Below are positions 1-64,000 of a stretch of 64,000 nucleotides of DNA, in pieces (within the stretch, counting starts at the first letter, position 1; every line of letters starts with the position of its first letter). The stretch is from Planctomycetota bacterium (lineage in GTDB: Bacteria > Planctomycetota > JAPUJT01). Location: positions 1-64,000 of the forward strand of contig JAPUJT010000132.1 in the NCBI GenBank assembly GCA_027296055.1, read 5' to 3'. The notes below the pieces were generated by a model that saw only the letters and a program-made list of their open reading frames with translations, was not told the DNA's origin and ran no database searches. Made by a program: the position numbers and the translations under genes.

Positions 1-379
1 CTCCTTCCCCGTGGAGCGCCAGGGCCAGATTGGCCGCCACGGTCGATTTACCCACGCCACCCTTCCCGGAGGCGACGGCGACGACATTCTTCACTTCGGG
101 CAGAACATGGCCCTCGCCGAATGCCCTGCCGCGGACGTTCGCCTTGAGAGAGACCGAGACGGAATCGACGCCGGAAAGCGCCTGAACTCGCTCGATGCAC
201 TCCGAACGGAGGCTCTCCTTCACGGGACAGGCGGGCGTGGTCAACTCCAGATCGAAGGCGACCTGGGGACCGCAGATGTTAATGTTCTTGATGAATCCGA
301 GCGAGACGATGTCCTTGTGGAGATCGGGGTCCTCCACATGGCGAAGGGCGTCGAGAATCGCGTCTTCTGTGACCGGCAT
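1..379 (-). CDS. Mrp/ApbC (NBP35-like) Fe-S cluster carrier ATPase, N-terminal part
   Basis: This is the first 126 codons of a gene that runs off the left edge. The start ATG is at 377-379, with a weak AAAGG about 10 nt upstream. The first 90 or so residues form a MIP18/DUF59-like domain (DAILDALRHVEDPDL, then the LTTPACP motif). A deviant Walker A motif, SGKGGVGKST, follows and is typical of Mrp/NBP35 scaffold ATPases, which bind and deliver 4Fe-4S clusters in the cytoplasm. The gene starts 25 bp after ispH on the same strand, so the two are probably co-transcribed; IspH is itself a 4Fe-4S enzyme. The family is clear. The C-terminal CxxC motif lies outside the window. Confidence 0.93.
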   Translation of the reverse strand, partial: MPVTEDAILDALRHVEDPDLHKDIVSLGFIKNINICGPQVAFDLELTTPACPVKESLRSECIERVQALSGVDSVSVSLKANVRGRAFGEGHVLPEVKNVVAVASGKGGVGKSTVAANLALALHGEG

Positions 380-404
380 CTTTGCGGAGCCTTTCGTAGG
401 GGGG

Positions 405-1346
405 TCAGCGCGAGGCCTGGGCCAAGCTGTCGAGCTCCTGCGGCAGGGAGAAGTTCACTTCCTCCTTCACCACCTCCACGTCTTCGATCTCGGCCCCTCT
501 CTGCTTGAGGTAGTCGACCACCTCCTGCACCAGATACTCCGGCGCGGAAGCGCCAGCGGTGATACCGACCACATCCACACCCTCGAACCACTCGGGCAGG
601 ATCTCCTGAGCCCCATCGATCAGGTGAGCGCGTGCCCCGTGGTACTGGGCCACCTCGCAGAGACGAACCGAGTTGGAGCTGTTCTTCGAGCCGATCACGA
701 GGAGGGTCTGCATCCCCCTCTTCATGAGAACCTTGACCGCGTCCTGCCGGTTCTGGGTGGCGTAGCAGATATCGTCCTTGGATGGGGTAACCATCCCCGG
801 GAACCGGTTCTTGAGGGCGTTCATGATGTCCAGCGTTTCGTCCACCGACAACGTCGTCTGTGTGAGGCAGACGACCTTCGCCGGATCGGGCACTTCCAGC
901 GCAGCCACCTCCTCGACCGACCCGATCACCTGGATATGGTCCGGCGCCTCCCCGGTGGTCCCCTCTACCTCGTCGTGATCCTTGTGTCCGATCAGGACGA
1001 TCGCATACCCCTGCTCGACGTATCGATGGACCTCGAGATGAACCTTCGTGACCAGGGGACAGGTGGCGTCAATGACGTCCAGTTTACGCTCCTGACCCTT
1101 CCTCCTCACGTCGGGCGAAACCCCGTGGGCGCTGAAGACGACGAGGCTCCCGGAAGGCACCTCGTCGAGGGAATCGATGAAGACGACCCCGCGAGCCTCG
1201 AACCGACTCACGACGGATCGGTTGTGAACAATCTCCTTCCTCACGTAGATCGGAGGCGGAAACTTCTTCAAGGCGATCTCCACCGTGTCGATGGCGCGGA
1301 CCACTCCCGCACAGAAACCACGAGGCGACACGAGGAGCGCTTTCAT
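405..1346 (-). CDS. ispH: 4-hydroxy-3-methylbut-2-enyl diphosphate reductase
   Basis: IspH (LytB) is the last enzyme of the MEP pathway and reduces HMBPP to IPP and DMAPP with a 4Fe-4S cluster. The 313-aa length is normal. The three cluster cysteines are present as C12 (GFCAGV), C96 (DATCPLVTK) and C194 (DDICYATQNRQ). The substrate-pocket residues H41, H74 and E126 (HDEVEGT) and the SKNSSNS motif are also present. The ATG at 1344-1346 is chosen over an in-frame start 30 bp upstream because GGGAG lies about 10 nt before it and because family members begin with MKALL-like residues. The mrp-like gene follows directly downstream. Confidence 0.97.
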   Translation of the reverse strand: MKALLVSPRGFCAGVVRAIDTVEIALKKFPPPIYVRKEIVHNRSVVSRFEARGVVFIDSLDEVPSGSLVVFSAHGVSPDVRRKGQERKLDVIDATCPLVTKVHLEVHRYVEQGYAIVLIGHKDHDEVEGTTGEAPDHIQVIGSVEEVAALEVPDPAKVVCLTQTTLSVDETLDIMNALKNRFPGMVTPSKDDICYATQNRQDAVKVLMKRGMQTLLVIGSKNSSNSVRLCEVAQYHGARAHLIDGAQEILPEWFEGVDVVGITAGASAPEYLVQEVVDYLKQRGAEIEDVEVVKEEVNFSLPQELDSLAQASR

Positions 1347-1468
1347 AAGTATTTCTCTCCCAACGCGTCCCGACAAGCTTCGGGACCGAAGTCATCGTAC
1401 CGGAAGAGCACGAGATTTCAAGGTGAAGAGTGCGGGCCGAGTGCAGTGCCCACCGGAAATCCGACGAC

Positions 1469-4400
1469 CTACTTCCGGGTCAGGCGCACTTCATCGAACC
1501 AGACGGTCCCGCCCGAGCCCACGATGACGCAACCGATGTAGGCGACTCGTCGCTTCCGTGGATAAAACTTGGTATTGAAGCCGAGCCAGCGAGTCGTGCC
1601 CGCCTTCATCGGCTCCGTGCGAGCCAGGTGACCGCCGAACGGGTCCTGCAGGAACAAGCAGATATAGGCCTCGCAGTCCTTGCCGGAGAGATCTTCCGAC
1701 TTCATGGCTCCGCTCAGAATGTACTCGGCTCCCGGTTCGAGGATGATTCTCTGGATCAGGGCGCCGCGCGTGGAGCCGTTCGCTGTCAGCGAGAGACATC
1801 GCGCTCCCTTCAACGCCGACTCCGTGTCCCACGTCCACTTCATGCTGCCCCGGGGCTCCACCGGTCCCTTGATCCAGGGGCCCGGTCTCCTCCCTCCATC
1901 CTCGAACGAGGGGTTGTGGACGGGAGGCCGCCGGTCGAGAGCCTCCGCCCTGATCTTCGTCCCTTCGGGGTCCTCCGGACCCGCCGTCCGGAGCCGGAGG
2001 CCGCGAGGAGTCTTTCCTTCGTAGTTGGCGATCGAGAGGAAAAAGCCCTTGCTCCCTTTCGGCTGGACCGCAACCGCCTCGAGCAGATTCTCGCCCTTCT
2101 GGAAGGTGACAGGGATCACGGATTGCGCCCAACTCTCCAGGCGATAATCATCATGGCGGGGCTGGCTCATCTGGGGGGAGGCGCGGATGCGGCTGAGGGC
2201 CTGACCGTTCAGGAGGAGATCCAGCTGCACGTCCGATCCACATACAAGGAGGGCGTCCATCCGCCTGGCCGATTCGATCCGATGGAAAAGACGGTAGCCC
2301 ACGCTCTTTCGCTCGGGAGGCCCCGCCGGAAGATTGACGAAATCCTCACGCCACGCCAGGTACCTCCAGGGCGGAGGCTCCGGCGCCTTTGCCGGATCCC
2401 GATCTAGCAGCAGAGGGATCGGTCCCTGGATCCACCACTGTCGCATCTGGAAACCCGCAATATATTTCGGAATCGCCCCTTTCTTTCTGAATTCCTGCTG
2501 CTTCAGGGTGAACCAGGCCCTCCAGATCCTTTCATCCAGCACCGGCCACCCGAAGGCGCGAAAGATCCAGGCCATGTTCTGAAGGTCGCCGGCGGCAAAC
2601 GAGTACTGCGCGGCGATCCTCTCGATGACGGAGAGGCCCGCCTGCTTCAGGACCGGCTCCGCCCCCACTCTTACATCAAACATCTTCTTGTGGACGTCGG
2701 GTCCGTAGAGAAGACCGATCGCGGCAAAGACGTTCCGGGACGGCTTCCACGGGGTCGCCGGGTCAGGCAGTGGCCGGTTCAGGTAGTCGAAGACGCGCCG
2801 CATGGTCCCGCCGTTCACCATCCGGTAGCCGGTCTCGCCAAAGAGCTCGTCATCGATCCCGCACGGGGCCATGAACATGTATGGATCGTGACCGAAGCCG
2901 AGGTTGTGACCGAACTCGTGGCGATAGGCTCCCGGGAGGGAGTCGGTGCGCGCGGCGAATCGGATCAGTTCGCTCAGATCGAGCTGGATCGTCCCCCCTC
3001 CCCCCAACCCACCAACCTCAGGAGGGAGGAACACGACGAATCGGTTCGACATCCGCCGGATGCCCGTCGGCAATCCCATCACCCGGCGGGAGCCGGTCAG
3101 GCTCCTCCGGCTGATCTCCAGGTAGGGTTCCGCATGACCTTCCAGAGCCGCCGGGGCCACGACCTCGGCGCTCTGAGCCTGGAACTTTTGGAACGGCATG
3201 GCCTTCGCGACCCACTTCATCTCCTTTTCGCCTAATCGGAGCGTGGCCGCCACGGTCACCTGACCGATGTCCACGTCGTCCATCCCCGCGGGGTACTGGT
3301 ATTTGAGGCGAGAGATCGGCTCCTCGAAGAGGAGCTGTCCCCTGTGGGCCGCCTTGACCATTCCCTCACCCCTCAGCGACTGCACGACACGGCCTACCGG
3401 ATCTCGAAGGGCGAGCCAGACCTGCAGGCCGTCCGAGTGGATAAGGTAAGGCTCCAGGGTCAGGGGGAGGCGCGGCGTGAGATCCAGTTCGTCCCCTGCG
3501 ACGATGTCGACACGGTGGGGGGCAAAGCGAATCTCTTCCCCCGACTCCATCGAAAACGATGCCTCGGTCCGCACCGAGCCTGCCGGCACTCGCAGAAGCG
3601 TCTCTCCAGCGACATCGATCGAAATCTCGACACGGATGGCGTCTGGGAGACTGATCGATGCACGTATCTCGGCTGTCCCCGGGGGGGCCTTCTTCCGATC
3701 CCACCGGATCATGCCGCTCGATTTCGGATCCTCCACGATCCGGATCACCTCCCCGGTGTTCTTGACCGTCTTGCTGTGTAGGGCGCCAGGGAGGATCCCA
3801 GGCCGCCGGAAGGCGCCTATCTCGTAGATCACCCCGGGGCTCCCCAGGATCTCCACCCCGCCTTGCTCCACACGCCGGTCGAGCTCGAGCAGGAAGGATC
3901 CCCTGCTGCGCCGCGAGACGTCCTGATAGGAGAGAGGTCCGGCGAACTCCATGGGGGTGAGCCAGACGCGGTCCACGCCGATCGGGACCCCTTCCTCATT
4001 CTCGAAGATGAGGCGGGTCGTCCCCTCCGGCGCCAGCGCGGCCTCCGTCCCCTTCTGGATCGTCTCGGTCGCCAGAAGGCAGAGGACGCGGCTGGGAGGG
4101 ATGGTCGTCGATTCGGGATCGATGCGTGGAGGTGGGAAGACTTTTCGGGCCAGGATCGTCCAGTCACCCGCCAGCAAGCGACCCTCCCATCGACCTTTCG
4201 CTCCCGTTTCCACCCTCTCCATCCAGCCAGTCTTCTTGTGGATCAGCGTGAGCTGGGCGTCCTCCACCGGATTGCCCTTCTCGTCTCGAACGGCAATCGC
4301 GACGTCGTGCATCCGGAACCGACGACGAACCTTCTCCTCCTGGTTCAGCTCGAGGGCTATCAGCCTCGCCTCCATACGACTGCCCATCCGCCCCTTCTGG

Positions 4401-4852
4401 GGATAGGGAGCCGTGACCGTCGCCAGGGTGGTACGGCGGGATGCGATCAGATCGAACTGGATCTCCTTCTTCCCGGGGCGGTCCTTGATCACGAAGAACC
4501 GCCGCGCCTTCGTTCCCGGAGCGACCTCGATCCTGTGCTTCTTGGTCTTGCCGGTCTCCGGAGAGACGAGGCTCGCATCGATCTCGCTTTCCCCAGGATT
4601 CGACACCTCGACGCCGACTACTCGGTACCTCGACTTGCTCGGCGAGAGTAGCTCCAAGCGCGGCTCCCCGGTTCCCTCCGTGGAGATGTCGCTGTGGTCC
4701 TTCATGTGGAATTCGTAACCGATGAGGCGGGGGTGTCGAGGCCATGCATCCGGGATGATCCGGAGGGACGGGGCCTCACCTCCGGCGGGGGAGACGAGCA
4801 TCGCCGCCAGGACCATGCTCCCGGGGATCAGCCATCGAATCGTGAAGCCCAT
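1469..4852 (-). CDS. Large secreted metzincin-like zinc metalloprotease
   Basis: This 1127-aa protein starts with a signal peptide (residues 1 to about 25) and an AGGAGGG Shine-Dalgarno site. Residues about 30-600 look like several beta-sandwich regions of carboxypeptidase-regulatory or invasin type, but I cannot assign them to a family. HEFGHNLGFGHD at about 645-656 matches the metzincin zinc site HExxHxxGxxHD. The sequence GYRMVNGG downstream could be the Met-turn. After a helical region there is a C-terminal module with HNPSFEDGG and WFDEVRL, the pattern of a jelly-roll carbohydrate-binding domain. An extracytoplasmic protease that binds polysaccharide or the cell surface is likely. I cannot name its substrate or MEROPS family. 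The next gene upstream encodes an unrelated membrane protein. Confidence 0.8.
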   Translation of the reverse strand: MGFTIRWLIPGSMVLAAMLVSPAGGEAPSLRIIPDAWPRHPRLIGYEFHMKDHSDISTEGTGEPRLELLSPSKSRYRVVGVEVSNPGESEIDASLVSPETGKTKKHRIEVAPGTKARRFFVIKDRPGKKEIQFDLIASRRTTLATVTAPYPQKGRMGSRMEARLIALELNQEEKVRRRFRMHDVAIAVRDEKGNPVEDAQLTLIHKKTGWMERVETGAKGRWEGRLLAGDWTILARKVFPPPRIDPESTTIPPSRVLCLLATETIQKGTEAALAPEGTTRLIFENEEGVPIGVDRVWLTPMEFAGPLSYQDVSRRSRGSFLLELDRRVEQGGVEILGSPGVIYEIGAFRRPGILPGALHSKTVKNTGEVIRIVEDPKSSGMIRWDRKKAPPGTAEIRASISLPDAIRVEISIDVAGETLLRVPAGSVRTEASFSMESGEEIRFAPHRVDIVAGDELDLTPRLPLTLEPYLIHSDGLQVWLALRDPVGRVVQSLRGEGMVKAAHRGQLLFEEPISRLKYQYPAGMDDVDIGQVTVAATLRLGEKEMKWVAKAMPFQKFQAQSAEVVAPAALEGHAEPYLEISRRSLTGSRRVMGLPTGIRRMSNRFVVFLPPEVGGLGGGGTIQLDLSELIRFAARTDSLPGAYRHEFGHNLGFGHDPYMFMAPCGIDDELFGETGYRMVNGGTMRRVFDYLNRPLPDPATPWKPSRNVFAAIGLLYGPDVHKKMFDVRVGAEPVLKQAGLSVIERIAAQYSFAAGDLQNMAWIFRAFGWPVLDERIWRAWFTLKQQEFRKKGAIPKYIAGFQMRQWWIQGPIPLLLDRDPAKAPEPPPWRYLAWREDFVNLPAGPPERKSVGYRLFHRIESARRMDALLVCGSDVQLDLLLNGQALSRIRASPQMSQPRHDDYRLESWAQSVIPVTFQKGENLLEAVAVQPKGSKGFFLSIANYEGKTPRGLRLRTAGPEDPEGTKIRAEALDRRPPVHNPSFEDGGRRPGPWIKGPVEPRGSMKWTWDTESALKGARCLSLTANGSTRGALIQRIILEPGAEYILSGAMKSEDLSGKDCEAYICLFLQDPFGGHLARTEPMKAGTTRWLGFNTKFYPRKRRVAYIGCVIVGSGGTVWFDEVRLTRK

Positions 4853-4915
4853 AGGACCCTCCTGTGTCCAGAGGAAGGGATCCTAGGGGAGGCCAGGGTG
4901 AGTGTCAACGTTGGA

Positions 4916-4929
4916 GGGACTGTCACCTT
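4916..4929. repeat. REP-like short element, family B, second occurrence
   Basis: GGGACTGTCACCTT is the exact reverse complement of the core at 21413-21426. It is intergenic, just downstream of the LMF1-like gene stop. Confidence 0.45.
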
Positions 4930-4933
4930 CTCT

Positions 4934-6721
4934 CTAGTAGCGAGGAGGGACCGCCGATCCGCATCGATAGATCTCGTCGAATTCGATGACGAGCTTCCGG
5001 TCCCAGTACCGACCGGTCTCCTCCAGGGTGGCGGAGTCCGTCATCCGGTAGTCGTAGAGCCGAACGCGAACGCGATCCGGTGGGCCTTCCGGGAACGGAT
5101 CCTCCTCGAAGAGGGCCAGTACCGGACTGTCCCTCTCGCACAGTCGCATCACGAGGTTGTTGAAGTACTCCCGCCTCCCCGGATCACCTGGAAAGGCGAA
5201 GAACCACAGCTGGAAATCGACCCGGGGCTGGTGGGGGGCCACGAACCCAGGGACTCGCTCCGGATCGCCCGGCTTGTACCGGAACCGATAGGGCCGCCAC
5301 TCGATCCCATCCCGGGAACCGGCGATCTCCACCTCGAGCCTTCGATGAGTGATGTCGGCGAAGAGGTGGTAGGCGTTGGCGACCCGGTAAGGTTGAAGGA
5401 CCCACCCCACCCTCATCATCCATTCCGGCAGAGGCTTGCGCGCCAGGGCGATCCAGCCGGTGGAGAAGGACTGGATGAGGATGAGACTGGCGAGGCCCCA
5501 TCGAACTGCCCAGACGATCCAGCCCCTCACGGCTGGCCTCGAGAGTCTTCGCTCCACCGACGTTCGACTCGGCAGCCAGCTGCGCAACCTGGCGATGTGG
5601 CCGTCGTCCAGCAGACACAGGCCCAGGATCGCGGAAAGCGGGTTGAAAAACCCGTACCCCGCCGTGAGGAATATCGACATCTGAAAACCCATCAAGACGA
5701 CAAAGACGTACGACCGGATCCACCGGGGAGCGAACAGGGCGAAGGGAAGGATCAGCTCGACCGCGATCGACAGGGCAGTCGAGAGATGTTGGATCCACGT
5801 CGGCAGCTGGTGGGCGTACCATCCCAGGATCGTCGGAAGCGGGGCCGTTTCATGGTAGATCCCCATCGCCTCGAGAGAGACCCAGCTCGAATCCCTGGCG
5901 AGCAGCTTGCTCAGCCCCGATTCGAAGTAGAGTCGAAAGAAGAGCCATCCCAGGAGAAAGATCGACAGGGCGGAGGGCGGCTTGCGCGCCTCGCCTCGCC
6001 TCCACCAGGGGCCCCAGTAATTGGGGAGAAACCAGGCGACGACCGACGCCTCCAGGATCAGGTTGTCCCACTGAAAGGAAAAGAAGTCCCTGCCGGCGGT
6101 GACGTAGGAGAGGTAGAGCGCCCAGAGAAGGATCAGGACCGGCCGCGTCCCGATGCCGAGGATGAGCAGGAAGGAAAGGACCACCCCGACCCACGCCCAT
6201 GCGATCAGCGCCGTATCACCGGCTCCGGCCCAGAAGATCGTGGGGAACATCAAGTACGACCCGCTCCCCATGAAGTCGTGGACTCTCGGGAGAACGGCGC
6301 GGACCGGAAGCAGTCCGCCCTCTCCGATGAGCAGGCGCACCTGAACGGCGAGAGACAGGAAGGCTATCAGGTAGATGGAGCCGAGGAGGGAGATAAAGAG
6401 CCGAGCAACGTCCGCCTTGCCGTCGGGGCGGAAACGGATCAGCGACAGATCGATCTTTGGAGGCGCCGGCTTCTCCGCGTGACGCTCATCGGCATCCGGA
6501 TTGGGGGCTTGATTCTCGATCGAATCCGTCTCCCCGGTGAAGGTCGGGATCTCGCACGCTCGTGGATCGGACGTGATCGTACCAGCTGCGAGAGGTATCG
6601 ACCACCCACGCCTCGCGGAAGCCCGTATCCGCTTGTGATTCGCTTCCCATCCACTTATAGTCGCAGCAGATCCGCTACGCATCCTCAGGGTTGTCCCCGG
6701 ACCCGGACCGGGTAGGGACAC
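4934..6721 (-). CDS. Lipase maturation factor (LMF1)-like / HTTM-type multipass membrane protein
   Basis: The protein (595 aa from the most upstream start) has a long charged N-terminus, then about seven or eight hydrophobic segments between residues 95 and 420, then a soluble C-terminal domain. The block DFFSFQWDNLILEA, the W-rich stretch after it and FRLYFESGLSKLL are hallmarks of the LMF1/HTTM family. Eukaryotic members mature lipases in the ER, while vitamin-K-dependent carboxylase-like members share the fold. The role of bacterial copies is unknown. The start is uncertain. The outermost ATG (6721) lies only 30 bp from the divergent FKBP start, and an internal ATG at 6680-6682 is as good. 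The first 80 or so residues are not typical of the family. Confidence 0.82.
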   Translation of the reverse strand: MSLPGPGPGTTLRMRSGSAATISGWEANHKRIRASARRGWSIPLAAGTITSDPRACEIPTFTGETDSIENQAPNPDADERHAEKPAPPKIDLSLIRFRPDGKADVARLFISLLGSIYLIAFLSLAVQVRLLIGEGGLLPVRAVLPRVHDFMGSGSYLMFPTIFWAGAGDTALIAWAWVGVVLSFLLILGIGTRPVLILLWALYLSYVTAGRDFFSFQWDNLILEASVVAWFLPNYWGPWWRRGEARKPPSALSIFLLGWLFFRLYFESGLSKLLARDSSWVSLEAMGIYHETAPLPTILGWYAHQLPTWIQHLSTALSIAVELILPFALFAPRWIRSYVFVVLMGFQMSIFLTAGYGFFNPLSAILGLCLLDDGHIARLRSWLPSRTSVERRLSRPAVRGWIVWAVRWGLASLILIQSFSTGWIALARKPLPEWMMRVGWVLQPYRVANAYHLFADITHRRLEVEIAGSRDGIEWRPYRFRYKPGDPERVPGFVAPHQPRVDFQLWFFAFPGDPGRREYFNNLVMRLCERDSPVLALFEEDPFPEGPPDRVRVRLYDYRMTDSATLEETGRYWDRKLVIEFDEIYRCGSAVPPRY

Positions 6722-6751
6722 AAAGAGTCACAGCGAGGAGGGAAGGCCCGT

Positions 6752-7180
6752 ATGGAGTGTGCCAAGTCCGGCGACACGGTGAAGGTCCACTTCAAGGGCA
6801 AGCTCGACGACGGGACCGTCTTCGATTCATCCGTCGACCGGGATCCCCTCCAGTTCACGATCGGAAGGGGAGAGGTGATTCCTGGATTCGATGAGGCCGT
6901 CGATGGAATGTCGGCAGGGGCCTCCAAGACGATAGAGATTCCGGCCGAGAGGGCCTATGGTCCCTGGCGGAAAGAGATGGTGATGGCCGTAGATCGAAGC
7001 AAGTTTCCGGACGACTTCGCTCCGGAGGTAGGAGTCCAGCTCCAGATCCCCCAGCCCGACGCGGAACCGATCTCTGTGACGGTCTCCGAGATCTCCAAGT
7101 CGTCCGTGACCCTGGACGCGAATCACCCCCTCGCCGGGAAGGACCTTACCTTCGAGATCGACCTCATCGAGATTCTCTGA
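6752..7180 (+). CDS. FKBP-type peptidyl-prolyl isomerase, SlyD-like
   Basis: A 142-aa cytosolic protein. Its FKBP half has the usual order VKVHFKGKLDDGTVFDSS, then IPGFDEAVDGM, then the AYGPW flap. The inserted IF (insert-in-flap) domain follows and replaces the classical flap loop, as in SlyD, and the protein ends with LTFEIDLIEIL. It lacks the His-rich metal-binding tail of E. coli SlyD. It should catalyse prolyl isomerisation and act as a folding helper. GAGGAGGGAAGG before the ATG is a strong ribosome-binding site. It is convergent with the repeat protein downstream, with only 20 bp between the stop codons and no visible terminator. Confidence 0.95.
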   Translation: MECAKSGDTVKVHFKGKLDDGTVFDSSVDRDPLQFTIGRGEVIPGFDEAVDGMSAGASKTIEIPAERAYGPWRKEMVMAVDRSKFPDDFAPEVGVQLQIPQPDAEPISVTVSEISKSSVTLDANHPLAGKDLTFEIDLIEIL

Positions 7181-7200
7181 GAGTCGCAGGGCCTCCCCGG

Positions 7201-9462
7201 TCACTTTCCCGCGGGCTTCGGTACGGGGCGCGGGTAGACTCTTCGGCGGAACCAGCCGAGGCTTCCCGCTGGCTCGGCCAGGTCACGGAAGATCCCGGCG
7301 TGGCGGCCCTCCGAGTCGGTCGGCGGGTGCTCGGGTCTTCGCTGTGAGGCGCCATCCTTGCGCGTAGGCGATGGGCCTTCTTCGCCCGACTTCGGATCTC
7401 TCTCCAGGTAGGTGTCCTTCCCCCCCGTGTCGAGAAACAGCCCCACCTGCACAGAATCACCCGTGTAGGCGCGGTCCACGGTAAGACGGAGATCCCTCTC
7501 CTTACGGAAGTCGGTCACGCCGAAACCCGTGCCTCCGGAATCGATCGTGTATCGGTCGTCTCCTCCCACATCGATGAAGAAGGCCTGGGACATGTTGATC
7601 GCGTATCCGAACCCGTCTCGGCCGTATCGGTAAGTGTCATCCCCTCCGCCGTCGAAGAGTAGGGCCACCGTGTAATCGTGGCCGAACGCCATGCCGGTGT
7701 GGGAATCTCCCAGTCCCTCGTATTTATCATCACCCTCCTCATCGATGAGAGCCCCGATGCAGAAGTGGGCCCCGGCGGCGAGCGAGAAGACGGAAGCGGT
7801 GTACCGGTCGTTCCCCGAGCCATCGTAGAGAAAGCCCATCCCGTACCAGTACCCGGATCCTGCAGACCAGTTCCCGGAGCGGTACGAATCGTCCCCATCG
7901 AGGTCGAGCAGCGTTCCGACGCCCCCGGCCCAGGAGTGCCCGTCGTTGAGGTCGCCGCGACGGCCCGCCCCCGCGCCCTGGGCATACGAGTAGTTCACCT
8001 TACCGCCGGAGTGGTAGTCCGGGCGATGACCCTTTGACGAATCCGGCTCGGCGACATAGGTGTCGTCTCCGGCGAGGTCGACGAGAGTCCCCACGCCGCC
8101 ACCCACGCCCCCGAACCCCTGCCCGCAGCTCAGGATCTGGTACCGATCGTCGCCGTCGACGTCGATCAGCACGCCGACTCCGAACTCCGACGCCCCCTGC
8201 CCCTCCACCTCGAGGACGTATTGATCGTCTCCCGACAGATCGGCGAGCAGGCCTGTCCCGAAGAAGCCGTACCCCTGAGAGGATCCTCTTGCCTCGTATC
8301 TGTCATCGCCGGACACATCGATCAGGACCCCCGTCCCGAACAGACCGCTGCCCTGAGAGGGAGTTCGCTCGTCGGAAGCGAGATACTTGTCGTTCCCTGA
8401 GAGATCCAGCGCCAACGAGACGCCGCGAAGCGGCGAATCGGTTGCGCCGGTGGAGCCGACGTACGTGTCGTTCCCGCCCAGATCGATCGCGAGGAGGACG
8501 CCCTTTTCTTCGTGTCGGTCATCCCCCGACCCCGTGAGGACGATCCGGCCCGCCGGTGTCAGGATATCGAGGCGCGGGCCACTCATGTCTGTCCCGGGCC
8601 TTAGAGACCAGAGCCTGAGGGAACGCTCCAGACGGCCGCCGGCCCAGACGACCTTGCGCGCCGATGTGATCAGGGAGGCCTCGTCGAGGTCTTTCGCCAC
8701 GTCGTCGATGGAAGGGTGATACTCCATCGCGTCGAACTGAGTCGCCCCCAGGTCTCGCAGCTCCCACGCAGCGAGAATGTCCTTGCCATTCACACGCCGA
8801 AAGGCGAGCCGGTGCCAGCGGAGGGCGTCGGCCAGGTCGAGGATCGCCTGTCCCACTATCCTCCTCAGCTCCGGATCGAGCGCCGAGGAGGCATCCTCGA
8901 CCTGCTTGCGGAGGAGTGGCCAGTCGGCCGGCTTGCTCAAGACGTGAATGTCGAAGGTCCGCCCCAGATCACGGTAGATCCTTTCCACGGCGAATGAGAT
9001 CGGGTCCCCCTCGGCCGGGACCTTCTCGTACAGATCCGCCTCGTAATCCCGGAAGCCAGACCGCCGCAGATCCCACCCCACGTAGAAGCAGGTGCGGAAG
9101 AGGCCATCGGGATTCTGCTCCGCGTACTCCGGCCGCAGGAAGTCTCGCGCCGCCTGACCCATCGTCCGCAGGAGATCGTCGATCCGGTCGGGGTGGGCGA
9201 ACAGATCCGGGAACAGCCGGTTCAGGTAGGGGATGTGCTTCGGGTCGGGATAACGAAGCCACGAGCCTCTCGGTGCGTAGCCGATAGCCTTCGCACCGAT
9301 CCCGGCATCCGCCAGGGCGGCCTCCAGCGGATCCGGCCGGCTCTCTCCCTCCTGGGCCAGCGCAGAAACGAACAGGAAGCAATAGCAGAGGCCAAGAAGG
9401 AGGCAGCCCAGCAGGAGCCATGGCGGGTGACGAAGGAATGAACGTGCGCTCGCTTGCATCAC
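7201..9462 (-). CDS. Secreted protein with 12 GDDxY repeats, function unknown
   Basis: This 753-aa protein has a signal peptide (hydrophobic residues about 13-36, cut near ALAQEG). A helical region follows to about residue 300. After that come 12 copies of a unit ending in LxDxxGDDxY (GGNDTY, SGNDKY, SGDDRY, SGDDQY, DGDDRY, AGDDTY, DGDDSY, SGNDRY, EGDDKY, GGDDTY, GGDDRY, GGKDTY), spaced about 25-40 residues apart with glycine-rich linkers. Regularly spaced Asp and Gly suggest a parallel beta-helix or beta-roll, possibly binding calcium, although the units differ from the RTX nonapeptide. I do not recognise a named family. The tail is basic and disordered. Two adjacent ATGs (9462 and 9459) are equivalent starts. 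Confidence 0.8.
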   Translation of the reverse strand: MMQASARSFLRHPPWLLLGCLLLGLCYCFLFVSALAQEGESRPDPLEAALADAGIGAKAIGYAPRGSWLRYPDPKHIPYLNRLFPDLFAHPDRIDDLLRTMGQAARDFLRPEYAEQNPDGLFRTCFYVGWDLRRSGFRDYEADLYEKVPAEGDPISFAVERIYRDLGRTFDIHVLSKPADWPLLRKQVEDASSALDPELRRIVGQAILDLADALRWHRLAFRRVNGKDILAAWELRDLGATQFDAMEYHPSIDDVAKDLDEASLITSARKVVWAGGRLERSLRLWSLRPGTDMSGPRLDILTPAGRIVLTGSGDDRHEEKGVLLAIDLGGNDTYVGSTGATDSPLRGVSLALDLSGNDKYLASDERTPSQGSGLFGTGVLIDVSGDDRYEARGSSQGYGFFGTGLLADLSGDDQYVLEVEGQGASEFGVGVLIDVDGDDRYQILSCGQGFGGVGGGVGTLVDLAGDDTYVAEPDSSKGHRPDYHSGGKVNYSYAQGAGAGRRGDLNDGHSWAGGVGTLLDLDGDDSYRSGNWSAGSGYWYGMGFLYDGSGNDRYTASVFSLAAGAHFCIGALIDEEGDDKYEGLGDSHTGMAFGHDYTVALLFDGGGDDTYRYGRDGFGYAINMSQAFFIDVGGDDRYTIDSGGTGFGVTDFRKERDLRLTVDRAYTGDSVQVGLFLDTGGKDTYLERDPKSGEEGPSPTRKDGASQRRPEHPPTDSEGRHAGIFRDLAEPAGSLGWFRRRVYPRPVPKPAGK

Positions 9463-9647
9463 GATGGTCCGTTCCGCTCTGCTACGGTGTGTCTTCTCCC
9501 GGATATCCGAATTCCCAGGCCCGGGAGTCTAGCAGCCACTCCGCTTCCGATCCAGAAGGGGTTTGACGGCCGCGCGTCCGACCGGGATAATGCTCTGCCA
9601 TCGAAGGCTGATCTGTCCATCCGTCCAAACGAGCGAGGACCCGTTCC

Positions 9648-11609
9648 ATGAGCTACGGCTACGACAATAGAGTCTTCCCGCCGCCCTCTACGTTCCAGAG
9701 AGGCTCTCGCGTGTCATCGATGGATGCCTACAGAGAGATCTACGACCGATCGGTGGCGGAGCCGGAGGCCTTCTGGGCGGAGGTGGCGGATCGGGTCCAC
9801 TGGAGACGGCGATTCACCAAGGTACTCGACTGGGACTTTCGCCAGGCCAGGATCCGGTGGTTCGAAGACGGGACTCTCAACGTGACCGAGTCCTGCCTGG
9901 ACAGGCACGTCGAGGCCGGACGAGGCGACAAGACGGCGATCATCTGGGAGGGAAATGATCCGGCGAAGGACGATCGGATTTCCTACCGGGAGCTCCTCCG
10001 GCAAGTGTGCCGATTCGCCAATGTCCTGAAGGACCGAGGGGTCGGACGTGGGGACCGGGTCTGCATCTACATGCCAATGATCCCGGGTCTGGCTGTTGCC
10101 ATGCTGGCTTGCGCCCGGATCGGGGCGGTCCATTCCATCGTCTTCGGCGGATTCTCCTCCGATTCACTCCGGGAGCGAATCCTCGATTCGACCTGCAAGG
10201 CGCTGATCACTGCCGACAGCACCTTCCGTGGGGCCAAGGAGATCCCTCTCAAGGCGATCTCGGATGAAGCCCTCGAGTCGGTCGACTGCATCGAGTCTTG
10301 CATCGTATTCCGAAATACAGGCACCGATGTGCCGATGCAAGCAGGCCGAGATCACTGGGCCGCCGACCTGCTCTCCGAGACCTCGATCAAGGATACGTGC
10401 GCGCCGGAGGAGATGGGGGCAGAGGACCCCCTCTTCATCCTCTATACATCAGGCTCTACGGGGAAGCCCAAAGGCGTCCTGCATACCTGTGGCGGATACC
10501 TGGTGTACGCTGCGTACACTCACGAAATGGTCTTCGACGTCCGCGATGACGACATCTACTGGTGCACCGCCGACATCGGCTGGATCACCGGCCACTCTTA
10601 CATCGTCTACGGCCCCCTCGCGAACGGGGCCACTACCCTCCTCTTCGAAGGCATCCCCACGTGGCCGGACGGCGGTCGGTTCTGGGACGTGGTCGACAAG
10701 CATAGCGTGACGCTTTTTTACACGGCCCCGACCGCGATCCGCGCCATTGCACAGTGCGGCGAGGAGATGGTCGCGAGCCGGAGCCGCAAGACCCTCCGCC
10801 TTCTCGGGACGGTCGGCGAGCCGATCAATCCGGAAGCCTGGCTCTGGTACCACCGAAGCGTCGGAGGGGAGCGGTGTCCGATCGTCGATACGTGGTGGCA
10901 GACGGAGACGGGAGGAATCATGATCTCTCCCTTGCCAGGGGCGACTCCGCTCAAGGCGGGGTCCGCGACCTTCCCCCTCCCCGGGATCCAACCCTGTCTG
11001 GTCGACGAGCAGGGGAAGGAGCTGACCGGCAACGGTGTGAGCGGCCTCCTCTGCATCAAGTTCCCCTGGCCAGGGTTGATGCGAACCGTCTACGGGGATC
11101 ACGATCGGTTCGTTGAGACTTACTTCGCCCGATTCGAGGGGAAGTACTTCACCGGAGATGGCGCTCGCCGCGACGAGGATGGGTATTACTGGATCACGGG
11201 CCGTGTCGACGACGTCCTGAACACGTCGGGCCATCGGATCGGCAGCGCTGAAGTGGAGAGCGCCCTCGTCGCCCACCCGGCAGTCGCCGAGGCGGCGGTC
11301 GTAGGCCGACCGCATGAGGTCAAGGGAGAGGGGATTTACGCCTTCGTGATCCTGAATCAGGGGTTCGAGGCCGGCCCCGACCTCAAGAAAGACCTCGTCC
11401 AGCAGGTCCGGAAGGGGATCGGGCCCTTCGCGGCGCCCGATCAGATCCACTTCGCGCCCGGCCTGCCCAAGACCCGGTCGGGGAAGATCATGAGACGGAT
11501 CCTGCGCTGTCTCGCGCGCGGACAGACCGAAGACCTGGGAGATACCTCCACCCTGGCCGCCCCGGAGATCGTTGCCGCCCTGATCGAGACGGCTCCTGAC
11601 CAGAGCTAG
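9648..11609 (+). CDS. acsA: Acetyl-CoA synthetase (AMP-forming)
   Basis: This 653-aa enzyme activates acetate to acetyl-AMP and then acetyl-CoA. The length is standard for Acs. Motifs in order are the phosphate-binding loop [11 protein letters not shown] (about residue 265), the adenylate motif WWQTETGG (about 416), the hinge region [17 protein letters not shown], and [11 protein letters not shown] (about 607-617). The lysine of this last motif is the residue acetylated by Pat in other bacteria, so post-translational control is plausible. The N-terminus ([16 protein letters not shown]) is the usual Acs start. The stop codon overlaps that of the convergent helicase gene within a shared CTAG. 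Confidence 0.97.
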
Positions 11610-14600
11610 ATGACCGGGACGGTCCTGAGCGTGCCGGATGAGATGCGCTCATCCGGGGTGAGGATTCCCTGGAGGTTCAGCGGATCGGCGGAGGAGACCA
11701 CCACGACGGGCCTCTCCCCGCCCCGGCGGATCGATCGGAGTCGCTCCACGGCCTCGGGAAGCGCGAACTGCTCCCCCGAGAAGCTCGCGACGAATCTCCC
11801 GCCCCGGACGTCGCCCCTTAGCTCCATCACCCGTAGGGATCGGACGATCTCCCTCCAGGGGATCGGCTGCCGCTCACGGGTCAGGATCCGCCGGAAGATC
11901 ACGCCGTATCTCCGCAGCAGCACACCGGCCACGAACTCCGCCTCGGGCGCCGAAGCCGCAGCCGAAGGCTGGGGCGAAGGCGGCTCGGATCGGAACAGGC
12001 TCCACCGTCCCGCCGCCGTGACCGGCTTGCGAAGTCGTTTTCGCCTCGAGGATGGAAGGAGCAGCTTGCGGAGCGATCCGAAGGAATCGCTCGTCGCCAG
12101 CCCACGGGAGACCAGCTCGCCGAGTCCATCGTCGAGGTGGGAGGGCAGCATCTCCGCGGCATGCGCGAGATCCTGTGGGAACATCGCGCCGCGCGCTGCA
12201 AGAAACTCCTGCAGTGTACGGGCCGGCCATGACAGATCCTCCCGCCTGGGCGGACCCGCAAGACCCTGCCAGGATCGGGCATCTCCTCTCGGGAGGAGAC
12301 AGATCGGCGTACTCCGGATCGCGGGAGATCCGCTGCCCCACAGCCTTCCCCAGACCACCTCCCCCCTCAGGCAGAGCTGGTCCAGCCAGTCCGGCCGGTA
12401 ACCCTTCACCCGCTGCTTGAGGATGTGTTTCTCCCACGCCCGTGTGGGCGCCTCGAAACCCGCGAGCTGCCCCACCACATCGGCAACGCCGGCAGGTCCT
12501 TCCAGCCGGTACTCCTCATCCACTCGCTGCCAGCAGGCGAGGAAGGTGAGAAACTCGGATGGCGTGACGGGTTCGATCTCCTTGCGCAGCCTCTCGACGG
12601 TGTAACGGGTGATCCGGCCGAGCAGTCGCCGCTCGCACCATCCCGACCGACCGTCAAGTCGCACCCGGAGGATCGCTCCATCCGATTCGAGCACTCGATA
12701 GAGAGGATCGTCCCCGAAGACTGGCCCCAGGGCCTCGAGCCGGCCACGAAGCACCTCCTTGGGATCGCGTGTGGCCTCGGCGGCGAACCATCGATCCCCT
12801 TCCTTGACCACCCTCCCGCCACGAGCGAGCTCGTCCAGCCACGTCCTCCAGGGCGCGGCCTCCTCCTCCGTGACATACCCCATCCAGAGGAGCGCCTCGT
12901 GGACCTCCTCCTCATCCGTCGGATCCGGCCAGGCCTCCTCGCGAACCCGGTGAACCGCCTTCGGGTCGAGGGCACCCAGTCCATCGGCCGATCTCGGGTC
13001 CAGGGCGCGGCGCGTGATCACGGCCTGGGTGCGGCGCTCCTCGAGGGGCGCATCGTCGAGGAAGGCGTACGGCTTGGCGGACAGGATGCCGAGGGAATAG
13101 GGCGATGGCTCAGGCGTGTCGACCGCTACCTTGCGGATCCGGCCATCCTTCAAGCGTCGGAGGACCTCCACGAGGCCGTCGATGTCCATCGCATCGGTCA
13201 GGCAGTCCACGACTGTCTGTCCGACGATCGGGTGATCCTCCGGGACGGAAATGTTCCCGGGATCCAGCGTCTCCCCGCAAGCGATCACATCGGGGAACGC
13301 CTCGGCGAGGCGATCCTCCGCCCGCATCCTCAGAAGCGGGGCGGGCACTCTCTTGCCTCCCTGCATCCGCTCGACCAGGAGGGCTCGAGAGACATTCCAC
13401 CTCCACCGCGTGATGAACATCGGCGTGGGGAGCATCGCCTGCACGAGGAGATCCCTCGCCACGTCGGGATGCACGTAGTCGAAGACTTCCTCGAGAGGGA
13501 AGCTGTGCTGTTCGGAGAGGGAGATGACGATCGCCTCCTCGTTGGCGGCGGCCTGCAGCTCGAACCCGAAACGGCGGCAGAATCTTTTCCGAAGGGCCAG
13601 ACCCCAGGCACGATTGATCCGACCCCCGAAGGGGGAATGTACGACGAGCTGCTGTCCCCCGCTCTCATCGAAGAAGCGCTCGATCACGACGCATCGCTGG
13701 GTCGGCACGGCTCCAAGCGCCTTCGCCCCCGCCTTGACATATTCGGCCACCGATCGGGCCACCTCGTCCGAAATCCCCGCCTCTCTCACGAGCCAGGAGA
13801 CGTCGGCTCCCTTCTCCCTCACCTCCCCGACTCCATCGGAGAGCTCCTCGGTCCGGGCGCGAGCTTCTCCCAACCAGAACGGGAGAGTGGGAGGTTGACC
13901 CTTGGCGTCCGCGACCCGGACTGTGCCCCGCTCGACCCGCAGGATACGCCAGGAAGTGTTGCCGAGCTGGAAGATGTCGCCCACGTTCGACTCGATCGCG
14001 AAATCCTCGTTGAGCGTACCCACCAGGATCCCTTCCGGATCCAGGATGACCTTGTAATCCGCCGTGTCCGGGATGGCCCCCCCGGAGGTGATAGCCGCCA
14101 TTCGTGCGCGGCGCGTCGCACGGAGCCGAGAGTTCACGCCGTCACGGTGCAGCAAGGCGTGCCGGCCTCGCGTGTGGAGGGAGACGACACGATCGAACTC
14201 ATCGCGCTCGAGATCTCGGTAGGGCCAGGCCCGTCGGAACCGATCCAGGAGGACGGCTTCGTCCCATGTCTCTGGCACACAGGCGGCCACGATCTGCTGG
14301 GCGAGGATGTCCCGGGGCGCTTTCGGCTGATAGGTGCGGTCGAGCCGGCCGGCCCGCGTGGCGGCCATCAGGGCCGCCGATTCCACCAGCTCATCCTGAG
14401 TGAGCGGGAAGATGCGTCCTTTCGGGACGCGACCGGGCGTATGCCCCGCGCGTCCGACCCGCTGCAGGAAGGTGGCGATCGAGGAGGTAGATCCGACCTG
14501 CACGACAAGATCCACCTCGCCGATGTCGATCCCCAGTTCGAGGGAAGCCGTGGCCACGAGGGCCTTCAGGCGTCCCTCCTTGAGTCGACTCTCCGCCTCG

Positions 14601-15514
14601 AGACGGCGATCCCGCGCCATGCTCCCATGGTGACAGGCGACCCGATCCTCCCCGAGCTTCGCGGCGAGCTTCGCCCCCACCCTCTCGGCGAGCTTGCGCG
14701 TGTTGACGAACACGAGCGTCGTCCGGTGCTCCTCGATCAGCTGGCCGATCCTCTCGTAGATCTCATCCCAGGTCTCGTGGGAGCAAACGGCAGAGAGGGG
14801 TGATGACGGAATCTCGACGCCGACATCGATCTCGCGCCTGTGCCCCTCATCGATGATCTCGCACTCCCGATCCGTTCCCACGAGAAATTTCGCCACCTCC
14901 TCGATGGGCTTCTGGGTGGCCGACAGCCCGATCCGCTGTACGGATCCGGCGAGGGCCTCGAGACGCTCGAGGGACAGGGCCAGATGGGAGCCTCGTTTGT
15001 TTCCGACGAGGGCGTGGATCTCATCCACGATCACGCTTCGGACGGTCCGCAGGAGCCCGCGGCCGCCCTCCGAGGTCAGAAGGATGTAGAAGGTCTCCGG
15101 CGTCGTGACGAGAATGTGTGGCGGACGTTTCGTCATCGCCGTCCGGCGGTGGGACGGCGTGTCGCCCGTCCTCACGGCGACACGTACGTCGGGAAGGGAG
15201 GGATCGCGCTCCCGCATCTCCCCGAGAGGTCCCTGCAGGTTCTTCTGGATGTCGTTGCTCAGCGCCTTGAGCGGCGAGATGTAGAGAACTTCCGTCTCAT
15301 CCGGTATCGCCTCACCCCTCCGCAGAAGAGAATCCAGCGCGGAGAGAAACGCCGCCAGGGTCTTTCCCGAGCCCGTTGGCGCGGCGATCAGCGTATGCCC
15401 TCCCCGGCGAATCGCCGGCCAGCCCTTTCGCTGGGGCGGAGTCGGCTCCCCCAGTCGATCCTCGAACCAGGACCGGACGACAGGATGGAATTCCGAGAGC
15501 GACAAGGGACACAC
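11606..15514 (-). CDS. Lhr-type DEAD/DEAH-box ATP-dependent helicase
   Basis: This 1302-aa SF2 helicase has motif I APTGSGKT (residues 45-52), motif II DEIH (164-167), motif III SATQ, and motif [10 protein letters not shown]. Winged-helix and Lhr-specific beta-barrel regions follow, and together these make an Lhr core, which translocates 3'-5' on single-stranded DNA. The protein is longer than an Lhr core (about 900 aa) and shorter than E. coli Lhr (about 1540 aa). The extra C-terminal 400 residues include Arg-rich winged-helix-like segments, as in Lhr family proteins with a DNA-repair role. The start is uncertain: GTG at 15514 or TTG at 15505, neither with a good ribosome-binding site. Confidence 0.93.
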
Positions 15515-15622
15515 TCACGAGCGAAGGACCGGAAGGAGTTCGAGAAACTGGCCTCATCCTATGCGATGTGCCACCAGCATCAACTGCCGTTTTCGGTCGG
15601 CGCCGGTACGTCCGGGAGCGGA

Positions 15623-16474
15623 TCACGCGCCTTGCGATTCTCGGCGTAGGGACGAGAGTCGAGCAAAGTCCCGGGGCGAGATGATGAGGTCGCACACGAT
15701 CAGGTCTCCCACTCCGTACGGCTGTTCTCCCTCATCACTCTCGTCTAGCTCGGCTGTTCTCAGACTTGCCACGATCGTGTTTTCACAAACGGCGCACTTC
15801 CAGATGTCCAGCCTCAAGATCTCCCGCTCACCCTCGTTCGCCCTCTCGAAGCCGCGAAACTCTCCGCGCTTGAAGGCACTCGCTGCCTCATCCGGATCGA
15901 TGGCCGTCAGTTTGAGGAAATCCTCGGTCTTCTCCGCCCACCGGTCGCAATCTTCGCAGTAGACGTGCCCGTCGAGAGCGAACCATCCGCCACCCGTGCA
16001 CACTCCCACGAAGGTCAGCGCTTCCAACGTCCAGATTCCCCATCGCAGCCAGGCCGGCAGGGAGAGGCCGATGATCTCGAACCGAGTTTCCTCGCTGACG
16101 GAAACCACACCTTCCCAGACGAGCCCGGGATCCGTGAGAAGATCCAGATACCGCGGGAGTCCATGCTCCAAGGCAAGGAACGTGACCCAGGAGATGTACA
16201 GAAGACAGATTCCTGCGTAGATTCCCGCCACGAAGCAGAAGGTGGCGTTCCTCACGTTGAAGGACCTGAGCAGCCCCATCGTGAAGGAGGCTGCGAAGGA
16301 CGCAACGGTTACCGTGACGAAGGGTAAGAACGTGGCAACGGACCTGGGGACGATGAAGGTGATTCCTGAGTAGATCGAACCGAGGAGCAAAGCCACCCCG
16401 AACATCGAGGGCGGAAAGAGGACGGCCTGAAAACCGACTCGCCCGGACGGCCAATAGGTGTCGCCGGCATCCAA
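15623..16474 (-). CDS. Multipass membrane protein with C-terminal CxxC pairs, unknown function
   Basis: A 283-aa protein with about four hydrophobic segments in the first 155 residues (for example around FGVALLLGSIYSGITF and ATFCFVAGIYAGICLLYISW). A cytoplasmic domain follows with two Cys pairs, CEDC (about residue 171) and CAVC (about 230), which could form one zinc ribbon. I do not recognise a family. It lies four bases after an 80-aa membrane protein gene, which itself overlaps the region just after the amino-acid permease, so the three form one minus-strand operon. AGAGGT precedes the ATG by about 11 nt. The lhr-type gene follows 108 bp downstream on the same strand. Confidence 0.75.
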   Translation of the reverse strand: MDAGDTYWPSGRVGFQAVLFPPSMFGVALLLGSIYSGITFIVPRSVATFLPFVTVTVASFAASFTMGLLRSFNVRNATFCFVAGIYAGICLLYISWVTFLALEHGLPRYLDLLTDPGLVWEGVVSVSEETRFEIIGLSLPAWLRWGIWTLEALTFVGVCTGGGWFALDGHVYCEDCDRWAEKTEDFLKLTAIDPDEAASAFKRGEFRGFERANEGEREILRLDIWKCAVCENTIVASLRTAELDESDEGEQPYGVGDLIVCDLIISPRDFARLSSLRRESQGA

Positions 16475-16478
16475 GGGC

Positions 16479-16721
16479 CTACCTCTTGAAGATTCCCTTC
16501 AGGTTGAGCGCTGTGAAGGCCCCGAGCAGGACGAGGAATAGCCCGACACCCGCCCAGGACACCGGCCCTCCATCTCCGAAGTACATCATGACGCCGGTCA
16601 CCGGAAACAGCGCGCCCACGATGGCGAGTGGGACGCGCGGCACGCGGCTCTTGATCTTGCGCTTGCGCCACTTGTCCTTCGGCAGGAGGATTCCCATCTG
16701 CTGGAGTTCTTCGAGCGACAT
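16479..16721 (-). CDS. Small membrane protein (80 aa), unknown function
   Basis: This 80-aa protein has a soluble start (LEELQQMGILLPKDKW), a strongly basic patch (KWRKRKIKSR) and two hydrophobic segments (VPLAIVGALFPVTGVMMYF and WAGVGLFLVLLGAFTAL). The ATG at 16719-16721 has GGGAAGAG just upstream. A longer in-frame extension to 16802 would run through the permease gene and has no family support. The gene begins two bases before the permease stop and ends four bases before the next membrane gene, so it is translationally coupled in that operon. It could be an accessory subunit or anchor, but nothing in the sequence shows its role. Confidence 0.75.
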   Translation of the reverse strand: MSLEELQQMGILLPKDKWRKRKIKSRVPRVPLAIVGALFPVTGVMMYFGDGGPVSWAGVGLFLVLLGAFTALNLKGIFKR

Positions 16722-16722
16722 T

Positions 16723-19110
16723 TCAACTCTTCCCTTTCTTCTTGTCGGACTTCTTCTTGTTTCCGGCCGGCTCTTGCATCTCCGTGGGCTCTTCCACCTC
16801 ACGGAAGAACTCGAAGAAGTTCTGGATTCCGAACTTCAGGGCCCCCGTCCTGCGGCTCACGAGCACGACCGGGCACTCCACCTTCGCGGCGATCCTCTGT
16901 GGCCGCGTCCCGAATATCTTCCGACGGATCCAGGTCTCCTGAGGCGATCCGAGGACCACCACCCCGTATCCCTCTGCGCGCCTGCTGATCTCGAGGACCG
17001 GGTTTCGGGCCTCGACGCACTCGAGAGAGATCTTGGGCCCCCCCGATTCCCCCGCCGTTGCCTCCTCGACGAGCTTCTCCAGCGCCTTCATCACCTGCTC
17101 CGTCCCGGGCTCCTCCCGCCGGCCAGGCCTGCAGATGTGCAGTAGATCGATCTTCCCGCCCCTCCGCGTCGTGAGCATGCGAGCCACCTGGATCATTCGC
17201 TCCCCCTGGCGAGGGAGGGCGATGGGAACAAGCACGGTCTTGACGAATTCCTGGAAGGGGTTCTGGATCACCGCCACGTCGCAGTTGGCTCGCCGGATCA
17301 CCTCATCCAGGTTCCGGCCCACGATCGTCCTGGGATTTCTCGACTGGCCCCGCCAGCCCATCACGAGGAAGTCGATTTCATACTCCTCGACGGTGTCAAC
17401 GATCGGCCGCCATGCGCGGGCGTGAGTCATCCGGACGAGGGCGGAAGCGGGAATCCCCCTCCTCCGGAGGTACGATGTGGCGAGATCGATGACGGGTCGC
17501 CCCTTCTCGATCAGGTGGCGTCCATTCTTCAGCGGGGTCTGGAAGGGAACGTACACGGTATGGAGGACGATCACCTCCCCCTCCTCCACCCGGGCGAGTC
17601 GAGCCGCCACCGACAACAGCCCTTCCGCCGTGGCCGGATTGGCGACGGGGACGAGGATGCGGAACCGCTTCTTCTCGCGGGGGAGAAGCTCGCCCAGAAC
17701 CACAGGGGTGACGACCTTCTCCCGCTCCCGTCCCTTCGCGTACAGGTGGTAGATCGCCATGCCGCAGGCGAGCCACCCGAGGACGATGCCCCAGGCCAGC
17801 GGGGAGTAGAAGAACATGAAGACCGCGAGCCCGAGATTGCTCACGATGCCCAGAATCGGCACGAGAGGGAAGAAGGGGATGACGTATCCGTAGTCGAGCT
17901 TGTCCCCGTACTTCTTCCGGATCGTCATGATCGCCACGTTCACCTGGAGGAAGAGGAGCAAGAACATGATGTCGGCAGCCGCCGCCACGTGATGGATCGG
18001 CACGGCGACAGCCATCACGATGATGATCGCCCCACTGCCGAGGAGGGCGACGACCGGGGTGTGGGTCTTCGAGTCGATCTTCCCGAACGCATCGGGGAGG
18101 TTCCGATCCCGGCCAAGGGCAAACGAGACCCGGGTGGACGAAAAGGTAGTGGCGTTCAGGGCGCTCATCGTGGAGAGGAGTCCGCCGATCAGCAGGAGGA
18201 GCGTCCCGAACGGCATGAACTGGCGCGCCGCCTCCGCGAGGCCAAGCTCTTCCATCTCCCCGAGCCATTGCCAGGTGGGCTGTCCTCCCTCCGGGTTGAC
18301 CGCCCCCAGGGCCACGACGGCGACCAGGATGTAGATCGGGAGGACGATCGCCAACGACCAGAAGATCGCCCGCGGGACGTTTCGTTTGGGGTCCTTCACC
18401 TCCTCCCCGGCCTGGGCGATGATCTCGTAGCCCTCGAAGGCGATGAAGGTGAGCCCCATCGCCATGAATACGCCTTTGAGACCCTCAGGGGCGTACGGCG
18501 TGAACTTGGTGAGATAGTCCGGGTTCTTCGCAATCGCGATGAGCCCGCTCCCGATGAAGATCCCGATCACGATCACCTTGGCGACGGTGGCGATGTTGCC
18601 GATCAGTCCCGCCTCCGATGCGCCCCGATAGTTGATGTAGATGAAGAGGAGCGCCACGGCGACGCCGAGGAGCTTGTGTGTCACCACCTCACTCAGGCCG
18701 AAGAAGGAGACGTCGAATCCATGCAAGACGAGGTTGAAGTATGCCCCGAACCCCAGGGCGTAGAGGCTCCCGGCCACCGAGTGGGCAAACCAGCTCATCC
18801 ACCCGGAGATGAAGGCGTTGGCCCCCGGCAGACCCTGCTTCACCCAGAGGTAGCCACCCCCCGCCTCGGGGATCGCGGAGCCCAGCTCCGCATACACCAT
18901 GGCGGTGAAGATGGTGACGATCCCGTTGAGGCAGAACGCGAGGATCAGGGCAGGGCCGGCCGTCCCCGCCGCGATTCCGGTGAGGACGAAGATCCCGGCG
19001 CCGATCATGGCGCCGACTCCGATCATCGTCACGTCGAAGCAGCGGAGGTCGCGGCTGAGCTGGGTCGTCGGCGCCGCACCGCTCTCTGTCTTGGAGCTTT
19101 CCTGGGCCAT
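16723..19110 (-). CDS. APC-family amino-acid permease fused to two universal stress protein domains
   Basis: In this 795-aa protein, residues about 20-450 carry about 12 membrane segments with APC-superfamily motifs: GVGAMIGAGIFVLTG in TM1, the YAELGSAIPEAGGGY block, and FIAFEGYEIIAQAGEEV in TM6. Two cytoplasmic USP-type domains follow, at about 480-615 and 620-760. The first has the VMGWRGQSRNPRTIVGRNLDEV phosphate-loop region, and the second has VVLGSPQETWIRRKIFG. In some USP proteins the GxxGx9GS region binds ATP; here the signature is partly degenerate. The protein probably imports amino acids with nucleotide- or stress-sensing control. The C-terminus is Lys-rich. The start ATG lies about 35 bp from a block of hairpin repeats. 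Confidence 0.92.
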   Translation of the reverse strand: MAQESSKTESGAAPTTQLSRDLRCFDVTMIGVGAMIGAGIFVLTGIAAGTAGPALILAFCLNGIVTIFTAMVYAELGSAIPEAGGGYLWVKQGLPGANAFISGWMSWFAHSVAGSLYALGFGAYFNLVLHGFDVSFFGLSEVVTHKLLGVAVALLFIYINYRGASEAGLIGNIATVAKVIVIGIFIGSGLIAIAKNPDYLTKFTPYAPEGLKGVFMAMGLTFIAFEGYEIIAQAGEEVKDPKRNVPRAIFWSLAIVLPIYILVAVVALGAVNPEGGQPTWQWLGEMEELGLAEAARQFMPFGTLLLLIGGLLSTMSALNATTFSSTRVSFALGRDRNLPDAFGKIDSKTHTPVVALLGSGAIIIVMAVAVPIHHVAAAADIMFLLLFLQVNVAIMTIRKKYGDKLDYGYVIPFFPLVPILGIVSNLGLAVFMFFYSPLAWGIVLGWLACGMAIYHLYAKGREREKVVTPVVLGELLPREKKRFRILVPVANPATAEGLLSVAARLARVEEGEVIVLHTVYVPFQTPLKNGRHLIEKGRPVIDLATSYLRRRGIPASALVRMTHARAWRPIVDTVEEYEIDFLVMGWRGQSRNPRTIVGRNLDEVIRRANCDVAVIQNPFQEFVKTVLVPIALPRQGERMIQVARMLTTRRGGKIDLLHICRPGRREEPGTEQVMKALEKLVEEATAGESGGPKISLECVEARNPVLEISRRAEGYGVVVLGSPQETWIRRKIFGTRPQRIAAKVECPVVLVSRRTGALKFGIQNFFEFFREVEEPTEMQEPAGNKKKSDKKKGKS

Positions 19111-19143
19111 GACCCCGGCAATCTATAACCCGGGAGCGGGAAG

Positions 19144-19204
19144 TCAATAATTAAAGGGACACACACTCAATTGGTCCGGAATTAAGTGAGTGTCCCCTTA
19201 TCTT
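19144..19204. repeat. REP-like hairpin repeat, family A, copy 1
   Basis: An imperfect inverted repeat. The left arm is AAAGGGACACACACTCAATT and the right arm, read on the other strand, is AAGGGGACACTCACTTAATT. It is preceded by TCAATAATT and followed by TTATCT. A second full copy lies 40 bp further on and a third at about 38.36 kb. The arms, the GGGACAC foot and the intergenic position are like REP elements mobilised by RAYT transposases, but no transposase is in the window. Confidence 0.8.
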
Positions 19205-19235
19205 AGCCGGCAAGATCCTGTCCCACTCGAGCCGA

Positions 19236-19295
19236 TCAATAATTAAAGGGACACACACTTAATTGATCCGGAATTAAGTGAGTGTCCCCTTATCT
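19236..19295. repeat. REP-like hairpin repeat, family A, copy 2
   Basis: Same structure and orientation as copy 1, including the TCAATAATT lead-in and the TTATCT exit. The arms are AAAGGGACACACACTTAATT and GAATTAAGTGAGTGTCCCC. The loop is GATCCG. It lies between the permease start and the end of the fused TIGR03546/TIGR03545-type gene. Confidence 0.82.
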
Positions 19296-19296
19296 A

Positions 19297-19320
19297 TTTT
19301 GAGTGTCCCCTTATCTATTT
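19297..19320. repeat. REP-like family A, right-half fragment
   Basis: The sequence GAGTGTCCCCTTATCTATTT repeats only the right arm and exit of family A. The TAG stop codon of the fused TIGR03546/TIGR03545-type gene (19315-19317) is formed by this repeat. The natural end of that gene may therefore have been altered by the insertion. Confidence 0.7.
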
Positions 19321-21282
19321 CTTCTTCTTTTTTCCGCCGAGCCAGTCGAAGACCCCCTCGGTAGCTTTCTTCACGTCCTCTCCCGCCTGCTCCCCGATCT
19401 TCTTCTTCAGGTCCTCTCCGATCTTCTCGTCCGCGCCTTTTAGGACCTCGTCACCCAGCTTCTTCTTGGCGTCCTCGAGGGCCTTGTCGACGAGCTTCCC
19501 CGCCTCCTCCTTCCCCTGGTCGACGAGCTTGTCCGTCTCAGCCCGCACCCGCCTGGCCAGCTCGTCCGCTCCGGCCTTCAGGAGGGCGTCGGAGAGCGCC
19601 CCGGCATCCACGCTTACCCGCGGATTCGTCAGGGGGCCTATGATCTCGATCGGGATCTCGAGCTTCTTCACCTGAGCGGATTGCCCCTGCAGAGTGATCG
19701 TCGTGTCGTGCAGGGTCGCGATGAGCCGGATCCGGATCTTGTCCGTCGAGGAGCCCGGCCAACTTCCATCGAAGGCGAGGTCCATCGTGCCACCCTGGAT
19801 CGGCTTGGTCCCCTGGACCGAGAGTTCGTCCGCAATCGAGTCGACCGGAAGGCCTCCGAAGGTGGCACGGAGGACGCTCTCCCCCGCCGACGCCGATAAC
19901 CCGGCAAGGATCAGCTCGGCGGTGAAGGTCTTCTTCTCCGACTCCGTGGCCAGCTGGGGTGCGCCATCGAGGAGACTCGGATGGCTGGAGAGGTTCATTG
20001 CACTGAGCGACAGTGCCTCTTCCTTCCAGAAGGACATGCGCAGCTTTTCGAGGTTCAGCTCGGCGATCACCACCGTCGGGGCATCCTCCACGAGATGCCT
20101 CGCCGCCACTGCAGCGTACCCCCTCTCGGCCGCCTGGAGAGCCAGCCTCTCCCCGAGCGAAAGCTCGGCCTCGTCCGGTGCGTCGCCGTCTGCCTCCCCC
20201 TCTCCGGCCTCGGGTCCGCTCAGGCGATCGAGCCAGTGCTGGACCCTGGCCAACCTGTCTTTCCATTTCTCGGCGTTCACGAGATATTCGTCGAGCTTCT
20301 TGGCGTCAGGAACGTCCCCAGGCGGGGGGGGCGGCTCTTCCTCCTTCGGAGCCTCTTTCTCGATCCGCTTGCCGGGCGTCGAGCGCTTCTCTCCAGAAGT
20401 CGCTTCTCCTATCGTCACGCGATCGATCCGGAATCGCTTTCGCAAAAGATCTTTCGTGCCGAAGTCAATCTCGAGCTTCTCCGCCCTCAGGAAGTCCGTG
20501 TCGAGCTGGTCGGGGTCCGCCATGGCGAGACCGTGGATGACAATGCGGCCCTCGGACAGCTCCACCTCCACGCTCCTGATGTCGACGGTGGCTCCGTTCA
20601 CCTTCTGCAGACCCTTCTTCAGGGCGGCGTAGACGATCTCATCGCTGAAAAACAATCCGATGACATAGGCGACGAGCACCCCTCCGATCACCGCGACGAC
20701 GCCCAGGATGCGGATCGGGTTGCCGATCTTCTTCGCCAGGATCTCGTCGTACTGGCCTTTTCCCTTCCCCTTTCCGAAGAAGACCCAGGTGAGGAATCGG
20801 ACGTACCACTTCGATGACCACTTCTTGTAGGCCTCGGATCCCTCCTCGAGGGCCGCCGCCCTCCTACGAAAGCCGACGATCACCTTGACGGAGAAGAGAC
20901 CGAGGAGCACTCCCCACCCGAGCCCGACGACGAGGCTACCCAACGTCAAGTAGTACTCGAGGCCGAAGAAGGCGAGGATCGGGGCATTGACCATCGATCC
21001 GACGAGTCCCTCCGTCGGTCCATGAATGAGAGTCCGTCCGGCGGCGAACGAGACGGGCGTGGCCGCGAGGAAGACCAGCCGGCCGACCAGACCGGACAGA
21101 GCCGCCAAGGGGAGATTTGCGTTGAGCACCACGAGGAGCATCAACAGGCCCGCAACCAAACCGGGCGCTTGCCAGAAGCTAGGAACGAAGCTGATCATCG
21201 TCCCCAGCAGGCAGGCCATGAAAATCTGAACGGGAGTGGCCTTCCCACGGATGATCTTGCCGAACTTGCGTATCAGCAGCAT
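19315..21282 (-). CDS. TIGR03546-like membrane domain fused to TIGR03545/AsmA-like domain
   Basis: In this 655-aa protein, residues 1 to about 160 resemble the TIGR03546/DUF2062-type membrane domain (TPVQIFMACLLGTMISFVPSF and several hydrophobic helices). A second membrane anchor lies at about 190-215 (IRILGVVAVIGGVLVAYVIGLFF). After it comes a periplasmic region like TIGR03545 or AsmA, with VEVELSEGRIVIHGLAMADP and a long beta-rich stretch. It ends in a Lys-rich helical tail. As I recall, the two TIGR families usually occur as adjacent genes, and here they are one polypeptide. A role in envelope lipid or outer-membrane homeostasis is inferred from AsmA relatives. GGAGGAG precedes the ATG. 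Confidence 0.75.
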   Translation of the reverse strand: MLLIRKFGKIIRGKATPVQIFMACLLGTMISFVPSFWQAPGLVAGLLMLLVVLNANLPLAALSGLVGRLVFLAATPVSFAAGRTLIHGPTEGLVGSMVNAPILAFFGLEYYLTLGSLVVGLGWGVLLGLFSVKVIVGFRRRAAALEEGSEAYKKWSSKWYVRFLTWVFFGKGKGKGQYDEILAKKIGNPIRILGVVAVIGGVLVAYVIGLFFSDEIVYAALKKGLQKVNGATVDIRSVEVELSEGRIVIHGLAMADPDQLDTDFLRAEKLEIDFGTKDLLRKRFRIDRVTIGEATSGEKRSTPGKRIEKEAPKEEEPPPPPGDVPDAKKLDEYLVNAEKWKDRLARVQHWLDRLSGPEAGEGEADGDAPDEAELSLGERLALQAAERGYAAVAARHLVEDAPTVVIAELNLEKLRMSFWKEEALSLSAMNLSSHPSLLDGAPQLATESEKKTFTAELILAGLSASAGESVLRATFGGLPVDSIADELSVQGTKPIQGGTMDLAFDGSWPGSSTDKIRIRLIATLHDTTITLQGQSAQVKKLEIPIEIIGPLTNPRVSVDAGALSDALLKAGADELARRVRAETDKLVDQGKEEAGKLVDKALEDAKKKLGDEVLKGADEKIGEDLKKKIGEQAGEDVKKATEGVFDWLGGKKKKK

Positions 21283-21338
21283 CTGGACTCCTCCAACTGG
21301 TTAGACGCTGGAATTCCCCCCGGATCCTGGACGGCGCA

Positions 21339-21367
21339 ATCATACAATTGCCTCTCCCCAGGCGCAA
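21339..21367 (-). promoter_or_regulatory. Candidate sigma-70 promoter for the fused TIGR03546/TIGR03545 gene
   Basis: On the minus strand, TTGCGC (21362-21367) is separated by 17 bp from TATGAT (21339-21344). The -10 box matches 5 of 6 consensus bases, while the -35 box matches only the TTG plus the last C position poorly. The site lies about 55 bp upstream of the ATG. Confidence 0.45.
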
Positions 21368-21412
21368 TTCGCCGCCGCCTGGAGGACAGCCCACGATTCG
21401 AGATCCTGGATA

Positions 21413-21430
21413 AAGGTGACAGTCCCCTTT
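21413..21430. repeat. REP-like short element, family B
   Basis: AAAGGTGACAGTCCCCTTTT forms a small imperfect palindrome. Its core AAGGTGACAGTCCC occurs as an exact reverse complement at 4916-4929, between the metzincin gene and the LMF1-like gene. Confidence 0.5.
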
Positions 21431-21442
21431 TCGATGCTTCTT

Positions 21443-22570
21443 CTAGAACATGGGGGTCGGGATGTCTCCCCAGTGTACATGAGGAGGCGGTGTCTCGACA
21501 GCGAGGACCTGTCGCGTCGAGGCGTCTACGCGAACGATGGCAATCGGGACACGCCCGTAGGCCGACTTCACGATGTCACGGCCCGTGGCATCCCTATCGT
21601 GGATACGAGCCGCCGTGACGAGCACCTTGAATCGACTCCGGTCGAAGTCGGAAGGCGTTCGATGACCGCCGGGCCGGAATTCGGCCTCCATCGGCAGGTC
21701 CGGCAGATACCACTTCGCCGGAACCACATAGAGAATCCTCTTCCTGGCGCCCGCCATGAGCATCCGCTCCTTGACCTCCGCGTCCGAGAGGGCGATCTCG
21801 TAGACGGTCTCGAGCTCCTCGTGAGCCAGCACCGCCGGGGAGATCACCACGGCGTCTTCCAGGTACAGGGCCGAAATCCGGGATAGGGAGTGGTCCCGGA
21901 GAGCGAAGCCGAGGGCGAGAGTCGACGCGATCAGCCCCACGTACATCATCATTCCGATCAGGAGGCGCGCGAGGCCGCGGGCGGGGATGAGCCTCGGGAG
22001 GCGGTCCTCTACGCGGCGCGGCAGGAACATCCCCGTGCTCTCCTGATAGGCTCTGTAGCTCTCCCCGAAACGTCGGAGGCACTGGTCCTCCTCCCACCGG
22101 GCCAGAACAAGGTAGAGGAAGACCATGGTGACGTAGCTCACCAGCACGAAGAACCGCGGCCAGAGAAGGCTTGTCCCCAGCCCGAGGATCGCCAGGGCGA
22201 CGTATTGGGGATGTCGAATGTATCTGTACGGGCCGGCGATCATCGCCCCACGACGGAGTATCCTGGATTTATAGAGGGGAATGGCCGCGGCAAGAAAGAA
22301 GCCCACCCCCGCCAGGATAAGCACTCTCGAGACCATCGGAATCGAATCCAGGACGACGCCGCCTGTCCGGGAGAAATGGGGCAGGTAGAACTGCGTGAGC
22401 CATGACGTTGCAGGAGAGCGATGGAAAGAGTTCAGGACGGGCCCGTAGACGGAGTAGTAGTGCAGAGCTACGGGGCTTATCATGAAAAGGATCTCGAAGA
22501 CCACGAGGAAGTAGAAGCCCCAGGCGGCGGGTTTGAGGACCCACTTCACCAACGTCCCGACCTGCCTCAT
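21443..22570 (-). CDS. Isoprenylcysteine/phospholipid methyltransferase-like membrane protein
   Basis: The N-terminal 230 or so residues of this 375-aa protein hold about five or six hydrophobic segments. They include the signature GPYRYIRHPQYVALAILGLG followed by ARWEEDQCLRRFGESYRAY, which is the SAM-binding end of ICMT/PEMT-type methyltransferases. The remaining 140 residues are a soluble domain (ELETVYEIALSDAEVKERM and similar) that normal family members lack and that I cannot assign. Bacterial members methylate lipids or small molecules, and no substrate can be read here. GGAGAGGG precedes the ATG. The M48 protease gene is divergent, 147 bp away. Confidence 0.8.
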   Translation of the reverse strand: MRQVGTLVKWVLKPAAWGFYFLVVFEILFMISPVALHYYSVYGPVLNSFHRSPATSWLTQFYLPHFSRTGGVVLDSIPMVSRVLILAGVGFFLAAAIPLYKSRILRRGAMIAGPYRYIRHPQYVALAILGLGTSLLWPRFFVLVSYVTMVFLYLVLARWEEDQCLRRFGESYRAYQESTGMFLPRRVEDRLPRLIPARGLARLLIGMMMYVGLIASTLALGFALRDHSLSRISALYLEDAVVISPAVLAHEELETVYEIALSDAEVKERMLMAGARKRILYVVPAKWYLPDLPMEAEFRPGGHRTPSDFDRSRFKVLVTAARIHDRDATGRDIVKSAYGRVPIAIVRVDASTRQVLAVETPPPHVHWGDIPTPMF

Positions 22571-22717
22571 GACTACGGACCCTCTCCGGAATGAAGATGG
22601 AGCGAAAAGTCAAATCTGATACACTCCCCCCGACCGCTCCCGCCGGGGGGAAAGAGAGTATCTTTTCGGAAGCCCGAGTTCGACCCTTCGCTGGGCCGTC
22701 CTCTCCGAGCGCGTGAC

Positions 22718-23857
22718 ATGGATGATCTTTCCCCGTTTCTGGGCGGCGTCCTGAGCGACGCGATCGATGGGGGCAGGAGCGGAGCGGAGATCGAGCTCCG
22801 CTCCGGCGCGATCCAGGCCCGTACACCCGAGGGGCAGACTTTCTCCATCCCCTTTCGCGCCTGCCGGCTGGAGTTGGGGGGGGCGAGCGGCCGTATGATC
22901 TTCTGCCACGACGAATCGGGCGGCCTGACCGTCTTCTGTGAGGACCGGCGCTTTCCGACGGCCCTCGAGCTCGAGTCGGGCGGCGTGCTGAGCGATCAGC
23001 TGGACCGCGTTCGGGGAAAGCGCCGCAGCGAGAGACGGCGTTCCCGCACCGTGGCGATCGCCGTCGTCGTCCTGCTCGCGGGCCTGCTGTTCGGAGGCTA
23101 TCATGCGGTGGTCCTGGCCGCGCGTGCCGCGATAGCCGCCCTGCCGATCAGCGTGGATCGACAGATCGGAGATAAGGTCATGAGCACGATGGACCTGGGG
23201 GGCCCGCCGATCTCCGACGACCTCGTCGTATCGGCGATCCAGTCGATAGTCGACCGACTTAAACCGCACGCCAGTGTCGAGGGATTCGACTACCGGATAC
23301 AGGTCGTCGACGCTCCGATCCTGAACGCCTTCGCCTTGCCAGGTGGATCCATCGTCGTCTACACGGGCCTGCTCGAAGCGGCAGAGGGCCCGGAGCAGGT
23401 CGCCGGCGTGCTGGCCCACGAGATCTCGCACGTGACTCTCCGGCACGGCCTCAAGGGAGTCGCCCAGTCGTTGGGAGTCGTGCTCGGGGTTCGCACACTG
23501 CTCGGGGATGTGGAAGGGCTCGTGGCCCTGGGAGCCGGACTCTTGAGCGAGGGGGTTATCAGCAGCCACAGTCGCGCCCAGGAGGCGGAGGCAGACGCCG
23601 AGGGTGTCCGTATGATGCTCGGCGCCGAAATCGACCCGAGGGCGCTCGCGGGGTTCTTCGAGCTGCTCCATGCCAAGTCCGGGGATACGCCGGGCCTCAT
23701 AGCCTGGCTCAGCTCCCACCCCCAGCATGAGGATCGGATCGCCGCCATCGAGACGCAGATCGCCGACTTGGGAGCGCCAATCTCCCGGCCTCTCGATATC
23801 GATTGGGAGGAGGTCCAGCGTCGGATCGGTGGACAGGTCAAGGACCGTAATGAGTGA
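22718..23857 (+). CDS. M48-family zinc metallopeptidase
   Basis: In this 379-aa protein, residues 1 to about 95 form a small beta domain of unknown type (LRSGAIQARTPEGQTFSIPF). One membrane helix lies at about 108-132 (VAIAVVVLLAGLLFGGYHAVVL). The peptidase domain follows, with HEISH at 234-238 and the third ligand in the AEADAEG motif near residue 292, the M48/HtpX/Oma1 pattern. GGSIVVYTGLLEAAEGPEQ is also typical. It probably works as a membrane-attached quality-control protease. It heads a four-gene plus-strand run with three AIM24 genes (43-bp gap, then 15-bp gaps), so a functional link with those proteins is likely. Confidence 0.93.
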   Translation: MDDLSPFLGGVLSDAIDGGRSGAEIELRSGAIQARTPEGQTFSIPFRACRLELGGASGRMIFCHDESGGLTVFCEDRRFPTALELESGGVLSDQLDRVRGKRRSERRRSRTVAIAVVVLLAGLLFGGYHAVVLAARAAIAALPISVDRQIGDKVMSTMDLGGPPISDDLVVSAIQSIVDRLKPHASVEGFDYRIQVVDAPILNAFALPGGSIVVYTGLLEAAEGPEQVAGVLAHEISHVTLRHGLKGVAQSLGVVLGVRTLLGDVEGLVALGAGLLSEGVISSHSRAQEAEADAEGVRMMLGAEIDPRALAGFFELLHAKSGDTPGLIAWLSSHPQHEDRIAAIETQIADLGAPISRPLDIDWEEVQRRIGGQVKDRNE

Positions 23858-23899
23858 AGGGGACCCACAGGGGTCCGGAGCCATCGAAGGGGAACGGAT

Positions 23900-24556
23900 A
23901 TGGACGTCGAGATTCGCGACAAGCCTTCCTTCGCCCACCTCGGGGTGAGCCTGGCTCCCGGGGAGCGGATCATCGCCGAGGCGGATGCGATGGCGAGCAT
24001 GAGCTCGTCCATTGACATGAAGACCCGGTGGAACGGAGGGGTCCTCTCCGCCGTCCTCCGGAGGGGCCTCGGGGGTGAGTCTCTGTTCGTGAACGAGTTT
24101 TCCACGGAGACCGGAGGAGAACTCGTCCTCACACAGGCGTTCCCGGGTGACATGGAGTGCATCGATCTGAAAGACACGACCCTGTATCTGCAGCCGGGAG
24201 CCTTCATCGCGTGCGAGCCGACGGTCTCCCTCGGGATCGGCTGGGCCGGCTTCGCCAGCTTCATCGGGCGGGAGGGCCTCTTCCGTCTGAAGGTGTCGGG
24301 CCGCGGGAGGGTCTGGTTCGGCGCATACGGAGGGATATTCTCACGAGATATCCTGACCGAGCTGATCGTGGATACGGGCCATCTCGTGGGCTATGAGCCG
24401 ACGATCAGTCTGAAAGTCGGATTGGCGGGCGGCATCTTCACGAGCCTCTTCAGCGGCGAGGGTCTCGTGACGCGAGTTCGCGGACCGGGAAAGATCTACC
24501 TCCAATCCCGGTCGTTTGGCGGACTCGTCTCGTGGACAAACTCGCACCTCTGGTAG
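23900..24556 (+). CDS. AIM24 family protein (TIGR00266), paralogue 1
   Basis: A 218-aa cytosolic beta-rich protein. It has the family features LAPGERIIAEADAMASMS, the G-G-E-S-LFVNEF block, FPGDMECIDL, and the ending FSGEGLVTRVRGPGKIYLQSR. It is the first of three tandem paralogues, each about 30-40% alike by eye. Yeast Aim24 is mitochondrial and affects inner-membrane organisation (MICOS). The role of the bacterial family is not established. AAGGGGAACGG precedes the ATG. Confidence 0.92.
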   Translation: MDVEIRDKPSFAHLGVSLAPGERIIAEADAMASMSSSIDMKTRWNGGVLSAVLRRGLGGESLFVNEFSTETGGELVLTQAFPGDMECIDLKDTTLYLQPGAFIACEPTVSLGIGWAGFASFIGREGLFRLKVSGRGRVWFGAYGGIFSRDILTELIVDTGHLVGYEPTISLKVGLAGGIFTSLFSGEGLVTRVRGPGKIYLQSRSFGGLVSWTNSHLW

Positions 24557-24571
24557 GAGAGTATCGCTCCC

Positions 24572-25255
24572 ATGCAGATCGAGATCACGAATCGACCGGC
24601 GGCATCGGTGGCCAGGCTCGAGCTGGGCGTTCAAGAGAACGTCACGTGCGAGGTCGGCGCGATGATCGCCATGACCACCGGGATCACCGTCGAGACGACC
24701 ACGCGAAACAAGGGCGGCGGCGGGGGCATCCTGAAAGGCCTGAAGCGAATGTTCGCCGGGGAGAGCTTCTTCCTCAACCAGTTCACGGCGCAGCAAGCTG
24801 GCCAGCATTTGATCATCGGTCCCAACCTTCTCGGAGACATCGTTCACCATCGCCAGAGCGGGGGGTCGATGATCGTCCAGGGCTCGAGCTGGCTCGCCAG
24901 CGGCCCCGGGATCGAGATCGACGCGACGTGGGCCGGATTCTCGCAGGCCCTCTTCGGCGGCGAAGGAATCTTCTGGGTCAAGTGCACGGGGACGGGAGAT
25001 CTCCTGCTGAATAGCTTCGGCGCGATCTACGAGGTCGATGTCCAGGACCAGTACGTCGTCGATACGGGTCACATCGTCGCCTTCGAGGATACGCTCCAGT
25101 TCAAGATCGGAGCGGCCGGAAAGTCCTGGATAGGAAGTTTCCTCGGAGGGGAGGGCCTCGTCTGCAAGTTCAGCGGGAGGGGAAAGCTCTACTGTCAGAG
25201 CCATAATCCCCCCAGCCTTGGAAAGCGCCTCGGGCCGAGACTGAAACCGAAGTAG
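24572..25255 (+). CDS. AIM24 family protein (TIGR00266), paralogue 2
   Basis: This 227-aa protein has the same domain as its neighbours: VGAMIAMTTGITVETTT, FAGESFFLNQFTA, a core stretch around WAGFSQALFGGEGIFWVKCTG, and GEGLVCKFSGRGKLYCQSH at the end. It starts 15 bp after paralogue 1 and is certainly co-transcribed. Unlike paralogue 1, it has a Gly/Arg-rich stretch (NKGGGGGILKGLKR) before the first signature block, and its ending is longer and basic. Confidence 0.92.
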   Translation: MQIEITNRPAASVARLELGVQENVTCEVGAMIAMTTGITVETTTRNKGGGGGILKGLKRMFAGESFFLNQFTAQQAGQHLIIGPNLLGDIVHHRQSGGSMIVQGSSWLASGPGIEIDATWAGFSQALFGGEGIFWVKCTGTGDLLLNSFGAIYEVDVQDQYVVDTGHIVAFEDTLQFKIGAAGKSWIGSFLGGEGLVCKFSGRGKLYCQSHNPPSLGKRLGPRLKPK

Positions 25256-25270
25256 CGGAGACCGACGAAC

Positions 25271-26002
25271 ATGTTCGATACGCCAGATCAGCCAGATCAA
25301 AAGGGTGACTTCGAGTTCGAGATCACGGAACGCCCGGACTACGCGATGGTCACGGTCCAACTGCGTCGCGAGGGCCAGCAGGTCTTCGCCGAGCCGTCTG
25401 CGATGGTCACGATGTCGCCGACGATTCAGCTGAAGGCAGGCTTCAAGGGGGGATTGAGGGGGACGATCGGTCGCGCCCTCGGCGGGGAGAGCGTGATCAT
25501 CAACACCTTCACGGCCAAGGACGGACCCGGAGAGGTCTCGCTGGCCCCGGGAGCGGCTGGAGATGTCGTCCACAGACATCTCGATGGCGAGACGATCTAC
25601 ATCCAGCGGGGCGGCTACCTGGCGCACACGGAGGGGATCGATCTGACGGGGAAATGGCAGGGCGCGAAGGGTTTCTTCAGCGGCCAGGGCCTGATCCTCC
25701 TCAAGGCCTCAGGCGTCGGCGACGTCTTCTTCAACTCGTACGGGGCGATCCTGGAGATCGACGTGTACGAGGATTACATCGTCGACACCGGGTACATCGT
25801 GGCCTTCGAGGAGACGCTGCAGTACCACGTGTCGATTTTGCGCGGCCTGCGCGGTGGCGGAACGCTGAAGAGCCTCTTCTTCGGCGGCGAGGGCCTGATC
25901 TGTCGCTTCTCGGGACACGGGAAGGTCTGGGTGCAAACCCGGTACGTCACCCCATTCCTGCGGTGGGTGCATCCCTACCGACCTACGAAGAAGAGAGATT
26001 GA
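25271..26002 (+). CDS. AIM24 family protein (TIGR00266), paralogue 3
   Basis: A 243-aa protein with the AIM24 blocks EPSAMVTMSPTIQLKA, GGESVIINTFTAKDG, GQGLILLKASGVGDVF and GEGLICRFSGHGKVWVQTR. An acidic N-terminal extension (FDTPDQPDQKGDFEFEI) distinguishes it from the two others. It begins 15 bp after paralogue 2 and closes the M48-AIM24 run. It is convergent with the VOC gene, whose stop lies 6 bp away. Confidence 0.92.
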   Translation: MFDTPDQPDQKGDFEFEITERPDYAMVTVQLRREGQQVFAEPSAMVTMSPTIQLKAGFKGGLRGTIGRALGGESVIINTFTAKDGPGEVSLAPGAAGDVVHRHLDGETIYIQRGGYLAHTEGIDLTGKWQGAKGFFSGQGLILLKASGVGDVFFNSYGAILEIDVYEDYIVDTGYIVAFEETLQYHVSILRGLRGGGTLKSLFFGGEGLICRFSGHGKVWVQTRYVTPFLRWVHPYRPTKKRD

Positions 26003-26008
26003 GGGCCC

Positions 26009-26794
26009 CTACTTCGCCGACAGAGCGATGATCGAGCAGATGGCGCCCTGCGGGTCCTGGATCACCGAGAACCGCCCGACGGGCGGAATGTCGGTCGGCG
26101 GGACCTTCACCTCCGCGCCCAGCCCCTTGGCCTTCTCGGCGGAGCTATCGCAGTTGGCCACGGAGAAGTAGACCATCCAGTGGGAGGGCATCTCTCCCCA
26201 TTCCTCCGACATTTGCAATATACCTGCCGCCTGCTCCTCGCCGTTCATCATCATGGTGTACTTGTGGGGGCCCATATCCTTGACCATCGGATTCCATCCG
26301 AAGAGATCGGCGTAGAACTTTCCCGCCCGATCCATGTCTCGAGTGGCCAGCTCGTTCCAGCAGACGCTCCCTGGCTTGCCGTCGGTGTGCGCCGTCCCCT
26401 GGTGCTTCTTCGGCTGCCACAGGGCCAGGGTAGCCCCCGTCGGATCTTGCAGAACGGCCATGCTGCCAATGTCGAACACATCGAAGGCGTCCTTGATGAC
26501 CGTCCCGCCAAGCTCCTTCGCCTTCCCCGCGCTGGCGGAGGCGCTTTCGACGGTGACGTAGGACAGCCAGTGCGGCTTGACCCCCTGCGACTTCATCTCG
26601 GGGGTCAGCTCGTACAGGGCGCCGACGTTGCCGCCCTCCAGGATGCACATCGTGTATGTGCCGGCCCCCGGAATCGGATCGTCATGAGTCTCCCAACCCA
26701 TGAGCTCGGAGTAGAAGCTCTTGGCGCCAGCCGCATCGCTCGTGGACAGCTCCGCCCAGCAAAAAGTCCCGGGTGCGTGGATTACATCGCTCAT
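26009..26794 (-). CDS. VOC (glyoxalase/bleomycin resistance-like) protein with two tandem domains
   Basis: This 261-aa protein consists of two similar VOC units. The first is FCWAELSTSDAAGAKSFYSELMGWE through GATLALWQPKK. The second is VCWNELATRDMDRAGKFYADLFGWN through GAICSIIALS. Each has the FY.L.GW pattern of betaalphabetabetabeta metal-binding folds. Closely similar proteins are usually annotated as hydroxylases or glyoxalases without proof. The ATG at 26792-26794 has GAGGAGG 5 nt upstream. An in-frame extension upstream is Arg-rich and not conserved in the family. The gene is divergent from the RelE/FHA gene. Confidence 0.9.
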   Translation of the reverse strand: MSDVIHAPGTFCWAELSTSDAAGAKSFYSELMGWETHDDPIPGAGTYTMCILEGGNVGALYELTPEMKSQGVKPHWLSYVTVESASASAGKAKELGGTVIKDAFDVFDIGSMAVLQDPTGATLALWQPKKHQGTAHTDGKPGSVCWNELATRDMDRAGKFYADLFGWNPMVKDMGPHKYTMMMNGEEQAAGILQMSEEWGEMPSHWMVYFSVANCDSSAEKAKGLGAEVKVPPTDIPPVGRFSVIQDPQGAICSIIALSAK

Positions 26795-26967
26795 CGGATC
26801 CTCCTCGAGAATCGGGTGAATCTTCTTATTTATGAAGGAACGGACAGGGAGCCGATGATGGCAGCGACCCCCTCCGAAGTCCACCCCGGAGGCGACCCGT
26901 CTGTGCTTGCATCCTCGGGTTGTTTCCGCCATCGTACAGGACTCGCTGCAGACTCGAGGAGGCACAG

Positions 26968-28047
26968 GTGGCCAAGGTCGCGATCTCCGCAGAATTTCTC
27001 GTCGCATTTTCCCGCGTGCCGAAAAAGGTCCAGAAGAAGGTCCGGGAGTTCGTGGAGAAGTTCCTGCACGACCCTACGATGGCGAGCATCAACTACGAGT
27101 CGATTCACGGGATGAAGGACAAGAAGGTACGAACCGTCCGGATCGGGCTGGACTACCGGGCGATCGTCCTGCACCCGCCGAAGGGAGATGTCTACGTCTG
27201 TGTCTGGGTGGATCATCACGACGAGGCGATGGACTGGGCGAAGAACAAGAGATTCGAGGTGAACCCCACCATCGGCTCGTTCCAGATATACGAGGTCAAG
27301 GAGGTGGTGGAGGCAAGTTCCGTAGTCGAGCACACCCCCCCGGCGGACGATCTGCTCTTCTCCAAGCAATCGCCCGACGACCTGCGTCACAGCGGCGTGC
27401 CCGAGTCTTTGATCCCCTCGGTCTGCCGCCTCCGCACCGAAAGCGACCTCGAAGAGATGAAGCACTACCTCCCGGCAGGAGTCGGCGACACTCTCACGAT
27501 GCTCGCCGCGGGGTACAACGTGGCCGAGGCGCTTCGCGAGGCTATCTCCGCCCACTCTGTTCTAAAGAAGGTCGACACGAACGATTTTGCGGCGGCCATG
27601 TCCCACCCGCTGACCAAGCGACGGTTCAAGGTCGTCGAGAAGCCAGAGGACCTCCACGAGATGCTCCATGTCCCCGACCAGATCACCCGGACCTTCATCC
27701 GGGGGAAGTCCGACGCGGTCTTTCATGATAAGCCCCTCGCGGACGAACGATTTCCCCTCGAGGTCGAGGTGAACGGCGCTCTCCTGGATCGCCAGATCGC
27801 TCCCGGCGAACGCTGGGTCTTCGGCAGACACGCTACCTGCGACGTCATGCTCGAAGACACCCGTATCTCACGGGAGCAGTTCGAGGTGCGGAACATCGGA
27901 AGTCAGGTCGAGATCAAACCCTTCCCATCGAAGAACGAGACCCAGGTGGTCGGCCGGCGCGCCCACGGCGAGGTCTACTACACCGTCCCGGACCTGCGAA
28001 TCTTCGTGGCAGACAGCCAAGTCACGCTCCGTCCTGCGAACAGCTAG
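26968..28047 (+). CDS. RelE-like domain + helicase-accessory region + FHA domain chimera
   Basis: This 359-aa protein starts with GTG and has GAGGAGG 6 nt before it. Residues 1-94 form a RelE/ParE-like fold (AEFLVAFSRVPKKVQKKVREFV, then RTVRIGLDYRAIVLHP and VCVWVDHHDEAMDWA). Residues about 118-245 (LRHSGVPESLIPSV, TMLAAGYNVAEAL, VDTNDFAAAM) match the region that follows this domain in certain UvrD-type helicases, as I recall them. No helicase P-loop follows. Residues about 262-357 form an FHA domain with GRHATCDVMLEDTRISREQF, where the usual SRxH reads SREQ. It lies 10 bp before an ADP-ribosylglycohydrolase gene. The function is unknown; a signalling or binding adaptor is more likely than a toxin. 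Confidence 0.8.
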   Translation: MAKVAISAEFLVAFSRVPKKVQKKVREFVEKFLHDPTMASINYESIHGMKDKKVRTVRIGLDYRAIVLHPPKGDVYVCVWVDHHDEAMDWAKNKRFEVNPTIGSFQIYEVKEVVEASSVVEHTPPADDLLFSKQSPDDLRHSGVPESLIPSVCRLRTESDLEEMKHYLPAGVGDTLTMLAAGYNVAEALREAISAHSVLKKVDTNDFAAAMSHPLTKRRFKVVEKPEDLHEMLHVPDQITRTFIRGKSDAVFHDKPLADERFPLEVEVNGALLDRQIAPGERWVFGRHATCDVMLEDTRISREQFEVRNIGSQVEIKPFPSKNETQVVGRRAHGEVYYTVPDLRIFVADSQVTLRPANS

Positions 28048-28057
28048 AGGCGCGCGA

Positions 28058-29092
28058 ATGGATCTCGACCGTGCTCGAGGGGCCCTCTGGGGTCAGGCGA
28101 TCGGTGACGCCCTGGGGGCGACGCACGAGGGGATCTACCCGGAGGATATCGAGCCGTTTCCTGTTCTCAACACGGGGCCACAGACGGAAATCGTCGGAGG
28201 CGGTGGTTTCCATCTGGTCCCGGGCCAGGTGACCGACGATACGCACATGGCGATCTGTCTGGCGGAGAGTCTCGTCGAGCGCGGGGAGTTTCGAGCCGAT
28301 GACGTGGCCCGGAGGTACTGCGCCTGGAAGAACGCCACATTCGACATCGGAAAGCAGACCCGGGATGCCCTCACGCTGATCCAGCACGGAACCCCCCCCC
28401 TGGAGGCCGGATATGTCCTCTGGGAAAAGGCCAGCCGCCAGCCCGCGGCGAATGGCTCCTTGATGCGCACTTCGCCGATCCCGATCTTCTTCGCGGACGA
28501 TCCGATCGCCCTGCGCCGGGCGGCCCTGGCCGACTCGGTGATCACGCACGCGGATCCTCGCTGCCGTCTCGCCTGCGCCGCATTCGGCGCCGCCGTACGG
28601 AACGCCATAGTCGACAAGGACGCCTCCCCCACGTCCATGTGGCTTGCCGCCATCAAGGAGATCCACCTGGCGGCCGAGGAGATCGATTCACGAACGCCCC
28701 AAGAAATCGTTGACTGGGCCAGGGATGAAGTTGTGGACGACCTGAACATGGCCGGTCAGGACGATCCAGGCTTGCATTCGCCAGAAGTGCACATGTTCCG
28801 CTACCCCGGATACGTTCGGGTCGCCCTTCGCATCTCCTTCTGGGAGCTGCTCCACGCCCCGGACTTCGAGTCGGCGGTGATCGACTGCACGAATCGTGGC
28901 GGTGACGCAGACACGAACACCGCCGTCACCGGGGTCCTGTGGGGGGCTCTCACGGGGGAGTCAGGGATCCGCGAGGACTGGCGGGAGCGGGTCTTCCATG
29001 CCTGCACCACCTTGAAGTGGCAGAAGAAGGTCTGGTCGGATCAATACCATCCGAGGCGGCTCTTCCGCCTCGTCGAGAATGACGCGGTCTGA
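28058..29092 (+). CDS. ADP-ribosylglycohydrolase (DraG-like)
   Basis: This 344-aa enzyme removes ADP-ribose from proteins or other targets with two Mg ions. It has GQAIGDALGATHEG at the start, the first metal motif VTDDTHMAICLAESL, and the second NRGGDADTNTAVTGVLWGAL. Its GGGGFHLVPGQVTDDT block resembles dinitrogenase-reductase-activating glycohydrolase and its relatives. No nitrogenase or DraT gene is present here, so a different target is likely. It is 10 bp downstream of the RelE/FHA gene and surely co-transcribed with it. It converges on a second ADP-ribosylglycohydrolase gene 48 bp away. Confidence 0.93.
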   Translation: MDLDRARGALWGQAIGDALGATHEGIYPEDIEPFPVLNTGPQTEIVGGGGFHLVPGQVTDDTHMAICLAESLVERGEFRADDVARRYCAWKNATFDIGKQTRDALTLIQHGTPPLEAGYVLWEKASRQPAANGSLMRTSPIPIFFADDPIALRRAALADSVITHADPRCRLACAAFGAAVRNAIVDKDASPTSMWLAAIKEIHLAAEEIDSRTPQEIVDWARDEVVDDLNMAGQDDPGLHSPEVHMFRYPGYVRVALRISFWELLHAPDFESAVIDCTNRGGDADTNTAVTGVLWGALTGESGIREDWRERVFHACTTLKWQKKVWSDQYHPRRLFRLVENDAV

Positions 29093-29140
29093 TGCCGGGT
29101 GGAACGACCCACCACTCCCCGAGCTCGCCGGAACTACCGC

Positions 29141-30097
29141 TCAGGGACGATCCGGGCAATCGTGGAGTGCTCGGGCGAGGCTCGCGATCGAGTCCCTCGT
29201 CTCGAGCCGATCGAGCAACTCGGGGGGGAGGGCGCTCCTCCCCTGATGGGCGCCGAGTAGCCCGCCTGCCATGGCGCCAATCGTGTCGGTGTCGCCTCCC
29301 ATCTTTATGATGAACTCCATCATCCTCTTGAAGTGATCCCGGAAGTGACAGAAAACGTAGACGGCCGTCACGGCAGATTCGTGAGCCCGGATAGTGCAGC
29401 CGAGACTCCGGCGAGCCCAGGCCGGATCCGGATCGCCGCCGAGACTATTCTTCACCAGGACCAGCCTCCCGCGATACTCCTCGCTGCTGCAGAAGGAGTG
29501 GAGCGTGTCGAGAAACTCCTCTGCCGGCAGGGCCGCGTCCAGGGCCAACGAGACGGCCCGGGCGATGAGGAGTCCTCCCTCGATGCCGAGGGGATGGGCA
29601 TGGGTGATGGAGGAGGAAGTCTCCGCCGCCCGCCGTAGCTGCTCGGCGTCCCTGTGATAGAAGAGTCCGATGGGGGCGGCCCGCATCGCCGCGCCGTTCC
29701 CGAAGGAACCATCGGGGAAGACGCTCTTGTTCGCCACCCGCCAGTCTTCCCCCGCCTTGATGCGCCTCAGCAGCTTCGACGTCCCCGGTCCGTACCCCCG
29801 GGTCAACTCCATCCGGTCAGCCCAGCGTCGGGCGAGGTGATCGGCGTCGAGGCCCCTGCACTCGACCAGCGACTCCGCCAGTCCCATCCCCATCTGGGTA
29901 TCGTCGGTCCATCGGAGCAGATCCCCCTTGCCAAACCCGACGATGGCCCAGGCGAGCCCGCCCAGGAGGCCGCCCTCGTACGGCGCCCCCACGGCATCAC
30001 CAAGCGCCGCCCCCAGGAGGCAGCCCTCGAATCGGTCCATCAGCTGGATATCGGTTGCCACGTCTATCTGCCCTTCGTGCTTCGGCTCCCCCTTCAT
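29141..30097 (-). CDS. ADP-ribosylglycohydrolase (ARH3-like)
   Basis: This 318-aa protein has FEGCLLGAALGDAVGAPYEG, the metal motif RWTDDTQMGMGLAESL, GNGAAMRAAPIGLFY, and IKMGGDTDTIGAMAGGLLG. These last two blocks are typical of the ARH3 branch (serine ADP-ribose and poly- or O-acetyl-ADP-ribose hydrolases). It differs from its convergent neighbour, which is DraG-like, so the two are not a recent duplication. The start is uncertain: the ATG at 30097 has no good ribosome-binding site, and the internal ATG at 30040 would fit the domain start equally well. Confidence 0.92.
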   Translation of the reverse strand: MKGEPKHEGQIDVATDIQLMDRFEGCLLGAALGDAVGAPYEGGLLGGLAWAIVGFGKGDLLRWTDDTQMGMGLAESLVECRGLDADHLARRWADRMELTRGYGPGTSKLLRRIKAGEDWRVANKSVFPDGSFGNGAAMRAAPIGLFYHRDAEQLRRAAETSSSITHAHPLGIEGGLLIARAVSLALDAALPAEEFLDTLHSFCSSEEYRGRLVLVKNSLGGDPDPAWARRSLGCTIRAHESAVTAVYVFCHFRDHFKRMMEFIIKMGGDTDTIGAMAGGLLGAHQGRSALPPELLDRLETRDSIASLARALHDCPDRP

Positions 30098-30243
30098 TCA
30101 TATCAGGGATCCTTTGGAGGTTCCATTCACGAGACCCGGATCGCGACGAAGCGAGGTGGAGAAGGGATGGTGACGCCCCGGAAGTGGAGTCTCACGGACC
30201 CGCGACGTATACTCCGGCCGAACGGCTGAGGATCAACGCTGAG

Positions 30244-30864
30244 ATGATAACGCTCGCAAACATACAGGCGGCCCTCGAACGACACGATCCGATCCCGCTC
30301 CCTCCCCCGGAGAAGATGCATCACCGGGCCGCCGTGGCCCTGATCCTCGCAGGTCTCCCGGAGGACCTGCGATTATGCTTCATCCTACGGGCCGAGCGCG
30401 CCGGGGATCGTTGGTCGGGGCAGATGGCCTTCCCCGGCGGCCGCGCCTCGGAGGAGGACTCGACTCCGAGAGACATAGCGGTTCGCGAGACGTCCGAGGA
30501 GGTCGGGGTGCGACTGGAAGACGAACACCATCTTGGCGATCTCTCGGATCTCTCCATCCGACGCAAGGGCCTGGACGTCGATGGCATCATCACTCCCCTC
30601 GTCTTCTACCTGGGAAAGGTCCTGCCCCCCCTTACCCTCAACGAGGAGGTCGCCTCGGCCCACTGGATAGCGCTGGGCCATCTTTGGAGCCCGGAGAATG
30701 CAAGCGCCATCGATCTCACCATCGAGGGGGAAGTGGTCGCTCACCCTGGCATACGCTTCGACGAACAGATCATCTGGGGTTTGAGCCACCGGATCCTGAC
30801 CTCTTTCTCCGAGCTGATCGCACAACCCTTGCCCTCGATGAAAGACAGAGATTCGAAACGGTAA
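30244..30864 (+). CDS. NUDIX hydrolase, CoA pyrophosphatase-like
   Basis: This 206-aa protein has a complete NUDIX box, GGRASEEDSTPRDIAVRETSEEVGV with REx2EE in place, so it binds Mg and cleaves a nucleoside diphosphate linked to another moiety. The sequence RAGDRWSGQMAFPGG just before it is the UPF0035-type signature seen in CoA pyrophosphatases of the NudL/NUDT7 group. ADP-ribose cannot be excluded as substrate, given the two ADP-ribosylglycohydrolase genes next to it. The ATG at 30244 is preferred because the upstream in-frame extension is Arg/Pro-rich and not conserved. Confidence 0.9.
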   Translation: MITLANIQAALERHDPIPLPPPEKMHHRAAVALILAGLPEDLRLCFILRAERAGDRWSGQMAFPGGRASEEDSTPRDIAVRETSEEVGVRLEDEHHLGDLSDLSIRRKGLDVDGIITPLVFYLGKVLPPLTLNEEVASAHWIALGHLWSPENASAIDLTIEGEVVAHPGIRFDEQIIWGLSHRILTSFSELIAQPLPSMKDRDSKR

Positions 30865-30888
30865 GACATCCGCGTGACTGACCGCCAG

Positions 30889-30985
30889 GGGGGACATGCA
30901 CCCACGCACCCACACTGCAGGCTAGAATGGACCGAACATTCTGGCCTCTAACCAACCCTGTGCCCACCCTGGGTGCGTGTCCCCC
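30889..30985. repeat. Composite inverted-repeat element, family C
   Basis: The outer arms are GGGGGACATGCACCCA (30889-30904) and TGGGTGCGTGTCCCCC (30970-30985), which pair over 16 bases with one G-T wobble. Inside is a 10-bp hairpin formed by GGCTAGAATG (30920-30929) and CATTCTGGCC (30937-30946). It lies between the NUDIX and nitroreductase genes. The GGGGACA foot resembles families A and B. It may be a REP-type element or a structured RNA. Confidence 0.75.
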
Positions 30986-31052
30986 GAAACAGACCGGTGC
31001 GGCCGGTACACTCGACTTCGCCCATTCGTGGTTTTTCGATTAGGAGAGACGA

Positions 31053-31841
31053 ATGAATACGCTCGAGACGATCGAGGCGCACAGATCCATTCGACAATTC
31101 AAGTCGGACCCGATCCCACAGGGGGATCTGGACGCGATCATCCACTCGGCCACGCGAGGGTCCAGCAGCGGAAACATGCAGACCTACAGCATCATCGTGA
31201 CGCGGGATCCGAAGCGTCGGGAAGCCCTGTGGGAGCTGCACCTCGAACAGGACATGATCCGGCAAGCGCCTGTCCTGCTGACGTTCTGCGTCGACTGGAA
31301 TCGGATGAACCAGTGGTGTCGACTTCGAGGCGCGACGCCAGGATTCGATAACTTCCTCTGTTTCCTCGTCGGGTTTGCCGACGCTCTCATCGCCGCGCAG
31401 AACGCCGCCCTCGCAGCCGAATCGATCGGCTATGGGATCTGCTACATGGGAACCACCCTCTGCGCGACTCCGGGCCTGATCGAGCACTTCGGGCTTCCGG
31501 ATGGGGTGTTTCCGGCCACGACGCTCGTCGTCGGGTTGCCCGATGAAGATCCCGAGCCTCGCGCCCGTCTGCCGTTGGAGAGCGTTGTCCACGAGGAGGA
31601 GTACCAGGAGTTCGATGAGGATCGGACGCTCGAGACCTATCGCGATCGGGAAGCCGAGGGCTGGAACCGCTACATGAAGTTCCCGGATCTCGCCCGTCGG
31701 ATCCGTGAATCCGGGGTCACGAATCTCGCCCAGGTCTACACGGAAGTGAAGTACACCGCCGAACGGAACCGGGGATTCTCTCGAGATCTGTTGGGAGGAC
31801 TCGCCGGGCAGGGCTTCATGAGGGACGACGAGCCGACCTGA
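31053..31841 (+). CDS. Nitroreductase-family FMN oxidoreductase (NfsA-like)
   Basis: This 262-aa protein starts IEAHRSIRQFKSDPI, the phosphate-contacting Arg-Ser-x-Arg of FMN nitroreductases. It continues with SSSGNMQTYSIIVTRD and with AAQNAALAAESIGYGICYMG. The extra C-terminal region (residues about 185-262) fits the NfsA/FRP subgroup, which uses NADPH. The physiological substrate is not evident. TAGGAGAG precedes the ATG. The gene is convergent with the SRPBCC gene, 15 bp away. Confidence 0.92.
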   Translation: MNTLETIEAHRSIRQFKSDPIPQGDLDAIIHSATRGSSSGNMQTYSIIVTRDPKRREALWELHLEQDMIRQAPVLLTFCVDWNRMNQWCRLRGATPGFDNFLCFLVGFADALIAAQNAALAAESIGYGICYMGTTLCATPGLIEHFGLPDGVFPATTLVVGLPDEDPEPRARLPLESVVHEEEYQEFDEDRTLETYRDREAEGWNRYMKFPDLARRIRESGVTNLAQVYTEVKYTAERNRGFSRDLLGGLAGQGFMRDDEPT

Positions 31842-31856
31842 GTCGAGCTTTCGGCG

Positions 31857-32318
31857 TTAGGCCACGTTTTCGCTCAGCGCCCGCTCAACGTACGCTTTGA
31901 ACTCCGACTGAACGATCTTGATGGTCTTGTTGAGTTGCGGGCCGAGCATGAACTTTTCCATCAAAGCGCCCAAAGGCCAGAACCCGGTTTCCATGTTGAT
32001 AAACGTCGTAGCGCTGGTGCGGTTTTCGCCCACCTTTTCGAGACGCCAACCTCCGTACGCTTTTTTGATGAAGAACGGCAGTCCCTCCAACGACAACGTG
32101 TAGGACTCTTTTTCCGTCCATTCCAGAACGTTCTCCACGAGAGTACCAAAGCCCGGCACCTCGCACGTTCGCCCGGCACCGACTCCGCGCTCGGCCTCGG
32201 TGTGAAAGTGCGCTTTGGTAACCGTTTGGGTCCAGTTCTGAATGTCCGTGAGTCGGCTGATCTTGTCCCAGACCAGGTCTAGCGGTGCGTCGATCTCGAT
32301 TTTCTTTTCTACCTTCAT
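31857..32318 (-). CDS. SRPBCC (START/Bet v1-like) protein
   Basis: This 153-aa protein has the polyketide-cyclase-type START-fold pattern. It begins KVEKKIEIDAPLDLVWDKIS, with TDIQNWTQTV next, a central GGWRLEKVGENRTSATTFI strand pair, and a long C-terminal helix. Such proteins bind hydrophobic ligands. The ATG at 32316-32318 has GAGGAGGGG upstream; an extension to 32411 has no family support. The gene is visibly poorer in G+C, with more AAA, TTT and CAA codons than its neighbours, which suggests later acquisition. Confidence 0.85.
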   Translation of the reverse strand: MKVEKKIEIDAPLDLVWDKISRLTDIQNWTQTVTKAHFHTEAERGVGAGRTCEVPGFGTLVENVLEWTEKESYTLSLEGLPFFIKKAYGGWRLEKVGENRTSATTFINMETGFWPLGALMEKFMLGPQLNKTIKIVQSEFKAYVERALSENVA

Positions 32319-32432
32319 GGTAATCCCCTCCTCGCTGTTGAGCCAATCGACAGCGCCGTCCTTTTCACGGGAAGTTCGATAGCGCGGTTCGGGTGTCAGG
32401 GAAACAGCCACGATTCCTGGCTGTCAAGGTGC

Positions 32433-32507
32433 TGGCTCCCCGGGTAGGATTCGAACCTACAACCAAGTGGTTAACAGCCACCTACTCTACCATTGAGCTA
32501 CCGGGGA
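32433..32507 (-). tRNA. tRNA-Asn (GTT)
   Basis: The 75-nt gene folds as a full cloverleaf. The acceptor stem TCCCCGG pairs with CCGGGGA, followed by discriminator G and an encoded CCA. The D arm is GCTCAATGGTAGAG. The anticodon loop CTGTTAA gives anticodon GTT. The T arm is GTAGG-TTCGAAT-CCTAC. It lies 26 bp downstream of the small basic protein gene on the same strand and may be part of its transcript. Confidence 0.97.
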
Positions 32508-32533
32508 GCGGGGATATCGGAATGGGCGGGAGC

Positions 32534-32809
32534 CTACTTCTTCTTCTGCTTGGCGGGAGGAGCAGCCTTGGCTCCACCCTCGACCGGGGCGGCCTCGGCA
32601 CCCTCTGCTGTCGGCTCCTCCTTCGCCTTCTTGGTCTTCTTTCCGACCTTCGTGACGACGATGGTGCGGACCTTGGGAAGGCCGAAGACGGAATCTCCGT
32701 CCTTCCAACGGCCGTCCTCCCCGAGGATCTTCAGTCGCTCCGCTCGAGTCAGGACGCTCCTCTGGCGTTCCAGCTTGTTCTTGGATACCAGACTCTTGTG
32801 CATGGACAT
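32534..32809 (-). CDS. Small basic protein (TIGR04137-like)
   Basis: This 91-aa protein begins with MSMHKSLVSKNKL, continues with SVLTRAERLKIL, and has the invariant-looking core GRWKDGDSVFGLPKVRTI. This pattern is characteristic of a small basic protein family found in Verrucomicrobia, Chlamydiae, Planctomycetes and relatives. Its Lys/Ala/Glu-rich tail (about 30 residues) is longer than usual. A ribosome- or RNA-related role is only a guess from its charge. A good promoter lies about 60 bp upstream, and tRNA-Asn lies just downstream. Confidence 0.88.
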   Translation of the reverse strand: MSMHKSLVSKNKLERQRSVLTRAERLKILGEDGRWKDGDSVFGLPKVRTIVVTKVGKKTKKAKEEPTAEGAEAAPVEGGAKAAPPAKQKKK

Positions 32810-32867
32810 CGTGCTGCTCCGCTCTTCGATGGGTCGGACGGGTCGAACCGTTCCGTCAGGACCCTTA

Positions 32868-32895
32868 ATTCTACTCCGGCGGCTGGCCTTTTCAA
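32868..32895 (-). promoter_or_regulatory. Sigma-70 promoter for the small basic protein gene (and possibly tRNA-Asn)
   Basis: On the minus strand, TTGAAA (32890-32895) and TAGAAT (32868-32873) are separated by 16 bp. Both hexamers match 5 of 6 consensus bases. The site lies about 60 bp before the ATG. Confidence 0.6.
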
Positions 32896-32914
32896 GCCTT
32901 GACCACCCCTTCGG

Positions 32915-35383
32915 TTAGCCCGATCGGCGCCTCTGCCGCTCGCGAAGCCGCTTGAGGCGGGCATACAGAGTGCTCTTGGAGATGCCTAGCCGACGGGCCG
33001 CCTCGGTCTTGTTCCCGCCAGCCTGCTCGATCGCCCGGGTGAGACCATCCCCGTCCGCTTCCGGGCCTGTGGGTCTCTTCGGGGCAAGATAACGCCGGAA
33101 GGTAGTTTCTTCTCTCAGACGTCGGGGGAGGTCTTCGATCGTGATCTCCTTCCCCCCCACGGCGCAGGCCCTACGTATCGTGTTCTCCAGCTCCCGGACG
33201 TTCCCCGGCCAGTCGTGCCTGAGGAGGGCCAGGAGGACATCTCGTGGGAACTCCCGGACCGGTGAGCCTTCACCTTCCGCCTCCCTCTGCAGGAAGGTCT
33301 CCACGAGAAGGGGAATGTCCTCTTTTCGATCGCGGAGCGGGGGGAGAGAAATCGTGACCCCTTCGAGGCGATAGTACAGGTCCTGTCGGAACTTCCCCTC
33401 CTGGACCAGGTCCTCGAGGCTCCGATTGCTGGCGGTGACCAGGCGGAAGTCGATCTGAATCCATTCCTGCCCCCCGAGCCGACGAATCCCCTTCTCTTCG
33501 AGCGCCCGAAGAAGCTTCGCCTGCATCCCGAGGCTCAACTCTCCTATCTCGTCGAGGAACAGGGTCCCGCCGCCCGCCGCCTCGATCAATCCGGGCTTCT
33601 CGCTGGTCGCCCCGGTGAAGACGCCACGGACATGCCCGAAGAGCTCTCGCTCAAATATCGATTCGGGTATTGCCGCGCAGTTTTCCGATATGAACGGTCC
33701 GGACTTCCTCGGACCTTCGAAGTGTATCGCCCGCGCAATGAGCTCCTTCCCGGTCCCGCTCTCTCCGGAGACGTGGACGGGCAGCTGGGATGGGATCGCC
33801 TTGCGAAGAAGCTCGATCGTGCGCAGGAGCGCGGGGCTTCGACCGATGATCCCGAATGCCTCTCCCGACACCTCCTCCGAACCAACGTATCCCGCCAGAC
33901 GCTGCGCGGCCCTCTCGATGTCCTGACTGCGCTTCCGGAAATCGAGGGAGTTCGATAGGTGCCGGCTGACCCGACGGGCGAACTCGACGAGGAGGACCTC
34001 GTCGCTCTCCGAGAAGCGGCCCGGATCCAGGCGGTGCTCCAGGTAGATACAACCGAACGGTGCGCCTTCCAGCCGGATGGGTGCGCACAGGACCGCCCGG
34101 AGGCCAAGACCGGCCACACTCTCCGAATCGGCGAAGAGAGGATCCGTTCCGGCATCGTGGATCCGTATCGGGTGACCCGTCTTCAGGACTCGATTGGCGA
34201 TCTTCCGGCTGACCTCCCTTTCCGGAGATTCGACCTCGACATTTCCCCGCCCCCGAGCGCTCCGCACCATCAGGGAGCCGTCCGTGTCTCTCATGAGAAC
34301 GAATCCACGCTCCGCATCCATGATCTCCACGAGCATCGCTACCAGGATGTCGAGGAGGGCCTCGAGATCCCAGCCAGCCTCGAGCACCCCCGAGATCATC
34401 CCCAGTAGCGCCTTGCCCTGATCATCCCAGGGTAGCTCCTCGGGCGTCGCCGGTTCGGCCTGGTCGCCGGTGTCCCGCATCTTCTCCTCCACCCTTTCGA
34501 GGAGGCTCTCGGGGGAGGATGCCTCTTCCGGCCCTGTCGCGACCTCGGTCCTGCAGGTGAGGGAGCCGTCCGCAGCTGAAGGGGACCGAAGGCTTTCCTT
34601 GCCGATCTTCTTGGCGATCCGACGGGCGATGCGGTGGGCCCATTCCGCGCCCACCTGGGGGAGGAGTATCTCGAGAGTGGACGGTCCACGGCGACCCAGG
34701 AGGTCCACCTCTCCCGTCTCCTCGCGCAGAAGCTCGGCAGCCCGGCGCATCGCTCCCTCTCCCGGAGCCCCACCGATACCGGCGATGGACGTCCCGACCT
34801 CGATCATCACGACCGATATCGGAGATCCCTTCGCCTCGCACGCCGACCATTCGTCGAGAAGCCGGAGAAGAAAGCCGACGTGAGTTCGCAAGCCGGTAGG
34901 CGAGTCCCGCAAGAACGAATCCGCTCCTGCCATCAGACGCGTCGTGAGATCCACCTGGCGCCCCAGAAAGGCGAGAAAATCCCGGCCGACTCTGCCGAAT
35001 TCCGCATCATCGGCGAATCCGACGACGAGAGCCCCGCGAGCGCGGGAGTGGGGAACCAGAGGAAAGGCGAACGTGGAGATGGAGCCGGCGAGATCCGGAA
35101 GAGCGCTCGGCGGGATCTCGATCCCCTCCTGCGGAAGGTCAACAAGCGATCGGATGTAGCGGGTCAAGGCGGGGTCCGGAGTGATCCCGCGCACTACCTC
35201 TGTGGCCTCACCCTTTCCCGGAGACACCGAGATGACGACCCACGAAGGGGCCACGCCCGCCAGGACCAGGTCGGCGGCGATATCCAGGGCCGACGCCAGG
35301 TCTCGGGCGGCGCCGAGCTTGCGAAATCCCTCGAGGAGCTCCGCTCCTCCCTGGGCCAGGGGCAGACTCATATCTTGATTCAT
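32915..35383 (-). CDS. Sigma-54-dependent enhancer-binding transcriptional activator with GAF and GGDEF-like sensor region
   Basis: Residues about 20-155 of this 822-aa protein form a GAF-like domain. Residues about 160-285 look like a degenerate GGDEF domain (SPTGLRTHVGFLLRL and, in place of GGDEF, GRRGPSTLEILLP). Residues about 325-490 are a second GAF domain. The AAA+ domain has Walker A GESGTGKE, the L1 loop GVFTGA (consensus GAFTGA), Walker B GGGTLFLDEIGEL, and the R-finger region RQDLYYRLEGVTI. A Fis-type helix-turn-helix ends the protein (NKTEAARRLGISKSTLYARLK). There is no receiver domain, so a small ligand may set its activity. A sigma-54 promoter and repeated sites lie in the gene-free region upstream. 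Confidence 0.95.
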   Translation of the reverse strand: MNQDMSLPLAQGGAELLEGFRKLGAARDLASALDIAADLVLAGVAPSWVVISVSPGKGEATEVVRGITPDPALTRYIRSLVDLPQEGIEIPPSALPDLAGSISTFAFPLVPHSRARGALVVGFADDAEFGRVGRDFLAFLGRQVDLTTRLMAGADSFLRDSPTGLRTHVGFLLRLLDEWSACEAKGSPISVVMIEVGTSIAGIGGAPGEGAMRRAAELLREETGEVDLLGRRGPSTLEILLPQVGAEWAHRIARRIAKKIGKESLRSPSAADGSLTCRTEVATGPEEASSPESLLERVEEKMRDTGDQAEPATPEELPWDDQGKALLGMISGVLEAGWDLEALLDILVAMLVEIMDAERGFVLMRDTDGSLMVRSARGRGNVEVESPEREVSRKIANRVLKTGHPIRIHDAGTDPLFADSESVAGLGLRAVLCAPIRLEGAPFGCIYLEHRLDPGRFSESDEVLLVEFARRVSRHLSNSLDFRKRSQDIERAAQRLAGYVGSEEVSGEAFGIIGRSPALLRTIELLRKAIPSQLPVHVSGESGTGKELIARAIHFEGPRKSGPFISENCAAIPESIFERELFGHVRGVFTGATSEKPGLIEAAGGGTLFLDEIGELSLGMQAKLLRALEEKGIRRLGGQEWIQIDFRLVTASNRSLEDLVQEGKFRQDLYYRLEGVTISLPPLRDRKEDIPLLVETFLQREAEGEGSPVREFPRDVLLALLRHDWPGNVRELENTIRRACAVGGKEITIEDLPRRLREETTFRRYLAPKRPTGPEADGDGLTRAIEQAGGNKTEAARRLGISKSTLYARLKRLRERQRRRSG

Positions 35384-35419
35384 TTCAGGCTCGAAGTGGC
35401 TGACTCCCTCTCTTTCTCC

Positions 35420-35448
35420 AGAATATCACAGGCATTGGACTACCGCAA
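35420..35448 (-). promoter_or_regulatory. Weak candidate sigma-70 promoter for the enhancer-binding protein gene
   Basis: On the minus strand, TTGCGG (35443-35448) and TATTCT (35420-35425) are 17 bp apart, about 36 bp upstream of the ATG. The match is moderate (3-4 of 6 bases in each box), so this call is tentative. Confidence 0.3.
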
Positions 35449-35493
35449 AACCTTTGCCGGTCATGGGAAAGGGAGAATGCGTTCGATTCCGAA

Positions 35494-35560
35494 CGTCCGG
35501 ACCGTCCAGACATGCCTCCGATCGTCCGACCGTCCGTCCGGGTCCCGGACGGTTGGACGG
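35494..35560. promoter_or_regulatory. Cluster of three CGTCCRACCGTCC-like sites, probable activator-binding (UAS) sites
   Basis: Site 1 is CGTCCGGACCGTCC (35494-35507). Site 2 is CGTCCGACCGTCC (35523-35535). Site 3, on the other strand, is CCGTCCAACCGTCC (35547-35560). A perfect 19-nt palindrome (CCGTCCGGG-T-CCCGGACGG, 35534-35552) joins sites 2 and 3. The cluster lies about 124-190 bp upstream of the start point predicted from the sigma-54 promoter and 111-177 bp upstream of the activator gene. Confidence 0.6.
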
Positions 35561-35657
35561 AGCGGGGAAGGCTCTGCGGCCCGCGCAGAAAGATAGCCTG
35601 AACCCTAACTCCTTTTCCAGAAAGGACCTGTGAATATCTCTCCGACGTGCTCTCTGG

Positions 35658-35672
35658 CGGCACCATCCTTGC
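35658..35672 (+). promoter_or_regulatory. Sigma-54 (-24/-12) promoter reading rightward
   Basis: CGGCAC-CATCC-TTGC matches the consensus TGGCAC-N5-TTGC at all but the first position. The key GG (35659-35660) and GC (35671-35672) doublets are exactly 10 bases apart. Transcription would start near 35684. It reads away from the sigma-54 activator gene, into a region with strong hairpins and no convincing ORF. Confidence 0.65.
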
Positions 35673-35683
35673 GATAAAAGACG

Positions 35684-35889
35684 CAAAAGGGGGGGTGACC
35701 GTACTAACAATGCGGGCGGCAGAGGGGCCGAGTCACCCCCCCACTATCGACGATTTTTTGGCGGCTGGAGTGTCCGGCACGTCACTCTTTCAAGGAGGTC
35801 CCGGAATAACCGAGCGGAGCAACTTCAGGGATCGCCCTCCCGGGAATCATGCTGGGAGGGCGATTCATGAGGCCGCTGAAGAGGACCTC
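35684..35889 (+). ncRNA. Candidate sigma-54-dependent structured non-coding RNA
   Basis: From the predicted start point the transcript has two strong structures. The first is an 11-bp perfect stem, GGGGGGGTGAC (35689-35699) with GTCACCCCCCC (35732-35742), followed 11 nt later by six T residues. The second is a nested structure: GAGGTCC/GGACCTC (35795-35801, 35883-35889), CTTCAG/CTGAAG (35823-35828, 35876-35881), and an 11-bp apical stem ATCGCCCTCCC/GGGAGGGCGAT (35831-35841, 35854-35864) with a 12-nt loop. An AAGGAGGT at 35792-35799 has no start codon at the right distance and lies in the outer stem. The RNA could end at the T run or after the second structure. No known RNA family is recognised. 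The rest of the gene-free region (35384-36113) holds the sites and promoter described separately and a hairpin at its right end. Confidence 0.5.
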
Positions 35890-36067
35890 ATTCAAGAATG
35901 AACATCCCCCATTTCACGATTTCGAGAGACCGAGGATCGGTTGCTGGTTCCACGGACCATTCCGCTAGGTCTCCTGAAATCTCTCACTCACTTCTACGGC
36001 AGAATGCTCTCCTCTCGCGGGCCACCCTGGCCGGCCCGTCGAAGGCCCTTCCCACGCATACCTGATC

Positions 36068-36113
36068 GGGGCGACCAGATACCACGGAAGGGACCGAGAG
36101 GCCCGGTCGCCCC
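36068..36113. other. Inverted repeat just after the stop of the LysM-like gene
   Basis: GGGGCGACC (36068-36076) and GGTCGCCCC (36105-36113) form a 9-bp stem with a 28-nt spacer that can pair further (ACCGAGAGGCCCGGT). It abuts the stop codon of the minus-strand gene that ends at 36114. No T run follows on either strand, so it may be a non-canonical terminator or the 3' end of the rightward RNA. Confidence 0.4.
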
Positions 36114-37334
36114 TCACGCCTCCCTGGAGAACATGTTCTCCCCATCCAGCCAGCCCTCGGCGAGTCGGATTCCCTCTCCGGTCATCTCGAGAAGGAGGAC
36201 GAGTCGGTTCGTCTCAAGATCGATCCGGCGCTTCGCGGATTCGTACTCGTCGGGATCAATCTCCTTCCGATCCGGAATGATGCGGTGGATTCGCTGTGAG
36301 TCGGTGCCCTCTCGGCAGTAGACCTCGACGCTCAGCGTCTGTCGCTCCGTCGAGACCCGTTCTTCCGACGGGACGAGGACCAGCTCCCCATCCCGTACAC
36401 ATTCCCGTAGGGGGCCGGCACGACACCCCGTCACGCGGACCCTGTGGGCATCCGGGCAGGGGAGGACCTCCACCCATTCCTCGCCGTCCTGGTCCTGGAC
36501 CCGTTCCTCTCCGAACTGCATCGGCTCGACTTCTCGAAACTCTCCCCCGCTTCCGGCGGCCTCCAGGTCGCATCGCGTCTTCCCATCTTGCGAGGAACGC
36601 GTCCTGTACTCGATGAGAAGCCGCAGGATGCCCAGGGCATCGGACCTGTCCGCATCGCATGAGTACCCGTCCGAGCAGAACGCCCACAGCCGAACGCGTC
36701 CACTCTCGGGCAGGGCATTCAGGATCTCTCTCGGATCGATGTTGAAGGCGACGGACAGCCGACGCCGGCCCGCGAGGCCCCTCTCCGCATACGTCCGGAG
36801 GATTCGGCCCCCCGCATGCTCCACATGCTTGCGAATCTCGTCCAAGGGCGGAAGCGGGGATGTCTTCTCACCGCCCAGCATGGGTCTCGAGCCATCTCCA
36901 GCGTACGCCCGCACGGGAAGCGACCCGAAGAGGTCGGCCCCCTCGGGGGCCAGAAAAACCAGCCCATCGACGACTCCTTCGCCGACCGCGGGACGTCTGT
37001 CTACGAGGAACCGCATGCGGAGCTTCCGGTCCTTGTCGTGGGTGAAGACGGGGAGTATCGGGGTCCCGAACCAACCGGCATCGAATGCCACCTGCAACAG
37101 GGAGGACGAGTGCACGAGCCTCTGGCCACCTGGATCGACGCGTAGGCGGACGTCCACTCCTCGCCAGGGCAGTTTCACTAGCCGCCCCGGAGAGAGGAGC
37201 GCCTCGGCCGGAAGATCCGGATTGAGGTCCTGGATGCGAGCCAGTCGGCAGCCGAACTCCTCCGCCAGAAGCGGGAGCGTGTCCCCACGACGGGCGGGGT
37301 ACTCGAAAGCAGCCGGTTCATCGGGTGAAGCCAC
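36114..37334 (-). CDS. Protein with N-terminal LysM-like domain, function unknown
   Basis: This 406-aa protein starts with GTG and has no signal peptide or membrane helix. Residues about 10-58 (YPARRGDTLPLLAEEFGCRL through NPDLPAEALLSPGRLVKLPW) fit a LysM module. The remainder is a mixed alpha/beta region that I do not recognise, including a Cys-containing stretch AFCSDGYSCDADRSD and the acidic EVEPMQFGEERVQDQDGEEW. It lies downstream of the SPOR-like gene on the same strand, but a terminator separates the two. The ribosome-binding site is weak, and the start is set by the domain boundary. Confidence 0.65.
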   Translation of the reverse strand: MASPDEPAAFEYPARRGDTLPLLAEEFGCRLARIQDLNPDLPAEALLSPGRLVKLPWRGVDVRLRVDPGGQRLVHSSSLLQVAFDAGWFGTPILPVFTHDKDRKLRMRFLVDRRPAVGEGVVDGLVFLAPEGADLFGSLPVRAYAGDGSRPMLGGEKTSPLPPLDEIRKHVEHAGGRILRTYAERGLAGRRRLSVAFNIDPREILNALPESGRVRLWAFCSDGYSCDADRSDALGILRLLIEYRTRSSQDGKTRCDLEAAGSGGEFREVEPMQFGEERVQDQDGEEWVEVLPCPDAHRVRVTGCRAGPLRECVRDGELVLVPSEERVSTERQTLSVEVYCREGTDSQRIHRIIPDRKEIDPDEYESAKRRIDLETNRLVLLLEMTGEGIRLAEGWLDGENMFSREA

Positions 37335-37406
37335 GCGTAGAGGATCCGCTGGAGCGCCCGGGGGCCGAGGGAGTCGAGTCGAAGTTGCAAGAGACGTGCC
37401 GCCGAG

Positions 37407-37441
37407 AAAAAAAGAAGAGGGCCGGCTACAAGCCGGCCCTC
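37407..37441 (-). terminator. Rho-independent terminator of the SPOR-like gene
   Basis: On the minus strand, a perfect 11-bp stem GAGGGCCGGCT/AGCCGGCCCTC with loop TGT is followed by TTCTTTTTTT. It lies 25 bp after the stop of the SPOR-like gene. Confidence 0.9.
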
Positions 37442-37465
37442 ATCCATCGGGGAGATGGGGGTTTC

Positions 37466-38263
37466 TTAATTGGATGGCCTTACGGCGAGCTTGTAGGCGT
37501 CCGAGAAGGGAGAGTGCGAGTGATAGGTCAGTCCCTGGATCGTGTCCAGGTCGCCGTAGGCGGAGTCGTTTGATCGTACCCGGACGGTCCACAGTCCCAT
37601 CTGCGTCTGGTAACTGAACGCGTTATAGCCCATGCCCTTGAGGAACTCCTCGTACTCCTTGGCCCCTTCCTCGTCGTGGCCCGTCGTGACGCACTGGTAG
37701 AAGTGCGTGAAAGGCCTCGGCTTGGGCTTCTCTGGCGCCGCTAGCTTCTCCGCCTTGTTCACGACCACGCGGGCCGGCGAGCCGATCGCCACGGTTGCCT
37801 TGTCCACGGGCTTCGCCGCTTCAACCACGATGGGCTCGTCCTCGAGCAGGATGGGCGTACTCTTCACGGAAGTGTCCTTCGTCACCTGGGGTTCCGTCAT
37901 CACCGACGAGCGACGTCCGATGAGGAAGGAAAGGCCGGAGAAGACGAGGACAAAGACGGCACCAACGATAATCGTATCCTTCCGAATATTCATGGAAGTC
38001 TGCCTCTTCTGTACCGGCGTCACCTTGGGCAGGTAGGAGTGGGGCGGCGTGGAGCCGTCCATCCGCGTCGAGCCCATCGGAGAGAAACCCTGGACCTTCG
38101 TTCGATCCCGTCCTGCGATCACCGGATTCTCGGTGACGGACCGCTCGAACTGCGGCCTGCGGGTGACGGGAGCGGCTGGTTCTGCCAGGGTGCTCGAGCC
38201 GACGGTCTGCCGGCTTTGCTTGAAAAGCTCGATAAGCTCCAGGGCATGTCTCTTGTGGTGCAT
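37466..38263 (-). CDS. Single-pass membrane protein with C-terminal SPOR-like domain
   Basis: This 265-aa protein has a cytoplasmic part of about 90 residues, starting HHKRHALELIELFKQSRQ. One membrane helix follows (TIIVGAVFVLVFSGLSFLIG), then a Pro/Lys-rich linker, and a C-terminal region THFYQCVTTGHDEEGAKEYEEFLKGMGYNAF through LWTVRVRSND that reads like a SPOR domain. SPOR domains bind denuded peptidoglycan, often at the septum. The ATG at 38261-38263 has GGGGGAG upstream; the longer in-frame extension runs into a REP-like repeat. A clear terminator follows. Confidence 0.75.
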   Translation of the reverse strand: MHHKRHALELIELFKQSRQTVGSSTLAEPAAPVTRRPQFERSVTENPVIAGRDRTKVQGFSPMGSTRMDGSTPPHSYLPKVTPVQKRQTSMNIRKDTIIVGAVFVLVFSGLSFLIGRRSSVMTEPQVTKDTSVKSTPILLEDEPIVVEAAKPVDKATVAIGSPARVVVNKAEKLAAPEKPKPRPFTHFYQCVTTGHDEEGAKEYEEFLKGMGYNAFSYQTQMGLWTVRVRSNDSAYGDLDTIQGLTYHSHSPFSDAYKLAVRPSN

Positions 38264-38355
38264 GGCTCCCCCCTCATAGGTGAGTTCCGCTCTGAACTTC
38301 CAACTGCCCTGATTATCGGACGAATGAGACCTCGGCTTGAGGGGGGGGAGATGAG

Positions 38356-38410
38356 ATAAAGGGACACACACTTAATTGATCTGCAATTGAGTGAGTGTCC
38401 CCTTAATTAG
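38356..38410. repeat. REP-like hairpin repeat, family A, copy 3
   Basis: The arms are AAAGGGACACACACTTAATT and CAATTGAGTGAGTGTCCCC, as in the copies at 19.2 kb. The flanks differ (GAT before, TTAATTAG after). It lies between the SPOR-like gene start and the end of the second SPFH gene. Confidence 0.8.
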
Positions 38411-38419
38411 TATCCCTGA

Positions 38420-39931
38420 TTACTTCTTCTGGGTCGTCTCGAGAAATTTCAATCCCGCGACATTGGGTATGCCGGCCGTCCGCGAGAGGTCCGTCCAGAG
38501 GGTCCCCTCTCCGGAATGGACCACGCGGACGGAGAAGCTCGGAGACAGGCCCAGGGAGAACTCGTAGCGGGCGAAGGCGGCGGCATCTCCGCCGAAGGCC
38601 TTTACCTTTGCGGAGAAACCCTTCGCCTCGGCCTCACCGACCATCTGAACGATACTGGCCTCGGCCATACCGATCGTCCGGGTCCGTTCCGCCTCGATCT
38701 GGGCGATCTCCTCCTGCATTTCTGCCACGAGCAGTCGGGTCCGGGCGTCGGTCTGCTCCACGACCCTCTGGGCGTCCGCCTCGATCGACCTCAGAAGAGC
38801 CGTCGTCTGGGCCTCCACCTCCAGCGTCCGCTGGATGATCAGTGACTCCTCCCTCTGAAGCTCGGCGGCGCTCTTTCTCGTCTCCTGCCAGTACTTCGCC
38901 GTCTGCTCCTTCTCGACGGACACGAACGCCTCCATGATCGGCTCGAGGAGCGTGTCGGGGATCATGATCCGACGGATGAAGGCGGAGTGAATGCTGATGT
39001 TCTTCTCCTCGCCGATGAGGGTCAGAGCCTCGGTGAACGTCCTCTGGAACTCCTCCCTGCCCTCCCCCAGAAGAAAGTCCTTGGCCCCATAGGTAGACCC
39101 CTGCAACCGGCTGATCGATTTGGACTGTGGGCGAATCACCCGGTCCTCGATCGCATCCCGGTCGCCTATCTCGACCATCACCTTGGCCACGTGACGGGGG
39201 TGGAGCTCCCACTCGACAGTGGCATCGATGTCGATCGTGAAGCCGTCCACCGATGGGAACTCGATCTGGGCTTTGTCCGCCTCGAGGAACGAGATCTGAT
39301 TCACCCCGATCTCCACCTGCTGAACTGCAAGCTCTCCGTCATTGATGTAATAGTTGCCGGGTTGCAGGACGTCCCTCCGGACCCCCTTCTGCCCGTCCCC
39401 GGCGAACGGCCCGGAGGCCTCCTCACCGGCGAGGGCCGTCACGAACCCGACGAACCCCGCCTCGATCTGGGTCATATCGATCAGTTTGATGTCGTAGCCG
39501 TGGGGATTGAGGCGATGCCGTCCCGGAGGGAGGATCCTCCTCTGCGGGCCCTTCTCTCCCTCGTCGGCGAGAATCTTGCCCGAGGGAAGCTTGCTACCCA
39601 CCTTGGAGTTGACGATGCCGATTTTCCCTGCAGGTATGTCGACCACTTTGAACCGTTCGGTCTCGTAGAGGACGGGCCAGATGAAATGCCTCCCCTCCCC
39701 CAGGACTTCCTTGAGAATTCCCTTCATGCCCTCGTCGACGAGGAGCTGTCCTTCCGGGGCTTGATCCCCCGTCTTGGAGGTGATCACGAGCATCTCGCCC
39801 GGCTCGACGTACTTGAAGAAAGTCGAAAAGGTCAGCCGGGCGAAGATGAGAAGGGCGATCGCGACGACCACCAGGGTTGCCCCCGCCGCCCGGATCCGGT
39901 TCCACCATTGAGTCAACCTTGCTGCTTCCAT
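38420..39931 (-). CDS. SPFH/band-7 (flotillin-like) membrane protein 2
   Basis: This 503-aa protein has a membrane helix near the start (ATLVVVAIALLIFARLTF). Three tandem repeats of about 75 residues follow, each with the pattern GxxGxV…P.G..LADEGEKG..R.VL..GRH.LNP (best seen in the second repeat: KIGIVNSKVGSKLPSGKI, ILPPGRHRLNP). An SPFH domain comes next (EFPSVDGFTIDIDATVEWEL), then a long Glu/Ala-rich coiled coil, then a tail (AFARYEFSLGLSPSF). SPFH proteins oligomerise and organise membrane domains. It starts 19 bp after its paralogue and has a matching layout. The upstream in-frame ATG at 40150 lies inside the paralogue and is rejected. Confidence 0.9.
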   Translation of the reverse strand: MEAARLTQWWNRIRAAGATLVVVAIALLIFARLTFSTFFKYVEPGEMLVITSKTGDQAPEGQLLVDEGMKGILKEVLGEGRHFIWPVLYETERFKVVDIPAGKIGIVNSKVGSKLPSGKILADEGEKGPQRRILPPGRHRLNPHGYDIKLIDMTQIEAGFVGFVTALAGEEASGPFAGDGQKGVRRDVLQPGNYYINDGELAVQQVEIGVNQISFLEADKAQIEFPSVDGFTIDIDATVEWELHPRHVAKVMVEIGDRDAIEDRVIRPQSKSISRLQGSTYGAKDFLLGEGREEFQRTFTEALTLIGEEKNISIHSAFIRRIMIPDTLLEPIMEAFVSVEKEQTAKYWQETRKSAAELQREESLIIQRTLEVEAQTTALLRSIEADAQRVVEQTDARTRLLVAEMQEEIAQIEAERTRTIGMAEASIVQMVGEAEAKGFSAKVKAFGGDAAAFARYEFSLGLSPSFSVRVVHSGEGTLWTDLSRTAGIPNVAGLKFLETTQKK

Positions 39932-39950
39932 GTGTATGCTTCGCCTCTTT

Positions 39951-41477
39951 CTAGGGTTTGGATCGACCGGACTGGAGGTATTCCTCGAAGATATCTCCGA
40001 ACGCACCCTCGGTGTCGGCGAAGACGGAGAGGATGCGCGGCGCCACCTTCTTGTAGAACTCGTAGCGGGCGAACGCGGCCCCGTTGGGGAAGGCGACGAT
40101 CGATAACCGTAGGGCCTCCGCCTCCGCTTCCCGCTGGAAGCGAACGACATCGGCCGCGGCCTGCCCCCTTGAGACGATGGCCTTGGCCTCTCTTTTCGCC
40201 GCGTCGAAGTCGGTCTTGGCCACCTGGAGAAGCTGCTCCTGCTTGATCAGGGCCACTTCCTGGCGGTTCCTGGCAGCGATCTCGATCTGGAGCTTCTCGG
40301 TCTCTGCCTCGACCTTCTTCTGCTCCTGCATCACCAGGGCTTCCTGTCGCGCCAGCTTCTGATCCGCCTGCGCCTGGGTGAGCTGTTGCTTGTTTCGGGC
40401 AAGCTCCTCCTTGGCGATCTCCCGCTCCCGGATCGGCTGGGCGATCGCCTGAGGCGGCTCGATCTCGTTGACGAGGAGAGACTTGATCAGGATTCCGCTG
40501 TCCGCGGCCTTGGACCGGATCTTCTTGAGGACGGCGTTCTGGAAGGTCAGCCTCGTCTCCCCGCTGATGTAGTCCCGCGCCGGGTTCTTGGACCCTTCCA
40601 CGCGGCCGAACCCGCGAAGCATAGGGATCAAGATCTTCTGCAGCACTTCATCCAGATCCCCGATCCGGACGAGCACCTCGGGGGCCCGATCCGGATCCAC
40701 CGCCCACTCGACGATCATCCGGACCGTGATCGTGAAGCCGTCGCTGGAGGGAAAGCGAAGCGCCCCCTCCCCCGTCAGCTCGAAACGCTGCGACCGGGTG
40801 TCGACCATGTCCACTTTCTTGACGTAAGGGTTCAAGTAGTACTTCTCGGGAGTCAGGACCTTCTTCTGGACACCCTTCTCGCCCTTACCGACGAGGAACT
40901 CGTTGCGCGTCCTGGGGGGCGAACCCTCCAGGTTGGTCACGACACCCACGAATCCGGCGGGGACGACGAGCGCCCTGTACATCTCGACCTCATAGGCGTA
41001 CGGGTTGATCGCATGCTTTCCCTCCCGCACGATCTCGCCGACGATGCCCTTCTCGCCATCCTGGGCGGTGATCCAACCCTCCTGCAACCTTTCCAGGGTT
41101 GGGTTCTTCCCATACCGACGGATCTTCACGGCGAACTGGCCTGCCGGAATGATGGTGAACTTTTTTATCTGCCAGCCCCATTTGACCGGATTTCGGAAGT
41201 GCCTCCCCTCACTGAGGACTTCCAGCTGGATCCCCTTCTGTCCCTCCTCCGTGGCGATGATCTGCCCGCTCGGCAGGTCCTCTCCCATCTTGGCGATCAG
41301 CACGGCGATCTCGTTCGGCTCAACCTCGATCCGGCTGAAGAACCATTTCCAGACCCCCGCCAGCGCAACGGCCACGATGGCCGCGGCAATGATGACGAGG
41401 ACCAAGGTGACCCCTTTTCCGGGAGACCGGCGTGGTCCGCCGGTTCCCTGCGGCGGCCGAGAAGAATCGGTCTGCAT
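39951..41477 (-). CDS. SPFH/band-7 (flotillin-like) membrane protein 1
   Basis: A 508-aa paralogue of the following gene with the same order: membrane helix (VTLVLVIIAAAIVAVALAGVW), three tandem GEKG/NPY repeats, SPFH domain (RFPSSDGFTITVRMIVEWAV), long coiled coil (ARNKQQLTQAQADQKLAR) and a similar ending (AFARYEFYKKVAPRILS). The two are probably hetero-oligomers, as with HflK/HflC or prohibitins, although sequence and domain order differ from those. ATG at 41477 has GGGGGG 7 nt upstream; a GTG two codons earlier is too close to it. The kinase gene lies 76 bp upstream. Confidence 0.9.
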   Translation of the reverse strand: MQTDSSRPPQGTGGPRRSPGKGVTLVLVIIAAAIVAVALAGVWKWFFSRIEVEPNEIAVLIAKMGEDLPSGQIIATEEGQKGIQLEVLSEGRHFRNPVKWGWQIKKFTIIPAGQFAVKIRRYGKNPTLERLQEGWITAQDGEKGIVGEIVREGKHAINPYAYEVEMYRALVVPAGFVGVVTNLEGSPPRTRNEFLVGKGEKGVQKKVLTPEKYYLNPYVKKVDMVDTRSQRFELTGEGALRFPSSDGFTITVRMIVEWAVDPDRAPEVLVRIGDLDEVLQKILIPMLRGFGRVEGSKNPARDYISGETRLTFQNAVLKKIRSKAADSGILIKSLLVNEIEPPQAIAQPIREREIAKEELARNKQQLTQAQADQKLARQEALVMQEQKKVEAETEKLQIEIAARNRQEVALIKQEQLLQVAKTDFDAAKREAKAIVSRGQAAADVVRFQREAEAEALRLSIVAFPNGAAFARYEFYKKVAPRILSVFADTEGAFGDIFEEYLQSGRSKP

Positions 41478-41553
41478 GTTCACACCCCCCTTTTCTGATT
41501 AATGATTCGGTATCGGGCTCCGGTGCAACGTCCCGAGCCCGGGTCCCCCCTTG

Positions 41554-42660
41554 TCAGCCCACCCAGAGCACGAGGCCCAGGAATATGATCGCCACGACGA
41601 GGGCGAAGATCACCATGTTTCCTATCTGTCGCTCGATATCCTCCCCTTTGCGTCCCGAGATACCGAGGGAGAAGACGACGAACGTGGCGAAGACGATTCC
41701 GCCGACGAGGGCTCCGGCGCGACCGACGAGCTGTGATCGATGGCCGAGAAGCAGGACGAGGGCGATCACCGACGCCATGGCGATCCAGCGACCCTTCAAG
41801 GGCCATGACCTCTCCTGCGCCTTGGTCACCCGCTTCAGGAGCTGCGAATCTCGGACGGGCCTTCCCAGGGCTCTCAAGTCCTTGATGATCTCGCCCACGG
41901 AGAGGTAGCGGCTCTCGAGGCGCGCGCAGGCCTTCCGGTAGATCGCATCCGCGCGGGGGTCGAGTCCCTTCACCAGGTCCCCGGGGACCTCGCTCCCCAC
42001 CGGAAGCTCCCCGGTGAGCATCTCGAAGAAGAGGACGCCGAAGGCGAACAGGTCCGTTCGCTCGTCGATCGGCCCGATCCCGCTCTTCTGCTCGGGGGAC
42101 ATGTAGGCCAGGGTGCCGACGATCGTGGCGACCTCCTGGCTCTGCATCGTCTGGGAGCGGATGACGGCAGAACGGGAGGCGTCGATGACCTTCCCGAGGC
42201 CGAAGTCGGTCAGCTTGACCCCCCGGTCAGCAGTGAGAAGGACGTTTCCCGGCTTCAGGTCCCTGTGCATCACGCCCTTCTTGTGGGCAAAGCGCAGGGG
42301 CGCCAGGATCCCCCTGCAAAGGGGGATCACGTCGGAGATCGGCATCGGCGCCTCGCGCTCGATCCGCTTCCGGAGATCTTCCCCTTCGACGTACTCCATG
42401 ATCAGGTAGGGGGGCTCATGGTCCAGATCCATCCCGAGGGTCTGGACAATCGATTCCGACTCGAGGGAATGCTGGATCGTGCCCTCGCGTCGCAGGAAGT
42501 CGATCGTGTCGGGGTGTTTCGGGATCTTGATGGCGACGATCTTTTCGACCAGGTGAGCGTGCCGAGCACGCCAGACCTCGCCGAACCCCCCGGTCCCGAT
42601 CCGATCCTCGAGGACGTACTCGCCGATGCGATCGCCCTTCTCAGGCGGGCGGGCTGCCAT
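41554..42660 (-). CDS. Hanks-type Ser/Thr protein kinase with C-terminal membrane segments
   Basis: In this 368-aa protein the kinase domain has the Gly loop GTGGFGEVW (residues 22-30), catalytic K45 (VAIKIPK), HRDLKPGN (132-139), DFG (152-154) and the SPEQ P+1 region, so all catalytic residues are present. The activation loop is rich in Ser and Thr, which fits autophosphorylation. Three hydrophobic helices fill the last 90 residues, ending the protein in the membrane with no extracellular sensor domain. ATG at 42660 has GGGAGG upstream. It sits between the DUF3857 genes and the two SPFH genes on one strand. Confidence 0.93.
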   Translation of the reverse strand: MAARPPEKGDRIGEYVLEDRIGTGGFGEVWRARHAHLVEKIVAIKIPKHPDTIDFLRREGTIQHSLESESIVQTLGMDLDHEPPYLIMEYVEGEDLRKRIEREAPMPISDVIPLCRGILAPLRFAHKKGVMHRDLKPGNVLLTADRGVKLTDFGLGKVIDASRSAVIRSQTMQSQEVATIVGTLAYMSPEQKSGIGPIDERTDLFAFGVLFFEMLTGELPVGSEVPGDLVKGLDPRADAIYRKACARLESRYLSVGEIIKDLRALGRPVRDSQLLKRVTKAQERSWPLKGRWIAMASVIALVLLLGHRSQLVGRAGALVGGIVFATFVVFSLGISGRKGEDIERQIGNMVIFALVVAIIFLGLVLWVG

Positions 42661-42744
42661 ATTGCCTCCCTCCCCGGCAGGTTGGAACCGAGTGAACCCC
42701 ATTTTATCGCTTTTTCGCCCGACCGTCCACGGCGGTCCCGGCGA

Positions 42745-45700
42745 TCAGGGCGTCGGCTCCACGCCGATTGGCCGATCATCTGCTTCGTCTACCTCGCGGC
42801 AGAATCTGACGAGGGAAGGATAGGCGGTCGCCGGCAGGTTCGTCGGGAGGAGATGCACCTTGCGCTCGATTCGAACCGTGTCCTCGTCTGGCTGGGTGTA
42901 GGTGACCGAGTAGGCGCCGAACAGGCTCTTCAGCACACGGCCCGAGGGCAGGCTCGTGACCCGGTATGGCCCCAGGTGAATCGTGATGTCGTCCTCCTTG
43001 CGAATCGTCTGGCGGATCACGATCGGATGGATTCGATCCACGCGACCGAGGAAGGCGGCGGCGAGTTTCATCGGATCGAGCCCGGACCGGATGATCTTCT
43101 GATCTCCTTGCTCCTCGACGTACTGCGGACACTTCGCCTCTATCCGGAACCGGAACGGAGTGCCCCGGACGGAGATCTCGGGGAGCTCACCCAGCGTCAT
43201 CGTGGGCTCCGGGAACCGGGCATTCACGATCTGCTGGAGGAGCCGCTTCAGGTTATCCTCGGGCATCTCCTCCAGCCTCTCCTTGATCGAGTAGAGGGAT
43301 GCCGCGCCCCTCGTCGAATCGACGACGCAACGCATCCCTCCCCCCTCCTCGAGCCAGATCTCCACGCTTTCCGTGTCCTTCTGATCGGCCCCCTCACCAC
43401 CCGGAACCAGGGTGATCGCGCCCCCTGCGGGTGAGGTGATGAAGGCCTCCCCCCCCAGGTACTGCTCGGGGATGAATCCGAACGGATAGAAACGGGAGCC
43501 CATCGACAGCCAGATCGGAGGGGAGTCGTCCGGTCGGATACGCAGGAAGGGCGTAAAAAAGTGGGATGGACCGGGACGCTCCCAATCCGGCTCGGGCACG
43601 AAGGGTCGGGCGGGCCGCGCTCGGACATAGTCGAAAGGCACGCCCGCCGCCTCGAGCAGGGCCATGTAAAGGATGGATCGATCCCCCGCCTTCTCGAGGA
43701 GCACCTGGTGCGCCTCTCCGGCGGGACCGCTCCTCTTGATCGTCTCGTTGACGTAGTCATAGAGGACGCGCGCCCGCTCCAGACTTGTCTCCACTCCCTC
43801 GACCGCTTCCCTCGCCGCTTCTCGAAGCGCGCTGGTCAAACGGGTGCGTCCCAGAACACTCTCCCGGTACTGATCGTTCACGTCGGCCCATTCCCCGCTC
43901 TGGTAGAGCCGGACCGAGGGGAGGTGCTCGTCCGGCGCGGGCATCCAGAGCTCCGGCTCGACTCGACCCATCTCTCGAGCCTCGTACAGCAAGACCTTTT
44001 CGTCCCCTTCCTCGATGATGCGCGGCTCGAAGGGGAGGTGCTTCTCCAGCTTCTGGACATCGAAGCCGCGAGGAACGATGACGACGAGCCTCGAGAGGAG
44101 ATACGGCTCCTCGTACGATGGGTCCTGGAAGTAGAACGGGCCCCAGTCGAATCCGGATCGGGGGCGGGCGAGATCGCGCCGCCACTTTGCCTCCACGACC
44201 GCCCCGGGTTCCAGCCCGGGCAGGTGAAACTCCCGCCCCGTGGATGTCCGGATCGGCTCGAGGACCTCACCATCCGGCGTGATCGTCCGGATCTCGAGGA
44301 TCTCCCCCCGGGGATAGTGAGTCTTCACCTGCTCTTTCCCCTCCTCCGTGAGCACTTTCGTGGCGACGTGGCCCACCTCGGTGGCGGAACCATCCTCGTA
44401 GATCTTCAGCACCGTGAGGTCCAGCACGCTGAGGACCTTCGATTTCGGATACGCCTCACGACCCGGAGCGGCCTCGATCAGCTTCCGGAGGTTCGGATCG
44501 TAAGGGATCTCGAACTGATCCGATTCCCCATCGAAATGGTGGAGGAGACGCCGTAGGCGATGGAGCCCCGGATCCACTTCCAGGGCCTTTCGGTAGTGGC
44601 GGATCGCCTCCTCTTCGTCGCCGCGGCGGCGTTCGATCTGGCCGGCCATCCGCCAGGGCGATCCGCTCCAGGGCTGTATCGATGCAATCCGTCGGATCGT
44701 CTCGAGGGCGGAATCGAAGAGCCGGGATCGCAGCTGCGCTCGGGAGAGCGACCAGAGGGTACTCGTGTTCACCGGGTCTCGCGAGAGAAGCTCCTCGTAG
44801 ATCCGGATCGCGCATCCGTACCGGCCCGTCGCCTCCTCGTAGGACGCGACGGTCAGGGCGGAACCACGTCGACTCCTGTCCGCCTCGTACAGCTGGCGGT
44901 AGATCTCCGCCGCTGCCTTCCGGTTCCCCTTCCTACGGTATTGTCTTGCCCTGAACTCGAGAACAGGCGCCCAACCCGGACGAGACTCCTCGAGCTGAGA
45001 AGCCGCCGCCTCCGCCTCGGTGATCCAGTCCTCCGCCAGGGCGATCCGGTGCAACTGGTACCGGGCCGACCGGGCATCGGGATGGACCTCGAGAAGCCGG
45101 CGCAGGAGCGCGATCGCCTCATCCGCCTTGCCATCGTCGGCGAGGCTGCTCGCCAGACCGATACAGGCGGGGGCGAAGCTGGGATCGATCTGAAGCGCAC
45201 TGTTGTACTCCGTCCTCGCGCGGTTCTTCCGGACGGTCGAGGGGAGGTGTGTCGCGCTCTTGAGGAGCTTTGCTAAGAGGACACGGAGATGCGGGGATCC
45301 GGGCGCCAGCTCCACCCCTCGCGACAGATGGTCCACGGCATCCGGCAGGACGCCCTGGGTCCAGAGGAGGAATCCGAGCCCCAGGTGGGCCTCGACAGAA
45401 TCCAGATCTTCCTTCAAGAGGTCGGAATAGAAAGTCTCCGCCCCCAGGGCGGGGTCGACGACTTCCGCCTCTTCTCCCCCCGCGGGGAGCGAGTGAAGAA
45501 TCCGCTCGTCGGCCACCTCGAGCCCGTCGATCGGAACCCCATCCGGATCCGTTATGCGGAGGAGGATGCCGGCCCGGCCTCGGGATGCGATCTTGATCCC
45601 GATCCGGTTCCACCCCGGGGAGAGTGCGATTCCGACCCCGGTTTCGTACGGCAGCCAGCTCCGCCCCCGGTCAGAGTCCGCGACCTGCCGGCCGTTCAGC

Positions 45701-46365
45701 CAGACCTTGATGCTCGACCGGGCGGAGACTCGAAGCGCCGCCGGCATCGCGTTCTTCACGCGCACCTGGGCTACCGCGTAGACGACGCCCGATGGCCTCC
45801 GGAGGTAGGGCGCGAAATCCAGCGGCGCGGTTCCGGGGACGGGGCCGAGAAGGCGCCAGGAGATGGTTCTGCCCTGGCTCGAAAACGTCTCGTCGAACGA
45901 TGGCGCCGGCGCCACCATGGCCCTCTCCGGCGGAAAGACGCGATCGTGGAGGGAATGGCTCCGCTGCCCGAACGTTCCGGCGAAGATCACGGTCCGGACG
46001 AGGGAGAGCTCCCTCGCCATCCGCTCCGCCTCGGCCGGGGCGCCCTCCGCTCGATAGATGCGGGCCAGGTGCGTGGCGGCCAGGGCCGCGGTGACTCCAC
46101 CTATCCGGCCACCTTTCCTCATCGCCTCCAGGGTCGGGCGCAGGGATCGATAGTTCGGATATCTCCCCGCATCCTTGAGGATCACTCGAAGGATCATCTC
46201 GGCGCCGGGAGATCCGGGCGACCTCTCGAGGATCTCCTTCCAGGCCTCGAGCGTCGCCTCATCATCCCCGCGCGCGATCTCGGGTATCGACAGGGCATCC
46301 AGGAAGGTCGGGTCGTCTCCTCCCGATAGCAGCAAGAGGGGGACGAGCCACAGGGCGTGGGTCAT
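42745..46365 (-). CDS. Secreted TPR/DUF3857 protein with degenerate transglutaminase domain
   Basis: A 1206-aa protein with an N-terminal signal peptide. Residues about 130-290 form a jelly-roll-like domain (SSIKVWLNGRQVAD). TPR repeats occupy about 320-640. A DUF3857 domain (about 660-850: VLKIYEDGSATEVGHV, GEILEIRTITPDGEVL) precedes a transglutaminase-like fold. The catalytic Cys region seen in the paralogue as FGDCKDKAIL reads here AGDRSIL (about residue 895), and the Asp of LDGTAEY is LSMGSRF. It is therefore likely to be catalytically dead. The gene begins 12 bp after the paralogue's stop codon. Confidence 0.88.
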   Translation of the reverse strand: MTHALWLVPLLLLSGGDDPTFLDALSIPEIARGDDEATLEAWKEILERSPGSPGAEMILRVILKDAGRYPNYRSLRPTLEAMRKGGRIGGVTAALAATHLARIYRAEGAPAEAERMARELSLVRTVIFAGTFGQRSHSLHDRVFPPERAMVAPAPSFDETFSSQGRTISWRLLGPVPGTAPLDFAPYLRRPSGVVYAVAQVRVKNAMPAALRVSARSSIKVWLNGRQVADSDRGRSWLPYETGVGIALSPGWNRIGIKIASRGRAGILLRITDPDGVPIDGLEVADERILHSLPAGGEEAEVVDPALGAETFYSDLLKEDLDSVEAHLGLGFLLWTQGVLPDAVDHLSRGVELAPGSPHLRVLLAKLLKSATHLPSTVRKNRARTEYNSALQIDPSFAPACIGLASSLADDGKADEAIALLRRLLEVHPDARSARYQLHRIALAEDWITEAEAAASQLEESRPGWAPVLEFRARQYRRKGNRKAAAEIYRQLYEADRSRRGSALTVASYEEATGRYGCAIRIYEELLSRDPVNTSTLWSLSRAQLRSRLFDSALETIRRIASIQPWSGSPWRMAGQIERRRGDEEEAIRHYRKALEVDPGLHRLRRLLHHFDGESDQFEIPYDPNLRKLIEAAPGREAYPKSKVLSVLDLTVLKIYEDGSATEVGHVATKVLTEEGKEQVKTHYPRGEILEIRTITPDGEVLEPIRTSTGREFHLPGLEPGAVVEAKWRRDLARPRSGFDWGPFYFQDPSYEEPYLLSRLVVIVPRGFDVQKLEKHLPFEPRIIEEGDEKVLLYEAREMGRVEPELWMPAPDEHLPSVRLYQSGEWADVNDQYRESVLGRTRLTSALREAAREAVEGVETSLERARVLYDYVNETIKRSGPAGEAHQVLLEKAGDRSILYMALLEAAGVPFDYVRARPARPFVPEPDWERPGPSHFFTPFLRIRPDDSPPIWLSMGSRFYPFGFIPEQYLGGEAFITSPAGGAITLVPGGEGADQKDTESVEIWLEEGGGMRCVVDSTRGAASLYSIKERLEEMPEDNLKRLLQQIVNARFPEPTMTLGELPEISVRGTPFRFRIEAKCPQYVEEQGDQKIIRSGLDPMKLAAAFLGRVDRIHPIVIRQTIRKEDDITIHLGPYRVTSLPSGRVLKSLFGAYSVTYTQPDEDTVRIERKVHLLPTNLPATAYPSLVRFCREVDEADDRPIGVEPTP

Positions 46366-46377
46366 GGGGGCCTCGGA

Positions 46378-49300
46378 CTATTCTTGTGCGCCCTCGCGGA
46401 TGCGAACGATCACCGCTTCCCGCCGCGCCCGGTCGACATCGTTGCAGAACTTGCGAAACTCGGAGTACTGATCCACGGGAATCCTGCGGGAGCGGATCGA
46501 GAGTGTTCGGGTGAAATGAATCGTAGCCCCATCCCGACGGGTCTTGGAGGTGTAAGTCCCGAACGGACTGCTGATATCGCGATCCTCGGGGATGCTGACG
46601 ACCTCCGTATCTCCCGGAAGGGAGATCTTCACCTCATCCACGATCTGGGTGGGCTGCGGCAGGATCTCGTCATGTTTGCGCTCCGCCAGGGAGGAGAGAT
46701 CGGACAGGCTCGCCGCGTAGGCGTACCGGAAGAGGGGGTTGTCGAGCGAGAGCAGGGAGCTTCCCCGCGGCGTATCCTTCAGAAACCGGGGAGAGGCAAG
46801 CTCGTAGCTCAGCTTCACCGGATCGACGAGGAGACGCAGGTCGCCCACCCGTGTCGACGTCACCTCCGTACCGGGAAGCGTATCGGCGTAGATACGCTCC
46901 AGGTCATCCACCCGCCGCTCCTCTATCGGCAGATAGGCTCGCAGGATCACGGCGAACGTCCCCTTCGCCTCCGACTCCACCCGGATCTTCGCGGAACCGT
47001 CGAGGGCCAGCTCGACCTCATGTCGTGTGACCATCCGGTTCTCTTCGGCCGGGGTCGTCGGGACCTGGTGGATCGATCCCCCTCCCTCCTCGACCACGAG
47101 CACCCGGGCGCCCTGGTCGGAGAACGGGATGACGTCCCAGGGGTGGTACTCCGCCGTCCCGTCCAGGAAGACCCCCTCCTCCCGGTCGGGGAGGGTGACG
47201 TAGGAGATGCAATGGTTGAAGTGGTTGAACATCGGCAGGGTGAGATCCTCGTCCCACCGGCTCCTCGAGGAGAAGATCAGCACGGGACGGGACTCGATCT
47301 CGATCTCCTTCAGCATGGTGTTCAGCAGGATCGCCTTGTCCTTGCAGTCGCCGAACTTGCGGGTGAATATCGTTGACGCCTTGTAGGGCTTGTAGCCGTG
47401 GACGCCGAACTCCCAGGCATCGTTGTACCGGATCTCCGTCACGACGAAGTCGTAGATCGCGCTGATCTTTTCCTCGATGGAATCGCGGCCGGCCACCAGC
47501 TCCGCCACTTTTTGCCTGATCGGATCGCTCGCCTCGTGCTGCGATCGGATCAGGTTGGCGTACCACTCTCCGAGCTCCTCCCACTTCTCGAAGGTGGATA
47601 TGTGGATCTGCGGGCTCAGCTCCTGCGCGGGGGGTCGCCCCGACTCCGACTCGAGCTTCGCCACGTCGGTCATCTCCCACGTGCGGATCAGAACTTCACT
47701 GTCCCCGTCCTCGACGCGAGGTTCGATGGAGGCGTTCTTCAGATGGACATAGAATTTTCTCTCCTTGGGCGAGATCAGGGTGTAGGAGATGCGTCCGACC
47801 GGCACCCGGTCCTGAAAGATGAATACATCTCCGAAGTAGTCGCCGAAGAACGACTGCGCCAGATCGTCCCGTCGGTAGCGGACTTCGACCACGTCGCCCG
47901 GCTCGAGCGATGGCAGGTCGACCCGGTGTGACGTCTGACTGGAGAACTCGCCCGATCGCCGGGATGATCTCGATCGGCCTATCCGCGCCTCCTCCACCGT
48001 GCCGTCCTCGTGGATCACCTGGGCCAGTTTCACCTTTACCTGCTGCTCGCCGGCGGTATAGGGAATCCAGTAGGAGTCGAAGGAGCGGGCGCCCTCATCG
48101 TTGCCGATCTTGAATATCTCGTGGCGGAACTCGTCGCGGGTCCCGTCCCGGTTCACTCGCACGATCACCCGCCTCAGGATCACGCGATAGGGCTCGTTAC
48201 CCTCCTCGGGTTCCGCCTGCGCCCGCTCCACGAGGGCGGACGCATCGAACGGATGGGCATCTTCGAACGGCGCCTCTTCCTCCACCTTGAATTCGAGGTA
48301 CCTTCGCAGGTCGACGCGATTGGGATTCAATTCCAGGGCGCGGCGCCAGACCCGCAACGCCTCCTCCGTCTCCCCCTTGCGAGACAGGATGTGCCCGAGC
48401 CACTCGTGGAGATCATCATCCTCGGGGGCGATCTCCAGCGCCCCCCGGAGAGTGGCCACTGCGCCATCCAGATCGCCCAGACCGTCCTCGAGCGTCGCTA
48501 TCTCCGTGCGCGACCGGATCCGGAACGGCCGCAGCCTGGTCGCTTCGCGCCAGCTGTCCACGGCCTTCTCGGTCTCTCCGACCCGGGAGAGAAGATCGGC
48601 GAGCCTCGTCCGGATCCCGGTGTGGTTACGATCCTGCTGGATCGCCATATCGAGCGCGGCGCGTGCCGCGGAGAAGTCTCCGGCGGCCTGATGGGATCGA
48701 GCGAGGGCTTGCAGGCTCGCCGGCGACTCCCCGCCCTGATCGATGATCTGATGCCTCGCCCGTCTCGCCTCCTCGGACCATCCGCGCGCCACCATCAGGT
48801 CGGCCTCCATGAGGAGCGCCTCCGGGAAGCGGGGGTTTGCCTTCAGTGCCCGGCGAAGCCAGATCGTTGCCTTGTGAGTGTTGCCGAGGGATCGCTCGTA
48901 GTACCGCGCCAGACGATAGGCGGCTAGGGCGTGCTTCGGATCCAGAGAGAACGCATCTTCCAGGGCCTTCCGTTCCTCGTTGTGATCCTTGGCGATCGAG
49001 TATTTCTCGTCCTCCCGGAGGGCCCGCGAGTGATAGTAGGCGAAGATCGCGTTCTCCGGCTCGATCTCCCTCGCCCGCTTGAAGAGTTCACGATCCGTGT
49101 GATCCTCCTCCCCCCCCGGCTGTCGCGAGAGGTGCAAGAACCCGAGCCGGAAGAGATCCGTCGCGTCCTCCTCCTCTCCATCCCGCCTGCGGAGCATCTC
49201 CATCGCCCCGGACTTGAACGTGACCGTCTCGGTCCCCTCATCGGCGGGCGGAACCTCCTCCGGGGATGTCGAGATCTGGATCCCCTGGAGGGGGTGCCCA

Positions 49301-50196
49301 TCGGCGCCGTGAATCCTCGCGGCAAACCGCCATGCCCCGTCCCTCTCCGCCACCTTGATGAGGATCTGGTTCCAGCCCTTCCGGAGAGCGATCCCCACGC
49401 CATCCTGATCCCGACGCGCCCTTCTGTGCACATCCCTCTCGAGGAGGAGTCGTCCGTTGCACCATACCTTGAGGCCCTCGTCCGAGCCGACGCGCAGAAA
49501 GGCGTCTTGATCCTTCTCTGACTTCACGAACGTGGTGGCGTAGGCGAGACACTCCTCGTTCGGCCGGAGCATGGCATCCAGGTCCACCCAGCCGAGCGGA
49601 TCGATGACGGGAACGGGACGCCAGCCGACATCTCGCTTCTTGCCCTCGTAGACGGCGTCGCGAAGGAACTCCTTCTCAGGCGGGTAGGCGATATCGAATC
49701 CACCCCCCCGCTCGTTCTCGAAAGCCCCGCAGACGAGCCAGTCGGAGATGAACCCCAACCGGTCGGAGACTTCCCTCGCCTTCTTCTCGTCGCCGAGCCG
49801 GAGGTGAGTCTCGGCCAGACCCAGACCCACCCGGCCCCACAGGATCGGGTCGATGGCGTCCCTCCGGAAGACATCCTCCAGGGTCTGGAGAGCCTCGCCG
49901 AAACGGGAGGTCTGACGGACCAGCCGGAGGTACCGCTCGAGCAGATACTCGGCGAGAGCGGCAGCCTGCGACCCCTCGCCGGAGAGATCGGCAGTCTTCA
50001 GGAGGGCGTCCCGATAGCCTCGCCGAGCGCCGGCGTTATCCCCGCGCGCTTCCGCTTGGAGGATCGACGTCTCATCGAATGATGAGAGAGATGGGGACGC
50101 TGGGGGCGCCTCCTGGAGGAGGGCGGCCGCCAGGAGCACTGGAGCCAGGACCAGCAGGATGGAGGATGGTGGTCTCATTCGATCGCGCAGGCACAT
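46378..50196 (-). CDS. Secreted TPR/DUF3857 protein with intact transglutaminase-like domain
   Basis: This 1272-aa paralogue of the following gene has the same layout: signal peptide (ILLVLAPVLLAAALLQ), jelly-roll-like region (GLKVWCNGRLLLERDV), about eight TPRs, DUF3857 (VNRDGTRDEFRHEIFKIG) and a transglutaminase core. The catalytic Cys is C951 (FGDCKDKAILLNTML), with His in NHCISYV and Asp in FLDGTAEYHPWD, so the triad is complete. Such proteins are common in the envelopes of Bacteroidetes and Planctomycetes, with unknown substrates. The start is either the ATG at 50196, which has GGGGAT upstream, or an internal ATG six codons later. Confidence 0.9.
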   Translation of the reverse strand: MCLRDRMRPPSSILLVLAPVLLAAALLQEAPPASPSLSSFDETSILQAEARGDNAGARRGYRDALLKTADLSGEGSQAAALAEYLLERYLRLVRQTSRFGEALQTLEDVFRRDAIDPILWGRVGLGLAETHLRLGDEKKAREVSDRLGFISDWLVCGAFENERGGGFDIAYPPEKEFLRDAVYEGKKRDVGWRPVPVIDPLGWVDLDAMLRPNEECLAYATTFVKSEKDQDAFLRVGSDEGLKVWCNGRLLLERDVHRRARRDQDGVGIALRKGWNQILIKVAERDGAWRFAARIHGADGHPLQGIQISTSPEEVPPADEGTETVTFKSGAMEMLRRRDGEEEDATDLFRLGFLHLSRQPGGEEDHTDRELFKRAREIEPENAIFAYYHSRALREDEKYSIAKDHNEERKALEDAFSLDPKHALAAYRLARYYERSLGNTHKATIWLRRALKANPRFPEALLMEADLMVARGWSEEARRARHQIIDQGGESPASLQALARSHQAAGDFSAARAALDMAIQQDRNHTGIRTRLADLLSRVGETEKAVDSWREATRLRPFRIRSRTEIATLEDGLGDLDGAVATLRGALEIAPEDDDLHEWLGHILSRKGETEEALRVWRRALELNPNRVDLRRYLEFKVEEEAPFEDAHPFDASALVERAQAEPEEGNEPYRVILRRVIVRVNRDGTRDEFRHEIFKIGNDEGARSFDSYWIPYTAGEQQVKVKLAQVIHEDGTVEEARIGRSRSSRRSGEFSSQTSHRVDLPSLEPGDVVEVRYRRDDLAQSFFGDYFGDVFIFQDRVPVGRISYTLISPKERKFYVHLKNASIEPRVEDGDSEVLIRTWEMTDVAKLESESGRPPAQELSPQIHISTFEKWEELGEWYANLIRSQHEASDPIRQKVAELVAGRDSIEEKISAIYDFVVTEIRYNDAWEFGVHGYKPYKASTIFTRKFGDCKDKAILLNTMLKEIEIESRPVLIFSSRSRWDEDLTLPMFNHFNHCISYVTLPDREEGVFLDGTAEYHPWDVIPFSDQGARVLVVEEGGGSIHQVPTTPAEENRMVTRHEVELALDGSAKIRVESEAKGTFAVILRAYLPIEERRVDDLERIYADTLPGTEVTSTRVGDLRLLVDPVKLSYELASPRFLKDTPRGSSLLSLDNPLFRYAYAASLSDLSSLAERKHDEILPQPTQIVDEVKISLPGDTEVVSIPEDRDISSPFGTYTSKTRRDGATIHFTRTLSIRSRRIPVDQYSEFRKFCNDVDRARREAVIVRIREGAQE

Positions 50197-50238
50197 TGTA
50201 GGGACATCCCCGGCGCCGCCGCAAGACTTCGAATTTGT

Positions 50239-51474
50239 CTACCGGGAGACTCGTATGTCGGCCCAGTCGGCGCGATCCTGGATGTGGATGTTCTTGCCGT
50301 ACTCGACCACGAGAGTGAATGTCTTCGCTGCCGCAATGTCAACCTGCATCGACTTCGGTTCCTGACCGTGGGTCACCTCCCCGCTCGAGTAGACCTCCCG
50401 GCCGTCGAGGAGGACCTTGAAGATGACACTGCCCTTGCCCCCCGCCACCTCATCATCGATCCCGAGGAGGCCCTCCAGAGTGCGGTAGCTACCGACGGCA
50501 TACGTCGCCTCCACCTTGGAGTGGCAGCCCAGGCCCTTCGGGTAGACGACTCCTCCCAGGGTGATGGGCCCACCCCCATATCCCTGGTCCCGGTTCAGAT
50601 AGGGGCGCCAGGGAAATTCCCCCGGGAAGAACGGCGTCGCCTTCACCTCCACCGGCTCGAGGTCGGAGAGGTAAGTGGAGCGGCCTCCGAGGAGATAGAT
50701 CAGGAGGATACGGGATGTGGGTATCCGTAGCGTCCCGAGGACGGGAGATTCAATCTCCAGCTCCTTCTCATCGCCCCGCTTCGGTGTGCCTGTGATTCTC
50801 GAGCCGTCGGTAAGGCAGACGACGATACGCAGCCCCGTCGCCTTCGGGGGGGGCGTCTCCTCGAAGACCCGGACGGCGCTAACCTTCTCGTACGGGATCG
50901 TCAGATTGCCGAGGCGCTCCGTGGAGATCTCCAGGGAACCGACGCCGAACCTCTGGATGATGCCTTGGGTCTCGCTCCCCGCGCGCAAGACCACTACATC
51001 CCGCCGACTCTCCCGGGAAAGGAGGCGGTCCGTGGCCGTGGCCACGGTGTGATCGGCCGGGATATTGTGCGGGAAGACGAGGGCCCGGATTCGTTCCAGG
51101 TCGACCTTGACCCGGGGCAAGGCCGAGCTCTTGATCGTGAGCCCCAGGGCGCTCCCCTCGATGACGCTCCCCGCCAGGCGGTCCCCGTTCACGAGCCAGA
51201 CCATGACCTGGGGCAGAGCCCCTTCGAGCAGCTGATCGGAGTAGCGGATGTGTACCACGTCCTCCAGCGGGACGCTCCGGCGGTCCGTCACGAGGCTCCA
51301 CCGACCGCCCGCCTTCCGGAGGCCTTTGCACCGCGCCTCCCACCGGTTGGTGTACGTCGTGATCTCCTCCGCCCCGGCGGGGAATGCGGCGAACATCAGG
51401 GCGAGAACGATCCATGGAGACCCTAGAGCCATGGATCTCACCCGCTCGAATGGAGTCGCCCCGGGACGCTGCAT
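50239..51474 (-). CDS. Secreted protein with C-terminal NPCBM domain
   Basis: This 411-aa protein has the strongest start at ATG 51474 (AAGGAG 6 nt upstream). It has an unusually long, basic N-region before a signal sequence (WIVLALMFAAFPAGAEE). The middle consists of SH3-like or Sm-like strands that repeat the idea 'VxLxDGSxxxGxP' (for example VVCLTDGSRITGTP). The C-terminal 130 residues are an NPCBM (novel putative carbohydrate-binding) module: ITLGGVVYPKGLGCHSKVEATYAV through WADIRVSR. It leads the minus-strand run of the DUF3857, kinase and SPFH genes. It probably binds glycans at the cell surface. Confidence 0.88.
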   Translation of the reverse strand: MQRPGATPFERVRSMALGSPWIVLALMFAAFPAGAEEITTYTNRWEARCKGLRKAGGRWSLVTDRRSVPLEDVVHIRYSDQLLEGALPQVMVWLVNGDRLAGSVIEGSALGLTIKSSALPRVKVDLERIRALVFPHNIPADHTVATATDRLLSRESRRDVVVLRAGSETQGIIQRFGVGSLEISTERLGNLTIPYEKVSAVRVFEETPPPKATGLRIVVCLTDGSRITGTPKRGDEKELEIESPVLGTLRIPTSRILLIYLLGGRSTYLSDLEPVEVKATPFFPGEFPWRPYLNRDQGYGGGPITLGGVVYPKGLGCHSKVEATYAVGSYRTLEGLLGIDDEVAGGKGSVIFKVLLDGREVYSSGEVTHGQEPKSMQVDIAAAKTFTLVVEYGKNIHIQDRADWADIRVSR

Positions 51475-51605
51475 CACTCTCCTTCCGTCCTGCCCCCGAC
51501 GGGATTCTACCAAGGCGACAGATGCCCGCAAGCTCCCTGGCTCGATTGATCTTTCAGAAGGTCCCCCATAGAATCGCTGCTCGCACCACTTACCGGGGGC
51601 TTTCC

Positions 51606-53714
51606 GTGGGATTCAAGGGCGATCTACGCAACATCGGCCTCTCCGATGTCTTCCAGAACATCTCCGCGAATCGACTGGGCGGAACCCTCCGCATCTACGA
51701 CGAGAAGGACGAACGATACGTCTTCTTCTCCCAGGGGGAAGCCACGATGGCCTCACGGGGGAAGGACGGAGGGTCGCTCGTCGACACCCTGCTGAAGGAC
51801 GGGAAGATCTCGGAGCGTGATCACGACCGAATCACCAAACGGCAGGCGAAGTCGCCCAAGAGCCTCTCCGAGCTCCTGGCCGAGATGAAGGTGATGAAAC
51901 CGGACGACTTTCGCAGCTTCGCGCGGCATTTCCTCGAGGAGGAAGTCTACGAGATCTTCTCCTGGGCATCGGCCTTGTTTGAGTTCACCGAGGGAGAGCC
52001 CCCTCCCGAAATATTCGATCCCGCCCAGAAGGCCCTGATCCTGTCGATTCCCGCCACCGGAATCATCATGGAGGCGGCGCGGCGCCTGGACGAGTGGGAG
52101 AAGATCGGGAAACGGATCCCTACTTTTCGCGCCGTCGTCGTGCCCACGTCTCCCATCCAGGCGGGAACGGATATACCGGGCGGGGAGGTGGGGAGGGAGG
52201 TGATGGAATCCGCCGACGGGCGACGATCCGTCCAGTGGCTGATCGACCACCTCCCCCACACGAAGTTCGAGATCTGCAAGGCCGTAGCCGACCTGGAGGA
52301 AGCAGGGATGCTGCGCACCCTCTCCGAATTCGAGCGCGTGCGGCTTGCCGAGACGTTCGCCTCCGCCGGGCAGACGGACGAGGCGCTCGAGATCCTCCGT
52401 CTCTCCCTCGAGGTGGACCGCAACGATCATGACATGAGGCGCAAGTACGCCTCGCTGCTCGAGCAGCTGGGGAAGCTGGAGGAGGCAGCCTCGGAGGTCA
52501 AGATCCTCGCCCACATGCTCCTCGAAGCAGGAAATCGAGAAGGTGCGGTGGGCGCTTACCAGTGGGCGGCCAGCCTCTCCCCGTCCGACACCGTCGCCCG
52601 GGAAAAGCTGTATGGACTCCGGAAGGAGATTGGCGGGGGGGCGGCAGCGGACGAGGCGGGAAGGGAGCTGGCCCAGCTCTACCGGAAAGTGGGGCTGAAG
52701 GAAAAGGCGCGCGACCTGTACCTCGAGCTCGTGGAGGCGAGCGATGATGATCCGGATCTGGATGAGCTGCTCGCCAAGACCTACCTCGAGCTGGGGGAGA
52801 CCCGGAGCGCCGCCAGCCGGTATCGCTCCGCCGCGCGGCTTCACCTCGGGCGCAGGAATTACGATGAGGCGGCCGAGATCTACGAGCAGATCCTGAAGAT
52901 CGATCCGGAGAACCCGGAGGCTCAGAAGATCATCGTCGAGATCCGGGAGGGGCGGATCGCCCTGCGCAAGCAGCGCCTTCGACGCGCCGCCGGACTCTTC
53001 GTGGGGATCGCCGGTGGCGTGCTGCTCTGCGGTGTGCTCGTCTACGAGGGATTTGCCCGCTACGCCTTTCACCTCGCTCACAAGGATGAGATCACACTCC
53101 TGCAGAACGGCAACGTCATGGGGTCGATCGATCGCTACAAGGAGGTTTCCAGCCGCTACCCGTACAGCCTGTCCGGGGCAGAGGCTCGCGGCATCATCGC
53201 CCGTCTCGCCGGCTGGCAGATCGGGCTCAGCAAGTCGCCCGATGAGATCAAGCAGCTTCTCGAGCTGCACCTTACCCAGGAGATCAGGACCCGAGGGGAG
53301 GAGCGCCGGGAATACCTCGCGATTCACGTCCAGCTCGCCAGCTATGAGGGCATGAGGGACGACGAGAGGAGGGAGGTCCAGGAGAAGATTGCGACCATAC
53401 GCGAAGTCGGGGCGGCGGGGCCCATACTTCAGATCCATCGCGAGATCCGGGGAAGATCCTGGACTCCCGAGATCAACGTCGCCCTTCTCAAAGCCCTGGA
53501 GGGGATCAACCACAAGCAGACGATCCTGCCTATCCTCATCATCTGGCTGGATGAGATCGATCAGGATTACGGGGGACCGGGCCCCCAGGCGGACAACGAT
53601 CGGAAGGAGATCCGGGAGACCCTGATTCGTCTGACCGGTCGTAAGGAAGCCTCCACCGAGCCGAAGGCCCTCACGGCAGGGTACTGGAGATCGGTGCTAG
53701 AAGGGGAAGAGTGA
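51606..53714 (+). CDS. DUF4388 (PATAN-like) and TPR domain protein with one membrane helix
   Basis: This 702-aa protein starts at GTG 51606 with GGGGG about 6 nt upstream. The longer in-frame extension lies in the divergent gene and is not conserved. Residues 1 to about 100 are a DUF4388/PATAN domain (FKGDLRNIGLSDVFQNI, GTLRIYD), often found in planctomycete and delta-proteobacterial signalling proteins. Residues about 240-460 hold TPR-like helices. One membrane helix lies at about 468-490 (AAGLFVGIAGGVLLCGVLVY), followed by an extracytoplasmic helical domain. It may pass signals or act as a scaffold. No enzyme motif is seen. Confidence 0.85.
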   Translation: MGFKGDLRNIGLSDVFQNISANRLGGTLRIYDEKDERYVFFSQGEATMASRGKDGGSLVDTLLKDGKISERDHDRITKRQAKSPKSLSELLAEMKVMKPDDFRSFARHFLEEEVYEIFSWASALFEFTEGEPPPEIFDPAQKALILSIPATGIIMEAARRLDEWEKIGKRIPTFRAVVVPTSPIQAGTDIPGGEVGREVMESADGRRSVQWLIDHLPHTKFEICKAVADLEEAGMLRTLSEFERVRLAETFASAGQTDEALEILRLSLEVDRNDHDMRRKYASLLEQLGKLEEAASEVKILAHMLLEAGNREGAVGAYQWAASLSPSDTVAREKLYGLRKEIGGGAAADEAGRELAQLYRKVGLKEKARDLYLELVEASDDDPDLDELLAKTYLELGETRSAASRYRSAARLHLGRRNYDEAAEIYEQILKIDPENPEAQKIIVEIREGRIALRKQRLRRAAGLFVGIAGGVLLCGVLVYEGFARYAFHLAHKDEITLLQNGNVMGSIDRYKEVSSRYPYSLSGAEARGIIARLAGWQIGLSKSPDEIKQLLELHLTQEIRTRGEERREYLAIHVQLASYEGMRDDERREVQEKIATIREVGAAGPILQIHREIRGRSWTPEINVALLKALEGINHKQTILPILIIWLDEIDQDYGGPGPQADNDRKEIRETLIRLTGRKEASTEPKALTAGYWRSVLEGEE

Positions 53715-53735
53715 GAGTAGCGGCCGGTTCCGCTG

Positions 53736-53770
53736 GAAAAAGAAAAGGGGAGGCGCCTGAGCGCCTCCCC
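53736..53770 (-). terminator. Rho-independent terminator of the histone-tail-like gene (possibly bidirectional)
   Basis: A perfect 10-bp stem GGGGAGGCGC/GCGCCTCCCC with loop CTGA. On the minus strand it is followed by TTTTCTTTTTCC. It lies between two convergent genes and may also stop transcription of the DUF4388 gene. Confidence 0.88.
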
Positions 53771-53797
53771 TTCCGTGTGTCAGCAGCAAGAGTGAGC

Positions 53798-53998
53798 TTA
53801 GCGCTTACTTCTTTTCCGGGCGGGCTTCTTGGCGGTCGGCTTCCGTTTCCGGGGTGCCGCCTTCCGCCTCGCCGGCTTCCGCTTGGCCGGCTTTTTCTTC
53901 GCTGCCGGCTTACGTTTCCTGGGAGCCGCTTTTCGCTTCTTCGGCGCCGCCTTCTTTTTTGACGTCACCTTCTTCTTGGCTCCCCTACGCGCTGCCAT
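53798..53998 (-). CDS. Lys/Arg/Ala/Pro-rich histone H1-tail-like DNA-binding protein
   Basis: This 66-aa protein is made almost only of Lys, Arg, Ala and Pro in AAPKKRK/AKRKPARR-like repeats, with no hydrophobic core. It resembles the C-terminal tails of eukaryotic histone H1, chlamydial HC2 and AlgP, and is expected to bind and condense DNA without a fixed fold. It has its own promoter and terminator. GGAGGGAAG precedes the ATG. The HU gene lies 260 bp away in the divergent direction, so two nucleoid proteins share one intergenic region. Confidence 0.85.
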   Translation of the reverse strand: MAARRGAKKKVTSKKKAAPKKRKAAPRKRKPAAKKKPAKRKPARRKAAPRKRKPTAKKPARKRSKR

Positions 53999-54066
53999 AG
54001 CTTCCCTCCGAAAAGGTGGGGACGCCTACACACGAGGCGTCAATAGTCATCCTTATCGACCGCGGC

Positions 54067-54094
54067 AGTATACGAATTAACTAAAATCTCGCAA
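54067..54094 (-). promoter_or_regulatory. Sigma-70 promoter for the histone-tail-like gene
   Basis: On the minus strand, TTGCGA (54089-54094) and TATACT (54067-54072) are 16 bp apart, in a locally AT-rich patch about 68 bp before the ATG. Confidence 0.55.
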
Positions 54095-54164
54095 GAATTT
54101 TCGCGAGTCGGATCCGCGTTTCTTCTTGCGTCCCGATTTTTATGACCCGATCCGATCATTTTCC

Positions 54165-54194
54165 TTGACAGTGGCGGAGATTCGCCGGTATAAG
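54165..54194 (+). promoter_or_regulatory. Sigma-70 promoter for the HU gene
   Basis: A perfect -35 box TTGACA (54165-54170), an 18-bp spacer, and TATAAG (54189-54194) as the -10 box. The start point would be near 54201, giving a leader of about 58 nt before the TTG start codon. Confidence 0.8.
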
Positions 54195-54258
54195 ACTCCC
54201 GAAAATCAAGGTTCCTCCTCCCTCGGGAGGAGCCGATTCAGGAAAGGGAGGTCGTACC

Positions 54259-54537
54259 TTGAACAAGGCGGATTTGGTAGATCTGGTCCACGGGGAAGCT
54301 CAGGCCAGCTTCGAATCGCGAGCCGCGGCCGAGCGCGCCGTCAACGCGGTGATCGCCGCGATCAAGAGAGGCGTTCAGAAGGACAAGCAAGTCCAGCTGT
54401 CCGGCTTCGGGACCTTCTCGGTGAGAAGCCGAAAGGCTCGCAACGGACGCAACCCCAAGACGGGCGCCCCGATCCGGATCCCGGCCAGCCGAACGGTGGG
54501 ATTCAAGCCGGGTCTCCAGTTCAAAGAGCTTCTGTAA
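54259..54537 (+). CDS. HU-family nucleoid DNA-binding protein
   Basis: This 92-aa protein is a full-length HU/IHF monomer. It opens with NKADLVDLVHGEA and has the SGFGTFSVRSRKARNGRNPKTG block, where the DNA-binding arm begins, followed by the arm IRIPASRTVGFKPG. It dimerises and bends DNA. The start codon is TTG, supported by AGGGAGGT 7 nt upstream and by the normal HU N-terminus. It has a strong promoter, and a likely terminator hairpin follows. Confidence 0.95.
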   Translation: MNKADLVDLVHGEAQASFESRAAAERAVNAVIAAIKRGVQKDKQVQLSGFGTFSVRSRKARNGRNPKTGAPIRIPASRTVGFKPGLQFKELL

Positions 54538-54559
54538 GTCTCTATCTAAGAGTGGGTTA

Positions 54560-54591
54560 TGGCGCACCCCTCCCTCTACCGAGGGGGCGCC
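54560..54591 (+). terminator. Likely terminator hairpin after the HU gene
   Basis: GGCGCACCCCTC pairs with GAGGGGGCGCC (one bulged A, loop CCTCTACC), starting 22 bp after the stop codon. There is no clear T run, so the call is tentative. The rest of the gene-free stretch 54538-54994 holds a 12-bp palindrome GATCGCGCGATC (54881-54892) and a small hairpin at about 54896-54928; I see no gene in it. Confidence 0.45.
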
Positions 54592-54994
54592 GCGTCTCCA
54601 TTTCGCCTATCATCCGTCGGCATCCTGGAGGTGATCATCGCCCGGTCCCCGCAGGGAGCACGGGATCCGGTGCCCGCCTTTCTCACGAGCCTCCCGCCGC
54701 GGTCTGTTTCTCCGGTGCATAGCGCGGTCCCGCCGACGAGAATTTGGGCTTACCCATCCGTTGCTCGGTCAGACGCCATCGTTCGAATGGCCTCGCGCCG
54801 ATTCGCGATGAAACCATGCGAGAAGGGCATGCGGGCGCGTGGCCCGTCGCCGTTCGGGGCGCGAGGACCCGCGCCTGGACGATCGCGCGATCTTCCGACA
54901 ATTGAATTCGAAAGGAATTTTCTGTCGGCGAAGAGGGGACAACTATTTTATTCGAGGGTCTGACATGAATGAGCGATTCTAGGTCTGCGCCGGA

Positions 54995-55786
54995 TCACTT
55001 CTTTTTTGGCTCCTCGGAACCCGCCGTGACGCGCGCTCCGCGGCGGACCCTCAGGGCATTCATCGCCGAGCCGTCTCGAACGGCGATCTCGATGAATCCC
55101 TCACTCCCGAGGATCGCCAGAGGCTCGCCGCTCGCCCCTTCCTCATAGCTTCGGCTGATGCCTCGAATCGTCTTGCGGCCCACGCGAAAGACCTGTCGGC
55201 TCGACGCGGGGAGATCGCCCGGTCGAAGATTCGTTATCAGGTTTCCGAACCGATCGATCCGGATCACCTCTCCCAAGACCTGTCCTCCCTTCCGGATGGC
55301 GGTGGGCAAGTCCAGGCGGCGGATCCGTCGGATGGATGGACCGACCCGTCCGAGGGCGATCCCTCGGGCCAGGTGGGCGGCGACCGGGGCGAAGATGTCT
55401 CGCCCATGAAAAGTTCGGCTCACAGGCCGAAGGAAGAGCTGTTTATTCTCGATCCTCGCCATCTTGCGGATCGGCTCCACCAGGCTGAGGAGACCGTTGT
55501 CCGGGGCCACGAAGAGCTGTCCCCCGGATTCGACGACGATGGGGCGGCGAGTCGTTCCGACCCCGGGATCGACGACACAGAGGAAGATCGTACCCCTCGG
55601 GAAATAGCCACGGGCGCTGCGGAGGGCGAAGGCCGCCTCCTGGATATCCTGCGGTGGGATCTGGTGCGTGATGTCCACCATCTGGCAGGACGGTTGGATC
55701 GAGAGGATCACCCCCTTCATCACGCCAACAAACGGGTCCCGGGTCCCGAAGTCCGTCAGCAGGGCGATGGGCCCCCTCTTGCGCAT
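54995..55786 (-). CDS. SAM hydroxide adenosyltransferase (DUF62 family)
   Basis: This 263-aa protein belongs to the family that contains fluorinase and chlorinase. Most members hydrolyse S-adenosylmethionine to adenosine and methionine with water or hydroxide. The expected catalytic triad is visible: Asp in LLTDFGTRDPFVG, Arg in VDPGVGTTRR, and His in FHGRDIFAPVAAHLA. The substrate-binding APDNGLLS and the C-terminal domain (RIDRFGNLITNL) are present. There is no extra loop typical of halogenases. The gene lies 63 bp after the large membrane protein of the cell-wall cluster, with Lys-rich last residues. Confidence 0.94.
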   Translation of the reverse strand: MRKRGPIALLTDFGTRDPFVGVMKGVILSIQPSCQMVDITHQIPPQDIQEAAFALRSARGYFPRGTIFLCVVDPGVGTTRRPIVVESGGQLFVAPDNGLLSLVEPIRKMARIENKQLFLRPVSRTFHGRDIFAPVAAHLARGIALGRVGPSIRRIRRLDLPTAIRKGGQVLGEVIRIDRFGNLITNLRPGDLPASSRQVFRVGRKTIRGISRSYEEGASGEPLAILGSEGFIEIAVRDGSAMNALRVRRGARVTAGSEEPKKK

Positions 55787-55849
55787 ATTCCATCCTTTAG
55801 CCGGTACGGGCTTTCGCCGTAGTTCCAGTTTCTCCCGCCGAGGGTGTGA

Positions 55850-58045
55850 TTATGGATCGAGGGTTATGAGGATCAAGGCGCGACGCGGGTCCCCGCGGCT
55901 GCATCCGGGCAACCGGCGGGGCGCGATCGCGGGGGGCGTCCACGCGATGATCATCGGCCGCGTCGAGGGGGGCGCCAACGAGCCCTCCTGCAGGAAGGGC
56001 CCCGGAGCGAGACCGATCCACTCCAGGATCGCCTGACTCACCGGCCGGCCTTCACCGCCGGCATCGACGATGGCCTCCTCGCCTGACGGCAGATCGCCGA
56101 TGAGGAAGGACCGATTCCCTTCCACCAGTATCGCCCCTTCGAGCGATCGGTCGGTGTCATTGCGCACATGCACATCCCCCGTCGACTCCCGACTCCACAC
56201 GATGCGTCCGCCCAATTGCTGCTCGCCCGAGAAGATGAACAGGGATGCATGGGACCGACTCACAGGAAGAGTCCACTGCCCGCTGCCGGAGGTCCTCAGG
56301 TTCGGAACCGTCCCGACCGGTCGTGCGACCCCCTCGCCGGCCGAGGCGAAGGAAATCGACCGGCCGGGACCGATCGAGGCGATCCGGAGGATCGTCTCGC
56401 GAGAAGCGGCGCTCGATCCGGAGCTGCCGGAGATGACCGTCAGCTCATCCACGACCAAGGACGCAGGAACGACCCAGGGAAGCGTGGCTATCGCGCAGAT
56501 CGACACGACAATCTGGAGGGGCAGCCGAAACCGCCTCGACAGGAGCCCGCAGGAGACCACACCGAACGCGGCCAGCCCGATCACCCATCCAGCGCCTAGC
56601 CGCCGGCTCGCTCGTTCGTGCCGCACCGCCCCGAATAGCTTCGCCGCTTCGCGCGGCGGTCGGCGTTCGGGCCTCACGCCGATCTCCAGGGCCTCTCGGG
56701 CCCGACGAAATAGCTCTCCCCGATCGCTCGACGCTTGCAAATCCATCGTGGCGATGATCCCCCGCCCCCTCCTCCAGGCAGCGATCCCCTCGCCCGGCGC
56801 GGGCAGGGGCGCCCCGAGATCGATCGATGCCTCCTCCGAGAGGGAGAGGACCGTCCCCCCGGTGAGTTGCCAGCGGCGCACCGCCTCGGTCATCCTGCCG
56901 CCAATCCTCCCACTCACGACCAGGAGATCCACCGGCTCCAGTCCCTGCCAGGACCCTCCCCACCCCGATGGAATCGTGGTCTGAGCGGCCGAGATGCCTT
57001 CCAGAATCTTGCGGGCCGCCGCCGGAGCGTCCTCGGTCCAGGCAATCAAGGCCTGCGCCGGCTCAAGAGGCCGGAACAGCCGGTGCAGTTGTTCCTCGAT
57101 CTCGGCAAGCGCGAACTCGCCATCGCGCCCCCGGAAGAGCACCCGGAAGGATGGACGGCCTGGAGGCATCAGGAACAGGTACTGGATCGCGACCGTCTGC
57201 CCGGCGGGGAGGCGAATGGAGCGGGTGTACTCGATCTCCCCCAGCCGAACGACGACGTCTCCTTCCAGAAGGCCTGTGGATCCGTTCTCGAAAACGGCGG
57301 TCGCCGCCGCCCATTCTCCCGAGCGATACCACCCATCCAGGGACGCTTCGACGCGCTGGAGACGCAGACCGGCCTCACCGTGATTGGATCTCGGGGCCGA
57401 TCCCACCATGAGGAGCGCCGCCGAGATAAGGCAGGCCGCGAGCGAGACGGGCCTGAGGGTAGCTCTCCGCGCGACAAGAGCGAAAACCGACCCTATGCCG
57501 AAGAGCGCGACCGCGGCCCAGGGGCCTTGGTCCGGATAGGCGCGGCACAAGGCGGCGACGGGAGAGACGGCGGCCGTGATCCGGGAGGGGATCTGACCCA
57601 GGAGGTCCTCGCCCATCTGATCGACGAACGGGGGTACGAACGCCACGATCAGGGCGCCCTGGAGGAACAGGAGTCGCCTCCCTCCTCTCCCGGCGAGGCA
57701 GACGAAACCGATGAGCGCGACCCCCGCGACGAGAGCCTGCGAGCCGAGGATGAACGCGGTGGAGATAGCGGCGATCCTTCCCGTGAGGAGGAGGATCGGC
57801 AGAGACAGGATGAGCGCTCCCAGGAGGAGAGATGCCAGGCGTCGGGGCTCCCTCTCATCGTCCCCGATCGCGAGGGGAAGGAGGAGTCCCACCCACAGCA
57901 CCTCGAGGAGCATCAGGGTGAGCGGGAGCTCATCTCGGGCGAGCGGTCCGTCGCTGGAAGGATTTTCGAGCAATAACGAGGGAAGAGCCGCTCCGGAGAG
58001 CAGCAACAGGAGGCCGATCTGGAATGCAGCTGTTCGAGGGATCAA
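55850..58045 (-). CDS. Large membrane protein in the cell-wall cluster, function unknown
   Basis: This 731-aa protein starts with TTG at 58045; the ribosome-binding site is weak. The first 215 or so residues hold about seven hydrophobic helices. A soluble region (about 225-500) follows with a beta-sandwich-like start (YRSGEWAAATAVFENGSTGLLEGDVVVRLG), then a further membrane pair at about 490-540 and a last soluble region. This layout is like glutamine-amidotransferase-like or BatA-type membrane proteins, but no catalytic motif is seen and I do not assign it. It occupies the place after ftsQ where ftsA and ftsZ usually lie. Confidence 0.7.
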   Translation of the reverse strand: MIPRTAAFQIGLLLLLSGAALPSLLLENPSSDGPLARDELPLTLMLLEVLWVGLLLPLAIGDDEREPRRLASLLLGALILSLPILLLTGRIAAISTAFILGSQALVAGVALIGFVCLAGRGGRRLLFLQGALIVAFVPPFVDQMGEDLLGQIPSRITAAVSPVAALCRAYPDQGPWAAVALFGIGSVFALVARRATLRPVSLAACLISAALLMVGSAPRSNHGEAGLRLQRVEASLDGWYRSGEWAAATAVFENGSTGLLEGDVVVRLGEIEYTRSIRLPAGQTVAIQYLFLMPPGRPSFRVLFRGRDGEFALAEIEEQLHRLFRPLEPAQALIAWTEDAPAAARKILEGISAAQTTIPSGWGGSWQGLEPVDLLVVSGRIGGRMTEAVRRWQLTGGTVLSLSEEASIDLGAPLPAPGEGIAAWRRGRGIIATMDLQASSDRGELFRRAREALEIGVRPERRPPREAAKLFGAVRHERASRRLGAGWVIGLAAFGVVSCGLLSRRFRLPLQIVVSICAIATLPWVVPASLVVDELTVISGSSGSSAASRETILRIASIGPGRSISFASAGEGVARPVGTVPNLRTSGSGQWTLPVSRSHASLFIFSGEQQLGGRIVWSRESTGDVHVRNDTDRSLEGAILVEGNRSFLIGDLPSGEEAIVDAGGEGRPVSQAILEWIGLAPGPFLQEGSLAPPSTRPMIIAWTPPAIAPRRLPGCSRGDPRRALILITLDP

Positions 58046-58074
58046 TAAGGTTTCCGGTCGGAATCGAGTCCGGG

Positions 58075-58956
58075 CTACCGAGAGGGGCCGTCTGCGGTCC
58101 CGTCGCCCCGCGCCACCCGTATCGGCTCCACCGTCTGTTCACGGTACTGGAGCCGAACTCGACGGACCCCCGAGAGGCCCGGATACCAGCGGAGGGCCTC
58201 CTTCAGGCCGTCCATCTTCATCTCTGGCGTGGGCTCATCAAGGGCTCGTGCCTCGGGCCTCCCCCACTCGATCTCCGCGCCGTTCGGGAGAGAGAGAACG
58301 ATCTCGCTCTCACCCGGCCGACGATCTCCCCAGAGGTTGGAGAGATCCACCGCTTCCAGGTCGCAGAGATCGAAGACTCCGGCCGCCTCCAGCTCTGCCA
58401 CCACGAGGATCACCTCTTCCACCTCGCGGCGGGAGTGGCGCCCCCCCGCCGGCCCCCGGACCCGGGGGACTTCGGAGTCCGTGAAATAGGCTCTCGGGAG
58501 GCTGCGCCCTTCCGCATCGAGGAGCAGGGGCGCTCCGTTCGAACGCTCGAGGGCCACGACGGGCCGGCGGACGCATAGCTGTGCGCGAATCCGATCGGGG
58601 TAGCTCCGCCTGACTTCTACAACCGCTTCCACCCAGGGGAGGCTGCTCAATCTCCTTCCCACCCGGGTGATCAAGATCGGATCGAACAGGCTCTCTCCGC
58701 GAACCGCCTGCAGCAACCCATGGAGGTCTTGCCGCATCGGCTCTCGCAAGGCTCCGGAGCCCTCCACGAGGTCCACCTCGATCCGGCTGACGGTGAACTC
58801 CGGCGATTCACTGACCTCCCGGTAGGCCCGCGCCGAGTAGACGGCAAGAGAGACGATCAGGATCGTCCCCAGGAGGGCCGCCCCCGTGACCGGACTCGCG
58901 ATCCAGCTCAAGGAGAGGGAAGGGATTCTCTTTCCCTTCTTTCTGGCTCTCTTCAT
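58075..58956 (-). CDS. ftsQ: Cell division protein FtsQ
   Basis: This 293-aa protein has a Lys/Arg-rich cytoplasmic start, one membrane helix (VTGAALLGTILIVSLAVYSA), a POTRA domain (FTVSRIEVDLVEGSG) and the FtsQ beta domain (LSSLPWVEAVVEVRRSYPDRIRAQLCVRRPVVAL and DAEGRSLP). This is the pattern of FtsQ, which links divisome assembly in the periplasm to FtsL and FtsB. It is 20 bp after ddl, as in many dcw clusters. GGAAGAAG precedes the ATG. The next gene is not ftsA. Confidence 0.9.
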   Translation of the reverse strand: MKRARKKGKRIPSLSLSWIASPVTGAALLGTILIVSLAVYSARAYREVSESPEFTVSRIEVDLVEGSGALREPMRQDLHGLLQAVRGESLFDPILITRVGRRLSSLPWVEAVVEVRRSYPDRIRAQLCVRRPVVALERSNGAPLLLDAEGRSLPRAYFTDSEVPRVRGPAGGRHSRREVEEVILVVAELEAAGVFDLCDLEAVDLSNLWGDRRPGESEIVLSLPNGAEIEWGRPEARALDEPTPEMKMDGLKEALRWYPGLSGVRRVRLQYREQTVEPIRVARGDGTADGPSR

Positions 58957-58976
58957 CTTCTTCTTCCGCTTGGGTG

Positions 58977-59945
58977 CTATCGCTGCCTCCTCTCCGCTGT
59001 TTCGTCCGCTGCCGGAAGCGCCATGGCGATCATCTTCTCACACAGGTCGCCGAAATCGATCCCGACCATGCCCGCTGCCTTGGGCTGGAGACTCTTTTCT
59101 GTCAGGCCCGGGATCGTGTTGACCTCGAGCACCGTCGGTTCCCCCTTCTCGGGGAGGATCAGGTCCACCCTGGAGAAGGCCCGGCACCCCAGAGCCCCGT
59201 GAGCGGCGAGACCGATCTCCTGCACTCTCCGGTATACCGTCGGTCCCAGGGAGGCAGCGTTTCCGTACTCGGTCCCGGCGTTCGTGTACTTGGCCTCGTA
59301 GTCGAAGAAGGACCTGGCTGGCCTCAGTTCCACGATAGGGAGGGCCTCCTCGCCCAGGATCGATACCGTCAGCTCGCGACCGGGCAGGTACTCCTCGACG
59401 AGCAGGCTCTCGTCGCGCTGTCCCTCGAGCCTCCTGGCGAGCTCTTCCCGGGAGTGGGCGATTTCCACACCGATGCTGGAGCCGCCGCGCAGCGGCTTGA
59501 GGACGGCCGGCAGTCCCGTGACCTCGCCCACGTGCCGGATCGCATCCCGGACGGCCATGTGAGGGGGGACGATCGTCCACGATGGGGTCGGAATGCCGGC
59601 GAGCTGAAAGGTCTCCTTGGAGGCGGCCTTGTCCATCGCAATGCGGCTCGCCGCCGGACCCGATCCGGTGTAGGCGATTCCACGCCGCTCCAGAATCTTC
59701 TGGATCCCACCGTCCTCCCCGAAGCACCCGTGAAGGGCGATGAAGGCCGCGTCCCCTTCGAATGAATCCAGATCGGCGACCCGACGATCACCTACCTTGA
59801 TGGTCATCACCCGATGTCCTCGCCGCCGAAGGGCTCCCCCGACGGCAGCCCCGGAGTGGAACGAGACGTCCCTCTCCGCCGAGACCCCGCCGCACAGGAC
59901 GGCGATCTCGAGAGATCGGCCAAAGATGGATCGTTCTTGAATCAC
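58977..59945 (-). CDS. ddl: D-alanine--D-alanine ligase
   Basis: This 322-aa ATP-grasp enzyme makes D-Ala-D-Ala for the peptidoglycan stem peptide. It has LCGGVSAERDVSFHSG, ALHGCFGEDGGIQ, PAVLKPLRGGSSIGVE, the omega-loop region FFDYEAKYTNAGTEY and the metal-binding FSRVDLI…VLEVNTIPGLT. The Tyr in the omega loop (FDYEAKY) suggests D-Ala rather than D-lactate specificity. The start is GTG at 59945, directly after the murC-murB stop codon, so translation is coupled. Confidence 0.97.
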   Translation of the reverse strand: MIQERSIFGRSLEIAVLCGGVSAERDVSFHSGAAVGGALRRRGHRVMTIKVGDRRVADLDSFEGDAAFIALHGCFGEDGGIQKILERRGIAYTGSGPAASRIAMDKAASKETFQLAGIPTPSWTIVPPHMAVRDAIRHVGEVTGLPAVLKPLRGGSSIGVEIAHSREELARRLEGQRDESLLVEEYLPGRELTVSILGEEALPIVELRPARSFFDYEAKYTNAGTEYGNAASLGPTVYRRVQEIGLAAHGALGCRAFSRVDLILPEKGEPTVLEVNTIPGLTEKSLQPKAAGMVGIDFGDLCEKMIAMALPAADETAERRQR

Positions 59946-62165
59946 CTAGATCACCCGGACCTCTAGCTCCAAGCTCACGCCGAAGCGTATCCTCACCGCC
60001 TGCTGCACCCTCTCGATCAGACGGAAGACATCGCTGGATGTCGCCTCCCCATCGTTCACGATGAAGTTGGCGTGCAGCATGGATACCATCGCTCCCCCGA
60101 TCCGCTCCCCCTTGAGGCCGGCCGATTCGATCAGCCTGCCGGCCGAGTCCCCCTCCGGGTTGCGGAATATGCACCCGGCGCTCGACTGGCCGTACGGCTG
60201 AGAGCGGCGCTTCCTTTTCATGATGTCGGCTGTTCCCCGTCGAATCTCCTCCCTCTTTCCGCGCCGGAGGCAAAGAACGACCTCGTAGACGATCCCGCCT
60301 CCCAGCTCACAGCCCCGGTACCGAAATTTCATCTCTTCCTTCCGCCGGAAGGCGATCTCCCCGTCCGGGAGCACGATCCCGACCCCGTCGACGAAGTCCG
60401 ACATGGCGCCATTGCGGCCGCCGGCGTTCATCGCCACGCCTCCGCCCACCGTTCCGGGGATCCCCGCCAGGGCCTCGAGGCCGGAGAGGGAGAGCCGCTC
60501 GGCCCTGCGCATCAGACGGGGGAGACTCACTCCCGCCTCGGCGATGATCCGTGTCCGGCTCGAATGCAGTCGGTTCATTCGACGAAGATCGACGAGGATT
60601 CCATCGAAACCCTCGTCCCGGGCCAGGAGATTGTTCCCACCCCCCACGCAGAGGATCCGGCTCCCCGTCCGCCCGGCCTCCAGGACGACCTCCCTTAGCT
60701 CCTGGAGGTTTTCCGGCGTCCGGTAGGAATTGACGGGCCCGCCGAGCTTGAAGGATGTGAGGTGGCTGAGGTGGACCGATGCCTCGGAGAGCATCGTCGC
60801 CGGCGACCCGAGCTCACCAAGATCCGCGATCGGCTGCGCCACCTGGTAGATGTCCCCTGCGCCTATCACGAGGACGACGTCCCCCGGCTCGATCTCCTCC
60901 GCGACTCTGCCCGGAATTTCTGGCAGGTCAGGTAACGTGTCGGCATCGCCCCCGCATAGCCGTATCCGGTCGACGAGCGTCGAGGACGTTACCTCTCCGG
61001 AGCGGTCTCCCTCTCGCGCCCCGTAGATCGGGGCGACGAGCACCCGGTCCGCCTTGCTGAGGGTCCGCGCGAATCGATCGAGGAAAGTTGCTGTGCGCGC
61101 TCGCTGATGCGGCTGAAAGACGAGGACCTGCCTCCGGTCTCCGAAGGTCTGGCTGCACGACTCGAGGACGGTCTCGAGCTCCGTCGGGTGATGCGCGTAA
61201 TCGCTCACCACGGCGAGATCGTCTCCGGAGAGCAGGATCTGGAACCGGCGATCCACCGTCCGGAACGTCGATATCGCCTGTCGGATCTCCTCGACCGAGA
61301 GGTCGAGGGCGCCGGCTGCGGCGATCGCGGCCATGCCGTTGGAGACGTTGTGAAGGCCCGGGAGCGGGATCGAGAAGGAGCCCACAGGCCGACCCTGACG
61401 GCTTACCCGGATCTGTGTTCCCTCCGGGAGACTCGCGCCTCGGTCCCCCCGCCAGTCCGAATCGGAGCCGATCGCGAATCGCTCGACACGGCAGCGGGCC
61501 CGTCGGGCGGCCCTTTCCGCCCCTTCGTCTCCCAGGGGGATCAGCAACATCCCGTCCGGATGAATCCGTTCGACGAACGAGCCGAACGCCTCGACGATCT
61601 CGTCGAGATCCCTATAGAAGTCGAGATGATCTGCCTCGATGTTCGTGATCACTCCTATCCAGGGAGAGAGGTGCAGGAAGGAGCGGTCGTACTCGCAGGC
61701 CTCCGCAACGAAGATCTCGCCGGCTCCGCGCCGCGCGGAGCCGCCGAGGTGGGAAATATTCCCACCGACGAGGAAGGACGGGTCACGGCCGGCCTGGACG
61801 AGGATATGGGCGATCAACGCGGAAGTGGTGGTCTTGCCGTGGGTCCCGGCAACCGCGACCAGCTTCTGCCCCTCGCCGGCGAGCGTGATCGCCTGGGCAT
61901 ACTTCTGAACCGGGACGCGGCGCTCTGCAGCCTCGCGTAGACGGGGGTGACTTATCGGAACGGCGGCAGATCGGACGACCAGCTCGGTTCCGTCGGGTAG
62001 GGGCGCATCCTCGCCCACGGTGATCGGTATTCCGGCGTCTCTGAGTCCGGAAAGGAAGGGTCCCTCCTCCGCATCCTCGCCGGTGAGGAAATGGCCCGCG
62101 GCGCGAAGCATGCGGGCAAGCCCGCTGAGCCCCGCGCCACCGATTCCCAGGCAGTGTACCTTCAC
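59946..62165 (-). CDS. Fused UDP-MurNAc--L-alanine ligase (MurC) and UDP-MurNAc dehydrogenase (MurB)
   Basis: In this 739-aa protein, residues 1 to about 450 are MurC: the dinucleotide-like start HCLGIGGAGLSGLARML, the ATP loop AGTHGKTTT (106-114), TNIEADHLDFY and YAHHPTE (323-329). Residues about 455-739 are MurB: FKLGGPVNSYRTP, GGGNNLLARDEG for FAD, GIPGTVGGGVAMNAG and SAGCIFRNP (662-670). The catalytic Ser/Cys is Cys here, and the final active-site Glu is near the C-terminus. Both halves look complete. The fusion joins two consecutive steps of the precursor pathway. The GTG start overlaps the LysM gene stop by 4 bp (GTGA). Confidence 0.96.
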   Translation of the reverse strand: MKVHCLGIGGAGLSGLARMLRAAGHFLTGEDAEEGPFLSGLRDAGIPITVGEDAPLPDGTELVVRSAAVPISHPRLREAAERRVPVQKYAQAITLAGEGQKLVAVAGTHGKTTTSALIAHILVQAGRDPSFLVGGNISHLGGSARRGAGEIFVAEACEYDRSFLHLSPWIGVITNIEADHLDFYRDLDEIVEAFGSFVERIHPDGMLLIPLGDEGAERAARRARCRVERFAIGSDSDWRGDRGASLPEGTQIRVSRQGRPVGSFSIPLPGLHNVSNGMAAIAAAGALDLSVEEIRQAISTFRTVDRRFQILLSGDDLAVVSDYAHHPTELETVLESCSQTFGDRRQVLVFQPHQRARTATFLDRFARTLSKADRVLVAPIYGAREGDRSGEVTSSTLVDRIRLCGGDADTLPDLPEIPGRVAEEIEPGDVVLVIGAGDIYQVAQPIADLGELGSPATMLSEASVHLSHLTSFKLGGPVNSYRTPENLQELREVVLEAGRTGSRILCVGGGNNLLARDEGFDGILVDLRRMNRLHSSRTRIIAEAGVSLPRLMRRAERLSLSGLEALAGIPGTVGGGVAMNAGGRNGAMSDFVDGVGIVLPDGEIAFRRKEEMKFRYRGCELGGGIVYEVVLCLRRGKREEIRRGTADIMKRKRRSQPYGQSSAGCIFRNPEGDSAGRLIESAGLKGERIGGAMVSMLHANFIVNDGEATSSDVFRLIERVQQAVRIRFGVSLELEVRVI

Positions 62166-62938
62166 GGTTTCGTGTTCGCTCCATTCCAGGTCGAGGGGAT
62201 CACGAGCCGTGTCCCGGGGACGAGCCGATCCGGGTCATCGATCCGGTCCCGGTTCTCCTCGAGGAGCTGTTCCCACAGGACACCCTTCCCGAGGAGCGAC
62301 CTGGCGATCCCATAGAGGGTGTCGCCATCACGGACCACGTAGAACCCCGACCGTGTGGATCGAGACCGGGTGGTCCGCTGCGCGCCGGGAAGGACCAGCC
62401 GGGTCCCGGCGACCAGGCGATCGGGATTGGAGATGCGGACCCGATTAGCATCGTATAGGCTCCTCCATCGTTCGCCGTCTCCGTATATCTCCTTGGCGAT
62501 CGTCCAGAGCGACTCCCCATCGCGCACCGTGCGGACCGCCGCCCCTGCGGGGGCCGGCGCCGCCGGCTGGACCGATCTGGGCGGGGCGGAAACCGGTCTG
62601 TGGGAGAACAGGGCCTCGGCGAGCTTCTCCAGCCGCTCGCGATCCGGCTCCGGAGTGCTCGAGGGAGGGGAGGGCTCGACCTTCACGATCGGGGGGAGGG
62701 GATCCGCGATCCGCTCCTCCTTCGGGTGGGTCTCTCCCCCTATGGAATCGGCCGCGGCCGCCGCCTTGGATATCGGGTCGCCGATGGCTCGAGATGAGAG
62801 TACGTTCGGCTCGGGAATGGCGATGATCTCCGTCGCCTGTCTCTGGACGTCCTCTTCGTTCCCGCGATCCCAGACGACCGCGACGAAGACGATCATGAGT
62901 AAGACCCCGAGAAGGCCGATCTTTGCACTGCCGCTCAT
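62162..62938 (-). CDS. Membrane-anchored protein with two LysM domains
   Basis: This 258-aa protein has a short start, one membrane helix (IGLLGVLLMIVFVAVVW), a Pro-rich linker of about 100 residues, and two LysM modules. One is VRDGESLWTIAKEIYGDGERWRSLYDANR through LVLPG. The other is VRDGDTLYGIARSLLGKGVLWEQLLEENR through LVIPS. LysM binds N-acetylglucosamine of peptidoglycan. It lies between murG and murC-murB, so it may tie precursor synthesis to the wall. ATG at 62938 has AGAGGTG upstream; another ATG seven codons earlier is possible. Confidence 0.9.
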   Translation of the reverse strand: MSGSAKIGLLGVLLMIVFVAVVWDRGNEEDVQRQATEIIAIPEPNVLSSRAIGDPISKAAAAADSIGGETHPKEERIADPLPPIVKVEPSPPSSTPEPDRERLEKLAEALFSHRPVSAPPRSVQPAAPAPAGAAVRTVRDGESLWTIAKEIYGDGERWRSLYDANRVRISNPDRLVAGTRLVLPGAQRTTRSRSTRSGFYVVRDGDTLYGIARSLLGKGVLWEQLLEENRDRIDDPDRLVPGTRLVIPSTWNGANTKP

Positions 62939-62958
62939 GGAAACACCTCTGTGCGCCA

Positions 62959-64000
62959 TTACCCCGCGTCCTGCAGTTGCGCCGGGGAAGGCATGGTCAC
63001 CCCTCTCTCTTCTTCGCTCCGTGTCTCTGCCGGCTCTGTGGCCCCTTCCGGCACGCCCAAATCCCCAAGAATATCCATCGCGATGCGGCGTCCCGCATCG
63101 GGTCTCCCCCGGGACTCCGCTGCCCGGCCCAGGCGCTCCCTCCCCTCGTCGTCGTGGAGGAGTCGGATGAGCTGGAACCACGTGTTCGGCGTGAGGTCTT
63201 CCTCCCGGACCTGCCAGGACGCGCCAGCCGCCTCCATCTGGCGGGCGTTGGCCTCCTGGTGTCCGTCCGCCGACCAGGGATAGGGAACGAGGACGGATGG
63301 TAGGCCCCGCGCGGCAAGCTCGGCGATCGTGGTCCCACCCGCCCGGGCGAGCACGAGGTCGGCCGCGGCATACGCCGAGCCGATCGCGTCGAGGAAGGGC
63401 AAGACCCGCGCGCGGATCCCCGCCACGCCGTAGGCCCGCTGCAACTCTCCACGCAGGGTCGGTCCGGTCAGATGGATCACCTGGTACTTTTCGGCGACCC
63501 TCGTCGACTGAACGCAATCCAGGATACGTCGGTTCAATCCCTCAGCTCCCTGGCTCCCTCCCATGATCAGAAGCGTCCGAAGATCCCGACGGAACCCCCA
63601 CTTCCAGTTGGCGTCTTCTCTCGACCATCCCAGGGCCTCTGAACGGATCGGATTGCCCAGCGTGAGGGGACGAGCGTCGGTGTGCAGCCAGAGGCTGGCC
63701 GGCTCCCAGCACGAGTAGACCGCCCGGGCCCGCCGGGCCAGAAGCCGGGTGACTCTTCCCGGCACGGCGTTCTGCTCGAGGAGGTAAAGGGGAATGCCGT
63801 CCGAGTGGGCGGCGAGACCGGGGAAGAGCGAGCCATAACCCCCCAGACCCACCACCGCCTGGATCTGTTGCTCCCGGAGGAACTTCCGGCTGTGGAGGAA
63901 GGCCTTCGCCGCCCGACCGGGAAAGCGAATGAACTGACCGGCGGACCGCGGTCGCCGCGGCGACGCTATCGGGTGCCACTTCGGCGCAGACTTCTTCTCG
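62959..64000 (-). CDS. murG: UDP-GlcNAc:lipid I N-acetylglucosaminyltransferase (MurG), partial
   Basis: The gene runs off the right edge. The visible 346 codons include FLREQQIQAVVGLGGYGS, EQNAVPGRVTRLLA, IMGGSQGAEGLNR and ARAGGTTIAELAARGLPSVLVPYP, all MurG signatures. MurG adds GlcNAc to lipid I to give lipid II at the inner face of the membrane. The N-terminal GGTGGH loop lies outside the window. The C-terminus is extended with a Glu/Pro-rich tail beyond the usual end. The LysM gene begins 20 bp downstream. Confidence 0.95.
   Translation of the reverse strand, partial: EKKSAPKWHPIASPRRPRSAGQFIRFPGRAAKAFLHSRKFLREQQIQAVVGLGGYGSLFPGLAAHSDGIPLYLLEQNAVPGRVTRLLARRARAVYSCWEPASLWLHTDARPLTLGNPIRSEALGWSREDANWKWGFRRDLRTLLIMGGSQGAEGLNRRILDCVQSTRVAEKYQVIHLTGPTLRGELQRAYGVAGIRARVLPFLDAIGSAYAAADLVLARAGGTTIAELAARGLPSVLVPYPWSADGHQEANARQMEAAGASWQVREEDLTPNTWFQLIRLLHDDEGRERLGRAAESRGRPDAGRRIAMDILGDLGVPEGATEPAETRSEEERGVTMPSPAQLQDAG

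Follow-up and report, generated by a model that had tools for sequence, protein, structure and literature searches.

Two adjacent genes in a 64,000-nucleotide stretch of DNA from a Planctomycetota bacterium (GenBank assembly GCA_027296055.1, contig JAPUJT010000132.1, positions 1 to 64,000; hereafter the window) encode SPFH proteins, here named SPFH-A and SPFH-B (A and B), in which the SPFH1 lobe is present as three tandem units. Our preferred reading, which we hold to be rather probable, is that A and B are subunits of a hetero-oligomeric SPFH cage, anchored in the inner membrane and probably periplasmic, with a wall heightened in the manner of the vault.

The pair and its neighbours are as follows.

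42745-46365, minus strand: TPR/DUF3857 protein, upstream of the kinase
41554-42660, minus strand: Ser/Thr kinase with three C-terminal membrane helices, directly upstream of A (start at 42660 or 42702)
39951-41477, minus strand: SPFH-A, 508 aa, ATG at 41477 (Band_7 match, unit HMM, AlphaFold2 model)
38420-39931, minus strand: SPFH-B, 503 aa (Band_7 match, unit HMM, AlphaFold2 model)
37466-38371, minus strand: downstream gene, 301 aa, with one hydrophobic stretch resembling a membrane helix and only a SPOR-like match at E=0.16
37417-37441: terminator-like hairpin after the 301-aa gene

The minus-strand order is thus TPR/DUF3857 protein, kinase, SPFH-A, SPFH-B, 301-aa gene and hairpin. The kinase and A are separated by 76 bp and the tandem SPFH genes by 19 bp, and no convincing promoter or terminator signal was found between kinase, A and B. 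The start of B is placed at 39931; its longest open reading frame (to 40150) runs into the end of A. Pfam Band_7 (PF01145) matches A with E=4.5e-23 (82.6 bits) and B with E=4.7e-17 (63 bits; cut-off 23.6), as it does all members of the family alignment (56/56), and both proteins have the features of the SPFH superfamily, namely an N-terminal membrane anchor, the SPFH fold and a long C-terminal helix. An earlier note on this DNA had reported a tandem SPFH pair here with a membrane Ser/Thr kinase, bearing three C-terminal helices, directly upstream; two minus-strand genes with Band_7 in both, and the kinase at 41554-42660, bear this out.

Occurrence of the gene pair

The family was found in 85 of 392 genomes of the window's phylum (E up to 1e-20) and in 37 of 217 same-phylum genomes that are at least 90% complete and at most 5% contaminated, single-gene relatives being included in both counts. 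A scan of named genomes matched 187 loci, of which the best 80 were joined with the window and 35 same-phylum stretches in a neighbourhood set of 116 loci; after removal of duplicates and of loci without an A match above 400 bits, 103 distinct loci were left. A is followed by B on one strand in 100 of these, and in the remaining three the sequence stops 224-423 bases past A, at the contig end. By label, the 103 loci belong to the window's own phylum or Planctomycetota, Lentisphaerota (16), Kiritimatiellota (11), Verrucomicrobiota (11), Thermodesulfobacteriota (6), Pseudomonadota (5) and Candidatus Riflebacteria, and one locus each carries the label Auribacterota, Fidelibacterota or Chlamydiota; most of the 103 are metagenome assemblies, and odd labels are to be read with care. 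Cultured members include Pontiella sulfatireligans and Desulfoferrobacter suflitae.

Three SPFH1-type units in each protein

A profile HMM of the unit, built from seven proteins, scores three times in A (81, 69 and 77 bits at residues 50-106, 108-168 and 171-226) and three times in B (81, 80 and 61 bits at residues 41-95, 97-152 and 154-207). The repeats are not due to chance, since an HMM made from position 1 only detects the other two positions, and vice versa. The three tandem repeats per protein in the earlier note are therefore real; their length, given there as about 75 residues, has to be corrected, the aligned unit being 54-61 residues with a period of 56-63. Band_7 begins at A residue 171, which is the start of unit 3, and unit 3 is therefore the ordinary first half of the SPFH domain, units 1 and 2 being extra copies. 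The description of three repeats lying between membrane helix and SPFH domain holds for units 1 and 2, while unit 3 opens the domain itself; likewise the objection that the repeats might be the normal SPFH N-terminal lobe applies to unit 3 and fails for the other two.

Both proteins share one layout (membrane helix, three SPFH1-type units, SPFH2, long helix, C-terminal tail), with these elements on the minus strand.

41334-41417, minus strand: A residues 21-48, N-terminal transmembrane helix (AlphaFold2/DSSP, hydropathy, charge)
41160-41330, minus strand: A residues 50-106, unit 1, extra copy; overlays the R7 region of the major vault protein (MVP)
40974-41156, minus strand: A residues 108-168, unit 2, extra copy; overlays the MVP R8 region
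40800-40967, minus strand: A residues 171-226, unit 3, the canonical SPFH1 lobe and start of Band_7
40452-40796, minus strand: A residues 228-342, SPFH2 domain, counterpart of the MVP shoulder (model and structural alignment)
40095-40451, minus strand: A residues 343-461, long helix, counterpart of the SPFH coiled coil and MVP cap helix
39818-39928, minus strand: B residues 2-38, N-terminal helix with transmembrane segment
39647-39811, minus strand: B residues 41-95, unit 1 (unit HMM, structural alignment)
39476-39643, minus strand: B residues 97-152, unit 2 (unit HMM, structural alignment)
39311-39472, minus strand: B residues 154-207, unit 3, the canonical SPFH1 lobe (unit HMM, structural alignment)
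38957-39307, minus strand: B residues 209-325, SPFH2 domain (model and structural alignment)
38597-38956, minus strand: B residues 326-445, long helix (model and structural alignment)

In a scan of 103 A and 97 B proteins, three units were counted in 102 and 96, respectively. Within a first set of family open frames, 82 of 90 have exactly three; in the remaining frames an insertion interrupts a unit, or the protein is from a distant subfamily that has about four units. Four-unit forms occur only among distant single-gene relatives. Extra units in long B proteins were considered and rejected, the 888-aa B of one locus (L021) containing a large helical-looking insertion inside unit 3. Several open frames of more than 800 aa are due to upstream open reading in GC-rich DNA.

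Predicted structure and comparison with the vault

AlphaFold2 monomer models were computed from alignments of 56 (A) and 50 (B) sequences and have mean pLDDT values of 85.6 and 84.9, respectively; throughout the repeat and SPFH region almost all ten-residue blocks reach at least 90, the lowest lying at 82-84. In Foldseek searches of the PDB with either model, the highest ranks were shared by prohibitin, MVP, HflK/C, erlin and stomatin. According to passages of PMC13347060 and PMC7618893, MVP consists of nine three-stranded beta repeats, an SPFH-homologous shoulder and, from residue 647, a cap helix.

The alignments made with VIA-align separate these relatives by where they begin. On A, all rows for prohibitin, erlin, HflK/C, QmcA, stomatin and flotillin start at or beyond residue 167 (HflK/C structures only from 169), which agrees with the remark in the earlier note that the layout is not one known from standard flotillins or HflK/C. 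Ten full-length MVP entries among the matches listed all start at residues 43-50 and end at 390-508, and in all ten A residues 43-50 pair with MVP 320-324 onward, so that among the aligned structures MVP alone covers units 1 and 2, in one continuous register with SPFH2 and the helix. Alignments of A gave Z 11.7 over 351 aligned residues with MVP 9r86, Z 10.6 over 284 (rmsd 5.7) with 7pkz and, for A 49-228 against the R1-R7 crystal 3gnf, Z 9.2 over 136 (rmsd 3.9), while B residues 39-388 aligned onto 323-710 of MVP 4hl8 with Z 9.8 over 301 (rmsd 6.0); Z values of 10-12 are ambiguous, VIA-align warning that a Z under about 13 for repeats or long helices may mean a common arrangement only. Most full MVP alignments have a very large rmsd (about 34-70 Å), which stems from the different directions of the long helices. 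On B, four of the ten MVP rows start at residues 39-40, paired with MVP 323-324, and six reach into the membrane helix; canonical SPFH rows on B start at or beyond 142, except two stomatin rows at 116-117, inside unit 2.

Taken together, the predicted monomers place A 49-464 and B 39-444 on MVP 323-768 in a single register. By our own reading MVP 323 is at about the start of R7, which is consistent with the R8-9 contacts at 383-492 given in a passage of PMC13347060. Both models show the MVP-type arrangement, a stack of beta units leading to an SPFH shoulder and a cap helix, with three units, and these are predicted, in the monomers, to occupy the place of R7-R9. A and B would thus resemble a piece of the vault wall as modelled; membership of the MVP family is not claimed.

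By sequence, the relatives are of the SPFH kind. Profiles of the repeat region, the unit and the whole protein match prohibitin, QmcA, stomatin, erlin and HflK/C among PDB sequences, and none of the three matches MVP. Pfam Vault matches neither A nor B at E up to 1 and is absent from the 25 most-matched families listed for the 56 members (79 matched in all, E up to 10). PF01505 is above its cut-off in 0 of 149 genomes of the phylum; its matches at E <= 1 are all below cut-off, none is listed at the window's SPFH pair, and control genomes match too. The Pfam Vault and profile negatives give no support for membership of the Vault family by sequence, and no relationship of A or B to MVP was detectable in these searches. 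The vault likeness may reflect independent growth of a wall or common ancestry, both being possible. The flotillin C-terminal domain (PF15975) is found in neither A nor B (E up to 1) and matches 5 of the 56 family members, with a best E of 0.012.

It could be argued instead that the pair is an ordinary flotillin- or HflKC-like scaffold, in which the extra units are spacers or interaction modules and the match to MVP reflects the likeness of beta repeats in general. It is true that unit 3 and SPFH2 are canonical and closest by sequence to prohibitin, that the unit profile has its best sequence match (E 0.15) in the prohibitin lobe, and that the missing sequence link to MVP and the ambiguous Z values point the same way. 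We nevertheless regard this alternative as unlikely: in A only MVP spans units 1-2, SPFH2 and helix continuously (in B two stomatin rows also enter unit 2), B gives the same MVP register when modelled from its own alignment, and the stacking of the units is predicted with high confidence.

Membrane topology and the adjacent kinase

Lys and Arg were counted in the 15 residues on each side of the membrane helix, some of the upstream residues possibly preceding the true start. Of 102 A proteins, 62 have more of them on the N-terminal side and 20 have fewer; of 97 B proteins, 86 have more and 1 has fewer. This excess points to an N-in, body-out orientation, as in HflK/C; by the positive-inside rule, and less clearly for A than for B, the SPFH body is probably periplasmic.

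The earlier note had further suggested that the complex is phosphorylated by the adjacent membrane kinase or organises it. The short spacing and common strand in the window would suit such a link, as would one other locus (L020), where a kinase 36% identical to the window's, with several C-terminal membrane helices, is directly downstream of B, and another (L061), where a kinase with one membrane helix is directly downstream. Kinases are, however, immediate neighbours (within about 250 bp) at only 4 of the 103 loci (the window, L020, L061 and L059), on varied sides and at L059 on the opposite strand, and the window's own 5.26-Mb genome has 62 Pkinase matches, 56 of them over the Pfam cut-off. 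The N-in, body-out topology would moreover put the kinase domain, which precedes its membrane helices, on the opposite side from the SPFH body. On these neighbourhood counts and this predicted topology a general kinase partnership was set aside, and we consider phosphorylation or organisation of the kinase highly improbable as an account of the complex. The kinase is a neighbour of the pair and at most a candidate partner, to which the link is weak; a lineage-specific link is possible, and the short N-terminal tails of A and B could still serve as substrates.

Clustering the neighbours of the 103 loci yielded no general conserved operon beyond A and B, and no conserved neighbour that would point to a client. 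The largest cluster comprises ABC-type ATPases at 12 loci, at varied distance and strand.

History of A and B

A protein tree of 83 rows (35 A, 35 B and 13 single-gene relatives, picked from the loci collected and built by a quick method) places A, B and the single-gene relatives in one group each (SH-aLRT 99, 97 and 100, respectively). From this tree A and B appear as sister clades that are the product of one duplication. In a second tree, of 108 units from 36 of the 71 proteins that have three complete units (56 columns, low resolution), the units of A, B and the single-gene relatives fall into groups according to their position, and those of one protein do not group together (3 changes versus 51 in shuffles); the triplication is therefore older than the split between A and B.

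That A and B act alone as homomeric scaffolds, sharing an operon only from recent duplication, is very doubtful, for while single-gene relatives with three or four units do exist, a single A/B split came before the spread across several phyla, and the two genes have stayed together in 100 of 103 loci.

The proposed cage

The usual SPFH1 lobe is a single beta layer on the membrane. In the cage that we favour, A and B would be paralogous subunits of one hetero-oligomer, like HflK/HflC and PHB1/PHB2, and would probably alternate around a ring, each having a single N-terminal helix as its inner-membrane anchor and its body probably in the periplasm. Tandem triplication of the SPFH1 lobe in both subunits would make the wall from membrane to shoulder (SPFH2) three layers tall and similar in build to the vault's upper wall (MVP R7-R9), and the roof would be closed, as it is in other SPFH cages, by the long helices; the models behind this picture are monomers.

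By analogy with other SPFH cages, the most likely job of such a structure would be to fence off a patch of membrane and its proteins. It could then control the access of clients to membrane proteases such as FtsH, the taller wall giving more interior room for large periplasmic domains. We propose this fence and protease-access role on the following grounds. According to passages of PMC12624060, HflK/C binds and regulates FtsH, and prohibitins are discussed together with mitochondrial proteases. At one locus (L019) the gene for an 807-aa AAA + peptidase M41 (FtsH-type) protein is beside A and divergent from it, and at another (L102) a second FtsH-like gene is 4.3 kb from the pair. FtsH-like genes are thus near A in 2 of 103 loci and adjacent in one, which is a hint of a link; taken alone, the protease-access role is a tentative suggestion, about which we are more doubtful than confident.

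Comparison with known systems

HflK/HflC and PHB1/PHB2 resemble A and B in having two paralogous SPFH subunits, each with an N-terminal membrane helix, SPFH1-SPFH2 and a long helix, and the bodies of A and B are probably on the same side of the membrane as theirs (periplasm and intermembrane space, respectively). HflK and HflC are encoded in one operon, as stated in a passage of PMC2636767, and A and B share this side-by-side arrangement of paralogues, A preceding B in 100 of 103 loci after one duplication. The difference is in the wall: HflK/HflC and prohibitin have one SPFH1 lobe directly after the anchor, whereas A and B have three stacked units.

SPFH11a/b (Hinderhofer et al., 2009; PMC2636767) is described in the available part of that source as a small subfamily whose two genes are always together in one operon, with hosts including a planctomycete and a deltaproteobacterium. 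Like A and B it is an adjacent SPFH pair in one operon, and the two families may overlap. The same part of the source states that SPFH11b is without a coiled coil, while B, if it is the counterpart of SPFH11b, has a 120-residue helix (326-445), and it describes no repeats for SPFH11a/b, a comparison made by description and not by sequence.

In MVP, as in the A and B models, three-stranded beta units are stacked ahead of an SPFH shoulder, which a cap helix follows. The vault itself is a closed particle of two half shells; A and B are modelled as monomers. MVP differs in having nine units where A and B have three, and R1-R6 where they have an N-terminal membrane helix; A and B, moreover, are two paralogous subunits, are bacterial and have no detectable sequence similarity to it. 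Domains of MVP are called unique to the vault in a passage of PMC13100048, vaults are said to be absent from prokaryotes in one of PMC9778704, and the available parts of the vault literature give vaults no known function and no known prokaryotic counterpart. The monomer models of A and B reproduce the top third of the vault wall and would so offer a concrete candidate for its origin. If they are right, the known range of SPFH cages, which have a single beta layer above the membrane, would come to include walls of three layers, and the pair, which has cultured members, would be a simpler system for studying the purpose of a taller SPFH cage.

A search of titles and abstract openings, with subscription papers mostly outside it, found no description of multi-unit bacterial SPFH proteins. 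None is described in the available parts of PMC13174449, PMC9605863 and PMC10936438, and a term search of PMC13086221 found nothing of the kind.

Bacteria and phages may hold an SPFH lineage with the SPFH1 lobe multiplied to three or four units, of which A and B would be a membrane-anchored, two-subunit "half vault", the eukaryotic vault wall having arisen by continued duplication with the anchor replaced by further repeats. We offer this only as a possible history and think it somewhat unlikely.

Single-gene, plasmid and phage relatives

Distant single-gene relatives with three or four units occur on Rhizobium plasmids and in phages. Like A and B they have these units before the SPFH domain; they differ in being encoded by one gene and in forming a clade apart from A and B where tested, which was among members from the window's own phylum. 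A tblastn search with B matched 12 phage records, and units were counted in three of these and in one of 27 plasmid records. The phage proteins comprise a 631-aa protein with four units in a 642-kb uncultured phage and proteins with three units in two Vibrio phages, and the Rhizobium plasmid protein, annotated as flotillin family, has four units, one of them split. No close relatives of A or B were found on viral contigs. As a separate observation, structural matches to viral models indicate SPFH relatives in many viruses.

The SPFH part of SPFH-A and of SPFH-B, the paired membrane-anchored proteins of the window, is matched by phrog_200, a PHROG family carried under the name 'lipoprotein'; phrog_200 looks like an SPFH family with a misleading name. 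Proteins with several units (SPFH1-type repeats of ~55-61 residues, three each in A and B) occur in phages, where a 631 aa SPFH protein of the uncultured phage LR756502.1, a 642 kb megaphage (L187:3001-4386), has four clear units ahead of its SPFH domain and the versions from two Vibrio phages (L188, L189) have three. A Rhizobium phaseoli plasmid protein (L190:2257-4296) has four units, one of them split, an architecture masked by its label, 'flotillin family protein'.

Among the relatives of A and B, the B protein of locus L021 (6062-8728, -) reaches 888 aa and carries a ~230-residue insertion, probably helical, within unit 3; at loci L060 and L088 a smaller insertion occupies the same site. 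At locus L019, an FtsH-type AAA and M41 protein (9025-11448, +) is encoded divergently from the adjoining SPFH-A gene, and has a long N-terminal part, its AAA domain starting at residue 375.

The genome that holds the window (5.26 Mb assembly) has a large set of Ser/Thr kinases, with 62 Pkinase matches, 56 of them above the curated cut-off. Other genes of the window are as follows, the first pair sitting directly upstream of the membrane kinase gene.

42745-46365 and 46378-50196, -, a tandem pair of large proteins, related to each other, that combine TPR repeats with DUF3857 and a transglutaminase-like domain
32915-35383, -, one protein combining a GGDEF-like match, GAF, a sigma-54 activator domain and a Fis-type helix-turn-helix
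54995-55786, -, SAM hydroxide adenosyltransferase family gene
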